Origin: Akkermansia muciniphila
Lineage (GTDB): Bacteria > Verrucomicrobiota > Verrucomicrobiia > Verrucomicrobiales > DEV007
DNA: 46,995 nucleotides
Reading direction: 5' to 3'
NCBI GenBank assembly: GCA_945883495.1
Contig: CAMCXS010000045.1
Span: 1 to 46,995 of the forward strand
In this document: in pieces, positions 1-46,995 of the stretch
Position numbering within the stretch: the stretch's first letter is position 1
How the letters are laid out: the number at the start of each line of letters is the position of its first letter
Translations under genes and position numbers: made by a program
The notes under the pieces: generated by a model
The model's database searches: none
Told to the model about the DNA's origin: nothing
The model's input: only the letters and a program-made list of their open reading frames with translations

Positions 1-550
1 AAGGCCCTCGGCTTTTGGTGCCATTCGTGCCAGGCCCGATGTCCGTCCTGGTCTCACGAATGCTCCCGGTTTCGTCCTCGGGGCAGGGGCAGCCACCGGC
101 ATTAGCAAGTGGCTCTCAGGCTCCCAATGGCCAGTTCAATCAAATTCGGGCTTTGCTCTACCCCCTCTGCATATGTGACACAAGATGGCTTCATGAGAGA
201 CCGGATCTTGTTGTCCAGTACTATATAAGGGCACAGGACGCAGACGTAGTGAGCAACCCTGCGGGTGACTCCGCTATCCTGGATCGAATGGATGCGCTGG
301 AGGAGCAGGTCTCAGGGGCTTGGGATGAGAGCGCATCGGCTTTGAGGACGCCGGTATGGTCATCAACCGCTAGCGAGGAGCCCTCGCTTGGCCGGTGCTC
401 ATGGGCCTCATGGGACTAATCCCGCTCGCGTCGTCTCGCCTGCTTTGGAGGTGAATGCTTGCTCGCTATCGCCGGCAGGAGGATTTTTTTTGACCGTTTG
501 TAATCGATAGGGTAAGCCTTCTCTGACTCAGTGATCCCCTCTCCACCGGC
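1..550. other. Upstream region without a convincing gene
   Basis: I see no recognisable gene here. One plus-strand frame is open across most of the stretch, but its product has no domain, signal or repeat I recognise, and its composition looks like chance readthrough of GC-rich DNA. Near the right end, TTGACC at 490-495 is followed after 17 bases by TAAGCC. This is a possible but weak sigma-70-like promoter for the large gene starting at 551. Confidence 0.4.
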
Positions 551-3500
551 ATGAACTTTTTCCACCCACAATTGCGACATGCAAACACGACCTGCCTCCT
601 GGCGATCGCACTGGCGGCCGGGTTGTCTGGAATCCCGCTCTTGACCGCGGAGGAACCGGCCTCGATCCCGCTTTCCGAAATCGGAGCCAGGGCCACTGCC
701 GGCTATCATGGAGATCTCAACGCCATTGTCGCCACGGCGGAGGGGGCTCGCCTTCGGGCGGGATTTCAGAAGCTGACCGGGGAGGTAACCCAGTCGGGAC
801 TTTGGCTTGAATCGACCGAGGTGGGTGGTGGCGGGCGGATGCGGCTTCTTTCGACGGCGCTGGGGCGCACGGCGGACGGGCTTCGCATGGGGTTGGCGAG
901 GGAAGGGCGGGTCTCTACGGAAGCGGGAGCCGCGGGGTTCGTGCGGGACGGATTGATTGAGGAATACGCGGTGAGTATCGACGGGGTGCGACAGGATTTC
1001 CTGGTGGCGCAGCGGCCGCCTGGTGAGGGGGAACTCGTTGTGGAGCTGTCGTTGGACGGCGCCACGGCGGAAGCCATTCCGGGTGGAGCCCAACTACGGC
1101 TGGCAGAGTCCGGCCGGGAACTGGCCTACACGCGCCTGCAAGTCATCGACGCCACCGGGAGGCGGTTGGAAGCGCGGATGGAAGTGAAGGAGTCCAAGCT
1201 GCTTGAGGTGTGCGTGGATGATCGCGCGGCGATCTATCCCGTGCGGATCGATCCCACCTTCAGCGACGCGAATTGGGTGAGCATGCGGGGGCTCCCGGGG
1301 GCGAGCAGTGTGATTGAGGCCGTGGTGGCCGACGGCGGTGGAAACGTCTATGTGGGTGGAAGCTTCAGCCTGATTGGAGTCACCCCGGCTTCGCGGATCG
1401 CGAAGTGGGACGGGAGTTCGTGGAGCGCTCTGGGCACGGGGATGAACGATACGGTGTTGGCCCTGGCGGTGTCCGGGACCGACCTTTACGCGGGGGGCGT
1501 TTTTACCGCCGCGGGCGGAACGGAGGCCAAATACATTGCAAAATGGGACGGGAACGCCTGGAGTGCCCTAGGCACGGGGATGAGCGGTACGGTGTTGGCT
1601 CTGGCGGTGTCCGGGACCGATCTCTACGCTGGAGGAGGCTTTTATACCGCGGGCGATACAGAGGCGAACTCCATCGCGAAATGGGACGGAAATGCCTGGA
1701 GCGCCCTGGGCTCGGGGATCAACGGTTTCGTAACGAGTCTGGCGGTCACTGGCACGGACCTTTATGCTGGAGGAGAATTCGACGCAGCCGGCGGGACGGC
1801 GGCCAACCACATCGCGAAATGGGATGGGACAACCTGGAGTGCCATGGGTTCGGGGATGGACGGTCAGGTGGAGGCCCTAGCCGCGTCCGGGACGGACGTC
1901 TACGCAGGGGGCTACTTCACCACCGCCGGCGGGACGGAGGCTGATTACATCGCGAAATGGGATGGGACAACCTGGAGCTCCCTGGGCTCGGGGATGAACG
2001 GTTATGTAGAGAGCTTGGCGGTGTCCGGGCCGGATCTCTACGCGGGGGGAGGTTTCTCCGACGCGGGCGGGACGGCCGCCTACTACGTTGCAAAATGGAA
2101 CGGGACCGCCTGGAGCGCCTTGGCGTCAGGGGTGGACAGCAATGTGCGTGCGCTAGCGGTGTCCGGAACAGACGTTTTCGCGGGGGGAGCCTTCACCGGC
2201 GCGGGTCTCGAGCAGGCCAACTTCATCGCAAAGTGGGACGGGAGCGCCTGGAGCGCCCTGGGCTCGGGGACCAACAACTTTGCCGTGCACGCCATGGCGG
2301 TGTCCGGGGCGAACCTGTACGTGGGCGGAGACTTGGTGGGTGGAACCGGGGCCAACGGCATTGCCACATGGGACGGCAGCACCTGGACGGCCCTGGGTTC
2401 CGGCGTAAACGGCACGGTGGAGTCCTTGGCCGTGTCCGGAACGGACCTGTATGTGGGAGGCCATTTCACCACAGCAGGCGGGGCGGAGGTCAACCGGATC
2501 GCGAAGTGGGATGGGAGTGCCTGGAGCTCCTTGGGCTCGGGGATGAACGACACCGTGCTGGGCCTAGCCGTTTCCGGGACGGACCTCTACGCGGCCGGGC
2601 GGTTCACCACGGCGGGCGGGACGGAAGCCAACTATATTGCGAAATGGAACGGGAGCGCTTGGAGTGCCCTGGGTTCGGGGATGAGTTCCTGGGTGTATTC
2701 CCTGGCCGTGTCTGGGGCGGACCTCTATGCGGCGGGAGACTTCACTACGGCGGGCGGAGTGGCTGCTGCGCGGATTGCCAAATGGGACGGCAGCGCGTGG
2801 AGTCCCCTAGGCTCAGGGCTGAACAGCACGGTCATTGCCCCTCTAGTCGTTTCCGGGACGGATCTCTACGTGGCCGGACTGTTCACTGTGGCAGGCGGGA
2901 TGGCTGCCAATTACATCGCAAAATGGGACGGGAATGCCTGGAGCACGTTGGGCTCGGGGCTGGGGTCCTTTGTGCGTGCCCTGGCCATGTCCGGAACGGA
3001 CCTCTATGTGGGGGGAGCCTTTACCACCGCGGGAGGGATCCAAGCGAATTCCATTGCCAAATGGGACGGAACCAATTGGAGCGCGCTGGGATCCGGAATG
3101 GATAGCACGGTGTACTCCCTTGCCGTGTCCGGTACGGATCTCTATGCCGGGGGAAGCTTTTCCACGGCGGGCGGCAAGAGTGCGATTGGCCTCGCCCGGG
3201 CGGATCTTGCGCCGGAGCCGGAGATTGTGGTGTTGGGAAATGGGGTGGATGTCTCAGACGGTGACCTTAGTCCGGCTGCCGTAAACCATACCGACTTCGG
3301 TCAGGCCTTGGCTGCGGCCAATCGTACGGTGACACGCACCTTCTGGCTCGGAAATAAAGGGCTCACGGATCTGAGTTTGGGAAATGTTTCGGTGACTGGC
3401 CCGCATGCCGACGACTTCGAGATCATCTCGCTTCCAGCCGCAACGGTGGCACCCGATCGCTGGACGACGATCGCGATCGAGTTCACCCCCTCTGCGGTGG

Positions 3501-5650
3501 GGCTGCGCTACGCGACGTTGAGTTTCACCACAAATGACCCAGATGAGACCGATTACGACTTCGCCATCCAGGGCATGGGTGCAAACAGCCCGCCCACGAT
3601 AGCTGTCGCTCCGAATCTAAGCATCGATGAGAATCAACCGTTTGCTGTAGGTATCGCCGTAGCTGATCTGGAAACCTCAACCGATTCCCTGTCCATCTCC
3701 GCCGCCAGTGACAATCAAGCCCTCATTCCGAACGCGAACATCTCCATTCTTGGTCAGGGAACCTACCGTGCGTTGAACGTGACGCCGGTGGCGAATAAGA
3801 ACGGCATCGCCACCATCACCATCTCGGTCGGGGACGGGACGGACATCACCTCCGCCGAGCTCACCGTAACCATCAATCCGGTGAACGACCCTCCAGTCAT
3901 CACCAGTCTGAGTGGGCTAGACGAGGCTGGGATCGTCGTGAATCCTGGAACAACAACGGTGATGCAGGTTGTGGCAACGGATCCCGACCTCCCGGTCCAG
4001 AACCTCACCTTTAGCTTGGTAGGCGGAGCCGATGTTGCCTCGTTCACCATCGAGCCCGCGTCTGGAGCGCTGTCGTTCGTGGGCGTGCCGGACCCGGCGG
4101 CGCCCGGGGATGCCGACGCGGCGAACGACTATGAGGTCATCGTCCAGGTCTCCGATGACGGATTACCCAGCGCGCTCACCGATTCCCAGGCGATCACCGT
4201 CTTCGTGCCACCTGGCCGACTCGACCGGAGACCGCCATTGGTGGTCATCTCCACATTTTCGCCCATAGGCGGGACGGAGGGAGAATACCATTTCGCTGGC
4301 TTTATCAAGGAAGCCACGGGACTAAAGAGCTTTTCGGCAAGCTGGAACGGCGAGCCCCTTGATGTGCCCTTTACTCTTCCGCGGCGCACCTCTCTCGATG
4401 TGCCGTTGATGTGGGGGTATTCTGGGCCTGCTGAGAACGGCCCCAACGTTCTCGTCGTGGAAGCCGTGGATCTCAACGGCAGGGTGGGCCGGGCGACCAG
4501 AACCGTCACGTTCGTCGATCCGGCCTTGGCGGTGCTGGAGGGGACCTACGAAGCTCTGCTGGCACCCTCAGCAACGCCGGGCTTGGACGCTTTCGGGCTG
4601 GTGACGCTGAGGGTGACTTCTAGGGGGGCATTTTCCGGATCCGTCTTGGTGGGGGGAACGCGCCAACGGGTCTCCGGTTTCCTCGCCCGGGACGGCTCAG
4701 CTCGCTTTTGGCCGACGTTGGGACCGAAAGTGGAGTTCACCGGGGGCCGGGCCGCCGCAAGACGCTCGCTCGGGTTCTTTTCCCTATCGGTGGCGGAGTC
4801 GGCGGGCCTGAGCGGCGGTTTGACGGACGCCGGAGGCACTCCGTTGGCCGCCTTTGAAGGAAAGCGGACGCCGTTCGGGCGAACAAACCGGGTGCCGCCG
4901 GAATTGCTCAATGTAGCCGTACCCGCGAGCGGCACCCTGTTGAGAGGAAGCTACAACTTGGTGTTTGCGTCCCGAGAAATTGACGGGTCAAACTCTCCTG
5001 CCGGCGATGGCTTCGGCGGCTTGATACTGGGCAGGACGGGTTCCGCGGAGGTCACAGGTTACCTCGCCGATGGAACCAAGTTCACCGGCGCCGGCCGGTT
5101 GCAAGCGGATCTAAGCATGGCTTTGTTCTTGAGCCTGTACAGAAACAAGGGCGCTCTCGGAGGGCAGCTGGCCTTTGATCCAAACGCGGTCGACAGCGAC
5201 GTGGCGGGAGCGGACTGGCTGTGGCTGCGACCGGAACAGCCGTTGGCCAAGGTGTATCAGGCGGGTTGGCCCGAAGGCGTGCGTATCGATGCCTTAGGAA
5301 CCAAGTACCGTCCTCCGGCGTCACTGGACTTTGGCCAGGGAGATGCCTCGCCGGTGCTGGGCAACGCTAGCCTGGTCTTCAACCAGGGACTGTTGGCTGC
5401 TCCATCGACTTTCGCCGTGAGCATCGATCCTTTGACGGGGAAGGTGGTGCGGGTGCCAGCGGGAACTGCGAACTACAGCCTTGGACTGAATCGGACGAGC
5501 GGCTGGTTCAATGGCAGGTTCCTCCATCCGGACGGGACGCAGCCGCGGTTCCGGGGCATTCTCTTGAATAAGGGATCCAACCGGGGCGGGTTCGGCTTCT
5601 TCGTGAACGGGGAAGGCGGAAGCGTTTTGATCGACCCTGCCGGACCGTAA
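551..5650 (+). CDS. Giant secreted repeat protein: beta-propeller-like repeats, Ig/cadherin-like domains
   Basis: This 1699-residue protein is very probably exported and surface-associated. The N-terminus has an export signal (charged start, hydrophobic LLAIALAAGLSG, cleavage near residue 34). Residues about 35-240 form a domain often seen ahead of such repeats. Residues 283-880 hold 13 tandem 46-residue repeats of the pattern IAKWDG..W..LGSG...V..LAVSGTDLYAGG.F.TAGG, which probably fold as beta-propellers. A choice-of-anchor-D/ASPM-like Ig domain follows (about 890-1015), then cadherin-like repeats with ITISVGDGTD and NDPP signatures (about 1016-1215). The C-terminal third has repeated GTY/GSY modules. 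The length and layout fit Verrucomicrobial surface proteins. No enzyme motif is visible. The start is the first ATG of the open frame and has no clear Shine-Dalgarno. The specific function is unknown; adhesion or substrate binding is a guess. Confidence 0.85.
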   Translation: MNFFHPQLRHANTTCLLAIALAAGLSGIPLLTAEEPASIPLSEIGARATAGYHGDLNAIVATAEGARLRAGFQKLTGEVTQSGLWLESTEVGGGGRMRLLSTALGRTADGLRMGLAREGRVSTEAGAAGFVRDGLIEEYAVSIDGVRQDFLVAQRPPGEGELVVELSLDGATAEAIPGGAQLRLAESGRELAYTRLQVIDATGRRLEARMEVKESKLLEVCVDDRAAIYPVRIDPTFSDANWVSMRGLPGASSVIEAVVADGGGNVYVGGSFSLIGVTPASRIAKWDGSSWSALGTGMNDTVLALAVSGTDLYAGGVFTAAGGTEAKYIAKWDGNAWSALGTGMSGTVLALAVSGTDLYAGGGFYTAGDTEANSIAKWDGNAWSALGSGINGFVTSLAVTGTDLYAGGEFDAAGGTAANHIAKWDGTTWSAMGSGMDGQVEALAASGTDVYAGGYFTTAGGTEADYIAKWDGTTWSSLGSGMNGYVESLAVSGPDLYAGGGFSDAGGTAAYYVAKWNGTAWSALASGVDSNVRALAVSGTDVFAGGAFTGAGLEQANFIAKWDGSAWSALGSGTNNFAVHAMAVSGANLYVGGDLVGGTGANGIATWDGSTWTALGSGVNGTVESLAVSGTDLYVGGHFTTAGGAEVNRIAKWDGSAWSSLGSGMNDTVLGLAVSGTDLYAAGRFTTAGGTEANYIAKWNGSAWSALGSGMSSWVYSLAVSGADLYAAGDFTTAGGVAAARIAKWDGSAWSPLGSGLNSTVIAPLVVSGTDLYVAGLFTVAGGMAANYIAKWDGNAWSTLGSGLGSFVRALAMSGTDLYVGGAFTTAGGIQANSIAKWDGTNWSALGSGMDSTVYSLAVSGTDLYAGGSFSTAGGKSAIGLARADLAPEPEIVVLGNGVDVSDGDLSPAAVNHTDFGQALAAANRTVTRTFWLGNKGLTDLSLGNVSVTGPHADDFEIISLPAATVAPDRWTTIAIEFTPSAVGLRYATLSFTTNDPDETDYDFAIQGMGANSPPTIAVAPNLSIDENQPFAVGIAVADLETSTDSLSISAASDNQALIPNANISILGQGTYRALNVTPVANKNGIATITISVGDGTDITSAELTVTINPVNDPPVITSLSGLDEAGIVVNPGTTTVMQVVATDPDLPVQNLTFSLVGGADVASFTIEPASGALSFVGVPDPAAPGDADAANDYEVIVQVSDDGLPSALTDSQAITVFVPPGRLDRRPPLVVISTFSPIGGTEGEYHFAGFIKEATGLKSFSASWNGEPLDVPFTLPRRTSLDVPLMWGYSGPAENGPNVLVVEAVDLNGRVGRATRTVTFVDPALAVLEGTYEALLAPSATPGLDAFGLVTLRVTSRGAFSGSVLVGGTRQRVSGFLARDGSARFWPTLGPKVEFTGGRAAARRSLGFFSLSVAESAGLSGGLTDAGGTPLAAFEGKRTPFGRTNRVPPELLNVAVPASGTLLRGSYNLVFASREIDGSNSPAGDGFGGLILGRTGSAEVTGYLADGTKFTGAGRLQADLSMALFLSLYRNKGALGGQLAFDPNAVDSDVAGADWLWLRPEQPLAKVYQAGWPEGVRIDALGTKYRPPASLDFGQGDASPVLGNASLVFNQGLLAAPSTFAVSIDPLTGKVVRVPAGTANYSLGLNRTSGWFNGRFLHPDGTQPRFRGILLNKGSNRGGFGFFVNGEGGSVLIDPAGP
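1397..3190 (+). repeat. Thirteen tandem 138-bp coding repeats
   Basis: Thirteen consecutive units of about 138 bp (46 codons) each begin with ATYGCRAARTGGGAYGG-like DNA encoding IAKWDG. The units are alike at DNA as well as protein level. This keeps long alternative reading frames open across the array. A half unit (VYVGGSF) precedes the first full copy. Copy seven is shortened (LVGGTGANG) and copy eleven carries an extra residue. Confidence 0.9.
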
Positions 5651-5723
5651 CCGATTTTGCGGTCTGCCTCGACTCAGGGGACTCAGGGGACCCAAGGGGG
5701 GCAGCCGGCTCCTGGATCTCTCA

Positions 5724-5960
5724 TCATCGCCCATCTTCCGGAGGCGGATCACGAGGCTGTGGTGATGGTGGACGGTTGTGCGGCGCTCGCCCCTGTTGGC
5801 GGTCGCGGTGGTGGAGGCGGGCGCGGGTCATGCGCTCTCGCAGGGCTCCTTTCTCGGGAAAGTCCGTCTCTACTAGGCGTTTGATCTGGTGGTCAATCAG
5901 GTAGTTCGTCTGATGTATCAGGCAGAGCGGGTGGGTTCGTGGAGTTTGCCTTCGAAGCGG
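5724..5960 (-). pseudogene. Remnant resembling a four-helix-bundle suffix domain C-terminus
   Basis: Reading the minus strand from 5926 to a stop at 5724 gives CLIHQTNYLIDHQIKRL and then EKGALRERMTRARL. From memory, this resembles the end of Verrucomicrobial proteins with the 'four helix bundle suffix' domain. Those proteins commonly finish in a P/S/T-rich tail, and the DNA just beyond encodes PLGPLSPLS in a neighbouring minus frame. Upstream the frame carries no domain start and the matching residues stop, so the rest of the gene is missing or frameshifted. The assignment rests on a short stretch. It could also be coincidence in GC-rich noncoding DNA. Confidence 0.4.
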
Positions 5961-6096
5961 CGATGTGTGGCGCCTCCTGAAGGGACCTTGGGGCTGGTGC
6001 TGCGGAAGGCGGAAGCGCCTCTGGATTCATTCGGACCATTTACGGCTTGAAGGCTGGGCGTTCGCCTGGGACAATGATACTTTGCCTTCGACCCCG

Positions 6097-7320
6097 ATGA
6101 AGGTTCTCCTGATTGATGACGACCGGGTGACCCGCATCCGGGTGTGTGCCCTCCTTGAGGAGTGGGGGCATCGGACGGTGACGGCCGCGGACGGTTTGGA
6201 AGGGCTGTCGGCCTTCCGGCGGGAACGGCCGGATCTGGTGCTGACGGACTGGTTGATGCCTGGACTGGACGGCGTGGAACTGGTGCAGCGGATGCGCGAG
6301 GAGACGGCCGCGACCGGCCGGTTCGTCTACGTGATCATGCTGACGGCGCGCACGGATACGGCGGACTTGGTCCAGGGATTCGAGGCCGGGGTCAATGACT
6401 TCATCAAAAAGCCGGTCGAGAACGAGGAGCTAGAGGCCCGGATCCGGGCGGGAGCGCGGATCGTGGATTTGGAGCGTGCCTTGGCCAAACAGAACCGGGC
6501 TTTGTCCGCCGCGAACCGCGAGATCACGGCCGCGAACTGGCGGATGCGCAAGGAGTTGAAGGCGGCGGCGAAGATCCAATCGTCTTTTCTGCCGACGCAG
6601 TTGCCGAACTCGGAACGTGCCTCGTTCGCCTGGCGGTATGAACCTTGTGAAGAGCTTTCCGGGGATACGCTGAACATTCTGCCGCTCGACCCGGGCCGGG
6701 TGGGGCTCTTCGTGATGGACGTAAGCGGACATGGTGTTTCGGCGGCGTTGCTGTCCGTCCACGTGAGCCGGTTGTTCACTCGTTTGGACGACCCCGATTC
6801 CATCGTGCGCCACGGAGCGGGGCCTGGGCTGGCGCCGATCGAAACGCCCCAGGACGTCGCGACGAGGTTAAACGAGCTTTTCCCCTGCGACCCGACGGGG
6901 GAAGACATCCAGTATTTCACGATGGTCTATGGGGTGCTGGATTTGGAGCGGCGGCGCTTCAATTACACCTCCGCCGGGCATCCTGGGCCCATCATTGTGC
7001 GGAGCCAACCATCGGGCGAGACGATCGTGCATCAGGCTGACCCGCCGGCGGTCGGGTTTTTTCGGCGGCCGAACTTCGCGGAACGATCGGTGGAACTGAG
7101 GCCTGGAGACCGGCTCTATCTCTACACGGACGGGATTTTTGAAGTGACGAACGATCGCGGGGAAGCGTTTGGCAAAGAACGGCTGGCCTCGACGTTGTCG
7201 GCGTTGCGGGACCGGTCGTTGGAGGAGAGCGTGAATCTGATGCTCGATGCGGCGCGGGCGTGGACCGGGGGGAAGAAATTGGAGGACGACGTTTCGCTGT
7301 TGGGGGCCGAAGTCGCCTAG
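6097..7320 (+). CDS. Response regulator with SpoIIE/PP2C-type phosphatase output
   Basis: This 407-residue cytoplasmic signalling protein has an N-terminal receiver domain (about 1-120). The acidic pocket is D7-D9, the phospho-acceptor is D51 in LVLTDWLMPGLDG, and the conserved lysine lies in FIKKP (K104/K105). A coiled-coil linker with an IQSSFLP motif follows, then a PP2C/SpoIIE serine phosphatase domain with FVMDVSGHG and, near the end, KLEDDVSLLG. Proteins of this RsbU/RssB-like type dephosphorylate a partner when the receiver is phosphorylated. The frame is open further upstream to 5965, but the receiver fold begins at the ATG chosen here. It heads an operon with the two kinases that follow, 15 bp downstream. 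The kinases probably phosphorylate D51, which is an inference. The phosphatase target is not visible nearby. Confidence 0.9.
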   Translation: MKVLLIDDDRVTRIRVCALLEEWGHRTVTAADGLEGLSAFRRERPDLVLTDWLMPGLDGVELVQRMREETAATGRFVYVIMLTARTDTADLVQGFEAGVNDFIKKPVENEELEARIRAGARIVDLERALAKQNRALSAANREITAANWRMRKELKAAAKIQSSFLPTQLPNSERASFAWRYEPCEELSGDTLNILPLDPGRVGLFVMDVSGHGVSAALLSVHVSRLFTRLDDPDSIVRHGAGPGLAPIETPQDVATRLNELFPCDPTGEDIQYFTMVYGVLDLERRRFNYTSAGHPGPIIVRSQPSGETIVHQADPPAVGFFRRPNFAERSVELRPGDRLYLYTDGIFEVTNDRGEAFGKERLASTLSALRDRSLEESVNLMLDAARAWTGGKKLEDDVSLLGAEVA

Positions 7321-7335
7321 GGAGGAGGAGGCTTC

Positions 7336-8526
7336 ATGAGCGCGAATCCGAGAGGCACGATCCTGGTCATCGAGGATAACTTGGTCAACCGCCGGGTCTT
7401 GCAAGCCAAGCTGACGGGCGCGGGGTATGCGTGCATCTGCCGGGAAGGCGGGCCGGAGGCGTTGGAGCTGTTGCGCGGCGAGGCGGGCGCGGGGATCGAT
7501 CTGGTCCTTCTTGACGTGATGATGCCGGGAATGGATGGGCTGGACGTGCTCCGGCGCATTCGGGAAGTCCGTCCCCGGGTAGAGCTGCCGGTGATCATGA
7601 CGACTTCACTGGATCAAACGGCGGATGTGGTCCGCGCCCTGGATGCCGGGGCGAATGACTACGTCGCCAAGCCGATCGACCTGGCGGTGCTGTTGTCCCG
7701 GTTGGCCACGCACCTGGACCTGAAGCGGGTCCACGCGGAGTTGCGGGCCTCGCACCGCTCGTTGGTCGAGGCGGCCAAGATGGAAAGCGTGGCCCTGCTG
7801 GCGGCCGGTGTGGCGCATGAGATTCGCAATCCGTTGGCGCAGATCAAGATGGGATTGGATGCCTTGGAGGAGGCTGGAAATGGCGACGGTGATACTGCGG
7901 GCGGGAGGGGACAGCTGACGGCTTTGATGCGGCAATCGGTCGAGCGTGCCGACGGGATTGTCCGGGGCTTGATGGCGGCGGCGGCGAACCAGAAACTGAA
8001 AACGGCCCCAGGGCAGGTGAACGAAGTGGTCGAGGAGACCTGGAACCTGGTGTCGGAAGACTTCACGAAGCGCGGCGTCTTGGGGCGTTTTGATTTGGGG
8101 CGCTCGCTGCCGGCGGTGGCTTATGACCGGAGCGAGATGCGCCGGGTGCTGCTCCACATCTTCCTCAACGCCGCGCAGGCGATGGAACAGGGTGGGGAGA
8201 TCGCGGTGACGACGCGCCAGGAGAAGGCTGCGGGCTTGGCTGCTTCCGAGGGAGCGCGGGGCGCGGGGCACTTGCGCAATGGCGCTCCGGCGGTGGCGAT
8301 ATCGATCAGCGACGAGGGGCCAGGGGCGACGGATGAGGTGCTGGAGCGGATGTTTGAGCCCTTTTTCACCACGCGGGCGGCGGGGTCGGGGATTGGCTTG
8401 GGCCTCAGCGTGGTGCGCAAATTGATGGAACTGCACGGCGGGGCGGTGCAGGTTCAGAACCGGACGGAGCGGAGTGGCTTGACGGTGAAGTTGCTCTTGC
8501 CCACGTCGCGTCTCGGGTTCTTATGA
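7336..8526 (+). CDS. Receiver-histidine kinase fusion
   Basis: This 396-residue protein has an N-terminal receiver domain (acceptor D60 in [13 protein letters not shown], lysine in YVAKP) joined to a histidine kinase. The HisKA dimerisation box carries H161 in [14 protein letters not shown]. The HATPase domain has an N-box-like region ([13 protein letters not shown]), a G1-like DEGPG and a G2 [12 protein letters not shown]. No transmembrane segment is seen, so it is probably soluble and relays phosphate from another kinase. A strong GGGAGGAGGAGG Shine-Dalgarno precedes the ATG. The stop overlaps the next start as ATGA, which implies translational coupling with the hybrid kinase. Confidence 0.9.
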
Positions 8527-11500
8527 AGACGGCATTCCGCATCGGCCCGAGGCAGCTCCTCTGGGGGTTGGCTGGCGCCATGCTGGTGCTCTACGTCTTG
8601 GCCATTTGGCTGAACCACACCGTGTTCGCCGGCAGCCACTGGGTGTTCGACAACCTGCACACGGCGGCGAAAACCACCGGAGCGTTGATAGCGTTGGTGG
8701 TGGCGTCGCTTTGCCTGTCCCTCCACCGGCGCGGGGAAGGGCCGTTTTCAAACTTGGCGGTGGCGTCCGCCTTTGCGGCGATGGGGATTCTCGACGGGTT
8801 GCAGGGGCTTACGGACGAGAGCGACGCGTTTGTGTGGCTGCATGTGACGTCGATCTTTGCCGGGGGGCTGCTGTTTTCCCTGGTCTGGCTGCCGGTCCGA
8901 TGGCAAGCCGCCCTCGACGAAAGGTGGTTGACGGGAGTTGTGTTCGTTTCGTTGGTGTTTGGGGTCGCTTCCCTGGCGATTCCTGCGTCGATTCCGCCGG
9001 TGATTGATGGGGCTTGGTTCAGCACGACGGCGGTGGCCTTGGTGACGGCGGGCGGGCTCTTGCTGATCGCGGCGAGCGTGCGTCTTGGGCGAGTCTTCCG
9101 GCGTTCGGGGGGCACCGACGATCTGCTGTTTGCGCTGTTCGCGGCCGTTGTCGGGCTGGCGGCGCTGGCCTTCGGGAGATCGGCACGTTGGGACCTGGCT
9201 TGGTGGGCCTGGCATTTCCTGAGGCTTGCGGCGTATGGCTTGGCCCTCGGCTTCGTTGTGCGCTCGGATCTGCTGGCGCGCGAGACGGCGCGTCGCAACC
9301 GGGCGCAACTGGATCACTTGCGGGAGTCGATGGACCAGCGGGTGGCGTCGCGCACCCAGGAATTGAGTCTGCGGGAGGCGGAATCCCGGAGCATCATTGA
9401 GGCATCGCCGAACGGGTTGGTGATCGTGAATCGGCAGGGGCGGATCGTCCGGGTGAATCGCGCGGTCGAGGAACTTTTTGGGTATTGCCGGGAGGAGCTG
9501 ATCGGCGAAGCCATCAGGATGCTTTTTCCGGACGGGGACGAGTTGTCGCCGGATTGCTTTGAACAAGGGCTGGCTTCGCAGGCTGCGGCCGGGGGGCCCT
9601 CGTTCCGGGACTGCACCGGGCGGGCCAAGGACGGGAGTCCGCTGCCGTTGGAAGTGGGCCTGAGTCCGATTGAAACGGTGCGGGGCACGCACGTGCTGGC
9701 GAGCATGATCGACCTCACGGAGCGGCGGCGAGCGGACGAGCAGATGATGCTGGTGTCCAACCGGTTGCTGCTGGCCACCAAGGCGGGAGGGATTGGAGTT
9801 TGGGATTACGACGTGGTGAACAATGTCCTGGTCTGGGACGAGCGGATGTATAAGCTGTATGGGATATCTCCCGCCCGCTTCTCTGGAGCCTACGAGGCCT
9901 GGGAACAGGGGCTCCATCCGGAAGATCGCGAACGGGAGCGCGACAAGCTGCAACGGGCGTTGCGCGGGGAAGGGGAGTTCAACACCGAGTTCCGCGTGGT
10001 CTGGCCGGATGACGGTTCCGTCCACTACGTCAAGGCGAACGGGACGGTCTTGCGCGATGCCTCGGGCGCGGCGGTCCGCATGATCGGGACAAACTGGGAT
10101 ATCACCGCGCAGCGTCGTGCGGGGGAAGAGCTCCAAGTCGCCCGGGATCAGGCCGAAGCGGCGAGCCGCGCAAAGAGCGATTTCCTGGCCAACATGAGCC
10201 ATGAGATCCGGACTCCGATGAACGGCATTATCGGGATGGCGGATCTGCTCCGGGCCACGCCGCTGCGGCGGGAGCAACGCGAATACGTGGATCTAATCAG
10301 CCGCTCGGCGGATTCTCTGCTCGCGATCATCAACGACATCCTCGATTTCTCCAAGATTGAGGCCGGCAAGTTGGGGCTGGATTCCGTCGAGTTCGACGTC
10401 CGGGAAACAATTGGCGACACGTTGCATACGCTCGCCTACCGGGCCCAGGGCAAAGGGTTGGAGCTGGCGTATCAGGTGCACCAGGAGGTGCCGGAGCGGA
10501 TCATCGGCGATCCCGGGCGATTGCGGCAGATTCTCATCAACCTGGTGGGCAATGCCATTAAGTTCACCGAACGCGGCGAGGTGGTCGTGGACGTGGCGAT
10601 GGAGTCCGCGACGCACGATCAAGTGTCGTTGCACGTCGCGGTGCAGGATACCGGAATCGGCATTGCACCGGAGAAACAGAGCTCGATCTTCGAGTCATTC
10701 ACCCAAGCGGAGAGTTCCACGACGCGAACGTATGGTGGCACCGGGCTGGGTTTGGCCATCTCCCGGAGGCTGGTGCAGCTCATGAAGGGGCGGATCTGGG
10801 TCGAGAGCGAAGTTGGGAAGGGAAGCATCTTCCACTTCACCGTCGTCTTCGGGAAGGGGAGCGGGGCTTCCAGCGGATGGCATTCGGCGCCGGAAACGCT
10901 CGACGGCTTGCCGGTGCTGGTGGTGGACGACAACGCCACGAACCGGCGGATTTTGGAGGAGGTTCTCAAGTCTTGGGATATGAGCCCGGTCTGCGCCACA
11001 AATGGGCCGGAGGCGTTGGAAATCTTGAGCCGCGCATCCCAAGCGGGCACTCCGTTCCGGCTCGTCTTGCTGGATGTGATGATGCCCAAGATGGACGGCA
11101 TCGAGGTTTCCCGCCTGATCCGCGATCTGTACGGGAACGCGGCGCCGGAAATCCTGCATCTATCCTCCGCGGGACGGCCCGTCAGCGAACGGCTTGGGGA
11201 GGCTGCCGGGATCGAGGCTCCTCGGCCGGGCTCGATCATTTTGGTGAAGCCAGTAAAGCCATCGGCGCTTTTGGACGAGATCACCCGGCTTTTTGGGAGC
11301 GCCACCCGCCAAGAGGAGGCCGTGGCCGTAACGGAGGGCGGTGGCCAGGCGGTGCGGCCGATGAAGATCTTGTTGGCGGAGGACGGACGGGTGAATCAGA
11401 TGGTGGCCACGAAGATCCTCGAGGACCGGGGGCACAAAGTGGTTCTCGCTGAGGATGGGCAAGAAGCTGTCGAACTGCACGAATCTGAAACTGAACCGTT

Positions 11501-12107
11501 CGACGCGATCCTCATGGATGTGCAAATGCCACGTCTGGATGGATATGCTGCGGCTTCGGCGATTCGCAAGGCGGAGCGCGGCACTGGTGAGCACATTCCG
11601 ATCGTGGCAATGACGGCCAATGCGTTGAAAGGCGATCGCGAAAAATGCCTCGCGGCCGGGATGGACGACTACGTGGCCAAACCGGTCAGGGCTCGGGAAC
11701 TCTGCGCGGTGCTGGAGAAATTCGCGGAGACGGTGGCGGAAGTAGGAACAGCGCCCGGCGCTGACCTCCAGATCCTAAATCGGGGGAAGTTCCGGGAGTC
11801 TCTCAAGGATGTGGGCCTGATGCGGGAGCTGATCGATATCTTTCCGGAGGAGGCGGGGGCGGCGTTGGAGAAGGCCCGTCATGCGCTGGAAGCTGGGGAT
11901 GCGGAGGCGCTGCACCGGGCAGCGCACTCGTTGAAGGGGATGATCGGCGTCTACGAAGGCCAACGGGCGCGGGAGGCGGCCTTGCAGCTGGACAAGGCTG
12001 CTCGTGCGGGTGACGTGCAATCGTCCGCCGGGTTGCTCGCTGTCTGTGAGCGCGAGGTGGAGGCACTCCGGAAAGAGTTGAGCGATTTTCGGGGGAGCTT
12101 GGATTGA
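8523..12107 (+). CDS. Membrane hybrid histidine kinase (PAS, HisKA, HATPase, two receivers, HPt)
   Basis: At 1194 residues this is a complete multistep phosphorelay kinase. Residues about 10-255 contain seven or so hydrophobic helices forming a membrane sensor region, then a short coiled coil. Two PAS domains follow (about 285-400 and 410-530). HisKA carries H560 in [15 protein letters not shown], and HATPase ends with [13 protein letters not shown]. Receiver 1 has D851 in [11 protein letters not shown], receiver 2 has D999 in [11 protein letters not shown], and the HPt domain has H1135 in AAHSLKG. Phosphate probably flows to the receivers of the two preceding genes, with which it forms an operon (4-bp overlap). 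There is no DNA-binding output. The ligand is unknown because the membrane domain is not one I can name. Confidence 0.92.
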
Positions 12108-12206
12108 GTCCGTTGCGAAATCGCTACGAAGATCTAGTACACTTTGAGGATGCTGGAGGCTTCGACTGGCTTGACTTGGAGCCAGTCCGTGATGAAAGCA
12201 TAGATC

Positions 12207-12557
12207 ATGCGACGGGCTTGGTCTGCGGATCGGGAATTGGAGCTGGCTTGCAAGGTCGGCTCGCTTGTCGATTTCCAACGAGCGTTGGCCGAAGGCGCCA
12301 ACGTCAATGCGGATGGTGGCAGCCCTCTGTTTGTCTCCATCATGAAAGGCAATCGCGACATGGTGCGGCACCTGCTCGAAGCGGGGGCGAACCCAGGTTT
12401 GTTCCTGCGGAAGACGCGGCTGGCGCGCTTGAAAACGAGGGAGCAAATCGTGGATGCCTTGATGGAAGGCGCTCCGCCTCCGGTGGTCGATGCCGGGCCG
12501 CCGCCGGGGGGCGACGATGATGAGGAGCTGGCGCCAGTGGCGTTGGAAGAGGTGTGA
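12207..12557 (+). CDS. Small ankyrin-repeat protein
   Basis: This 116-residue protein holds two ankyrin-like units (LELACKVGSLVDFQRALAEG and SPLFVSIMKGNRDMVRHLLE), each with the ANVNADGGSP or GANPG turn typical of the fold. An acidic, proline-rich tail follows. Ankyrin units mediate protein contacts and have no catalytic role. The gene lies 100 bp downstream of the hybrid kinase on the same strand, so it may be the last gene of that operon and modulate the relay. That link is inference. A competing open frame (12104-12520) overlaps it but encodes nothing recognisable. Confidence 0.7.
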   Translation: MRRAWSADRELELACKVGSLVDFQRALAEGANVNADGGSPLFVSIMKGNRDMVRHLLEAGANPGLFLRKTRLARLKTREQIVDALMEGAPPPVVDAGPPPGGDDDEELAPVALEEV

Positions 12558-12596
12558 CTGTGCCTCGATTTCCAGGAGAGATTTCCTGCCCAGAGG

Positions 12597-13022
12597 TCAG
12601 GCGACGCGATCGGGGCCGTGGTATTGCGCGTCGCTGAAGGCGAGCATGGCCGAGAATACGGGAGGCAAAAAAAAGAGCCCGAAGCCAAAGGCCGGTCCCT
12701 TGCCGAAGCTTTTGGCGAGATCGATGAGGACGAGAAGGAGGAAAACGACGCCGATTGGCGGAATCAGAAGCAGAAACAGCCACCAAACTGGGCGTCCAGC
12801 GATCTCCAGAAGGACAACCAAATTGTAAAACGGGATCAGGCAGGCCCAGCCTGGCTTTCCGGCCTTGGCGTAGATTCTCCAACTGACGGCGATGAAGAAT
12901 AGGAGGGTGGCAAGCGACGCAATGGCCCAAACCGCTGGGACTTGAGTGACAACGACTTCAGTTTCGCCGCTAGCGTTCGTAGGGATCTGGCCGAAGATGG
13001 GGAACGGTTGAAGGTGCATCAT
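12597..13022 (-). CDS. Small membrane protein, DUF5684-like
   Basis: This 141-residue protein has three to four hydrophobic helices. The central GKPGWACLIPFYNLVVLLEI followed by GRPVWWLFLLLIPP is the signature I associate with DUF5684 membrane proteins, which are often annotated as signal-peptidase-like. It has no catalytic Ser/Lys pair, so it is unlikely to be a peptidase. It is transcribed alone, convergent with the ankyrin gene and divergent from the efflux operon. Function unknown. Confidence 0.75.
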   Translation of the reverse strand: MMHLQPFPIFGQIPTNASGETEVVVTQVPAVWAIASLATLLFFIAVSWRIYAKAGKPGWACLIPFYNLVVLLEIAGRPVWWLFLLLIPPIGVVFLLLVLIDLAKSFGKGPAFGFGLFFLPPVFSAMLAFSDAQYHGPDRVA

Positions 13023-13146
13023 GAGGGAGGTGCCAGCAGATTTGGTGTTTTACTAGCTTTCACCGGATTGTTCTCAAAGCAAATTCTTGGAACGAATCGT
13101 CCCCCGGTTCCCGGTGTGGGGAAAGACCCGCTGTCCGCTCCGTCTC

Positions 13147-14253
13147 ATGGTTCGAATTAATTTCAGCGCCTCCGTCCCGTTGCTTAGCTTCGCGCTGGTT
13201 CTTTCGAGTTGCGGCCCTCATGGAGGCGGAGGCGCGGCTCCGGGGAAACCGGCGCGGCCACCGGCCTTGGTGAAGACGGCCGCGGTGGGGCGCGAGGACT
13301 TTGCCTTGCCGTTGCGGGTGATTGGCACCGTGAACGCGGACGAGAGCAGTGACATCAGTTCCAACGTCACCGAAACCGTCGCCGCGCTTTTCTTTGAGGA
13401 CGGACAGCGGGTGGAAAAGGGCCAGTTGCTGGCCCAGTTGAGCAACGCCGAGGAAGAAGCGTTCCTCGCCTCCGCGAAATCCGTGCTCGCCGAGGAGGAA
13501 CGCGAGACCGCCCGGTTGGCCGGTTTGGTGGCGGAAGGCGCGGCGGCGGAGGCGCGGTTGGCGGAGCGGCGCACCTTGGCGGACATCGCCCGGCAGAAGA
13601 TCCGCGAGGCGGAGGCCAAGCTGGCGGACCGCCGGATCGTGGCGCCATTCGATGGTTGGGTCGGGTTGCGCCGGATCAGCGCGGGGGCCTTGGTGTCACC
13701 CGGCACGGTGATCACGACCATTGATAAGTTGGATGTCGTGAAAATCGATTTCGGAATTCCGGAAACGGTGCTCGGCTCCGTGGCAGCGGGAGCGGAAATC
13801 ATCGCTACCACGGAATCGGTGAAGCAGCGGGACTTCAAAGGGCGCATCAAGCATCTTGATACGAGGCTCGATCCGGTGACGCGATCGATTCAGGCTCGTG
13901 CGGAAGTGGCGAATCCGGATCTGGCGTTGCGGCCAGGGATGCTGACGATGGTGGAATTGCGGTTGGAACCTCGCCGCTCCTTGGCGCTTCCGGAGCGGGC
14001 GTTGGTCCCCATGGGCGCGAGAAAATACGTGTTTGTGGTGGAGGGAGATCCGGCGGCTCCGGTGGCCAAATTGATTGAGATTCAAACCGGGCGCCGCAAG
14101 CCGGGTTCCGTCGAGGTGCTGGAGGGATTGGAAGAGGGGACGCGGGTCATCACCGACGGATTGGTCGGCTTGCTCGACGGGGCCGCGATCCGGTTGGCGG
14201 GCGAGTATGAGGGGCCCGTGGCGCCCTTGAACCCGGAACGAGCGAAGCCCTGA
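13147..14253 (+). CDS. RND efflux periplasmic adaptor lipoprotein (HlyD/MFP family)
   Basis: This 368-residue adaptor links the inner-membrane RND pump to the outer-membrane channel. The N-terminus is a lipoprotein signal ending in LSSC, so the mature protein is lipid-anchored. It then shows a split biotinyl/lipoyl domain (DGQRVEKGQLLAQL and, later, IVAPFDGWVGLR) separated by a coiled-coil hairpin rich in E, A and R. The beta-barrel and membrane-proximal domains follow (LRPGMLTMVELRLEPRRSLALPERAL). The frame is open from 13087, but the ATG at 13147 puts the signal peptide at the start and is preferred. The pump gene starts one base after the stop. Confidence 0.9.
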   Translation: MVRINFSASVPLLSFALVLSSCGPHGGGGAAPGKPARPPALVKTAAVGREDFALPLRVIGTVNADESSDISSNVTETVAALFFEDGQRVEKGQLLAQLSNAEEEAFLASAKSVLAEEERETARLAGLVAEGAAAEARLAERRTLADIARQKIREAEAKLADRRIVAPFDGWVGLRRISAGALVSPGTVITTIDKLDVVKIDFGIPETVLGSVAAGAEIIATTESVKQRDFKGRIKHLDTRLDPVTRSIQARAEVANPDLALRPGMLTMVELRLEPRRSLALPERALVPMGARKYVFVVEGDPAAPVAKLIEIQTGRRKPGSVEVLEGLEEGTRVITDGLVGLLDGAAIRLAGEYEGPVAPLNPERAKP

Positions 14254-14254
14254 T

Positions 14255-17200
14255 ATGTGGCTGTCCGATATTTCCATCCGGCGTCCGGTGCTGGCCACGG
14301 TGTTGAATTTGCTGCTGATCGCCTTTGGAGCGGTCAGTTTCACCCGGCTTCAGGTTCGCGAATATCCCGATATCGAGCCGCCCATCGTGACGGTGGAGAC
14401 GCAATATCGTGGGGCCTCCGCGTCGGTGGTGGAACGGCGGATCACGCAACCTCTCGAAGACCGGATCAACCAGGTGGAGGCGATCAAAAACATCTCCTCG
14501 GAAAGCATCGATGGGCAATCCGCGATCACGGTGGAATTCAACCTGGAACGGGATCTGGATGCCGCCGCCAACGATATCCGGGAGGCCATCGCTCCGGTGA
14601 TCGCGAATTTGCCGGAGGAAGTCGAAGCGCCTCAGGTGGGCAAAACCGAGGCTGGGGCGGAGATCCTCATGTATTTGAATCTCACCAGCGACCACCTCGA
14701 TCCCATTGCGCTGATGGATTACGCCGACCGGTATTTGGTCGATCGCTTCTCCCGGTTGCCCGGGGTGGGGCGGGTCCGGCTTTCCGGTGGGAGTCGCTAT
14801 GCGTTGCGGATTTGGATCGACCGGGAGGCGCTGGCGGCGCGGCAGCTCACGGTGAACGACGTGGAGGACGCCTTGCGGCGGGAGAACGTCGATCCGCCGG
14901 CCGGCTCGGTGCAATCGTTGGACCGGCAGTTCACGGTGCGGCTCACCCGGGACTACCGGACTCCGGCGGATTTCGAAAAGCTGGTCATCGCCCGGGGCGG
15001 CAGCGGGTATCAGGTGCGGCTGGGGGAAGTGGCGCGGATCGAGCTCGGCGCGGCGGAGGCACGCAATGCGTTCCGGGGGAACAGGGTGAAGATGATTTCA
15101 CTGGGGATCGTCCGCCAATCCCAGGCGAACACCTTGGACGTGGCCCGCGCGACGCGTGCCGAGACGGAGCGGATTCGCGAAACGTTGCCGCCCGGGATGA
15201 AGCTGGAGCAGAGCTACGACCTGTCCGTCTTCATTGAGGAATCGCTGCGGGAAGTCTGGCGGACGCTCGTGATTGCCATCGTCCTAGTGATCGTCATCAT
15301 CTACCTGTTCCTCGGCAGCTTGCGGGCGGTGTTGGTGCCGCTGGTGGCGGTGCCGGTCTCGGTGATGGCGACGTTCTTGGCGCTCGATGCCTTGGGCTTT
15401 TCCATCAACACGTTGACGATGCTGGCGTTGGTGCTGGCGATCGGCTTGGTCGTCGATGATGCGATCGTCGTGCTGGAAAACATCCACCGGCGCATTGAGC
15501 TTGGGGAGAACGCGATGGTGGCGGCGTTTCGCGGGACGCGGCAGGTCGGCTTTGCCGTGGTGGCCACCACGTTGGTCTTGCTGGCCGTGTTCGTCCCGAT
15601 CACCTTTATGCCGGGGGAGACGGGGCGGTTGTTCACGGAATTCGCGATCACGCTGGCGGTTTCCGTGGCGTTCTCGGGATTCGTGGCGCTGACACTTTCG
15701 CCCATGCTGGCCTCCAAGGTTCTGGTCGAGCACGGGCGGGAGAGTTGGATCACGATCCAGCTGGAGCGGATGTTCGATGCAGTGCGATCAGCTTACCGGG
15801 CCGTCCTCGGCTGGCTATTGCGGGCGCCTTGGCTGGCGATTCCGCTGGCCGTGGGATTGATCGCCTGGTGCGTTTGGCTATTCCGGGCGATTCCCGCGGA
15901 GTTCACCCCGCGGGAGGACCGGGGATCCTTTTTCGTGACCGCGACCGGGCCGCCGGGCTCGACCTTCAACTACACGATGGACGCGCTCGATCAGTTAGAG
16001 GATCGCATCATGTATTTGAACGAGGAGACCGGGGAAGCGACCCGCGTGTTGATCCGGGCGCCGCGTTCTTTCTTTGGCGGGGACGTTTACAATGAAGGAA
16101 TTGGCGTGGTCACGCTCGCGGACTTTGGGAAGCGCCGCAACGGCTTCGTCATCCTCGATGAGGTGCGGGGCCGGGTCGCGGACATTCCCGGGGTGAAAAC
16201 GGCGGTGATCATGCGCCAGGGACTGACGCGCGGGCTGAACAAGACGCTCGAACTGGTCGTCGGCGGACCGACGTTCGAGGAGCTTGCCGAGTGGCGGGAT
16301 ATCATCCTGGAGAAAGCCAAGGCGAATCCGAAGCTCATCGGCTTGGATTGCGATTACCGGGACACCAAACCGCAGGTCAGCGTGAGTATCAACCGGGATC
16401 GGGCGGCGGACTTGGGGGTTTCCAGCGCGGCGATCGGCCGGACTTTGGAGACGCTTTTGGGAAGCCGGCGAGTCACCACCTTTATTCATGAAGGGGAAGA
16501 ATACGACGTCCTCGTGGAAGGGGCTTACGGGGGCAAACGGAGTCCCTTTGAGCTCAACAACGTCCAAGTCCGCAGCGAGCGAAGCGGGCAACTCGTGCCG
16601 TTGGCGAACCTGGTGACCATTCGTGAATTCGCCGATTCCGGGACGTTGAACCGCTACAACCGGATGCGCTCCATCACCTTCGACTGCGACCTCGCGGAGG
16701 GTTACAGCCTGGGGCAGGCGATCGACTACTTGGAGGGATTGATTCGAGCCGAATTGCCGTCGAGCGCGGTGATTGGCTACAAAGGGAATGCGCTCAAGCT
16801 CAAGGATAGTTCGAGCAGTGCCAATTTGGTTTTTGGGCTGGCCTTGCTGGTGGCTTTCCTGGTGCTGGCGGCGCAGTTTGAAAGTTTCATTCACCCGATG
16901 ACCATCATGCTGGCAGTTCCGGTGGCGGTGGCTGGGGCGTTGCTTGGCTTGCAGGTCATGGGGCTGAACCAGAGCATTTACAGCCAGATCGGCTTGATCA
17001 TGCTGATTGGGTTGGCGGCGAAGAATGGGATTCTCATTGTGGAATTCATCAACCAGCTTCGGGATGAAGGCGTGCCGTTCGCGGAGGCGGTCTTGGAGGC
17101 ATCGGCGCAAAGGCTTCGTCCGATCGTGATGACCGCGCTGTCCACGGTAGTTGGCGCCTTGCCCCTCATGTTGAGTCACGGGGCGGGGGCGGAGACGCGG

Positions 17201-17359
17201 ATGGTGGTGGGCGTGGTGATCGTTTTTGGGGTTTCCTTGGCCACGGTGGTGACGCTCTTTCTGGTGCCGTTGATTTACGTGTTGATCTCCCGGAGAACGG
17301 GCAGCCCGGAGGCGGTGAGCCGGAAATTGGACGCGCTACTCTTGGAAGACCGGGGTTGA
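14255..17359 (+). CDS. RND multidrug efflux pump, inner-membrane subunit (AcrB/HAE1-like)
   Basis: At 1034 residues it has the normal length for a proton-driven RND exporter. It opens with WLSDISIRRPVLATVLNLLL (TM1). Next are porter subdomains, TM2-6 including the essential aspartate pair in IGLVVDDAIVVLENIHRR, a second large periplasmic loop (about 560-870), and TM7-12 ending in GLAAKNGILIVEFINQLRDEG and a PLMLSHGAGAETR stretch. It expels hydrophobic or amphipathic compounds through the partner channel. The ATG follows the adaptor stop by one base, so the two are translationally coupled. Substrate cannot be read from sequence; no local regulator gene is present. Confidence 0.95.
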   Translation: MWLSDISIRRPVLATVLNLLLIAFGAVSFTRLQVREYPDIEPPIVTVETQYRGASASVVERRITQPLEDRINQVEAIKNISSESIDGQSAITVEFNLERDLDAAANDIREAIAPVIANLPEEVEAPQVGKTEAGAEILMYLNLTSDHLDPIALMDYADRYLVDRFSRLPGVGRVRLSGGSRYALRIWIDREALAARQLTVNDVEDALRRENVDPPAGSVQSLDRQFTVRLTRDYRTPADFEKLVIARGGSGYQVRLGEVARIELGAAEARNAFRGNRVKMISLGIVRQSQANTLDVARATRAETERIRETLPPGMKLEQSYDLSVFIEESLREVWRTLVIAIVLVIVIIYLFLGSLRAVLVPLVAVPVSVMATFLALDALGFSINTLTMLALVLAIGLVVDDAIVVLENIHRRIELGENAMVAAFRGTRQVGFAVVATTLVLLAVFVPITFMPGETGRLFTEFAITLAVSVAFSGFVALTLSPMLASKVLVEHGRESWITIQLERMFDAVRSAYRAVLGWLLRAPWLAIPLAVGLIAWCVWLFRAIPAEFTPREDRGSFFVTATGPPGSTFNYTMDALDQLEDRIMYLNEETGEATRVLIRAPRSFFGGDVYNEGIGVVTLADFGKRRNGFVILDEVRGRVADIPGVKTAVIMRQGLTRGLNKTLELVVGGPTFEELAEWRDIILEKAKANPKLIGLDCDYRDTKPQVSVSINRDRAADLGVSSAAIGRTLETLLGSRRVTTFIHEGEEYDVLVEGAYGGKRSPFELNNVQVRSERSGQLVPLANLVTIREFADSGTLNRYNRMRSITFDCDLAEGYSLGQAIDYLEGLIRAELPSSAVIGYKGNALKLKDSSSSANLVFGLALLVAFLVLAAQFESFIHPMTIMLAVPVAVAGALLGLQVMGLNQSIYSQIGLIMLIGLAAKNGILIVEFINQLRDEGVPFAEAVLEASAQRLRPIVMTALSTVVGALPLMLSHGAGAETRMVVGVVIVFGVSLATVVTLFLVPLIYVLISRRTGSPEAVSRKLDALLLEDRG

Positions 17360-17384
17360 CCTTTAAGATTTCCAAAGGAATTCT

Positions 17385-18866
17385 TTGCCGCGGAATCTAG
17401 CAAATGCGCACCGATCCATGAGAACTCCCGGCAGAGATTCGGGCGCGGCCCGTGCCTTGTCATCGGCGTTGGCGCCGGTGGTGGCGTTGCTGGGGCTGGC
17501 GTTGACGGGGTGCAGTTTGGTTCCGAAGAACCCCGCACCGGCCGTCGAATTGCCGGAGCAGTACTCCTCATCGGGCCCGTGGCGGCCATTCCAGGCGGCG
17601 GACGCTGAGCCGCGGGGCGCGTGGTGGCAGGTGTTTCGCGATGACCGGCTGCATCATTACCTGAGTGCCGTGGAACAGGCCAATCCGAGCTTGGAGGCGG
17701 CCTATCAACGGGTGGTCGAGGCCCGAGCCCTGACCCGGGCGGATCAGGCACCGCTCTTTCCCTTTCTGAGCGCGTCCGGGGATCTCAACCGCACCCGGAC
17801 GTCGGGCACCTTGGCCAACAACTTCGCCGGAGGCCGCACGCGGACATCGATCCGTTTGACCCTCGACGTGGCCTACGAGCTGGACTTGTGGGGGCGCATC
17901 CGCAATCAGGCACGGGCGACCGGAGCGAGGGCGGTGGCGCAAGAAGGTGAGCGCCTTGCCTTGCTGCTGTCCCTCCAGAGTGAACTGGCGCTGAATTACT
18001 ATGCGCTGCGGACGCAGGACGCGGAAATCGCATTGTTGACGCGGACGGAAGCGTTGCGGCAGCGGGCCGTCGATTTGGTGCGGGTCCGGTTCAAAGGCGG
18101 CGATGCGGCCAGGCTCGAAGTGGCGCAGGCGGAAACCGAGCTGGCGGCCACGGAAGCGGAACGGATCGGATTGGACCGGCGCCGCTTGGAATTATTGCAC
18201 GCACTGGCTCGCTTGCAGGGCGTGGTGCCGGGCGAATTCTCCTTGGAACCGGTGCCGCTCGATCTCGGGGAATCGCCCCCACGAATTCCGGCAAGCCTGC
18301 CCAGTGATTTGTTACAGCGGCGGCCGGACATCGTGGCAGCGGCGCAACGGGTGTCGGCGGCGAATTTGGAGATCGGGGTGGCGCGGGCGGCGTGGTTTCC
18401 GCGGGTGGCTCTGGGAGCCAGCGGGGGCGCGCAGAGCAGTGCGGTCTCGTTGCTGACTTCGGCGGCCAGCCAAGTTTGGGCGATTGGCCCCAACATCGAT
18501 TGGGCGCTGTTCCAAGGCGGCCGGATCCGAGCGGGCGTGGATGCGGCCAAGGCGCGGTGGGAGGCGGCGGGCGCGACCTACCGGGCCACGGTGTTGCAGG
18601 CGATGGGGGAAGTGGAGGATGCGTTGAGTGCGCTGGACGTCTTGCAACGGCAAAGCGTCGCCTTGCAGCGCACCGTCGATGCCGCGAACCGGACGGTGGA
18701 GCTCGCCCAAAAGCGTTACGACGCCGGATTGGTGCCGTTTTTCGAAGTCCTCGATGCGCAACGCTCGCAACTCCGCGCCGAGCAAGACTTTACCCGGATT
18801 CAGGGGCAGCGCTTCGCGGCGGCGGTGATTTTGGTGGAAGCGCTCGGCGGTGGCTGGGGGAGTTGA
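17385..18866 (+). CDS. Outer-membrane efflux channel lipoprotein (TolC/NodT family)
   Basis: This 493-residue channel completes the tripartite pump. The signal ends at a lipobox LALTGC, followed by the NodT-type WWQVFRDDRL motif. Two outer_membrane_efflux repeats, each a long helical hairpin with beta strands, follow; for example DVAYELDLWGRIRNQARATG and the second-half GPNIDWALFQGGRIRAGVDA. The TTG at 17385 is chosen because AAAGGA sits five bases before it. An ATG at 17418 would shorten the n-region but lacks a ribosome site. The gene is 25 bp after the pump gene and ends one base from a convergent gene. Confidence 0.92.
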   Translation: MPRNLANAHRSMRTPGRDSGAARALSSALAPVVALLGLALTGCSLVPKNPAPAVELPEQYSSSGPWRPFQAADAEPRGAWWQVFRDDRLHHYLSAVEQANPSLEAAYQRVVEARALTRADQAPLFPFLSASGDLNRTRTSGTLANNFAGGRTRTSIRLTLDVAYELDLWGRIRNQARATGARAVAQEGERLALLLSLQSELALNYYALRTQDAEIALLTRTEALRQRAVDLVRVRFKGGDAARLEVAQAETELAATEAERIGLDRRRLELLHALARLQGVVPGEFSLEPVPLDLGESPPRIPASLPSDLLQRRPDIVAAAQRVSAANLEIGVARAAWFPRVALGASGGAQSSAVSLLTSAASQVWAIGPNIDWALFQGGRIRAGVDAAKARWEAAGATYRATVLQAMGEVEDALSALDVLQRQSVALQRTVDAANRTVELAQKRYDAGLVPFFEVLDAQRSQLRAEQDFTRIQGQRFAAAVILVEALGGGWGS

Positions 18867-18867
18867 A

Positions 18868-19863
18868 TTAGGTTCTTTGGTATTCGATGGCTCCGCGCAG
18901 CGCGCCCACGATGCACACGAGGTGAAGCACGGTCAAGCCGAGGACCCCGGGCGTTCCTGCAAGTTCAACTGGGAAGACCCAGATATGCCGGAGCAGAAGG
19001 AGCACGGAGTGGAGCAAGAGAAGGAAGGCGGCGAGTGAACTGCGGCGAGCGAGGCCCAACGAGAGGAGCAAGAGAACCACGATATCAAGAAGACTCCAAC
19101 ACCCGAACGGTGGCCGGACCGGGAGAATCGGGAAGATCAGTGACAACGAAAGCACGAGCATGACCAAGGCCGCGCTCACGCTGGCGACGACTCCGAACGT
19201 AATCCGGCGTTGCGCGCTTTCCGCCACCGAGGAGGTGGGACCGCGGAGGAAGGAAAGGACGAAGAGACCGAGGGTGCCGCCGCCGATGGTGATGAGAAAC
19301 GTCCGCCAGGTGGTAGCGTTTCCGCGCAACGTGGTGACCAACTGCTGCCAACGGGCGGGAAACTCCGCTTTGATTGTGTCAAACGACGGACATGCGGCGA
19401 AATCTGGGCGCCAGAAAGGCGAATTCATCGTTCGGAACGTTTGCGCTAGGTTCGGCATCGGCCTCAGTTCCGGCGCGGAAAGGTAGATTTGAACGTCGAG
19501 CCAGCCGAGGCGCTCTTGAGTGGCTGGATCCATGCGAGTGACTAAGGGCGCCAGGCGGCGGATGATTTGCTTGGCCTCGGCCGGGGCGGAGGCCTTGGCT
19601 TTGTTGATGGCGCTGCCGACGAATGCTTCCTGTTGCCGCCGTTGGTCGGGGGACAGGCAGTCTGGTGAAATCTCCACCCAGGAGAAGGTGAGCGAGGTGG
19701 CCTCTCCGGCACGCAAGGCCACGGCGCCCTCTTGGTTGAAGCTAAGGCCAATGCTGCGAATCCTGGTTCCGTCGAGGAGTTCCAACTCCCGGGCTGCGGC
19801 CCGGTTTGCTCCGAAGCAAAGCATCGCAAAGAGGGCCCAAACAAGTCGGATGCGGGGAGGCAT
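18868..19863 (-). CDS. Exported N-terminal domain plus five-helix membrane protein, unknown function
   Basis: I do not recognise this 331-residue protein. It has a signal peptide (VWALFAMLCFGANRAAA). A periplasmic region of about 165 residues follows that begins with a small beta domain (LELLDGTRIRSIGLSF). Then come five hydrophobic helices between about 190 and 325. The order of an exported globular part followed by a helical bundle recalls mechanosensitive or sensor membrane proteins, but no family motif is visible. It is the last gene of a minus-strand group (TPR, CPBP, this gene) and is convergent with the efflux channel gene. A 47-bp gap separates it from the CPBP gene. Confidence 0.7.
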   Translation of the reverse strand: MPPRIRLVWALFAMLCFGANRAAARELELLDGTRIRSIGLSFNQEGAVALRAGEATSLTFSWVEISPDCLSPDQRRQQEAFVGSAINKAKASAPAEAKQIIRRLAPLVTRMDPATQERLGWLDVQIYLSAPELRPMPNLAQTFRTMNSPFWRPDFAACPSFDTIKAEFPARWQQLVTTLRGNATTWRTFLITIGGGTLGLFVLSFLRGPTSSVAESAQRRITFGVVASVSAALVMLVLSLSLIFPILPVRPPFGCWSLLDIVVLLLLSLGLARRSSLAAFLLLLHSVLLLLRHIWVFPVELAGTPGVLGLTVLHLVCIVGALRGAIEYQRT

Positions 19864-19910
19864 GCCTCACACCATTCACGGTCTGTTGATTTGGCAAGAA
19901 AAAGTTTGTG

Positions 19911-20660
19911 TCAGGGCGTTGTATTCTCGAGCGCCATGCAGGCCAGTGCCAGGCCATTGTTCACGGCATGCATGCAGAGCGGCGTCCAAAGTGAGTTCGT
20001 TTGGAAGCGCGCTGCCGTCAGGAGCAGGCCCATGGTCCCGATGTAGATCCGCTCATACCAGCCATACTGCACATGAACGGCGGTCCAAAGTAAGGTGGTG
20101 AGCGTCGCCGTCCAAACCACGCCCAGACTCTCTCCCCAACCGCGATACAGGAAGCCGCGGAAAAACGTCTCTTCGAAGAGCGGCGCCATGACCGCGACTC
20201 CAAGGACGAGCCATGCGACGCAATCCGTGCTGGCCCAAACCTTGACCAAGAAGTCCGGAGGCGATGCCACGCCGGCCGCCGGGGCCAAGAAGGTGTGCAC
20301 CGTCCCCAGGCCAAAGGCGACGGCGACCCAGGTGAGCACGGCACTGGGCTCCGGGCGGGTTGCGAAACCCACGTAGGCGGTGGGATGCCTGCTGCGGATG
20401 AACGCGAGCACCGCGATGAGGAGCAAGGAGGCGGTGCCGGAAACGAGGGTCAGCAGACTCAAGACATCACCGTCAGAGGTGTAACTCTGGAGGGGGACGT
20501 CCGTCGCCGGCGGGGAGAGGGAGTAGACGATGCCAAAGGCCAAGCTCTGGGTGACGTAAAACGTTCCCAGAATCACCAATCCGAACCCAGCCGTGGCCCA
20601 AAATCCCCAGGGCGGGGGAGAGAGCTTCCCGGCGGCAGCGTCGTCAGTTTCCCGTGCCAT
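19911..20660 (-). CDS. CPBP-family intramembrane metalloprotease
   Basis: This 249-residue polytopic membrane protein carries the three CPBP (CAAX protease/bacteriocin-processing) motifs. These are EETFFRGFLYRG (EExxxR), WTAVH (FxxxH-like) and MHAVNN (HxxxN), which together build the glutamate/histidine metal site in the membrane. Family members cleave prenylated proteins or confer bacteriocin immunity; the substrate here is unknown. The ATG at 20660 (MARETDD) is preferred over one at 20699 because it gives the usual short N-terminus. It overlaps the upstream TPR gene by 17 bp, so both are probably one transcript. Confidence 0.85.
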   Translation of the reverse strand: MARETDDAAAGKLSPPPWGFWATAGFGLVILGTFYVTQSLAFGIVYSLSPPATDVPLQSYTSDGDVLSLLTLVSGTASLLLIAVLAFIRSRHPTAYVGFATRPEPSAVLTWVAVAFGLGTVHTFLAPAAGVASPPDFLVKVWASTDCVAWLVLGVAVMAPLFEETFFRGFLYRGWGESLGVVWTATLTTLLWTAVHVQYGWYERIYIGTMGLLLTAARFQTNSLWTPLCMHAVNNGLALACMALENTTP

Positions 20661-21426
20661 TCGGCTGTCCACGCAGAATGAGGTGGGTCCGGGCGACATC
20701 TCCCATGTAATTCTCCGCGGTCGGGTTCGCCGCTGCTTCGGCGATGTATTCGAGAGATTTCTCCTTTTCCCCGGTCATCTCGTAGAACAGCCCTAGATAG
20801 AGGTCGGCGTAGAATTTGGCTGTTTCGCTGCCGGTTCCGGCGGCTTCGATGACTTCTTCCGGCGTGCCCTTGCCGGTGAAGAGATTTTGGATCTGCAACA
20901 TGGGGATCCGCCGGTCGCGAGTCACCTGCATGTATTGCTCCCGCGCGGACTCCAGAGTGGCTCCTTCCGTCCGTGCCAAACAGAGGATGTGCCAAACCGA
21001 GTTCTCGACGTCTTCCGGATTCACCGTGCGGTGCAGCTCAAATTGATTGACGCCTTGTTGATATTCTCCCGCGTAATACAGGGCGATCCCACGTTGCCAA
21101 TGTCCGGCAGCCTCTTCCGGGAGCAGGGCAATCACGGTATCGAAATCCGCCATCGACTCTTTGATTCGGGCGTTGCGGAAGTGGACCTCTCCCCGGCGTT
21201 GGTGGGCCAAGGCCGCGATTTCCTTGGCCAACTGCGTCTGTTCCGTGGAAGCCTCCGGCGCCCGGTCCAAGATCGGCTGTAGCGTCGAGATTACCTCGCT
21301 GAAATCGCCTTCGCCAAAGGCGGCCTTGGCGGCTTCAACGGTTTCAGCATCGCCTGCACGCAGGGAGCTAGCGAGGAGCAGGGAGAGAAGGACCGGCAGG
21401 GCGGCCCGGCAAAAATGTGGATTCAT
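20644..21426 (-). CDS. Exported TPR-repeat protein
   Basis: This 260-residue protein has an export signal (AALPVLLSLLLASSLRAGD) and is helical throughout. It has tetratricopeptide-like units, for instance HFRNARIKESMADFDTVIAL and AAGHWQRGIALYYAGEYQQG followed by LGLFYEMTGEKEKSLEYIAE. The order resembles NlpI-like TPR proteins that scaffold envelope enzymes. The ATG at 21426 (MNPHFCRAALP) is chosen over one six codons upstream because it gives a compact signal peptide. It lies upstream of and overlaps the CPBP protease gene, which suggests a joint envelope role. Confidence 0.8.
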   Translation of the reverse strand: MNPHFCRAALPVLLSLLLASSLRAGDAETVEAAKAAFGEGDFSEVISTLQPILDRAPEASTEQTQLAKEIAALAHQRRGEVHFRNARIKESMADFDTVIALLPEEAAGHWQRGIALYYAGEYQQGVNQFELHRTVNPEDVENSVWHILCLARTEGATLESAREQYMQVTRDRRIPMLQIQNLFTGKGTPEEVIEAAGTGSETAKFYADLYLGLFYEMTGEKEKSLEYIAEAAANPTAENYMGDVARTHLILRGQPNGTGN

Positions 21427-21531
21427 GGGGCAAAATCTTCGCAACTAATCGGGTTTGTCGTGGTTGATCCCGGGCACAAGCCGGATCTTCTTGGTACCGG
21501 CACTCAATCACAATCCCACCATCAATCCCAA

Positions 21532-21897
21532 ATGAAAAAGCAGATCATCCTCACGGCCCTGACCGCCCTCGCGGTGGCCTCCACCGGATTCGCGGCCGAA
21601 GGCGAAGGCAAGCCGAAGGGCGGCAAAAAGCCTCCGATGACTCCGGAGCAGCGCGCCGAAATGATGCTCAAGAATCTTGATAAGAACAGCGATAGCAAGC
21701 TCGACAAGGCCGAGCTCGCTGCTCAGCCGGCTCCCAAGCCGAAAGAAGGCGCTCCCGCCCCCGCGAAACCGGCTCCTACGCCGGAAGAGCGCGCGGCCAA
21801 GATGATTGAGCGCGGCGACAAGAATAGCGATGGCGCTCTGGATAAGACCGAGTTGACCGCGGTGCTGACTCAGGCTCCGAAGAAGCCGAAGAACTAA
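21532..21897 (+). CDS. Secreted EF-hand calcium-binding protein
   Basis: This 121-residue protein starts with a clear signal peptide (MKKQIILTALTALAVASTGFA, cut after AFAA-like residues). It then has two canonical EF-hand loops, DKNSDSKLDKAE and DKNSDGALDKTE, joined by a lysine/proline/alanine-rich linker. The loop spacing of Asp, Asn, Asp and Glu fits Ca2+ coordination. It is likely periplasmic or exported, as in many Verrucomicrobial and planctomycetal small EF-hand proteins. The open frame extends upstream to 21415, but the ATG at 21532 begins the signal. It is monocistronic, with a strong terminator 24 bp after the stop. Confidence 0.88.
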   Translation: MKKQIILTALTALAVASTGFAAEGEGKPKGGKKPPMTPEQRAEMMLKNLDKNSDSKLDKAELAAQPAPKPKEGAPAPAKPAPTPEERAAKMIERGDKNSDGALDKTELTAVLTQAPKKPKN

Positions 21898-21920
21898 TTC
21901 CCCCGAAAACCCACCACTCG

Positions 21921-21956
21921 GAGGCGGCGGCTAGGCAACTGGCCGCCGCCTCTTTT
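21921..21956 (+). terminator. Rho-independent terminator after the EF-hand gene
   Basis: A perfect 11-bp inverted repeat (GAGGCGGCGGC / GCCGCCGCCTC) encloses a 10-base loop and is followed directly by TTTT. It begins 23 bp after the EF-hand stop codon. Confidence 0.85.
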
Positions 21957-22105
21957 GCGTTCTAGGTGGCGGGCCCCGCAAATGGGTCTGGACTCACGCG
22001 GAGTTGCTCGTTCGTCACGGCTGACTAAGGGGACGGCCCTCCTGAATCTTCAACCCTCAACCATCAACTGGCGCTCGCGCCACAACGGCGCTACTTTGCC
22101 GCCGG

Positions 22106-24055
22106 ATGCTGACACTGAACGAAGTCGAAAAAGGGTTTGGCGGCCGGATTCTCTTTTCCGGGGTGAACCTGCAGATCAATGCGCGGGATCGAGTGGGCTT
22201 GGTGGGGCCCAATGGCGCGGGTAAGTCCACGCTCTTCTCCTTGATTCTGAAGGAGGACACGCCGGACAGTGGCACCGTCTCCATGGATAAGCGTTGCACG
22301 CTCGGCTACTTGCCTCAGGAAAGCACGCCGACGGGCGACGAAACCGTGCTCCAAGTGGCCACCTCCGTCCGGCCAGAGTTCACCAAGCTTCGGGCGATTC
22401 TTTCCAAGCACGAGGCGGCTGGGACCACCGATTCCGCGGAGTACGCGGATGCCCAGGCGCAGTTCGATGAGATCGGTGGCTATCATTTGGAGCCGAAGGC
22501 GAAACGGATTCTCCGCGGGTTGGCGTTCCGGGAATCCGAGTTCGACCGGCCGATGAGGGAGTTGAGCGGCGGTTGGGTGATGCGGGCGTACTTGGCGCGG
22601 TTGCTCGTGATGGAGCCGGATCTCTTGATGCTTGACGAGCCGACGAACCACTTGGACCTGCACTCGCTCCAATGGTTCCAGAACTATTTAAAGGGTTACA
22701 ACGGCGCGATTCTCATGATTTCGCACGACCGTGAGTTCCTCAACGCACTGACGGATTCCATTATCCACATTTTCCACGGCAAACTGCACCGGTATCGGGG
22801 GAACTACGATGCCTTCCTCAAGCAAAAGGAGCAACGCGAAGAGCAGGCCTGGGCTGCGTACCGGGCGCAGCAGACCGAGATCAAGAAGATCGAGGAATTC
22901 ATCGCCCGATTCCGGGCCAAGGCCACCAAGGCGGCGCAGGCGCAGAGCCGGATCAAGCAATTGGAGAAGATGGAGCGTCTCCAGCCGCCCTCACCGCCCG
23001 AAGCCACCGTGACGTTGCGCTTCCCGCAGCCGCGGCAAACCGGCCAGAAGGTGGTCAATCTGACGAATATTCATCAGGCCTATGGGAAGACCACGGTTTA
23101 TGAAGGCATGGAATTCGCCGCCGAGCGCGGAGACCGGATCGTCCTCGTCGGCCCGAACGGCGCGGGGAAATCCACCATGCTCAAAATCCTGGCCGGGGAA
23201 CTCGAGTTTCAGCAGGGGGAACGCAAGCTCGGCCTGAATGTCGATGTCGCCTACTTCGCCCAGTATCGCAGTCTGATGTTGAACGGCGCCCGGAGCGTTT
23301 TGGAGGAAGCGCTGAGCACGCAGGGCCGCCAGGCGACGGAGCAGGATACGCGGACGTTGCTCGGTTGCTTCCTCTTCCGTGGGGACGACGTCCACAAGAG
23401 CGTCGGGGTGTTGAGCGGGGGCGAGAAGGGGCGGCTCGCCCTGGTAAAGATTCTCCTCAATCCGCCCAACCTGCTCCTCATGGACGAGCCGACCACGCAC
23501 CTCGACATGCCGAGCATCGATGCCTTGACCCAGGCGTTGAAGCAGTTCCAAGGGACGCTGGTCTTCATCAGCCACGACGTTTACTTCATTCGCGGGATCG
23601 CCGAGAAGGTGCTCCACATTGAGGCCGGCAAGCTCACGTGGTACGCGGGGGGATACGATTATTACCTGGAAAAATCCGGTGCCGATTCCGAGCGGGCCGC
23701 TTTGACCGCTGGGCAGCCGATTTACGTGGCGCCGGACGCGAAGGTGAAGTCGGCGTCGTCCGATAGTTCCACCCGTAAGACCAAGGAGCAGAAACGCCAA
23801 GAAGCCGAGGAACGCCAGCGCCGGGCGCAGGAGCGCAAGGAATTGGAAACGGCGTTGCACAAAGCGGAAAGCCGGGTCACCACGTTGGAAGCGCGCCGTG
23901 AAGAGATCACCAAGCTGCTCGACGATTCCGGTCTGTATCAACGGGACCCGGGAGCGGTGATCAAGCTCAACCGTGAGCTGGTGCAGATCACCGATGAGTT
24001 GGAGACCGCGACGGCGAATTGGGAAGAGCTGGCCGGGAAAGTGGAGTTAGCCTAG
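22106..24055 (+). CDS. ABC-F family ATPase (ribosome-associated type)
   Basis: At 649 residues it has two ABC ATPase domains and no membrane part. Each domain has a Walker A (GPNGAGKST twice), a signature (LSGGWVMRAYLARLL; LSGGEKGRLALVKILL) and a Walker B (LLMLDEPTNHLDL; LLLMDEPTTHLDM). The domains are joined by the lysine-rich ABC-F interdomain linker and followed by a C-terminal coiled coil (about 560-649). Family members (EttA, Uup, YbiT, YheS) bind the ribosomal E site and relieve translation stalls. Which subgroup this belongs to needs a tree. It appears to be transcribed alone. Confidence 0.93.
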   Translation: MLTLNEVEKGFGGRILFSGVNLQINARDRVGLVGPNGAGKSTLFSLILKEDTPDSGTVSMDKRCTLGYLPQESTPTGDETVLQVATSVRPEFTKLRAILSKHEAAGTTDSAEYADAQAQFDEIGGYHLEPKAKRILRGLAFRESEFDRPMRELSGGWVMRAYLARLLVMEPDLLMLDEPTNHLDLHSLQWFQNYLKGYNGAILMISHDREFLNALTDSIIHIFHGKLHRYRGNYDAFLKQKEQREEQAWAAYRAQQTEIKKIEEFIARFRAKATKAAQAQSRIKQLEKMERLQPPSPPEATVTLRFPQPRQTGQKVVNLTNIHQAYGKTTVYEGMEFAAERGDRIVLVGPNGAGKSTMLKILAGELEFQQGERKLGLNVDVAYFAQYRSLMLNGARSVLEEALSTQGRQATEQDTRTLLGCFLFRGDDVHKSVGVLSGGEKGRLALVKILLNPPNLLLMDEPTTHLDMPSIDALTQALKQFQGTLVFISHDVYFIRGIAEKVLHIEAGKLTWYAGGYDYYLEKSGADSERAALTAGQPIYVAPDAKVKSASSDSSTRKTKEQKRQEAEERQRRAQERKELETALHKAESRVTTLEARREEITKLLDDSGLYQRDPGAVIKLNRELVQITDELETATANWEELAGKVELA

Positions 24056-24156
24056 AAACAATCGCTCCGCGCAGGCCTTAATCACCAAGGTTTGGGTGGA
24101 ATTGAGTCTGGAGGCCTGACTCTTGCCAAATCATCCGATCCCAGCGAGGATGTGGG

Positions 24157-24957
24157 ATGAGAGTTCCCAAGGGCGTTTGGCTTGCGATTTGTTGTTGGGC
24201 GGTGACCCCTTGGGTCGCAAGTGGAGCGATGAAAACAGAGGAAGTGACCTACGAGGGCGGCGGCGTGACCATGAAAGGGATGATCGCGTGGGACGATGCG
24301 GTTTCCGGTCCGCGTCCAGGAGTCCTCGTGGTTCACGAATGGTGGGGGAACAACGATTACGCCCGGCGCCGCGCCACGATGCTGGCGGAACTGGGATACG
24401 TCGGGATGGCGATCGATATGTTCGGCGATGGCAAAACCGCCGCGCACCCGGATGACGCGGGCAAGTTCGCCGGGGAAGCGATGGCGAATCTCGATCAAGC
24501 CAAGGCCCGGTTCGAAGCGGCTTTGCAGTTGTTGAAGAGCCGTCCGGAGACGGATCCCGAACGAGTGGCGGCTATCGGTTACTGTTTTGGCGGCGGCGTG
24601 GTCTTGCAAATGGCCCGGCTGGGCATGGATCTGGACGCGGTCGCGAGCTTTCATGGAAGCCTGGGGGCGAAGGTTCCGGCCAAACCTGGGGTGGTGAAGG
24701 CGAAGATTCTGGTCTGCCACGGCGCGGATGACGAGTTCATCCCGGAGGAAGCGGTCGAGGCCTTCAAGCGTGAGATGGAAGAAGCCGGGGCGGAGTATCG
24801 TTTCGTGGTGTACGAAGGGGCCATCCACGGCTTCTCAAGCCCCGACGCAACGGTGAATGGCGAAAAGTTCAGCCTACCTTTGGCCTACGACGAAGCGGCC
24901 GACAAGGCCTCCTGGAACGAGTTGAAAGCGATTCTGGGCCGCGTTTTTCAGAAGTGA
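24157..24957 (+). CDS. Exported dienelactone hydrolase-family protein
   Basis: This 266-residue alpha/beta hydrolase has an N-terminal export signal (LAICCWAVTPWVASG). The nucleophile is C143 in IGYCFGGG. The catalytic acid lies in HGADDEFIP (D191/D192) and the histidine is H224 in AIHGFSSPD. A conserved VVHEWWGNNDYARRR stretch near the N-terminus is typical of the dienelactone hydrolase family (clan with carboxymethylenebutenolidase). The natural ester or lactone substrate is unknown. The signal peptide suggests a periplasmic role, unlike the cytoplasmic aromatic-degradation enzymes. Confidence 0.9.
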   Translation: MRVPKGVWLAICCWAVTPWVASGAMKTEEVTYEGGGVTMKGMIAWDDAVSGPRPGVLVVHEWWGNNDYARRRATMLAELGYVGMAIDMFGDGKTAAHPDDAGKFAGEAMANLDQAKARFEAALQLLKSRPETDPERVAAIGYCFGGGVVLQMARLGMDLDAVASFHGSLGAKVPAKPGVVKAKILVCHGADDEFIPEEAVEAFKREMEEAGAEYRFVVYEGAIHGFSSPDATVNGEKFSLPLAYDEAADKASWNELKAILGRVFQK

Positions 24958-25143
24958 CACCCGGAGGTAGCGCCGATTGGCGCGATTTCGATGACGATGA
25001 ACTGAATCGAATGCGGCCCAGCGCTGCGTTCCTCACTTGCCTTGGGGCTCAACCCTTCGCTTTTTTCGCAAGGGAATGGGGCTCTGAAGGTGATCCGCGA
25101 ATTCGGGCTCGCTAGGGGCGGACTCCATGTCTACCTTCACCCT

Positions 25144-25920
25144 ATGCTCATCCCCCTTTCTGATGACGATCGCCAGCTCTATCGACCGACTTGGCTGACT
25201 AACACTTTTCTTGCTCTCAATATCGTGGTGTTCGTGGTGCAATTGCTGCTCCCAAACTTCACGGCAAGTTACAGCGCGGTGCCGCTGGAAATCACCACTG
25301 GCCAGGACTTGATCGGAGTTAGCGCCGTGGCCCGTCCAGATGGCGGGACAGTGGAAATTCCTCAAGGTCCAGGTCCCAGGCCAGTATTTCTGACCCTGAT
25401 AACTGCCATGTTTATGCACGGAGATTGGCTGCATATCGGAGGCAATTTGTTGTTCCTGTGGATTTTCGGGAACAACGTGGAACACCGTTTCGGTTCGAAG
25501 CGTTTTTTTGCCTTTTACCTGGGGAGCGGCTTGGCGGCAGGCTTGGCTCACACGTTCTTGGATCCACAGAGTCAGATCCCCATGCTCGGAGCCTCTGGCG
25601 CCATTTCCGGCATTCTGGGCGCCTATTTGGTGCTCTTTCCCCGCAATATAGTCAAAGTGCTAATCTTCCTATGGATCATTCCCGTTCCAGCTTTTGTCGT
25701 CATTGGCCTCTGGATCGCCTCTCAGATGATCGGTGGGGCGGGAATGTTGGCGGAAATGGTGAATAACCAAATTCCTACGGAAGGCGTCTCCTACGGGGCT
25801 CACCTCGGCGGTCTCCTTGCAGGTCTGAGCCTTGGTCTGCTCTTCCGGTTCCGCATGAAGGAAGAACCAGAAAACGTCTTCTACCGGAAACTGCCGCCAC
25901 CGTTGCCGAGGGCTTCGTAA
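25144..25920 (+). CDS. Rhomboid-family intramembrane serine protease
   Basis: This 258-residue, six-helix membrane protein carries the rhomboid signatures HGDWLHIGGNLLFLWIFGNN in helix 2, the nucleophile in GASGAISGILGAY (GxSG), and the histidine in YGAHLGGLLAG. It cleaves transmembrane helices within the membrane; the substrate is unknown. The ATG at 25144 gives the standard short cytoplasmic N-terminus; the frame is open further upstream but without a motif. Its stop codon is one base from the 45-bp att repeat. In the uninterrupted chromosome it would therefore converge directly on the 3' end of tRNA-Thr. Confidence 0.9.
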   Translation: MLIPLSDDDRQLYRPTWLTNTFLALNIVVFVVQLLLPNFTASYSAVPLEITTGQDLIGVSAVARPDGGTVEIPQGPGPRPVFLTLITAMFMHGDWLHIGGNLLFLWIFGNNVEHRFGSKRFFAFYLGSGLAAGLAHTFLDPQSQIPMLGASGAISGILGAYLVLFPRNIVKVLIFLWIIPVPAFVVIGLWIASQMIGGAGMLAEMVNNQIPTEGVSYGAHLGGLLAGLSLGLLFRFRMKEEPENVFYRKLPPPLPRAS

Positions 25921-25921
25921 A

Positions 25922-25966
25922 AAGCCAACTGTCGGATTTGAACCGACGACCGGCCGATTACAAATC
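25922..25966 (-). repeat. Left attachment site (displaced 3' end of tRNA-Thr)
   Basis: This 45-bp sequence is identical to 38122-38166. On the minus strand it is the anticodon-loop-to-3'-end half of tRNA-Thr(UGU). Beyond it the sequence departs from the tRNA (TACCG instead of GGCTG), so this copy is not a functional tRNA. It is the scar left by integration. Confidence 0.92.
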
Positions 25967-26198
25967 TACCGTGCGGACCCGTTTGCCCGAAGAAATGGGG
26001 CGATATCTCACTGAAAATAGCCTTAATTTATAGCCTTTCGGGGACCGATAGCGGGACTGAAACGGGACTGGCTTCCAAGGAAGAGAGCGAAAGCAGTAAT
26101 GGACATGCGGGGAGAGAGCCAAATCAGGCTTTTCGGGGCGGACTGATCAGGATTAGCAGGCGCTCCAGCGCCCAAGTTCGATCCGAAGGGGGAATTAT

Positions 26199-26400
26199 TA
26201 AGATCCGCTGATTTCTCAGATCTGAGGCATTTCTCAGTTGCGCCCGTGCAAAGCGGTGTCAGGTTGATCACTACCCTATGATCGACACCACCTAGCAACC
26301 GTACAAGCGGATAGCCGACCCCGGCCAGGGTCGGCTGATCCAAGATAGCCCGTAACAGCAAGCTTCCCTCGAGAGTTACTCAGAAGGGCGTTGCCCTTCT
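26199..26400. ncRNA. Candidate structured RNA: cluster of hairpins at the left end
   Basis: Between the left att and the first gene there is no convincing reading frame, but several inverted repeats sit in a row. They are CTGA-TTTC-TCAG (near 26210), GGTGTC..GATCA/TGATC..GACACC with a 5-base bulge (26255-26289), AGCCGACCC/GGGTCGGCT (26313-26336, 9 bp perfect) and AGAAGGGC/GCCCTTCT (26382-26400, 8 bp perfect, 3-base loop, then TT). This density suggests a folded transcript or protein-binding sites. The strand and function are unknown. Confidence 0.35.
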
Positions 26401-26502
26401 TTGTGCTCTTAAGTTGCCCGAGTGTTACGGATTTGTGAAACAAAGTCAAGCTGAAATTCAAGATGAACGCACGGTCAGCGCGCGTTCCAACCCGTAACAA
26501 CA

Positions 26503-26766
26503 ATGGTATACCTCATTACTTACGACCTAAACAGAGAGATTAATAGACCGCCGATTGTAACCATAATCAAGGAATTGGGCGCATGGGCCTGCTTGTCAGA
26601 GTCATCCTACGCCATTGAAACCGCATCTACGGTTACGGCGATTTACAGAGCGCTAGCTCCGTTGCTTGATAGCAATGACAGTCTATTAGTGGTCACCCTG
26701 AGAGCACCATGGACAGGCCACGCGCCTGCCGAGGTGATGGAATGGCTCCACGAACGACTGGCGTAA
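26503..26766 (+). CDS. Small Cas2-like (ferredoxin-fold) protein
   Basis: This 87-residue protein has the layout of Cas2/VapD/'SinR-like' small proteins. It begins MVYLITYDLNRE with the conserved strand and YDL motif, continues IVTIIKELGAWACLSESSYAIET, and ends in DSNDSLLVVTL, the fourth strand of such folds. The aspartate in YDL corresponds to the residue at the Cas2 dimer metal site. No cas1 or CRISPR repeats are present, so it is an orphan. Related orphans are suspected RNases or toxins; that role here is inference. A hairpin (GTTCCGC/GCGGAAC, 26797-26828) follows the stop, without a T-run. Confidence 0.6.
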   Translation: MVYLITYDLNREINRPPIVTIIKELGAWACLSESSYAIETASTVTAIYRALAPLLDSNDSLLVVTLRAPWTGHAPAEVMEWLHERLA

Positions 26767-26909
26767 CGTCGGCTCCACATTTAATCAGCTGAGTGAGTTC
26801 CGCTTCCCTCTCGCGGGGGGGGCGGAACAGTTCTGCTTCTGTCAGTATATGACGACCTCAAAGAAGTTCTCACAGTTGACGGAGGGGATGGCGGGCGGTA
26901 GAGCCTGAC

Positions 26910-27134
26910 ATGACCATAGTCCTCCATATTGCTCAGGGGCTCTTTGCGGTGATGGGCCTTGGCCTTCTCTCCGGCTTCACAAGCTCCAAAAACATAGGTG
27001 TCCTTTTAGCCGGACTCACCTACGGAGGTGGAGCATACACATCCTTTGCCATGGATTCATGGTGGCCCCTACTGGCCGCATTTGTCGGAACGTGGCTTCT
27101 ACGGCTTGTGGGCTTAGACCCAAGTCCGAATTGA
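26910..27134 (+). CDS. Small two-helix membrane protein
   Basis: This 74-residue protein is almost wholly hydrophobic. Two helices (about 5-25 and 45-68) are joined by a glycine-rich turn (LAGLTYGGGAYTSF). I recognise no family. It lies in the element between the Cas2-like gene and the convergent DUF2637-like gene. The start has GGCGGTAGAG a few bases upstream. Small membrane proteins of this kind in mobile elements can be toxins, holin-like or exclusion factors; nothing here decides which. Confidence 0.5.
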   Translation: MTIVLHIAQGLFAVMGLGLLSGFTSSKNIGVLLAGLTYGGGAYTSFAMDSWWPLLAAFVGTWLLRLVGLDPSPN

Positions 27135-27170
27135 AACCACCGTAGCGACTTGTTAGTTTTGTCGGGGAGT

Positions 27171-27782
27171 TCAAGCGACGCCTCGTGCAAGATGGCGGAA
27201 ATAGGTTCTCAGCGGGACGCCCTTACGCTTGGCAATCTGCGCGTGCGTGATGGGTTGCCCGTTTTCATCAATGGCAGTCTTTACGCCCGGCCGCCTTCCG
27301 CGCCGCTTTGGTTGCGCCGTCCGCTCCGATTCGGTGCCATCGGTGGCGGGTGTCGTGCGCTGCCGTGGCGACGGTGCGGAAATGCCAGCTTCGCGAGAGT
27401 GCCGGACTTCAGCCAAGAGCACCTCGAGGACTACGAAGGACACGACGGGAGGCATGGCGTGCATGAAGTATTTCAGAACGTGTGCCGCATCCGGTCCACT
27501 CCACACGTGCATCACATTGAGCATCGCGGAAATGCCAGTGAATCCGAGGACGAGAGCGGAATAATGGGTGCCGTCCCTGCCAGCGATGGACGCATTGAAT
27601 GCCGCAACGGCGAGAGCGATTGCCCCCGCATCTACAAGCAGCGGGAACAAGGCCGGAAATGCCATTGCGTTTTCCTCGGCAAGCTCCTTCAATGCCGCGA
27701 ACGACATCACGAAGGCCGCCGCGTTGATGACGGCGAGAGCAGCGTAGAGAACAACGGTTGCGGAGAGGCGAGGCATTTTCAT
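27171..27782 (-). CDS. DUF2637-like membrane protein with basic HTH-like tail
   Basis: This 203-residue protein has four hydrophobic helices in the first 130 residues. They carry the pattern LVDAGAIALAVAAF and MLNVMHVWSG, which I associate with DUF2637 (SpdA-like plasmid transfer/spread proteins). A flexible linker follows, then a basic KRRGRRPG segment and a final ITHAQIAKRKGVPLRTYF stretch that reads like a helix-turn-helix. A membrane-anchored DNA-binding role is therefore possible. DUF2637 proteins are best known from actinobacterial plasmids, so its presence here hints at plasmid ancestry. It is divergent from the RHH gene. Confidence 0.6.
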   Translation of the reverse strand: MKMPRLSATVVLYAALAVINAAAFVMSFAALKELAEENAMAFPALFPLLVDAGAIALAVAAFNASIAGRDGTHYSALVLGFTGISAMLNVMHVWSGPDAAHVLKYFMHAMPPVVSFVVLEVLLAEVRHSREAGISAPSPRQRTTPATDGTESERTAQPKRRGRRPGVKTAIDENGQPITHAQIAKRKGVPLRTYFRHLARGVA

Positions 27783-27882
27783 CGTATTGGAATAAAGTAT
27801 GAATCTAAATGTCAGCCGTCAAAGGAATTTAGTATGCATCGAATTCGCTGGCAGATTCTCACGGATGAGCTACAATTCCGCG

Positions 27883-28077
27883 ATGAGTGAAAATGCCAGC
27901 AAGCGCCGCCGGGGAGCACCGTTGCACGGCGAGGAAAAGAAGGTGCGGAAGACCGTCACCATTGATCCGAAGGTATGGGATGCCGCCGCCGAAACTGCCG
28001 CCCGCCGTGAAGAGTCCGTCAGCGGAGTGGTTGAAGACTCGTTGCGTCGCTACGTGAAAAAGAACGCTGGAGAGTAA
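27883..28077 (+). CDS. Small ribbon-helix-helix-like DNA-binding protein
   Basis: This 64-residue basic protein has a beta-strand and two-helix pattern: KKVRKTVTIDPKVWDAAAET followed by AARREESVSGVVEDSLRRYV. This is the usual shape of RHH repressors and antitoxins. The ATG at 27883 (MSENASKRRRG) is chosen over upstream starts because the preceding residues are not conserved-looking. It is convergent with the VRR-NUC gene and may repress the element's operon or the neighbouring DUF2637 gene. Confidence 0.65.
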   Translation: MSENASKRRRGAPLHGEEKKVRKTVTIDPKVWDAAAETAARREESVSGVVEDSLRRYVKKNAGE

Positions 28078-28176
28078 ATGCCAGCAAACGCGCAAGGATG
28101 CCGTTTTTAGGCAGGGATCGCCTCTTCCGCTGCCGTGTCTCCCGGCGCCATGATTATCGCCGCGTGACGTCGCCTC

Positions 28177-28608
28177 TCAAGCGGGAAGTGCCAGCTCCAA
28201 CCACTCGCCCGGACTTCCGGCCAGGTATTCCAAGATGACATCCCGCGCCGCCTCCCATCCCGCGCAAACTTCCGCACGGTAGCCTTGCCCACGTAAGCGT
28301 GAGATCCATTCCGCCTGTTCCCGAGAGATCCGGCCGCCGTCTCTCCGTTTCAGTTCGATGAAGAGCCCACCGAATCCCCCGCCTGGAACCAGCAACGCCA
28401 AGTCAGGCAAACCAGGCGCCAAGCCTTGAGCCATCGCCGCGCCAGCGCTTCCACGTCGCACCGCGCCGTTTGGAATCATGACGAGCATCCGCAACCGGGG
28501 TTCAGAGACGGAAGCCAGCCGCGCCCATTGGATCAGAGTCCTTTGTTCGTGCGCTTCGCTTGCAACGGGAAGGCTTGGCGCTTTCGCTCGTTTGGTCGCC
28601 ATCTTCAT
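28177..28608 (-). CDS. VRR-NUC domain nuclease
   Basis: This 143-residue protein matches the PD-(D/E)XK-type VRR-NUC fold. It shows MLVMIPNGAVRR, then GLAPGLPDLALLVPGG (catalytic Asp), GLFIELKRRDGG (E-x-K) and ISREQAEWISRLRGQGYRAE with a closing VCAGWEAARDVI. Stand-alone VRR-NUC proteins are common in phages and satellites, where they may act in DNA processing or packaging. The ATG abuts the stop of the preceding terminase-like gene (TGA then ATG), so it is the last gene of the replication operon. Confidence 0.85.
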   Translation of the reverse strand: MKMATKRAKAPSLPVASEAHEQRTLIQWARLASVSEPRLRMLVMIPNGAVRRGSAGAAMAQGLAPGLPDLALLVPGGGFGGLFIELKRRDGGRISREQAEWISRLRGQGYRAEVCAGWEAARDVILEYLAGSPGEWLELALPA

Positions 28609-29265
28609 TCAATCCTTCGTGGTGTCTCGAAGACTTGCCCGAATCTTTGCTACCGTGGATTCCGACAAGACCTTGAGCTTGATCGGTTCGGCATAGTTGA
28701 GCATTTCCGACAGCTCCCGCAGTGCGCCCAGTTTGTTCACGGTGGAGACTTCGACCGTGACCACTTCGTCACCGGCTTTGGTGTAGGTGGTCTTGCGCTT
28801 GTAGCTCTGGCAAACCGCGCCCGCTCGGATCTTGTCCGCTTCGCTGGCGTCCGGGTCTTCGAGAATCTCCATGATCTCTTTCGCCCCCATGAACACCACG
28901 CCTTGCAACCAAGCGATCGTGTTCTCTCGCGACAGGACCGCAGCGTCCAGCAACGAAAGCCGCTCGTTGAACTTCGCTTGCCATTCACGCAAGGCATCCT
29001 CTCCGCCGTTCGGTCCAGATTTCCGTTCTTCCAGTTCGCGCAAGTAGGCTTGCACGGCTTTGCCCTTCCAGGACCGCGCCGCGATTGCCCCCATGCCGGG
29101 AGTCTTTGGCTTTCCGGTTGCTTTCGCCCAAGCGTCAAGCTTCGTCATTCCGCTTAGATGCAGCTCGACGAATTGCCGCAAGTGTGGTTTTAGGTCATTT
29201 CGCCTGCCTGTCCGGCTGGCGCCACGCCCCGTATTGTTGTCGGTTTCAGGTTCGTTTGGCTTCAT
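28609..29265 (-). CDS. Terminase small-subunit-like protein
   Basis: This 218-residue protein has an N-terminal helix-turn-helix pattern, LKPHLRQFVELHLSGMTKLD then a region ending SWKGKAVQAYL, similar to the DNA-recognition part of phage small terminases. A central helical stretch follows, then STVNKLGALRELSEMLNYAE, which resembles the KLKALELLGKHLG end of those proteins. Small terminases choose the DNA to be packaged. No large terminase is encoded in the element, as expected for a satellite that redirects a helper. The ATG at 29265 is chosen because its context repeats that of the preceding gene. Assignment by resemblance only. Confidence 0.5.
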   Translation of the reverse strand: MKPNEPETDNNTGRGASRTGRRNDLKPHLRQFVELHLSGMTKLDAWAKATGKPKTPGMGAIAARSWKGKAVQAYLRELEERKSGPNGGEDALREWQAKFNERLSLLDAAVLSRENTIAWLQGVVFMGAKEIMEILEDPDASEADKIRAGAVCQSYKRKTTYTKAGDEVVTVEVSTVNKLGALRELSEMLNYAEPIKLKVLSESTVAKIRASLRDTTKD

Positions 29266-29279
29266 GGTTTCAGGTTCAC

Positions 29280-29576
29280 TCAACTCAATCCTTCGCATGG
29301 TCCGGCCGCAATTTGCATAGTGACAAACAGGTTATGCCAACCGGCCAGGGATGCGTATTGCGCCGCTGCGATTAAATGTTCTCGCTCGGTTCCAGATCTC
29401 GCCACGACCGAGAGTTCTCTCGACCTCATAACCGCAGACTCCCCACCTCTCGCGAGAATGCGAGGCTCCGCCGTATCCGGGTCTTTCTGAATCGTCGCCA
29501 GCATGAGGCGGATTAGTTTTTCGTCCGGGTCCATCGGTTTGCTGTCTTGTGTTGCGCTGGGCTCGTTTGTCTTCAT
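29280..29576 (-). CDS. Small unknown protein in replication operon
   Basis: This 98-residue protein is of no family I recognise. It is mostly helical by composition, with an acidic start (PMDPDEKLIRLMLATIQKD) and a hydrophobic C-terminal helix (AAQYASLAGWHNLFVTMQIA). It lies 9 bp after the helicase gene and 14 bp before the terminase-like gene. Its start region shares the string TGAAACCATGAAG with the latter, so both are probably translated from one message in the same way. Confidence 0.6.
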   Translation of the reverse strand: MKTNEPSATQDSKPMDPDEKLIRLMLATIQKDPDTAEPRILARGGESAVMRSRELSVVARSGTEREHLIAAAQYASLAGWHNLFVTMQIAAGPCEGLS

Positions 29577-29585
29577 GGTTTCAAA

Positions 29586-30908
29586 TCACTCGTAAGTTGC
29601 CGGAAGGAATCGCAGGAATTGCCCTTGGAAGCGCAGCTTGATGTATCCGTTCGGCCTGCCCGACCGGTTTTTATCTATCACCAGACCGATGTCGCGGCAC
29701 TTCTCATCACGCGATTGCACCGCGAAGGTGTCGTCATCTTGATCGGCCTTCGGGTTGCCGTGGTCGCCAAGGAGTCCGATAAACCACGCGTCTTGCTCGA
29801 TCTGCCCGCAGTCGCGAAGGTGCTTCCGGCTGAGACTGCCCGCCGGTTCCGACTCCGCCTCTCGGTTCAATTGAGCCAAGGCAATCACGGGGATGTTGTT
29901 TTCCTTGGCGATCCGAACGAGCATGTTCGACGCGTTGCCGATGCGAAGTTGAGGGTTGCGCTCTTCTTCCGAGGATGAGGCTGGAACCAACTGGATGTAG
30001 TCCAGGCAGAAGAGCTTGATTTTCTTTTGCCGAACCATCTTGCGCACCATCCGCTCGATCTGCGGGACCTTTAAGAACCGGTCGTCGCAGTGAATTGGAA
30101 GACTCACCAGCTCTTTCATGCCTCGCTGAATCTTGTTGAAGTGCCAATCGGTCAGAGCGCCGGATTGCATGGCGCCGAAATCGACTTGTTGCTGAGTCGA
30201 AATCAGGGCTTCGAATGTCTGCGCCGCGCTCATCTCCAGGTTTAGGAAGTATGACCCGAAACCATGTGACGCCGCCTTCAGCATGATCTGGCGCACTAGA
30301 GAAGTCTTACCCATCCCTGGCCTCGCCCCGAAGACATACACGCGCCCCGGTTGAAACCCGTTCGTTGCGTCGTCCAGGTCTTTGATTCCTGAAGGGATTC
30401 CCGGATAAACCCCACTAGACTTCGCCTGCACGCGAGTTTCCAGCTCAGCCAAGACGGCGTGTGCTGCCTCGTTCATGGACGGGACTCCATTGGAGTCTCC
30501 CAAGTCGTCCGAAATGCCCATCACGTCCTTCTCAATCAGGACATTCAACTCGTCCGGGTCAGTCGTCGCGACCTTGGCGAGAATCGAGGAAGCAAACGCT
30601 TGCAGGCGACGTTTCAGTCTCGCCTTACGGCACTCCTCCAGATAGTAGCCCGAAGACGCGGCCGATGGGGCGAAGCGGTAAACCTCCACCATGAACGCTG
30701 GTGGGACGCGGTCGAGCTTCCCTTGTCCCTTCAGCCATGCGGCCAATTCTGCCGGGTTTGTGCGCCCCGAAATCCGGGAAGCTTCCAGCAGCTCCCAAAG
30801 AGCGGAATCCGTGAACCAGTCCGGGCCAATTTCGGGGATGTCTGCCCCTTGCAGGACACACGAAACCAACCCGCGCTCTGCTTTATCGTTTTCGAGTAAC
30901 TCACTCAT
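29586..30908 (-). CDS. DnaB-family replicative helicase
   Basis: This 440-residue protein has an N-terminal DnaB domain (about 1-110, starting SELLENDKAERGLVSCVL). The RecA-like motor follows, with Walker A GARPGMGKTS (K201), Walker B IKLFCLDYIQL, and H4-type motif IALAQLNREAE followed by GSLSRKHLRDCGQIEQDA. The usual C-terminal DKNRSG and NGYIKLRF motifs close it. It would unwind the element's origin after loading by the upstream initiator. Its start overlaps the initiator stop as ATGA, so the two are translationally coupled. It is slightly short compared with chromosomal DnaB, as in many phage versions. Confidence 0.92.
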   Translation of the reverse strand: MSELLENDKAERGLVSCVLQGADIPEIGPDWFTDSALWELLEASRISGRTNPAELAAWLKGQGKLDRVPPAFMVEVYRFAPSAASSGYYLEECRKARLKRRLQAFASSILAKVATTDPDELNVLIEKDVMGISDDLGDSNGVPSMNEAAHAVLAELETRVQAKSSGVYPGIPSGIKDLDDATNGFQPGRVYVFGARPGMGKTSLVRQIMLKAASHGFGSYFLNLEMSAAQTFEALISTQQQVDFGAMQSGALTDWHFNKIQRGMKELVSLPIHCDDRFLKVPQIERMVRKMVRQKKIKLFCLDYIQLVPASSSEEERNPQLRIGNASNMLVRIAKENNIPVIALAQLNREAESEPAGSLSRKHLRDCGQIEQDAWFIGLLGDHGNPKADQDDDTFAVQSRDEKCRDIGLVIDKNRSGRPNGYIKLRFQGQFLRFLPATYE

Positions 30909-32035
30909 GCGGGCAAGCCATCGTTAAGTTCAGCCTCGCTCGGAAGCTGGGCCTTTAGTTCCTCACACTTGCGCTTAAGCTCGCCAAGCTTAACCTCAGC
31001 ATCCGGGAGCAAGACTTTCCCGTCACCGCTCCAATCGTAGTTCGCTTTGTTGTCCTTGATCGCCTTCGCCTGGCCCCTTAGCGCTTTTATATCCTTCTCG
31101 ATCTGCCACGGCTCCATCGGTCGCCTAGGCTTGGCATCCGACGAAGTCTTCACGGGCGTCTCGTGGCGTTGCGCTCGCTCCAAGTTCTGCGCCTTCAGGA
31201 GTTGCTGACCTTGCCCACGAAGGAACGCGAGGAACTCCCGGAGGAAACTACGAGGGTTTGCCTCACGGTGCCGGGCGATCAGTTCAACGTCGGGGTCGCT
31301 CAGCTTGGTTGCGCTTCCTTCGAACGCCTTGCGGTGTTTGTCCGTAAGTTCGCTTTCAGTGATCGCGAAGAGCCGTTCGGCGATCTTCACGAGAAGCGGA
31401 TCATTCACCGGTTGACGTTCGCCCTCGCCCTTCGCTTCCGATTTCGGGCGAGTTTCCTCTTCCTCCTCTGAAAAAGATCTACTGGTCAGATACCCCGCAT
31501 TAGCTGCGGGGCCCTCCGCACGAAATGCGGGGCTCTCAGTGTCAAGCCCCGCAGTAGATGCGGGGCTCTCACCATCATGCCCCGCATTTGCTGCGGGGCC
31601 CTCCGTTCCCCGCTTCGCCGCCTTTCGGGCCTTGCGAGCTTCGATCGTCGCCCAGTCGAATTGAAGCTTGTAGACGACAGTCGTTGGATTGCCATCTTCG
31701 CCACGAAGGCGACGAGGTTCCTCCTTGATTGAGCCTGTCCTTCTGTCGATCCGCTGAACTACTTCAGCGTATTTGATTTTGCCGCTTGCACGCAATGCCA
31801 CAAGTGCGCCTTGAACTGCTCGCTCTGATTTCAACCCGGTATCGCTCATAATCGTTGCGACCGATGGCCACGCTTTGAGCGTTTCGCAGTCCGCATAGCG
31901 GGCAAGGCAGACGAGAACTGCCTTTTGCGTCGAGGTGGCCTCTTGCTCACAGGCCCAGTCCAGCAAATTGTGAAGCCTGACTTTACCCGGGCGCAATTGC
32001 TCCGCAGTAGAGGACGATGGTCTTGAAGCGAACAC
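30905..32035 (-). CDS. Replication initiator (HTH_36-like) with origin iterons inside the gene
   Basis: This 376-residue protein has an N-terminal winged helix-turn-helix of the HTH_36 replication-initiator type (RLHNLLDWACEQEATSTQKA, then TLKAWPSVATIMSDTGLKSE and RAVQGALVALRASGKI, about 20-95). A low-complexity linker around residues 145-180 follows, then a helical C-terminal half. The linker coincides with four palindromic DNA repeats (31493-31598). This is the same layout as lambda gene O, where the initiator's coding sequence contains the origin it binds. The helicase gene follows with a 4-bp overlap. The GTG at 32035 is the first start of the frame. Initiator function is inferred from domain, position and iterons. 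Confidence 0.75.
   Translation of the reverse strand: MFASRPSSSTAEQLRPGKVRLHNLLDWACEQEATSTQKAVLVCLARYADCETLKAWPSVATIMSDTGLKSERAVQGALVALRASGKIKYAEVVQRIDRRTGSIKEEPRRLRGEDGNPTTVVYKLQFDWATIEARKARKAAKRGTEGPAANAGHDGESPASTAGLDTESPAFRAEGPAANAGYLTSRSFSEEEEETRPKSEAKGEGERQPVNDPLLVKIAERLFAITESELTDKHRKAFEGSATKLSDPDVELIARHREANPRSFLREFLAFLRGQGQQLLKAQNLERAQRHETPVKTSSDAKPRRPMEPWQIEKDIKALRGQAKAIKDNKANYDWSGDGKVLLPDAEVKLGELKRKCEELKAQLPSEAELNDGLPA
31493..31598. repeat. Four 19-bp palindromic iterons (probable origin)
   Basis: Four copies of CCCCGCA-N5-TGCGGGG lie at 31493-31511, 31514-31532 (left arm CTCCGCA, one mismatch), 31547-31565 and 31580-31598. Starts are 21, 33 and 33 bp apart; the last two intervals are about three helical turns. 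The loops differ (TTAGC, CGAAA, GTAGA, TTTGC), so the arms are what is kept. A more AT-rich, purine-biased stretch follows in the direction of transcription (31440-31490). Confidence 0.7.
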
Positions 32036-32095
32036 GATACGGAGAATGCGCCGGAAATCCTAATTGCAGAAGAGCACCAAAGTTCCGGCGATCAT

Positions 32096-32383
32096 TTAGG
32101 CCGAAGTGATAGAAGCCGGAGGCTTGAGTTCAGACTTGAGAACAAGCTGCGCTTCCCGGGAGGCGGGATCAATCTGGACGACATACCAGCCGTGAGGCTG
32201 ATAGGACTTGGTCGCCAACCATTCGTTGAGCGCCTCGACGGTGAAGAGCCGCTTCCCGGTCTCCGTGATGCGCTCCGGCGTGAGGTGCCCCTGCTTGGAG
32301 GCGATGTGGAGGTATTGGCGGGAAAATCCAAGGATATTCGCCGCTTCAACCATTGATATAAGGTGACTATGTAAGGAGTGCAT
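32096..32383 (-). CDS. AlpA/excisionase-like DNA-binding protein
   Basis: This 95-residue protein has an N-terminal MerR-type helix-turn-helix, ISMVEAANILGFSRQYLHIA then GHLTPERITETGKRLFTVEA and LNEWLATK. This is the pattern of AlpA, HTH_17 and recombination-directionality proteins. A short beta-rich tail follows. As first gene of the element's minus-strand operon, it is placed where satellites carry their master regulator or excisionase. It would act at the initiator promoter or at att. A second ATG ten codons in is possible. Confidence 0.7.
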   Translation of the reverse strand: MHSLHSHLISMVEAANILGFSRQYLHIASKQGHLTPERITETGKRLFTVEALNEWLATKSYQPHGWYVVQIDPASREAQLVLKSELKPPASITSA

Positions 32384-32639
32384 TTTCCGTTATATCGCGA
32401 GGGGACGCTAACATCGGAAGCCTGTCAAAAGAAATTTACTTGAAAAAATATGACCACCGTTCCCCGTCTTTATATTCTCGTAAAATCCATAAATTACACT
32501 GTTGTTTTGTTATGTGATTTGCAGTGCCGATGCGCGAGACGCGCAGCCTTATAGAGCGGACAATTTACGCTTAGTCATGACTCTGGAAGATTCGCCGCTT
32601 GCTTCCCTAAGATGCCGCCCCAATCTTCCGCGCGCGCAA

Positions 32640-33051
32640 ATGGCTCTTTACCCTCGTGTCTCCGGTGCCCGTCAAAATCCAGCCCGTGCAGCTCCGTCCT
32701 GGTTTGCGGGAAATGTACGCGACCGCAATCATGTTCGAAGCGGTTGCAGTCGTCTGGCCGGATCACCTAGCCAAGTGTCCCCGTGTCTTTGCGTCGATCA
32801 CCGCTCAACTCTCCACCCCGGTGCTGACCGTGGAACCGTGCGACGTGAGCGCCGCCGTAGCTCATGCTGCGGAGGAAAGCCGATTGCTCCGAGAGAGAAC
32901 GAAAGCGGGACTGGACCGAGCCAAAGCGGAGGGCGTGAAGATCGGCCGCCCGCGCAAGCTCACCATGGCGCAACGGTTGGCGCCGCGCCTCGCCCGTGCT
33001 GCGGAGGGCATGAGACAGCTTCAAGAAAACCGTTCGGTTTCTTCTCTATAG
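32640..33051 (+). pseudogene. Decayed small serine recombinase (resolvase/invertase)
   Basis: Two frames each hold part of a resolvase. One begins MALYPRVSGARQNP, like the ALYARVS start with the catalytic serine. The other continues VVWPDHLAKCPRVF, which corresponds to the VWKLDRLARSPR helix, and ends with LLRERTKAGLDRAKAEGVKI and GRPRKLT, a textbook resolvase E-helix and linker. The start and the rest are in different frames, and the DRLxR motif is degraded to DHLAK. This is a frameshifted, inactive remnant. The open frame from 32656 may still be translated. Confidence 0.55.
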
Positions 33052-33083
33052 TATGGCGGTCCGTGTGTCAATCGTATGGCATC

Positions 33084-33215
33084 ATGGCATGGTGGGAATT
33101 CGCTTTGGGCGTGGTCGCGTGGCTCGGCGGCGTCGTCGCCATCGGCCGGACTCTCGATGACTTCCGGAGTGATCCGCCCCGGGGAAAGAGGGGACAGGAT
33201 TCACGGCAGGACTAG
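33084..33215 (+). CDS. Possible 43-residue single-helix membrane protein
   Basis: A short frame begins with MAWWEFALGVVAWLGGVVAI, a single hydrophobic helix, and ends in a charged tail. It follows the recombinase remnant. There is no clear ribosome site and it could be chance. Confidence 0.25.
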   Translation: MAWWEFALGVVAWLGGVVAIGRTLDDFRSDPPRGKRGQDSRQD

Positions 33216-33594
33216 GCCAGGTCGCGCGAGGGCGAGAGGAGCCGATGCAGTAGCTCCCCGGGAGTGAGCCCCTACGCTCCACACGCCACGGGGGCGGGAG
33301 GTAGAGAATCCATAATGAGCGCCGCCCGGTTCTGATTTCCCCGAGCGCGAAAGGGCGGAGATATTCAGACCACGCTCACGACATGATCAGGCGACTGCCC
33401 CGCACACGCGAGAGTTGGAGCGTGGTCGCCAGCTCCGCCCGTGTCGGATTCGTCCGCAATGAGGAACGCATCGGCCGGACTTGCGGAGCGTCCTAGAACG
33501 CCTTCCGATTGTGCGAGTGCCGCGTTGAATTCCTTGGGATTGCCGGAGTTCAATGATCAGTTGCGCCTCAAGGGAACAGTGTTAGTGATGAAAT
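33216..33594. other. Intergenic stretch in the element without a supported gene
   Basis: Open frames on both strands overlap here (33365-33553 minus, 33441-33629 plus), but neither has a recognisable motif or ribosome site. I see no clear repeat or hairpin. It may be residual DNA from the decay that broke the adjoining serine recombinase. Confidence 0.35.
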
Positions 33595-33804
33595 ATGAAA
33601 GAATACCTAGTCAAACTCAAAGACACTAAGGGCTTTATCAAGATTAAGGCCGCATCAATGCTGTTGGAGCATCAGGGGGCATCGCTCATTTTTTGGGACA
33701 GAGAGGGGGTCCTTGTTGCGGCATTCCCGAGAGAAAGCATTGCTGGCGCAATCGAAAGGACCCATTGCATTGAAACCCCGATTGAGCTTCCGAAGCTCGA
33801 CTGA
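33595..33804 (+). CDS. Small unknown protein
   Basis: This 69-residue frame is richer in A and T than its neighbours and reads like a compact beta/alpha protein: EYLVKLKDTKGFIKIKAASM, LIFWDREGVLVAAFPRESIA. I recognise no family. It lies in the element and ends four bases before the convergent stop of the second tyrosine recombinase. The composition and tidy spacing suggest a real gene. Confidence 0.5.
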   Translation: MKEYLVKLKDTKGFIKIKAASMLLEHQGASLIFWDREGVLVAAFPRESIAGAIERTHCIETPIELPKLD

Positions 33805-33808
33805 TTGC

Positions 33809-34795
33809 CTACAATCCAAGCGCCCCGGTTTCGTTGTCCTGCCAGACTCCAAAGTCTTTGACGTAGGACCGGAAGACCTCAACGGACTTGTGCCGCGTCG
33901 TTTTCATCATGCCGCGTTCCGTCGCGCCGTTCAGGACGCCTTGAGAGACGAACCCACGGCGGAGACTGTGACCGCTGAAAACATCGGCGAAGCTTTCCCC
34001 GAGGGCGCCACCGATCCGCGCCTTGATCATGAGGCGGATGGCTTCGCCGCTCATTCCCCGGCCGGTCAACTTCCCGCCCTTGCGAAAGCTTTGGAACACG
34101 GGACCGGAGACGATGCCCGAAGCCGACAACCATTCGCGAAGAGCAGCAACGGGGCAGGTGGACGGATTCCGCCCGGCAGCGATGCCGATGGCTTGACCGT
34201 CTCCGGCTTGGTCCGTCTTTGACTTGCGAATGGTGATCTTCACCCCGCGATCTTCAAAGTTCAGATCTTCGACGGTGAGGGCGCCCAGCTCCGAACGGCG
34301 GAACGCTCCCGCGAATCCGATCAGCAGCAACGCCTTGTCGCGCTTGGCTTCCGTGGTCGCCTTCCGGTCCAGTTTCGAGGCGATGGCTTGGAGATGCGCA
34401 GTCAACACGGGTTCCGCCTTTTTCTTCCGCTCCCCACCGCTCGCCTTTTGGTTGGCGATGCCGCGCACGACGGACCGCACCAAGCGAGTCTTGCCCGGGG
34501 CGTCCAGCCCTTGAGCTTCGTGCGCTTGATTGAGGACGGAGAGACGATGACGAACCGTTGCCAGCTTGTAGCCCTCCGCCATGGCGGCCAAGTAATCGGC
34601 GACGGTTTCAGGCGTTGCCGGGAGTGCTTGCCGTTCGTTGAGTCCGCACCACCGGACGAAGTCAGCCCACGCTGCCGCGTAGCTCCGCCGCGTATTGTCT
34701 GCGGTCGCACTCTCCAACGCTGCCGCCGCACTCGCCGAAAGAACGGAGGGGCGGGCAATCTCGGAAGAACCAGAGGCGGCAAGAATAAGCTTCAT
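33809..34795 (-). CDS. Second tyrosine recombinase (XerC/D-like)
   Basis: This 328-residue recombinase has a SAM-like N-terminal DNA-binding domain (ADNTRRSYAAAWADFVRWC). The catalytic set is complete: R166 in AFRRSEL, a beta-hairpin lysine near K193 (IRKSKTD), H276-x-x-R279 in SGHSLRRGF, H302 in TTRHKS and Y311 in FRSYVKD. It could cut and rejoin DNA independently of the tRNA integrase. It is not next to either att end. It may act on another site, resolve replication products, or have come from an earlier inserted element. Confidence 0.85.
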   Translation of the reverse strand: MKLILAASGSSEIARPSVLSASAAAALESATADNTRRSYAAAWADFVRWCGLNERQALPATPETVADYLAAMAEGYKLATVRHRLSVLNQAHEAQGLDAPGKTRLVRSVVRGIANQKASGGERKKKAEPVLTAHLQAIASKLDRKATTEAKRDKALLLIGFAGAFRRSELGALTVEDLNFEDRGVKITIRKSKTDQAGDGQAIGIAAGRNPSTCPVAALREWLSASGIVSGPVFQSFRKGGKLTGRGMSGEAIRLMIKARIGGALGESFADVFSGHSLRRGFVSQGVLNGATERGMMKTTRHKSVEVFRSYVKDFGVWQDNETGALGL

Positions 34796-34965
34796 GCGCC
34801 ATACTTGCCATAATGTTTTATTATCGCAAGTTATTTCGTCGGCGAAAGATTCCTATAAAGGCCAACGAAAGTCTTTGCTGGCTAAGCTTTTCCAGCTACC
34901 AAGGTGTTTGGTTTCGCTGAGTTGCGAGGTGAAGTCGATTGTCGCAATTCCGGAGACTGACAGGC

Positions 34966-35904
34966 ATGAAATCAGAGAAGGGGGTCACACATTGGTCTGA
35001 CGGCGAGAAGACGTGGACTCTGGGGGTCGAAGGATTTATAATCCAAGTTCGGGGTTATATCGTTCAGATAATTCTCGCCGTTCCCCTTATGGGGGCTCCG
35101 TTCTGGTGGAGAGAAGACTGGCCCAAGTCATTTAGCCTGCCCACTTCATCGCTTATACTGCATCTTGCGGTCTGCGCTCTCGTCTTTGGGATTTCTTCGA
35201 CGCTCTACCTTAGGCACAGAGTTAAGCGATCGCTTCGACTCAAGGCTACGCTCCATAATCTGGTTCATCATCTTCGAGACTCCCTCTGTGAGCGCCAACG
35301 CGTGGTCTCGGGAAGACGCGGACGTGAAGGCGCTCAAAGCGCTGCCCACAATCACCGCCACTTGTGTGCAGCAACGAGGGAAGCTTGCAATCACATTGCC
35401 TCGTACTTCTCCGTGCTTACTGGTGATGACTCGGTTGGGTGTGCAATTCGAGTGCTCGAACTAGGCGGCGCCGAAAGCGATGGTCTGGTTTACGTGACGA
35501 TTGGCAGGAGTGACAAATTGAACAGTAGCAGGGGTGAGACCAGTCAGCCGATTTCCCGAGATGCGGGGATTCCAAAGTTTTTCATGGCCGACGATAAATC
35601 AGGTCAAGGAATTCTCTTTTTCGACGATCTGACTAAAGCTACCGCCGTTGGTGCCTACCTCCGAACCAAGAACGACGACCTTTTCGATAAGGATTTTTCG
35701 TCAATGGCTGTAGCGCCTCTCAACGCTCTCAACGGGAAGGGCCGAGAGCTTATTGGGCTCATGTGCGTGACATCGCGCACCGGAAAAGTGTTGCAAGTTC
35801 GTCATATTGACCTATTTAAGTTCTTCGCTGATCTGATGGCGGGTTTTTTCATGGCCTACGATGTGCGCTTCCAAAACAAGGTTAACGGGCGGAGTAGCGC
35901 CTGA
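34966..35904 (+). CDS. Two-helix membrane protein with GAF-like cytoplasmic domain
   Basis: This 312-residue protein has two transmembrane helices (about 24-46 and 62-85). A linker and a C-terminal domain (about 110-300) with a GAF-like pattern follow, ending in DFSSMAVAPLNALNGKGREL and then a GLMCVTS strand and DLFKFFADLMAGFF helix. GAF domains bind small molecules such as nucleotides. A membrane protein with such a sensor in a mobile element could be accessory cargo, for example a defence effector, but nothing proves this. The ATG at 34966 is preferred to a TTG at 34939, and GGAG lies about ten bases upstream. GC content is lower than in host genes. Confidence 0.65.
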   Translation: MKSEKGVTHWSDGEKTWTLGVEGFIIQVRGYIVQIILAVPLMGAPFWWREDWPKSFSLPTSSLILHLAVCALVFGISSTLYLRHRVKRSLRLKATLHNLVHHLRDSLCERQRVVSGRRGREGAQSAAHNHRHLCAATREACNHIASYFSVLTGDDSVGCAIRVLELGGAESDGLVYVTIGRSDKLNSSRGETSQPISRDAGIPKFFMADDKSGQGILFFDDLTKATAVGAYLRTKNDDLFDKDFSSMAVAPLNALNGKGRELIGLMCVTSRTGKVLQVRHIDLFKFFADLMAGFFMAYDVRFQNKVNGRSSA

Positions 35905-35926
35905 ATCCTATTCTGCGGGCGAATTG

Positions 35927-36163
35927 ATGAATAAGATTCTGGAATTTTTTCTAGGTGATCCCTTCAAAAGCGGGGCCAAAGTTCTCACAGATTCGAAAGT
36001 GGTAGAGCTCCTTCGTGCGCCCATTGGACGTTCCTCGGACGAGCAGAGGGGCCGAAAGAACGGTAGTTCGAAGCCTCGTAGAAAGGGCAGAACTGCCAGA
36101 CGAGGAAAGAAAGGGCATTCGAACCGGCCTTATCGGTCCAATCGGCGATTGGCTGCGGCCTAG
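35927..36163 (+). CDS. Small basic protein
   Basis: This 78-residue protein begins MNKILEFFLGDPFKSGAKVL and ends in a strongly basic stretch of K, R and G that probably contacts nucleic acid. The frame is open from 35861, but the ATG at 35927 is preferred because it begins the ordered part. It lies 22 bp after the GAF-like membrane gene and probably shares its message. It overlaps the end of the convergent helical gene by 4 bp. No family recognised. Confidence 0.5.
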   Translation: MNKILEFFLGDPFKSGAKVLTDSKVVELLRAPIGRSSDEQRGRKNGSSKPRRKGRTARRGKKGHSNRPYRSNRRLAAA

Positions 36164-36495
36164 TAGGCTCCGCGATTTTTTGTCATGTTTTCGGCCTCGC
36201 GCCGTCCGACATCAAGGCTCATGCTGCATCTGAGGAGCAGTGCGTGAAGCCTTGACAGATCCTCGCGGGACAGGTTTCGCCTCTTCAGAATTCTGCACAC
36301 TTCATTCAGAGCCTGGCCGATTTTTCCGTTTTCGGGTAGCAACGCCAGCACATCGTTAACCTGCTGCAGGACAGGGTGTCTGTCCCATTCAACCTGACCG
36401 AGGTTTGACCGTGCCGTTGCGATTCTTAGTTTGGCCGTCTCGTAAGCTTCCACAAGAGTCATTTTCAAGCTTATTCCGGCAATGTGGACATTCAA
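36160..36495 (-). CDS. Small helical protein coupled to the integrase
   Basis: This 111-residue, wholly helical frame (TLVEAYETAKLRIATARSNL, IGQALNEVCRILKRRNLSRE) has no family I recognise. A TTG at 36495 overlaps the integrase stop as TTGA, which would couple translation. An ATG at 36462 is the alternative start. Its place behind the integrase suggests a role in recombination control or host takeover, but this is inference. Confidence 0.55.
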   Translation of the reverse strand: MNVHIAGISLKMTLVEAYETAKLRIATARSNLGQVEWDRHPVLQQVNDVLALLPENGKIGQALNEVCRILKRRNLSREDLSRLHALLLRCSMSLDVGRREAENMTKNRGAY

Positions 36496-37922
36496 GTATC
36501 CTTGAAATCAAAAGTCGCTTTAGTGAGAGTCCAGAAGGCCGCCGCCTGCTCCGGCGTTCGAGCGTTCCGGTAGTGCCGGAAGAAGGTCTTCATCGTCGTG
36601 TGGCCCATCTCTGCCCGGACTTCGTCAGCGGTTGAAACCGCCGCCAGGTAGGAGCCGAAAGAGTGGCGGGTGATGTCCAGATTCTCCCCGCCCCAAACGA
36701 CGATCGCGGAACCATCTGCCCGAAGACTGACCTTCGCGCGGCGGTCCCTGATCTGTTGGTCGGTGCCGGGGCAGATTCGCCCTTTGCGTTCGATCCGGTC
36801 ACCTTGCTGGCGAAGGGCATTCAATGCCGCGTGGATGTCCTTGGGCGGTGCTTTCTTCTCCAGGCCGGAGGCTTTCTGCAACCGTGAACGCTTGCCCGGG
36901 GAAAGCTGATTCCACGCGGCCGGACTTGGGTTGCCAGTGATGAAGGCCCGGCACTCGGAATCCTCCATGAGTTCCGCGACGGGGTTGTCAGCGAATCGGA
37001 ACGCTTCAAGCCAGGAGCGCAGGGTTGCGTTCAGAGTCACGTAGCGGTTCACGGCGCCAGTTTTCGCCGCCGTCTTCGAGTCGCGCACCCGGAGAAGTCC
37101 CTGACTCCAAAGAACATCTTCCCAGCAAACCCCGCCTTCTCGGATGAACTCCGCTTCCGGCCGGAGTCCGGCGAAGCAGAGAACCGCGAAGTGCAATGCC
37201 ATTTCGGGATGACCGAGCCGGAAGCAGTTTTCCAGCAGTTCCCGGAGTTGCTCCGGTTCAAACACGGCCACTTGGCGGACGGGGAGTTCCATCGGCCGGA
37301 TCGCTTCGATGGGGTTGCGTGGAACCCGCCCGTTGGCGTGGGCATGGCGATACAGGGACTTCAACCACATTAAGGCCAAGTTGTAGGTCCGGGGCGCCCA
37401 ATCGTTCCGTTGCTTCGCAGCGGCCAACTCTTCGCGCCAGAATTGCGCGTCCATGGTCCCAACTCTCCGGCTCCAAAGTCCCGGGGAAAGCTTGTTCTCA
37501 AGCCATTTCCAATCGTCCGCCGTGGACGCCTTCCGATACTCTTCGAGATAGGCGGACACGAGAGACGTGAGTGTGGGCGACACCATCTCTTGCGTCAAGC
37601 GGCGCTCCAGTTCCTTGCATCCCTCGGCAAGCCCGCTCAGCCCATAGAATTGGAAAAGCTGGTCATAGTGAAGCGCGGTGCGGATAAGCTCCGGCGTTGC
37701 TCCCTTGGGAAGCTTTCCCTTGCGGTCCAAGCTGTTCTTGATTTCGAGGGCGCGTTCGTTCGCTTCTCGCTCGGTTCGGAAGAATTCCTTTCTCCGCTTC
37801 CCGTCCGGGGTGAATTGTCCCGCAAGGTCGATCACCCAGCGATCCCGCGACGGGTAGTAGGTCGGAGTCAAGTCAGCCGGTCTAGGCACCCCGCAGTTTT
37901 CCACAATTCCCCGACTTCGCAA
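36492..37922 (-). CDS. Tyrosine integrase adjacent to tRNA-Thr
   Basis: At 476 residues this is the enzyme expected to insert the element. It has an N-terminal arm-binding region (TYYPSRDRWVIDLAGQF), a core-binding domain (about 115-210) and a catalytic domain with R254 in AGLRPEAEF, K283 in RDSKTAAKTG, R419 in TRHSFGSYLAA, H441 in EMGHTT and the nucleophile Y451 in FRHYRN. The usual histidine three residues before R419 is an aspartate (D416). It is encoded pointing away from the tRNA, about 200 bp from the right att site, which is the normal place for an integrase. Confidence 0.88.
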   Translation of the reverse strand: MRSRGIVENCGVPRPADLTPTYYPSRDRWVIDLAGQFTPDGKRRKEFFRTEREANERALEIKNSLDRKGKLPKGATPELIRTALHYDQLFQFYGLSGLAEGCKELERRLTQEMVSPTLTSLVSAYLEEYRKASTADDWKWLENKLSPGLWSRRVGTMDAQFWREELAAAKQRNDWAPRTYNLALMWLKSLYRHAHANGRVPRNPIEAIRPMELPVRQVAVFEPEQLRELLENCFRLGHPEMALHFAVLCFAGLRPEAEFIREGGVCWEDVLWSQGLLRVRDSKTAAKTGAVNRYVTLNATLRSWLEAFRFADNPVAELMEDSECRAFITGNPSPAAWNQLSPGKRSRLQKASGLEKKAPPKDIHAALNALRQQGDRIERKGRICPGTDQQIRDRRAKVSLRADGSAIVVWGGENLDITRHSFGSYLAAVSTADEVRAEMGHTTMKTFFRHYRNARTPEQAAAFWTLTKATFDFKDT

Positions 37923-38121
37923 AGAACGACTTCGAGTTCACGCTCGTTCTGTCGGGGGAAAGTCTAGCTTTCAGAGTAAATCAGCTGGGGTTCCAGTCCC
38001 GCGAAATTCTAGTAGTTCGGGGACTTTTTGCCGAAACTGGCGGGACTGAAGGGGGACCAAGTGCCCAAGCTGAGGAGAGCTTTTTCTCGCAAATGGCTTT
38101 CCCGCAGCGGGGAAAGTGGTG

Positions 38122-38166
38122 AAGCCAACTGTCGGATTTGAACCGACGACCGGCCGATTACAAATC
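38122..38166 (-). repeat. Right attachment site within tRNA-Thr
   Basis: The second identical copy of the 45-bp repeat covers the tRNA from nucleotide 29 in the anticodon stem to just past its 3' end. The element therefore supplies the 3' half of the functional tRNA. Confidence 0.92.
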
Positions 38167-38194
38167 GGCTGCTCTACCACTGAGCTAAGTTGGC
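38123..38194 (-). tRNA. tRNA-Thr (anticodon UGU)
   Basis: Folding by eye gives a complete cloverleaf of 72 nt. The acceptor is GCCAACT/AGTTGGC and the D arm is GCTC..GAGC. The anticodon stem is GCCGA/TCGGC with loop TTTGTAA (anticodon TGT). The T arm is GTCGG-TTCAAAT-CCGAC and the discriminator is T. No CCA is encoded. It is the integration target of the element to its left. Confidence 0.95.
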
Positions 38195-38357
38195 GAAGGT
38201 CTGGGCTGGTGTGAATCCCGGTTTGCGCAAGGGCCGACAGTTCGGCCGTCTTGATCTTTGGTGAAGATAAAGCTTTCGGGCAGAGTCCAACGTAATCCTT
38301 GGCTGGTCCGGTGCAACCGCAAAGAGCGTTGCATGCCTTGTCTCGCCCTTCTTTTCC

Positions 38358-41303
38358 ATGATCTCTTGCCCTCCTGAGCCGATTTCGGCAACGTCACCGC
38401 GGACGGAACCTCCCACTGAAACGTCATTGCCCGCCGTCACCGCCCCCAACACTTTGCTCCGCTACGTTCTCGTGCCGGGTCCCCGGGGGCACTTGGAATG
38501 CCGACTTTTGTTTCCGGGCGATGTGGTGCCACGTGAGGTATCCATCGATACCAAAAAGCGCCTCGAAGTCCTCCTGAAGCAGGCCTTCTTGGAGCCGGTG
38601 GACCGGCGCATTTTGATGCGGCTTTACATGATGACTTCCCGAGAGCAGGCGGGCTTGCAGGTTGCCGGTGAGGGCGGGTTTCAGGTGCTCCGGGAAATGT
38701 TGGGCTGCGGGCGCTGTCTCTGCGGGGAAGCGACCATTCCGTTGCAATGGCGCGATACCTTGACTCTGACGTTGCCGGCTTGGGAATTGGTGGAGGGGGA
38801 ACGGCAACAACCCGTCCTCGCGGCGCAGCGGGAGCGCATCGTGGTTGGCACGTCTCCCTTGGTGGTGCTGGACAGGGAGGGCCAATTCTTCGGTCCGGTG
38901 GATTGTCCGCTTCCCGTACCGGCCGCGCTGACTTGGTTGCGGGGGGCGTCGCTCGATCCAGCAAGCGCGGGGGATTGGTACCGGCGTCTTTGCCGCAGCT
39001 TTCCGGATGCGGAATTTCCCGCGCCGCCGTGGATCCAGACCCGGAGCGCGGATGGCGTGCGGCCCGGATGCATTCTCGATTTGCAACCGGTCACGAATCT
39101 GGAGCTGAGTCAGGCGCCGGGCATGAGGATGCCGGCGGCACTGCTGTGGTTTGACTACCGGGGCGAGTGGATCCAGGCCGGGACGCCCGACGAGGTGTTG
39201 CGGCAGGTCGAGAACAATGGTGTCACCGAAATTCACCGGCACTGGGAGGACGAAACCCGGGCCGAAGCGGAGCTCGTCCAGCGTGGGCTGAGCCGGGTGG
39301 ATTTTCCGGATGGGAGTCTGGGGTTTGCCCCGGAAGACGGAGCGGGCGCATGGCACGGGTTTCTGCGGGAGCACCAAGCGACGTTGGAAGCCGCTGGATG
39401 GATGTTCCGGTTCGACCACGAGCGACGGTTGCGTGTGGTGGCGGACGAGGCGCAGTATGTAGAGTTGCGGTCCGGCGGAGGTCCTGGAGACGAGACCTAC
39501 GAACTGGAGATCGGCGTCGAGGTGAGCGGCGTTCGCTTCCATTTGCTGCCCTGGCTCCACCAGATTCTGCGGGAGCTGCGTGGCCGTTCGGTGGAGGCGA
39601 TGCGGCAGGTGTTGCATGGCAACTGTTATGTGCTCGCGGCGGCGCCGGGAGAAACATGGCTCTTCGCTGGACGCCAGTTCGCGGCCATCATCGAGCGCGT
39701 CTTTGAACTGCACGATCCGAACCCGTTTCGAGATGGGGAACGAATTCGACTCGGCGCGTTGCGAGCGGCGGAGGTGATCGATGCGTTTGGATTGGATCCT
39801 GAGGAGATGCCGTCGATCCCAGAAGCGGTGCGCAGGTTGGCGGCGGTGTTGCGGAATGGGGTGCCGGTGGAGGAATGCGCGAGTGTGCCGGGCTTGCAGG
39901 CGAGCTTGCGTGATTACCAGCGTTATGGCGTGGGCTGGCTCCAATCTCTGGCGGGCAAGGATCTCAACGGCATTTTGGCGGACGATATGGGACTGGGAAA
40001 AACCCTACAAACCATCGCCCATTTGCAACGCGAAAAAGCGGTGGGGCGCCTCGCCAAACCGGCGCTCTTGGTGGCGCCGACGAGCCTGATGGGGAACTGG
40101 CGCAACGAAGTGGCCAAGTTCGCGCCCGGAATGACTGTGCTCACTTTGCATGGGGAAGGGCGTGCCACCCAATTCCGCGCGGTGAGCGCCGCGGATCTCG
40201 TGCTGACAACGTATAGCTTGGTGCAACGCGATGAAGTTTGGCATCGCGACCAAGAATATAGTTGGGTCATCTTGGATGAGGCACAGTTCATCAAGAACCC
40301 ATCGTCCAAAATCACCAAGGCGCTGGCGAAGATCCGGTGCGAGAATCGGCTTTGCTTGACCGGGACGCCCGTGGAAAATCATTTGGGAGAACTCTGGTCT
40401 CTCTTCGATTTCCTGATGCCGAATTATCTAGGGGATCGCGAAGCCTTCAAACGGCAGTTCCGGCAGCCTATCGAGCAGGAGAATTCTGCGGTGATGCGCG
40501 AGGTCCTGACACGGCGCGTCCGGCCGTTTCTCTTGCGGCGCACCAAGAATGAAGTGGCCAAGGAGCTGCCGCCGAAGACAATTCTTCTGCGGCCGGTGGA
40601 GATGACCAAAAAACAACGCGAGGTCTACGACAACGTGCGCGCCGCGATGCAACTCAAGGTGCGCGCGGAGATTGCGGAAAAAGGTCTGGCGCGTTCCAAG
40701 TTTGTCATTCTCGAAGCGCTCACCAAGCTGCGGCAAGTTTGTTGTGATCCACGCCTGGCGCGCATGGGTGACGAAGGCTTGAAGGCGGCGCATTCCGCGA
40801 AGTTGGCGGAACTCATGAGTTTGCTCCCGGACCTGATTCGCGAGGATCACCGGGTGCTGATTTTTTCCCAGTTTACCAGCATGCTGACGCTGATCGAAGA
40901 AGAGTTGCGAGCCGCGCGGATCGGGTTTGTGACCTTGACCGGAAGCACGGCGGATCGCGAACGGCCGGTGTCGGATTTCCAGAACGGCAAAGTGCCCGTT
41001 TTCCTCATCAGCCTGCGGGCGGGAGGCACCGGATTGAACCTGACTCAGGCGGACACGGTGATTCACTATGACCCATGGTGGAACCCGCAAATTGAAAACC
41101 AAGCCACCGACCGCGCCTACCGGATCGGCCAACAACGGCCCGTCTTCGTCCACAAAATGATCGCCGAGGAAAGCGTTGAGGAAAAGATCGTGGCCATGCA
41201 GGAAAGAAAAGCGCAGCTCGCCGCCGGCATCCTCGGCGGAAACGATGAAGCGGAACCAGACCTGATGTTTGCCGAGGAGGATGTGGAGGAATTGCTTGGA
41301 TAG
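38358..41303 (+). CDS. SNF2-family DNA-dependent helicase/translocase
   Basis: This 981-residue protein has a long N-terminal region without zinc-binding SWIM residues that I can see. The SNF2 motor follows: ADDMGLGKTLQTIAHLQREK (motif I, K548), TSLMGNWRNEVAKFAP (Ia), VILDEAQFIKNP (motif II, D640-E-A-Q), CLTGTPVENHLGELWSLFDF (III), then helicase C with IFSQFTSMLTLIEEEL, SLRAGGTGLNLTQADTVIHY and DRAYRIGQQRPVFVHKMIAE. Such bacterial enzymes move along DNA in repair or defence; the partner is unknown. It lies 163 bp from tRNA-Thr, outside the element, and its base use matches the host. Confidence 0.92.
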   Translation: MISCPPEPISATSPRTEPPTETSLPAVTAPNTLLRYVLVPGPRGHLECRLLFPGDVVPREVSIDTKKRLEVLLKQAFLEPVDRRILMRLYMMTSREQAGLQVAGEGGFQVLREMLGCGRCLCGEATIPLQWRDTLTLTLPAWELVEGERQQPVLAAQRERIVVGTSPLVVLDREGQFFGPVDCPLPVPAALTWLRGASLDPASAGDWYRRLCRSFPDAEFPAPPWIQTRSADGVRPGCILDLQPVTNLELSQAPGMRMPAALLWFDYRGEWIQAGTPDEVLRQVENNGVTEIHRHWEDETRAEAELVQRGLSRVDFPDGSLGFAPEDGAGAWHGFLREHQATLEAAGWMFRFDHERRLRVVADEAQYVELRSGGGPGDETYELEIGVEVSGVRFHLLPWLHQILRELRGRSVEAMRQVLHGNCYVLAAAPGETWLFAGRQFAAIIERVFELHDPNPFRDGERIRLGALRAAEVIDAFGLDPEEMPSIPEAVRRLAAVLRNGVPVEECASVPGLQASLRDYQRYGVGWLQSLAGKDLNGILADDMGLGKTLQTIAHLQREKAVGRLAKPALLVAPTSLMGNWRNEVAKFAPGMTVLTLHGEGRATQFRAVSAADLVLTTYSLVQRDEVWHRDQEYSWVILDEAQFIKNPSSKITKALAKIRCENRLCLTGTPVENHLGELWSLFDFLMPNYLGDREAFKRQFRQPIEQENSAVMREVLTRRVRPFLLRRTKNEVAKELPPKTILLRPVEMTKKQREVYDNVRAAMQLKVRAEIAEKGLARSKFVILEALTKLRQVCCDPRLARMGDEGLKAAHSAKLAELMSLLPDLIREDHRVLIFSQFTSMLTLIEEELRAARIGFVTLTGSTADRERPVSDFQNGKVPVFLISLRAGGTGLNLTQADTVIHYDPWWNPQIENQATDRAYRIGQQRPVFVHKMIAEESVEEKIVAMQERKAQLAAGILGGNDEAEPDLMFAEEDVEELLG

Positions 41304-41457
41304 GCGGCTTTTCGCCACTCAATCATCACTCCGTAGGATCAGGTCGAAGCGTCCGTATCGCTTAGGGCCTAAAGCCACGCTAGACGAGGAAAGGGTGAAG
41401 GTGATCTCCCGGAGTCGATGGCGAAGCGCCATTCGCGCGTGGGGTTTGGCAACGAAG

Positions 41458-41530
41458 TGGGCCCGCCGGGATTCGAACCCGGAACCAAAGGATTATGAGT
41501 CCTCTGCTCTGACCGTTGAGCTACAGGCCC
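41458..41530 (-). tRNA. tRNA with CAU anticodon (Met or lysidine-type Ile)
   Basis: A full 73-nt cloverleaf is visible. The acceptor is GGGCCTG/CGGGCCC and the D arm is GCTC..GAGC. The anticodon stem is GAGGA/TCCTT with loop CTCATAA. The T arm is CCGGG-TTCGAAT-CCCGG and the discriminator is A. CAU can be elongator Met or Ile2 (modified by TilS); the initiator is unlikely because the first acceptor pair is a normal G-C. I cannot choose by eye. Confidence 0.9.
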
Positions 41531-41603
41531 CGCGAAGGGTGTCGGCGGAGTCTTAGGCACCCCGCTTCTCGGAAGCGTATGCTTCCAACGTCGCCACTCT
41601 ACA

Positions 41604-42332
41604 TTGCCATGGTCTGGACGCCAAGCTACAGATGAAAGTGTGAATCTTGCGCCCATTGGCCATCTGCGCGGCCCGTTCGCGGAAAAGTTTGGGACGCCGC
41701 GGCAGCCGGGGCTGGTTCCGGAGGTGGAGGCGGTGGTGGAGCTGTTGGCGCCTTGGAACACGGGGGATGCGGTGCGGGGGCTGGAGGGGTTTTCCCATGT
41801 TTGGCTGCTCTTCGGCTTTCATCTGAATGATCCGGTTTCCCCGGCGCGCTCCACGGTGCGGCCTCCGCGGCTAGGCGGGAATGAACGATTGGGCGTGTTT
41901 GCGACCCGTTCGCCCTACCGGCCCAATCCCGTCGGACTCTCCTTGGTCAAAGTTCGCCAGGTGCTGCCGGACCGGCTCGTGGTGGCTGGCGCGGACTTGG
42001 TGGATGGGACGCCAGTTTATGACATCAAACCGTGGTTGCCATGGGCGGATCGGCCCGTGCAAGGGGAGCGGGAGGGGGGAGGATTTGCGGGGGCGCCGCC
42101 GGAGTCGCAATTGGAAGTCATCTTCGCGCCGGGCGTGGAGGGGCATCCGTTGGCGCCAGAGCTGAAGCAGATCCTCTCGTTTGATCCCCGGCCGGCCTAT
42201 CAGCGGGGCGATGCGGGGCGCCTCTACGGAATGGCGTATGCCGGACATGAAATACAATGGCAGGTGGACGACAAGAAGAAACAACTGCAAGTCGTCGCCA
42301 TCCGTAACTCTATTGACAAAGGCCCCGAATAA
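41604..42332 (+). CDS. tRNA (N6-threonylcarbamoyladenosine) methyltransferase, TrmO/YaeB family
   Basis: This 242-residue protein matches TrmO, which methylates t6A37 of threonine tRNA. It shows IGHLRGPFAEKFGTPRQPGL at the N-terminus, LEGFSHVWLLFGFHLND, then RLGVFATRSPYRPNPVGLSL (the most conserved motif) and VDGTPVYDIKPWLPWAD. A typical C-terminal extension (FDPRPAYQRGDAGRLYGM) follows. The start is uncertain: TTG at 41604 opens the frame, and GTG at 41640 would give the usual short N-terminus. It is close to two tRNA genes, although its natural target tRNA-Thr lies 3 kb away. Confidence 0.88.
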   Translation: MPWSGRQATDESVNLAPIGHLRGPFAEKFGTPRQPGLVPEVEAVVELLAPWNTGDAVRGLEGFSHVWLLFGFHLNDPVSPARSTVRPPRLGGNERLGVFATRSPYRPNPVGLSLVKVRQVLPDRLVVAGADLVDGTPVYDIKPWLPWADRPVQGEREGGGFAGAPPESQLEVIFAPGVEGHPLAPELKQILSFDPRPAYQRGDAGRLYGMAYAGHEIQWQVDDKKKQLQVVAIRNSIDKGPE

Positions 42333-42374
42333 TGCGGAGCCCAACCGCTTCCAAGAAGCTGAAACCTTTGTCAC

Positions 42375-42584
42375 ATGGAACCTACCCACCGTTACCCGGG
42401 CTTGTTCGACCCAAGCCATGAAATCCCGAAACCTGCCGTCGCCGTGACGGAGGCGTCGCATGAGTCGGAGCCTGATCGCGAGGAGTTGCGCCAGATCGCC
42501 GAGGATATTGTCAAGTATTGCCCCGGATTGGCCAGCATGCTGATCGCCTTCCGCTCCTGCCCTCCTTATATTGGGCTGAACTGA
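42375..42584 (+). CDS. Small unknown protein
   Basis: This 69-residue protein has a hydrophilic N-terminus and a helical C-terminal part (REELRQIAEDIVKYCPGLAS, then a cysteine in FRSCPPYIGLN). I know no family. It follows the TrmO gene by 43 bp on the same strand and ends seven bases from the convergent phosphatase stop. The spacing suggests a real gene. Confidence 0.5.
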   Translation: MEPTHRYPGLFDPSHEIPKPAVAVTEASHESEPDREELRQIAEDIVKYCPGLASMLIAFRSCPPYIGLN

Positions 42585-42591
42585 TCTTGGT

Positions 42592-43437
42592 TCAAGACAC
42601 CTCAATCACCAGGGCCGTGGTGTTGTCGCGGCCCGAGTGATCGATGGCGGTTCTGACGACGCGCTCGGCTGGATTGAGAGAGTTCCCGAAACCGTCTGAG
42701 ACGCGGATGCAGCGGGCGAGTTGATTGTCGTAGAGACCGTCGGTGACTCCATCCGTGCACAACACGAATCTGTCCCCTGGTTCATATCCAACCGCGCCGA
42801 TTTGCGGGGTCACAAACTGATTTCCACCGCCGAGCGCCTTTTGCAGCCGGTTCCGCGCCGGATGATTTCTAGCTTCGTATTCAGAGAGTTTGCCATTGCG
42901 ATAAAGCCAACCCACATAGGTGTCGTCCATCGTGAGTTGCTTCAATTCGCCGGACGCTGGCAGGTAGTAGATACGACTATCACCGACGTGCGCAAAAAAC
43001 ATCCAGCCGGGAGTGAACCAAGCGAGGCTCAGGGTGGCGCCCATCCCGGCGCACTCGGGATACGAGCGATCCAGCTCGGTCATGGCCCCGTGGATGCCGG
43101 TAAAGAGCTCCGTGAGCACATCGCCTCGTCCGGCTTCCAGCCCTGTGGCCGCCAGCTTGAAGGCTTTGGGCAAGAGCCGAGTGATCTTATCTACCGTGAT
43201 CCGGCTCGCAAATTCTCCCGCCATCGCGCCTCCCATGCCGTCGCTCACCGCGAATGCGAAGTCCATCTCTGCCGTCGAGGCTTCGCCGGTCTTGCCGAGA
43301 CGATGCACTTCACGGGCATCGAACCGCATCCCGAGAAACGAGTCCTCGTTGTTCGCCCTTACCTTGCCCCGGTCCGTGAGGCCAAACCAGCGCAAGGTCG
43401 GAGCATGGGCGGCGGGCGATTCAGGCGGTTGGTCCAT
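42592..43437 (-). CDS. PP2C-type serine/threonine phosphatase
   Basis: This 281-residue soluble phosphatase has the PP2C metal-binding aspartates in GLTDRGKVRANNEDSFLG, FAFAVSDGMGGAMAGEFASR, DRFVLCTDGVTDGLYDN and the closing GRDNTTALVIEV. It dephosphorylates Ser/Thr residues. The ATG at 43437 (MDQPPESPA) is preferred to one further upstream because the added residues are low-complexity. It overlaps the kinase-like gene upstream by 17 bp, so kinase and phosphatase form one unit, a pairing common among bacterial Hanks-type systems. Confidence 0.9.
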   Translation of the reverse strand: MDQPPESPAAHAPTLRWFGLTDRGKVRANNEDSFLGMRFDAREVHRLGKTGEASTAEMDFAFAVSDGMGGAMAGEFASRITVDKITRLLPKAFKLAATGLEAGRGDVLTELFTGIHGAMTELDRSYPECAGMGATLSLAWFTPGWMFFAHVGDSRIYYLPASGELKQLTMDDTYVGWLYRNGKLSEYEARNHPARNRLQKALGGGNQFVTPQIGAVGYEPGDRFVLCTDGVTDGLYDNQLARCIRVSDGFGNSLNPAERVVRTAIDHSGRDNTTALVIEVS

Positions 43438-43807
43438 CGAGAATGGTGGCGAACTCGAAGTCGATGAGGCAGAAGCGGCCGTCTGAGGCCCGATAAGTGA
43501 CGTTGCGAACTTCGGCGTCGTCGTGGCGCACGCCGTAGGCTTCGAGCTCGGCGAAGAGTTGTTTGGCGCGAGCCTCATCGAGATGCTCGACGCGTTGACC
43601 GCAGTTCGACGTCACGATGCGAAGCTCGTCGGGGTTTGCTTCGAGCAAGCGGGGCACAAAAGGACAGCCGCGCTCTTCTAAGTGGCGCAAAACGCGCACC
43701 TCGTTGGCGAAGCGTTCTTCGGCCTTGGGGCCGCGGAAAGTTTTCCAGACCCGGCCGTCGTAGCCGATCCGGACGAGAGCCCGGAGAGTGTCCTTGACGT
43801 CGCGCAT
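43421..43807 (-). CDS. Minimal protein kinase-like protein
   Basis: At only 128 residues this has the key residues of a kinase compressed into a very small fold. A VWKTFRGPKAEERF segment holds a candidate ATP lysine, and NEVRVLRHLEERG holds the partner glutamate. IVTSNCGQRVEH marks the hinge, GVRHDDAEVRNVTYR is a catalytic loop (H-x-D..N), and RFCLIDFEFA has DFE in place of DFG. There is no glycine-rich loop and no room for a full C-lobe, so it resembles RIO/Bud32-type small kinases. Activity is unproven. It shares an overlap with the PP2C gene, which it may regulate or oppose. Confidence 0.6.
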   Translation of the reverse strand: MRDVKDTLRALVRIGYDGRVWKTFRGPKAEERFANEVRVLRHLEERGCPFVPRLLEANPDELRIVTSNCGQRVEHLDEARAKQLFAELEAYGVRHDDAEVRNVTYRASDGRFCLIDFEFATILDGPTA

Positions 43808-43998
43808 CTAGAGAGAGGATGCTCTGCGCACGGACGGAGGCAAGCGCGGAAGACCCGAATCGATTTTCCATCAAAAAGGATGCAGATTTTCAAAAGCCTG
43901 GCAAGGTTCCTGCTTCATCGGCGCCCGCGCGGCTGAACTCTCAACCAGCGCTTACAAGCTGCGCAGTCCGCCAAAAAACAGACACACGATCAAAACTT

Positions 43999-45117
43999 AT
44001 GGCCAAATACAAACTGGAATACATCTGGCTTGACGGTTACGAGCCAGTGCCGAATCTCCGCGGCAAAACCCAAGTCAAGGAATTCGCAAGCTTCCCGACG
44101 CTGGCGGAACTGCCCTGGTGGGGATTTGACGGCAGCTCCACTCGTCAAGCCGAGGGCCGGAGCTCCGACTGTATGCTCAAGCCGGTCGCCGTTTACCCGG
44201 ATCCGACCAAGACCAACGCGGCTCTCGTCATGTGCGAGGTCTACATGCCCGACAAGGTGACGCCGCACCCGAGCAACTCTCGCGCCACCATCCTCGACGA
44301 CTCGGATGCGTGGTTCGGCTTTGAGCAGGAGTATTTCCTCTATAAGGACGGAGTGCCGCTCGGGTTTCCCGCTGGCGGTGGGTTCCCTCCTCCGCAAGGT
44401 GAATACTACACCGGCGTTGGTTACAAGAACGTGGGCAGCATCGCTCGAGAAATCGTCGATACCCACCTGGAACTCTGTTTGGCCGCCGGCATCAACCACG
44501 AAGGCATCAACGCCGAGGTGGCCAAGGGCCAGTGGGAATTCCAGATCTTCGGGAAAGGTTCCCGGACCGCCGCCGACCAGATTTGGATGGCCCGCTATCT
44601 CCTCATCCGCCTTTGCGAAAAATACGAGGTGGACGTGAACTTCCACTGCAAGCCGCTCGGCAAGGACGTGGACTGGAACGGTTCAGGTATGCACTCGAAC
44701 TTCTCCACGAAGTATCTGCGCGAAGTCGGCGGACAAGCCTACTTCGAAGCCCTCATGGCCGCGTTCGATCTCTACAAAAACGAGCACATCGCCGTTTACG
44801 GCCCGGAAAACCACCTGCGCCTCACCGGTTTGCACGAGACCCAATCGATCGACAAGTTCAACTACGGCGTCGCCAACCGCGGTGCCTCGATTCGTGTTCC
44901 CCACAGCTTCGTGGAGAGCAACTATCGTGGTTACCTCGAAGATCGCCGCCCGAATTCACAAGGTGACCCGTACAAGATCGCGAGCCGGATTCTCCAGACG
45001 ATCGCTACGGTCCCGACCGCGCCGGTCGCTCCAGTAGCGCCAGTCAGTTCGGTGATTCCGCCGATCCCGCCCGCTCTTCCGCCGACCTACCCGGGCGTTC
45101 CGGTGGTGCCGGCCTGA
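43999..45117 (+). CDS. Type II glutamine synthetase
   Basis: This 372-residue enzyme makes glutamine from glutamate, ammonia and ATP. It belongs to the GSII (eukaryotic-type) family: YIWLDGYEPVPNLRGKT at the start, DDSDAWFGFEQEYFLY with metal-binding glutamates, AGINHEGINAEVAKGQWEFQ, WNGSGMHSNFSTKYLRE, and GANRGAS-like VANRGASIRVPHSF for the active-site region. GSII enzymes lack adenylylation control. After the conserved end (about residue 335) it carries a 37-residue proline-, valine- and alanine-rich tail. The ATG at 43999 is chosen over upstream starts because it begins the conserved sequence. A strong terminator follows. Confidence 0.95.
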   Translation: MAKYKLEYIWLDGYEPVPNLRGKTQVKEFASFPTLAELPWWGFDGSSTRQAEGRSSDCMLKPVAVYPDPTKTNAALVMCEVYMPDKVTPHPSNSRATILDDSDAWFGFEQEYFLYKDGVPLGFPAGGGFPPPQGEYYTGVGYKNVGSIAREIVDTHLELCLAAGINHEGINAEVAKGQWEFQIFGKGSRTAADQIWMARYLLIRLCEKYEVDVNFHCKPLGKDVDWNGSGMHSNFSTKYLREVGGQAYFEALMAAFDLYKNEHIAVYGPENHLRLTGLHETQSIDKFNYGVANRGASIRVPHSFVESNYRGYLEDRRPNSQGDPYKIASRILQTIATVPTAPVAPVAPVSSVIPPIPPALPPTYPGVPVVPA

Positions 45118-45156
45118 GCGAAGTAGCCATTTCGCGGTAGCTTTGGTTCTTCCAGG

Positions 45157-45189
45157 GGCCGCTCCGGATGCTCTCCGGGGCGGCCTTTT
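45157..45189 (+). terminator. Rho-independent terminator after glutamine synthetase
   Basis: A 12-bp stem (GGCCGCTCCGGA / TCCGGGGCGGCC, with one G-T wobble) encloses a 5-base loop and is followed by TTTT, 40 bp after the stop codon. Confidence 0.85.
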
Positions 45190-45682
45190 GGCTTGTTGGG
45201 GGGCTTCGACGCAAATGGATTTGCAGTCGTCGATGAAGCGAAAGACACGGTCTTGGAAGGAGTAATTGATCATGCGGAGGTCTCGCTCATTCTCCTGGGT
45301 TTACTGGCGCCGCACGTCACCTGAGCCACAGGAAAGGAGGCCGGTTTCATACAAGAGGGCTTTGGCGGCTGGAGAGGGGCGTTGCGGAGCCTCCGAATCC
45401 TGAGCTGGAGCGGCCTTGTCTTTGGAGACGGCGGCCAGCTCAGGTAGTTCAAATCGTTACGCGGTGCGTTTTCGCCGGCCAATGGATGAACGTCCTTGGT
45501 TCCGGCTTGGAGGAGGTCAAAAACCCGTGAGCGTGGGTGCAGACTCTTGGGTGATTCCGTGAGGGGGGAATCGGCATGTGTGAAGGAATCGTCACCCGGC
45601 TTCACTTGGGTGGTGTTCAGCTTCATGCTCTTAGATTAAGCGGTGCCTCCTAGGCCCTCCCTTGCCACCACCTCCTTGCCCC
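45190..45682. other. Intergenic region before the last gene
   Basis: About 490 bp without a convincing gene. A minus-strand frame of 118 codons (45270-45626) is open but proline/arginine-rich and lacks any motif. I see no clear repeat. The promoter of the surface protein gene at 45683 presumably lies here. Confidence 0.4.
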
Positions 45683-46995
45683 ATGACGCACCTCCGCCTT
45701 TGTCAGTTCCTGCTACTTGGAAGTTCCTTGCTCGCTTTCGCATTGACCGCGAGCGCACAGACTGTCCCAACACCGAGCGGATTGTGGGAATTCAATAATG
45801 CTGGCAGCATTACGCAGGCCACCGTCGGATCGAATTTGTCCGTAACCGGCGCCACTCCATCTCATGCGGTCAGTCTGAGCGATGGTTCGAAGACGCTGAA
45901 TGGCGTGATTACGACCGTCGGCGGCACCGCCAATCGCTTGGTCATGCCAAACTCCGGTGGAGGCAACGGCGGTGGCACCTACACGAACGAGTATACCATT
46001 CTCTTCGATATCTTCTCCCCATCGGCCTCGCGCAGTTCCTGGCGATGCCTGTTCCAGACGAACACCGGCAACAGCAACGATGGCGACTTTTTTATCCGCA
46101 ACAACAATGATCAGATGGGCTCCGCCGAATTGGGTTATAGCAGCAGCTCCCTACCCGATTCTGTATGGAAGCGCGTCGTCATTGTGGCGGATCTCGGTTC
46201 GTTTTACCGGGTCTACGTGGACGGCGTGCTCTTCCACACCCACAGCAGCCGTCCCGTCGATGGCCGCTACTCGGTTGAAGGCAGTCTCCTGCTGTTCGCT
46301 GACGACACCAACGAGAACGCTGCGCTCCACGTCGGGGCGGTGGCTTTTTGGCGGCAATCTCTCGACGCTACCCAGGTCGGTGCTTTGGGCGCCGCCGGTG
46401 CCGCGATTGTCAACTCCGCTCCGGTGATCACGGAAGGCACCACGTATGCCCTTCCCAATGCCCGGCTCAACGGCCCTGCGGTCACGGGCACCATCAATGT
46501 GACCGACGCGGAGAACAACGCCATCACTTGGTCTGTCAGCACTCCGGCGGCCAACGGCACCGCGTCGATCCCGTCCAGCAGCAACACCCAAGCGACCATC
46601 AGTTACACGCCCAATCCCGGCTTCACCGGCAACGACAGCTTCGTCGTCCGCGCCGCCGATGCCTCCGGCAGTGACACCATTACCGTGAACGTTTCCGTGG
46701 AGGGCGGCGCCGTGGTGATCACGGAGGGCGCCAGCCTGGCCTTCTCCGCCATCATGAACGGCGGTGCCCAGCCTTTCACTCTCAACGCCACCGAATCCAA
46801 CGGCAACCCGCTCACCTGGACGATCAGCGGCGCCGCCCAACACGGCACCGCGCAAGCCACGGGGAACAACACTTCCGCCCAAATCACCTACACCCCCGCC
46901 GCGGCTTACTTCGGTGCCGATACCTTTACGGTGCGCGCCAGCAACGGCGTGGTTTTCGATGACATCACGATCCAAGTCCAAGTCGCCTACAGCAG
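45683..46995 (+). CDS. Secreted LamG-like/Ig-like repeat protein, partial (runs off the window)
   Basis: The 437 codons visible continue past the right edge without a stop. A clear signal peptide (CQFLLLGSSLLAFALTASAQ) is followed by a concanavalin/LamG-like domain (residues about 30-240; GLWEFNNAGSI, YTILFDIFSPSAS, WKRVVIVADLGSFYRVYVDG). Cadherin/Ig-like repeats follow, with VTDAENNAITWSVSTP, ISYTPNPGFTGNDSFVVRAA and ITYTPAAAYFGADTFTVRAS. This layout matches large Verrucomicrobial exported proteins, in which a catalytic or anchor domain often lies further on. Its function cannot be fixed from this part. Confidence 0.85.
   Translation, partial: MTHLRLCQFLLLGSSLLAFALTASAQTVPTPSGLWEFNNAGSITQATVGSNLSVTGATPSHAVSLSDGSKTLNGVITTVGGTANRLVMPNSGGGNGGGTYTNEYTILFDIFSPSASRSSWRCLFQTNTGNSNDGDFFIRNNNDQMGSAELGYSSSSLPDSVWKRVVIVADLGSFYRVYVDGVLFHTHSSRPVDGRYSVEGSLLLFADDTNENAALHVGAVAFWRQSLDATQVGALGAAGAAIVNSAPVITEGTTYALPNARLNGPAVTGTINVTDAENNAITWSVSTPAANGTASIPSSSNTQATISYTPNPGFTGNDSFVVRAADASGSDTITVNVSVEGGAVVITEGASLAFSAIMNGGAQPFTLNATESNGNPLTWTISGAAQHGTAQATGNNTSAQITYTPAAAYFGADTFTVRASNGVVFDDITIQVQVAYS

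What the first reader, a model, noticed from the sequence alone, without database searches (positions are those of the whole stretch)
31493..31598. Lambda-like replication origin: four 19-bp palindromic iterons inside the initiator gene
CCCCGCA-N5-TGCGGGG occurs four times in the linker-coding part of the initiator, at 21, 33 and 33 bp spacing, followed by an AT- and purine-richer stretch. Lambda gene O likewise holds four dyad iterons and an AT-rich unwinding zone within its own coding sequence, next to the gene providing helicase function. Here the next gene is itself DnaB-like. The coding consequence (repeats of GPAANAG and ESPA) explains the protein's low-complexity linker.
Basis: partly seen in the sequence, partly recalled or inferred. 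Interest (0 to 1): 0.8.

Follow-up and report, generated by a model that had tools for sequence, protein, structure and literature searches.

The report
Origin iterons inside an initiator gene
A small virus-like element integrated in an uncultured Verrucomicrobia bacterium carries its probable replication start site, four near-identical palindromes, inside the gene for the protein that likely binds it, much as phage lambda does, and comparison with relatives suggests that protein and site change together.

Summary
Confirmed. Four 19-bp dyads (CCCCGCA-N5-TGCGGGG; three perfect, one with a mismatch), 21, 33 and 33 bp apart, lie in the linker-coding part of a replication-initiator gene (30905-32035, minus). 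No protein-preserving shuffle of 2000 gives more than two; the exact motif is unique in the 6.46-Mb assembly. Across 12 initiators the recognition-helix core and half-site change together (r 0.63, p about 1e-4). Best reading: a lambda-like origin inside its initiator gene, followed directly by a DnaB-like helicase gene, in a 12.2-kb element in tRNA-Thr (45-bp repeats) that resembles a phage satellite or decayed prophage. Weak points: little AT-richness (60% at best), no loader gene recognised, lambda's dyads are less regular, nothing tested at the bench. New member of a known kind; the helix-iteron covariation and a second phased repeat in relatives are the more interesting outcomes.

The parts
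31493..31511 (.). iteron 1 on the + strand (last in coding direction), CCCCGCA-N5-TGCGGGG, perfect 7-N5-7 dyad
31514..31532 (.). iteron 2, one mismatch (CTCCGCA-N5-TGCGGGG on +)
31547..31565 (.). iteron 3, perfect dyad
31580..31598 (.). iteron 4, perfect dyad
31440..31489 (-). candidate unwinding zone just 3' of the array on the coding strand (weak: 52% AT over these 50 bases)
   Evidence: function inferred
30905..32035 (-). replication initiator (Rep): N-terminal HTH, linker with the iterons, C-terminal part; the GTG start is the mechanical one
   Evidence: PHROG 1032 2.2e-15 and PHROG 391 'O-like' 5.5e-6; HTH_36 4.3e-5, below Pfam's cut-off
29586..30908 (-). DnaB-like replicative helicase, directly downstream of Rep
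   Evidence: DnaB_C 1.9e-53; PHROG 19 5.4e-60
32096..32383 (-). small HTH protein, excisionase/regulator-like, upstream of Rep
   Evidence: PHROG 66 6.6e-6; HTH_17 1.6e-4, below cut-off
36492..37922 (-). integrase next to tRNA-Thr
   Evidence: PHROG 1 1e-21; no Pfam match over its cut-off
25922..25966 (.). att repeat, left copy (45 bp, exact)
38122..38166 (.). att repeat, right copy, in the 3' part of tRNA-Thr (38123-38194, minus)
   Evidence: similarity of a same-genus genome to the window ends at 38122
28609..29298 (-). small-terminase-like protein (weak match)
   Evidence: PHROG 51 1.4e-4; no terminase match in Pfam or NCBIfam
28177..28608 (-). VRR-NUC nuclease
   Evidence: VRR_NUC 1e-9

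Best explanation
The four dyads are the binding sites (iterons) of the initiator encoded by the gene that contains them, and with the purine- and AT-richer DNA just 3' of them they form the replication origin of a 12.2-kb integrated mobile element. Shown: the array, its place in the linker, its excess over shuffles, dyad arrays with other letters at the same place in several homologous initiators, and the covariation of recognition helix and half-site. Inferred: an HTH dimer binds each dyad, one HTH per arm; four bound dimers form a complex like lambda's O-some after excision; the adjacent DNA opens; the element's own DnaB-like helicase is brought there by the C-terminal part of the initiator (no loader gene was recognised) and replication starts.
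For: Array real and far above shuffles, unique in the assembly. The ORF matches initiator families and lies directly before a DnaB gene. Homologues L005-L007 carry 6-7 dyads CTGTGAA-N5-TTCACAG in the linker, in two reading frames. Arrays of 3 or more with other letters: 10 of 44 ORFs (L105, L109, L114, L117, L118, L119, L125, L141, L147, L150), L018 (same gene as L147) and L022, phages PP9W2 and Pam5 (2 of 6). Of 15 arrays profiled, 12 centre on a base, with mean symmetry 0.18 and 0.37 at 1-2 bases from the centre and 0.81-0.93 at 3-7. Recognition-helix core versus half-site over 12 initiators: r 0.63, p about 1e-4 (the floor of 10,000 permutations), partial r 0.60 given the rest of the HTH. 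CUB19 shares core SERAVQ and half-site CCCCGCA with the window. Arm mismatches are A.C 22, G.U 10, which does not favour an RNA hairpin. Element ends: 45-bp repeat in tRNA-Thr.
Against: No binding or replication data. Unwinding zone weak: 54% AT in the best 50-mer, lambda 74%; in L005-L007 purine but not AT is raised there. 34 of 44 ORFs and 24 of 27 have no array by the filter (many are not clear initiators: the PHROG 391 profile also rings in 10 of 14 control genomes). The three Pseudomonas phage homologues fetched have two dyads only; TC7, Itty13, CUB19 and U2 likewise do not pass. One passing ORF is a regulator, a false positive (L033). Lambda's dyads are symmetric mainly 5-8 bases from the centre, so the 7-N5-7 form is not strictly lambda's. 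In the window, L119 and L150 all dyads are in one frame, so peptide-level duplication may contribute. No P or DnaC homologue was recognised in the ORFs scanned.
Confidence: 0.82

Rival explanations
1. The dyads are operators: the initiator or another regulator binds them to control the rep-dnaB operon, and the origin lies elsewhere, for example in the 77.5% AT stretch near 32469-32521.
For: Dyads suit HTH dimers; the AT-richest DNA of the element is outside rep; in PICIs the origin lies immediately 3' of rep, not in it (PMC6092414, passages).
Against: Four copies more than 400 bases inside the coding region are unusual for an operator; several homologues keep arrays in the linker, where lambda has its origin; no other such cluster in the window.
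Confidence: 0.1
2. The repeats exist for the protein: a Pro/Ala/Gly linker duplicated in 33-bp units, palindromic by accident of codon use.
For: All four in one frame, spacings multiples of 3; L119 and L150 are also in one frame.
Against: None of 2000 shuffles that keep the protein reaches more than 2 dyads; in L005-L007, L105, L117 and L118 the dyads fall in two or three frames.
Confidence: 0.03
3. The dyads act as RNA hairpins in the rep mRNA (attenuation, stability or replication control).
For: Each dyad could fold as a 7-bp stem with a 5-base loop.
Against: Arm mismatches over 15 arrays are A.C 22, G.U 10, other 46: no preference for wobble pairs. No Rfam match at gathering threshold in the element but the tRNA; no terminator-like site at the array.
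Confidence: 0.03

Closest known systems
Bacteriophage lambda ori within gene O
   Same: Four dyad repeats of about 19 bp in the linker-coding middle of the initiator gene, 20-24 bp apart, followed by a purine-rich, AT-rich zone (PMC5043065 and PMC7466680, passages).
   Different: Letters; spacing 21/33/33; the window's dyads are more regular (lambda's are symmetric mainly 5-8 bases from the centre); weak AT zone; a DnaB gene in place of P; sequence link to O only indirect, through PHROG 391.
Initiators of other genomes of the phylum (L005-L007, L105, L117, L118, L125)
   Same: N-terminal HTH and a dyad array in the linker. L125/L168 also has int, a small HTH-like ORF, rep and dnaB in the same order and a near-identical half-site CCCCGAA (the HTH-like and phage genes named by eye, no family search).
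   Different: Letters, copy number, spacing. L168 continues with a tape-measure-like gene. In L166 and L172 the gene after rep looks like an ATPase rather than DnaB (by eye).
Pseudomonas phage PP9W2 and Stenotrophomonas phage CUB19 initiators
   Same: Recognition-helix core SERAV.. and half-sites CCCGGCA and CCCCGCA; in PP9W2 rep is directly followed by an annotated DnaB.
   Different: Hosts; CUB19 has only two dyads, reached by 13 of 40 shuffles.
Phage-inducible chromosomal islands (PICIs)
   Same: About 12 kb, int, small HTH/xis-like gene, rep, weak TerS match, no structural gene recognised in the ORFs scanned, tRNA att repeat.
   Different: DnaB rather than primase; array inside rep rather than 3' of it; no helper or induction known (PMC6092414, passages).

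Membership tests
Lambda-type origin (iterons inside the initiator gene) | Several dyad repeats of about 19 bp in the linker-coding part of the initiator gene | tested here: met
Lambda-type origin (iterons inside the initiator gene) | Initiator related to O-like proteins | tested here: inconclusive
   PHROG 391 'O-like' 5.5e-6 over residues 23-91 and PHROG 1032 2.2e-15. Lambda O matches PHROG 391 over its C-terminal half (140-292), so the link is indirect
Lambda-type origin (iterons inside the initiator gene) | Adjacent strongly AT-rich unwinding zone | tested here: inconclusive
   Richest in the ORF but only 54% AT (50-mer); lambda 74%
Lambda-type origin (iterons inside the initiator gene) | Initiator dimers bind the iterons | not testable with these tools
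   Only indirect: helix and half-site covariation
Lambda-type origin (iterons inside the initiator gene) | P-type helicase loader next to the initiator | tested here: not met
   The next gene is DnaB-like and no loader was recognised. Hence 'works like ori-lambda', not 'a lambdoid replicon'
PICI (phage satellite) | int, xis, replication module and att repeats, no structural or lytic genes, about 15 kb | tested here: inconclusive
   int, rep, dnaB and att found, xis only HTH-like; no structural gene among 16 element ORFs given to Pfam and 10 ORFs given to PHROGs; capsid and portal profiles PF05065 and PF04860 also find nothing in the assembly
PICI (phage satellite) | Origin immediately 3' of the initiator gene | tested here: not met
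   The array lies inside the gene; criterion from PMC6092414 passages. Hence not filed as a PICI
PICI (phage satellite) | Induction and packaging by a helper phage | not testable with these tools
   no data

The most novel reading that the evidence does not exclude
In this broad class of O-like initiators each gene is a self-contained lock and key: the HTH recognition helix and the dyads in the same gene's linker coevolve under a largely shared 7-N5-7 geometry, giving a readable recognition code, and some members add a second, roughly helically phased purine repeat (AACCGGAA or AACAGGAA every 10-13 bp, across reading frames) that marks where the DNA opens or the helicase lands. The window element is a Verrucomicrobiota phage satellite built on this module.
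Probability: 0.3. Interest if true: 0.72.

Novelty: new member of a known kind. Interest (0 to 1): 0.5.

Why it matters
The lambda design is classical, but here it can be compared across many different iteron sequences. Because protein and site lie in one gene they travel together, so databases hold matched pairs. That makes an old question, which residues set the origin specificity of O-type initiators, directly testable, and offers a way to find origins of uncultured phages, satellites and prophages from sequence alone. It also suggests a compact candidate replicon for Verrucomicrobiota, for which I recall few genetic tools.

Tried and rejected
Single-protein searches: Rep in viral contigs, no pattern match; Rep in genome contigs, 56 pattern hits, none a relative; G088 Rep in viral contigs, 4 pattern hits, none a relative. 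DnaB in viral contigs gave one relative (L042); its initiator is of other PHROGs (2509 best) and has two perfect GTAACGC-N5-GCGTTAC dyads 245 bp apart (14 of 200 shuffles also give 2 matches at up to 3 mismatches). I do not count it as an array. The 61 loci mostly hold short stand-alone C-terminal-domain ORFs; 0 of 61 had 3 or more dyads. This is a weak negative control because the ORFs are short. AlphaFold2 of the Rep N-terminus without alignment was useless (mean pLDDT 51.7), so no fold search was made. No PDB chain matched Rep (E up to 1) or lambda O (E up to 0.01) by sequence. The exact dyad in viral contigs gave a capped list of 120 stretches; of the 80 shown, 78 have one dyad and two have two, so single dyads are uninformative. 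A 13-base near-copy of part of an iteron at 31999-32011 was not pursued. L141 passes the filter but was left out of the profiles, because its two longest dyads lie 317 bases apart.

Full report
What is there. Three perfect and one near-perfect 19-bp dyads CCCCGCA-N5-TGCGGGG lie at 31493-31511, 31514-31532, 31547-31565 and 31580-31598, centred at codons 148-177 of a 376-codon ORF on the minus strand (30905-32035). The observed family of 4 compares with at most 2 in 2000 shuffles that keep protein and codon use and in 2000 codon-order shuffles. The assembly (6,456,236 bases, 206 contigs; the window is one whole contig) holds no further exact copy.

What the gene is. The ORF matches PHROG 1032 'replication initiation protein' (2.2e-15, residues 25-278) and PHROG 391 'replication initiation O-like' (5.5e-6, residues 23-91), with HTH matches just below Pfam's cut-offs. 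The next ORF, overlapping by 4 bases, is a DnaB-like helicase (DnaB_C 1.9e-53). No P- or DnaC-like loader was recognised in the ORFs scanned.

The element. A 45-bp exact repeat at 25922-25966 and 38122-38166 lies in the 3' part of tRNA-Thr. Between the copies are an integrase, a second tyrosine recombinase, a small HTH protein, rep, dnaB, a weak TerS match, a VRR-NUC nuclease, a DUF2637 protein and small ORFs. I gave 16 ORFs of the element to Pfam and 10 ORFs to PHROGs; no structural gene was recognised. A same-genus genome (G002) has the identical tRNA-Thr beside the same SNF2-type gene, and its similarity to the window ends at 38122. Its other flank lies on another contig, so this supports the right end only. 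Capsid and portal profiles PF05065 and PF04860 find nothing in the assembly; other capsid types were not tried. The host is of a Verrucomicrobia lineage: the protein at 22106-24055 is 94% and 92% identical to those of two Verrucomicrobia MAGs.

Test on relatives. A search with Rep found 3 further genomes among 386 of the same order (4 including its own), at E 2e-4 to 6e-4. All three carry 6-7 dyads CTGTGAA-N5-TTCACAG in the linker, spaced 55 and 23 bp (one gap of 78), in two reading frames. In phages Rep found 20 records, all Pseudomonas; the three fetched have two dyads GTGCAAC-N-GTTGCAC only, reached by 9, 0 and 9 of 60 synonymous shuffles, so they do not support a four-copy array. With PHROG profiles I scanned 27 ORFs from 29 loci and 44 ORFs from 44 of the 60 loci returned (the 16 left out were repeats of loci already scanned and weak or broken ones). 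These profiles also ring in unrelated control genomes (3 to 10 of 14), so many hits are not initiators. Arrays of 3 or more copies that at most one synonymous shuffle reached: 3 of 27 (L018, L022 and L033, the last a regulator and thus a false positive) and 10 of 44 (L105, L109, L114, L117, L118, L119, L125, L141, L147, L150; L147 is the gene of L018). The other 24 and 34 do not pass. Of 9 phage initiators, lambda included, PP9W2 (5 copies) and Pam5 (3) pass with 0 of 40 shuffles; the rest show two copies. Lambda O, whose four iterons are annotated, scores only 2 in the scan because its dyads are imperfect, so the scan misses true origins.

Geometry. Of 15 arrays profiled, 12 centre on a base; their mean symmetry is 0.18 and 0.37 at 1 and 2 bases from the centre, 0.85, 0.90, 0.90, 0.93 and 0.81 at 3-7, then 0.64 and 0.54. 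Spacers of 0-11 were allowed in the search, so the 5-base gap was not imposed, though arm symmetry was (lambda's centres were taken from its annotation). L022, L109 and L114 have an even centre and differ. Lambda itself is symmetric mainly at 5-8. L005-L007 and L117-L118 are close relatives and not independent.

Protein and site change together. For 12 initiators (window, L006, L105, L117, L119, L125, L147, L150, CUB19, PP9W2, U2, Pam5) I compared the 10-residue core of the presumed recognition helix with the 7-base half-site. The first run used a wrong dyad for U2 and gave r 0.54, p 3e-4. Corrected: r 0.63, p about 1e-4, partial r 0.60 given the rest of the HTH, and 0.02 for the rest given the core. 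Without CUB19 and PP9W2: r 0.50, p 0.003. With lambda added: r 0.65 (n 13); of these, without CUB19 and U2, whose arrays do not pass, r 0.60 (n 11, p 1e-4); without CUB19, U2, PP9W2 and L125, r 0.46 (n 9, p 0.017); eight from the phylum only, r 0.52, p 0.007. Cores were aligned by eye, dyad families were chosen because they exist, the even-centred arrays were left out, and n is small. The window's SERAVQ core and CCCCGCA half-site recur together in Stenotrophomonas phage CUB19, which has two dyads.

Mechanism. I take the array to be the origin core: initiator dimers on the four dyads, opening of the DNA 3' of them on the coding strand, and entry of the element's own DnaB. The opening zone is the weakest part: 54% AT in the best 50-mer (lambda 74%), though the highest in the ORF. 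In 7 of 15 initiators examined (L005-L007, L105, L109, L117, L118; four independent groups) this zone carries 3-4 copies of AACCGGAA, AACAGGAA or AACCCAAA, 10-13 bp apart, in two or three frames, reached by 0-6 of 100 synonymous shuffles. The other 8, the window among them, do not show it; lambda's 3 copies are reached by 30 of 100 and L150's by 89 of 100.

Known background. That lambda's origin lies within O, with 19-bp inverted repeats bound by O dimers and a 40-bp AT-rich zone, is established (PMC5043065, PMC7466680, PMC6022878: passages read). That lambda hybrids with phi80 and 82 define origin specificity I know from a cited title (Furth and Yates 1978, reference list seen) and recall. 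PICI criteria are from PMC6092414 passages. A search for recognition helix, iterons and O protein together returned no paper; other listings. This does not show absence from print.

Verdict. It is a new member of a known kind. On re-checking I found that L141 passes the scan, that the Pseudomonas homologues lack an array and that lambda's dyads fit 7-N5-7 only loosely; I lowered the main confidence from 0.85 to 0.82, raised the operator rival from 0.08 to 0.10 and lowered the novel reading from 0.35 to 0.30.

Noticed in passing
L005, L006, L007, L105, L109, L117, L118 (just 3' of the dyad arrays): Second direct repeat AACCGGAA / AACAGGAA / AACCCAAA, 3-4 copies 10-13 bp apart, in two or three reading frames; 0-6 of 100 synonymous shuffles reach it. 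Absent in the window. Candidate unwinding or helicase-entry element.
   Followed up: partly
window 25922-38166: 12.2-kb tRNA-Thr element with int, second tyrosine recombinase, small HTH gene, rep, dnaB, weak TerS match and VRR-NUC but no structural gene recognised: possible phage satellite or decayed prophage.
   Followed up: partly
L168 (G094:C1:5158000-5173000): Prophage-like region with the same order int, small HTH-like ORF, rep, dnaB and half-site CCCCGAA, followed by a tape-measure-like gene (some genes named by eye).
   Followed up: partly
L042 5015-5998 and L141: Initiators of another type: L042 (PHROG 2509) beside the only DnaB relative found in viral contigs (54% identity) has two perfect GTAACGC-N5-GCGTTAC dyads; L141 begins alike and has GTAACG-type dyads.
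   Followed up: partly
window 27171-27782: DUF2637 membrane protein (4.5e-16), a family I recall from plasmids and integrative elements, inside the element.
   Followed up: no
window 32656-33051: Fragment-like resolvase/invertase match (PHROG 125 3e-8; Pfam below cut-off) between the small HTH gene and the second recombinase.
   Followed up: no
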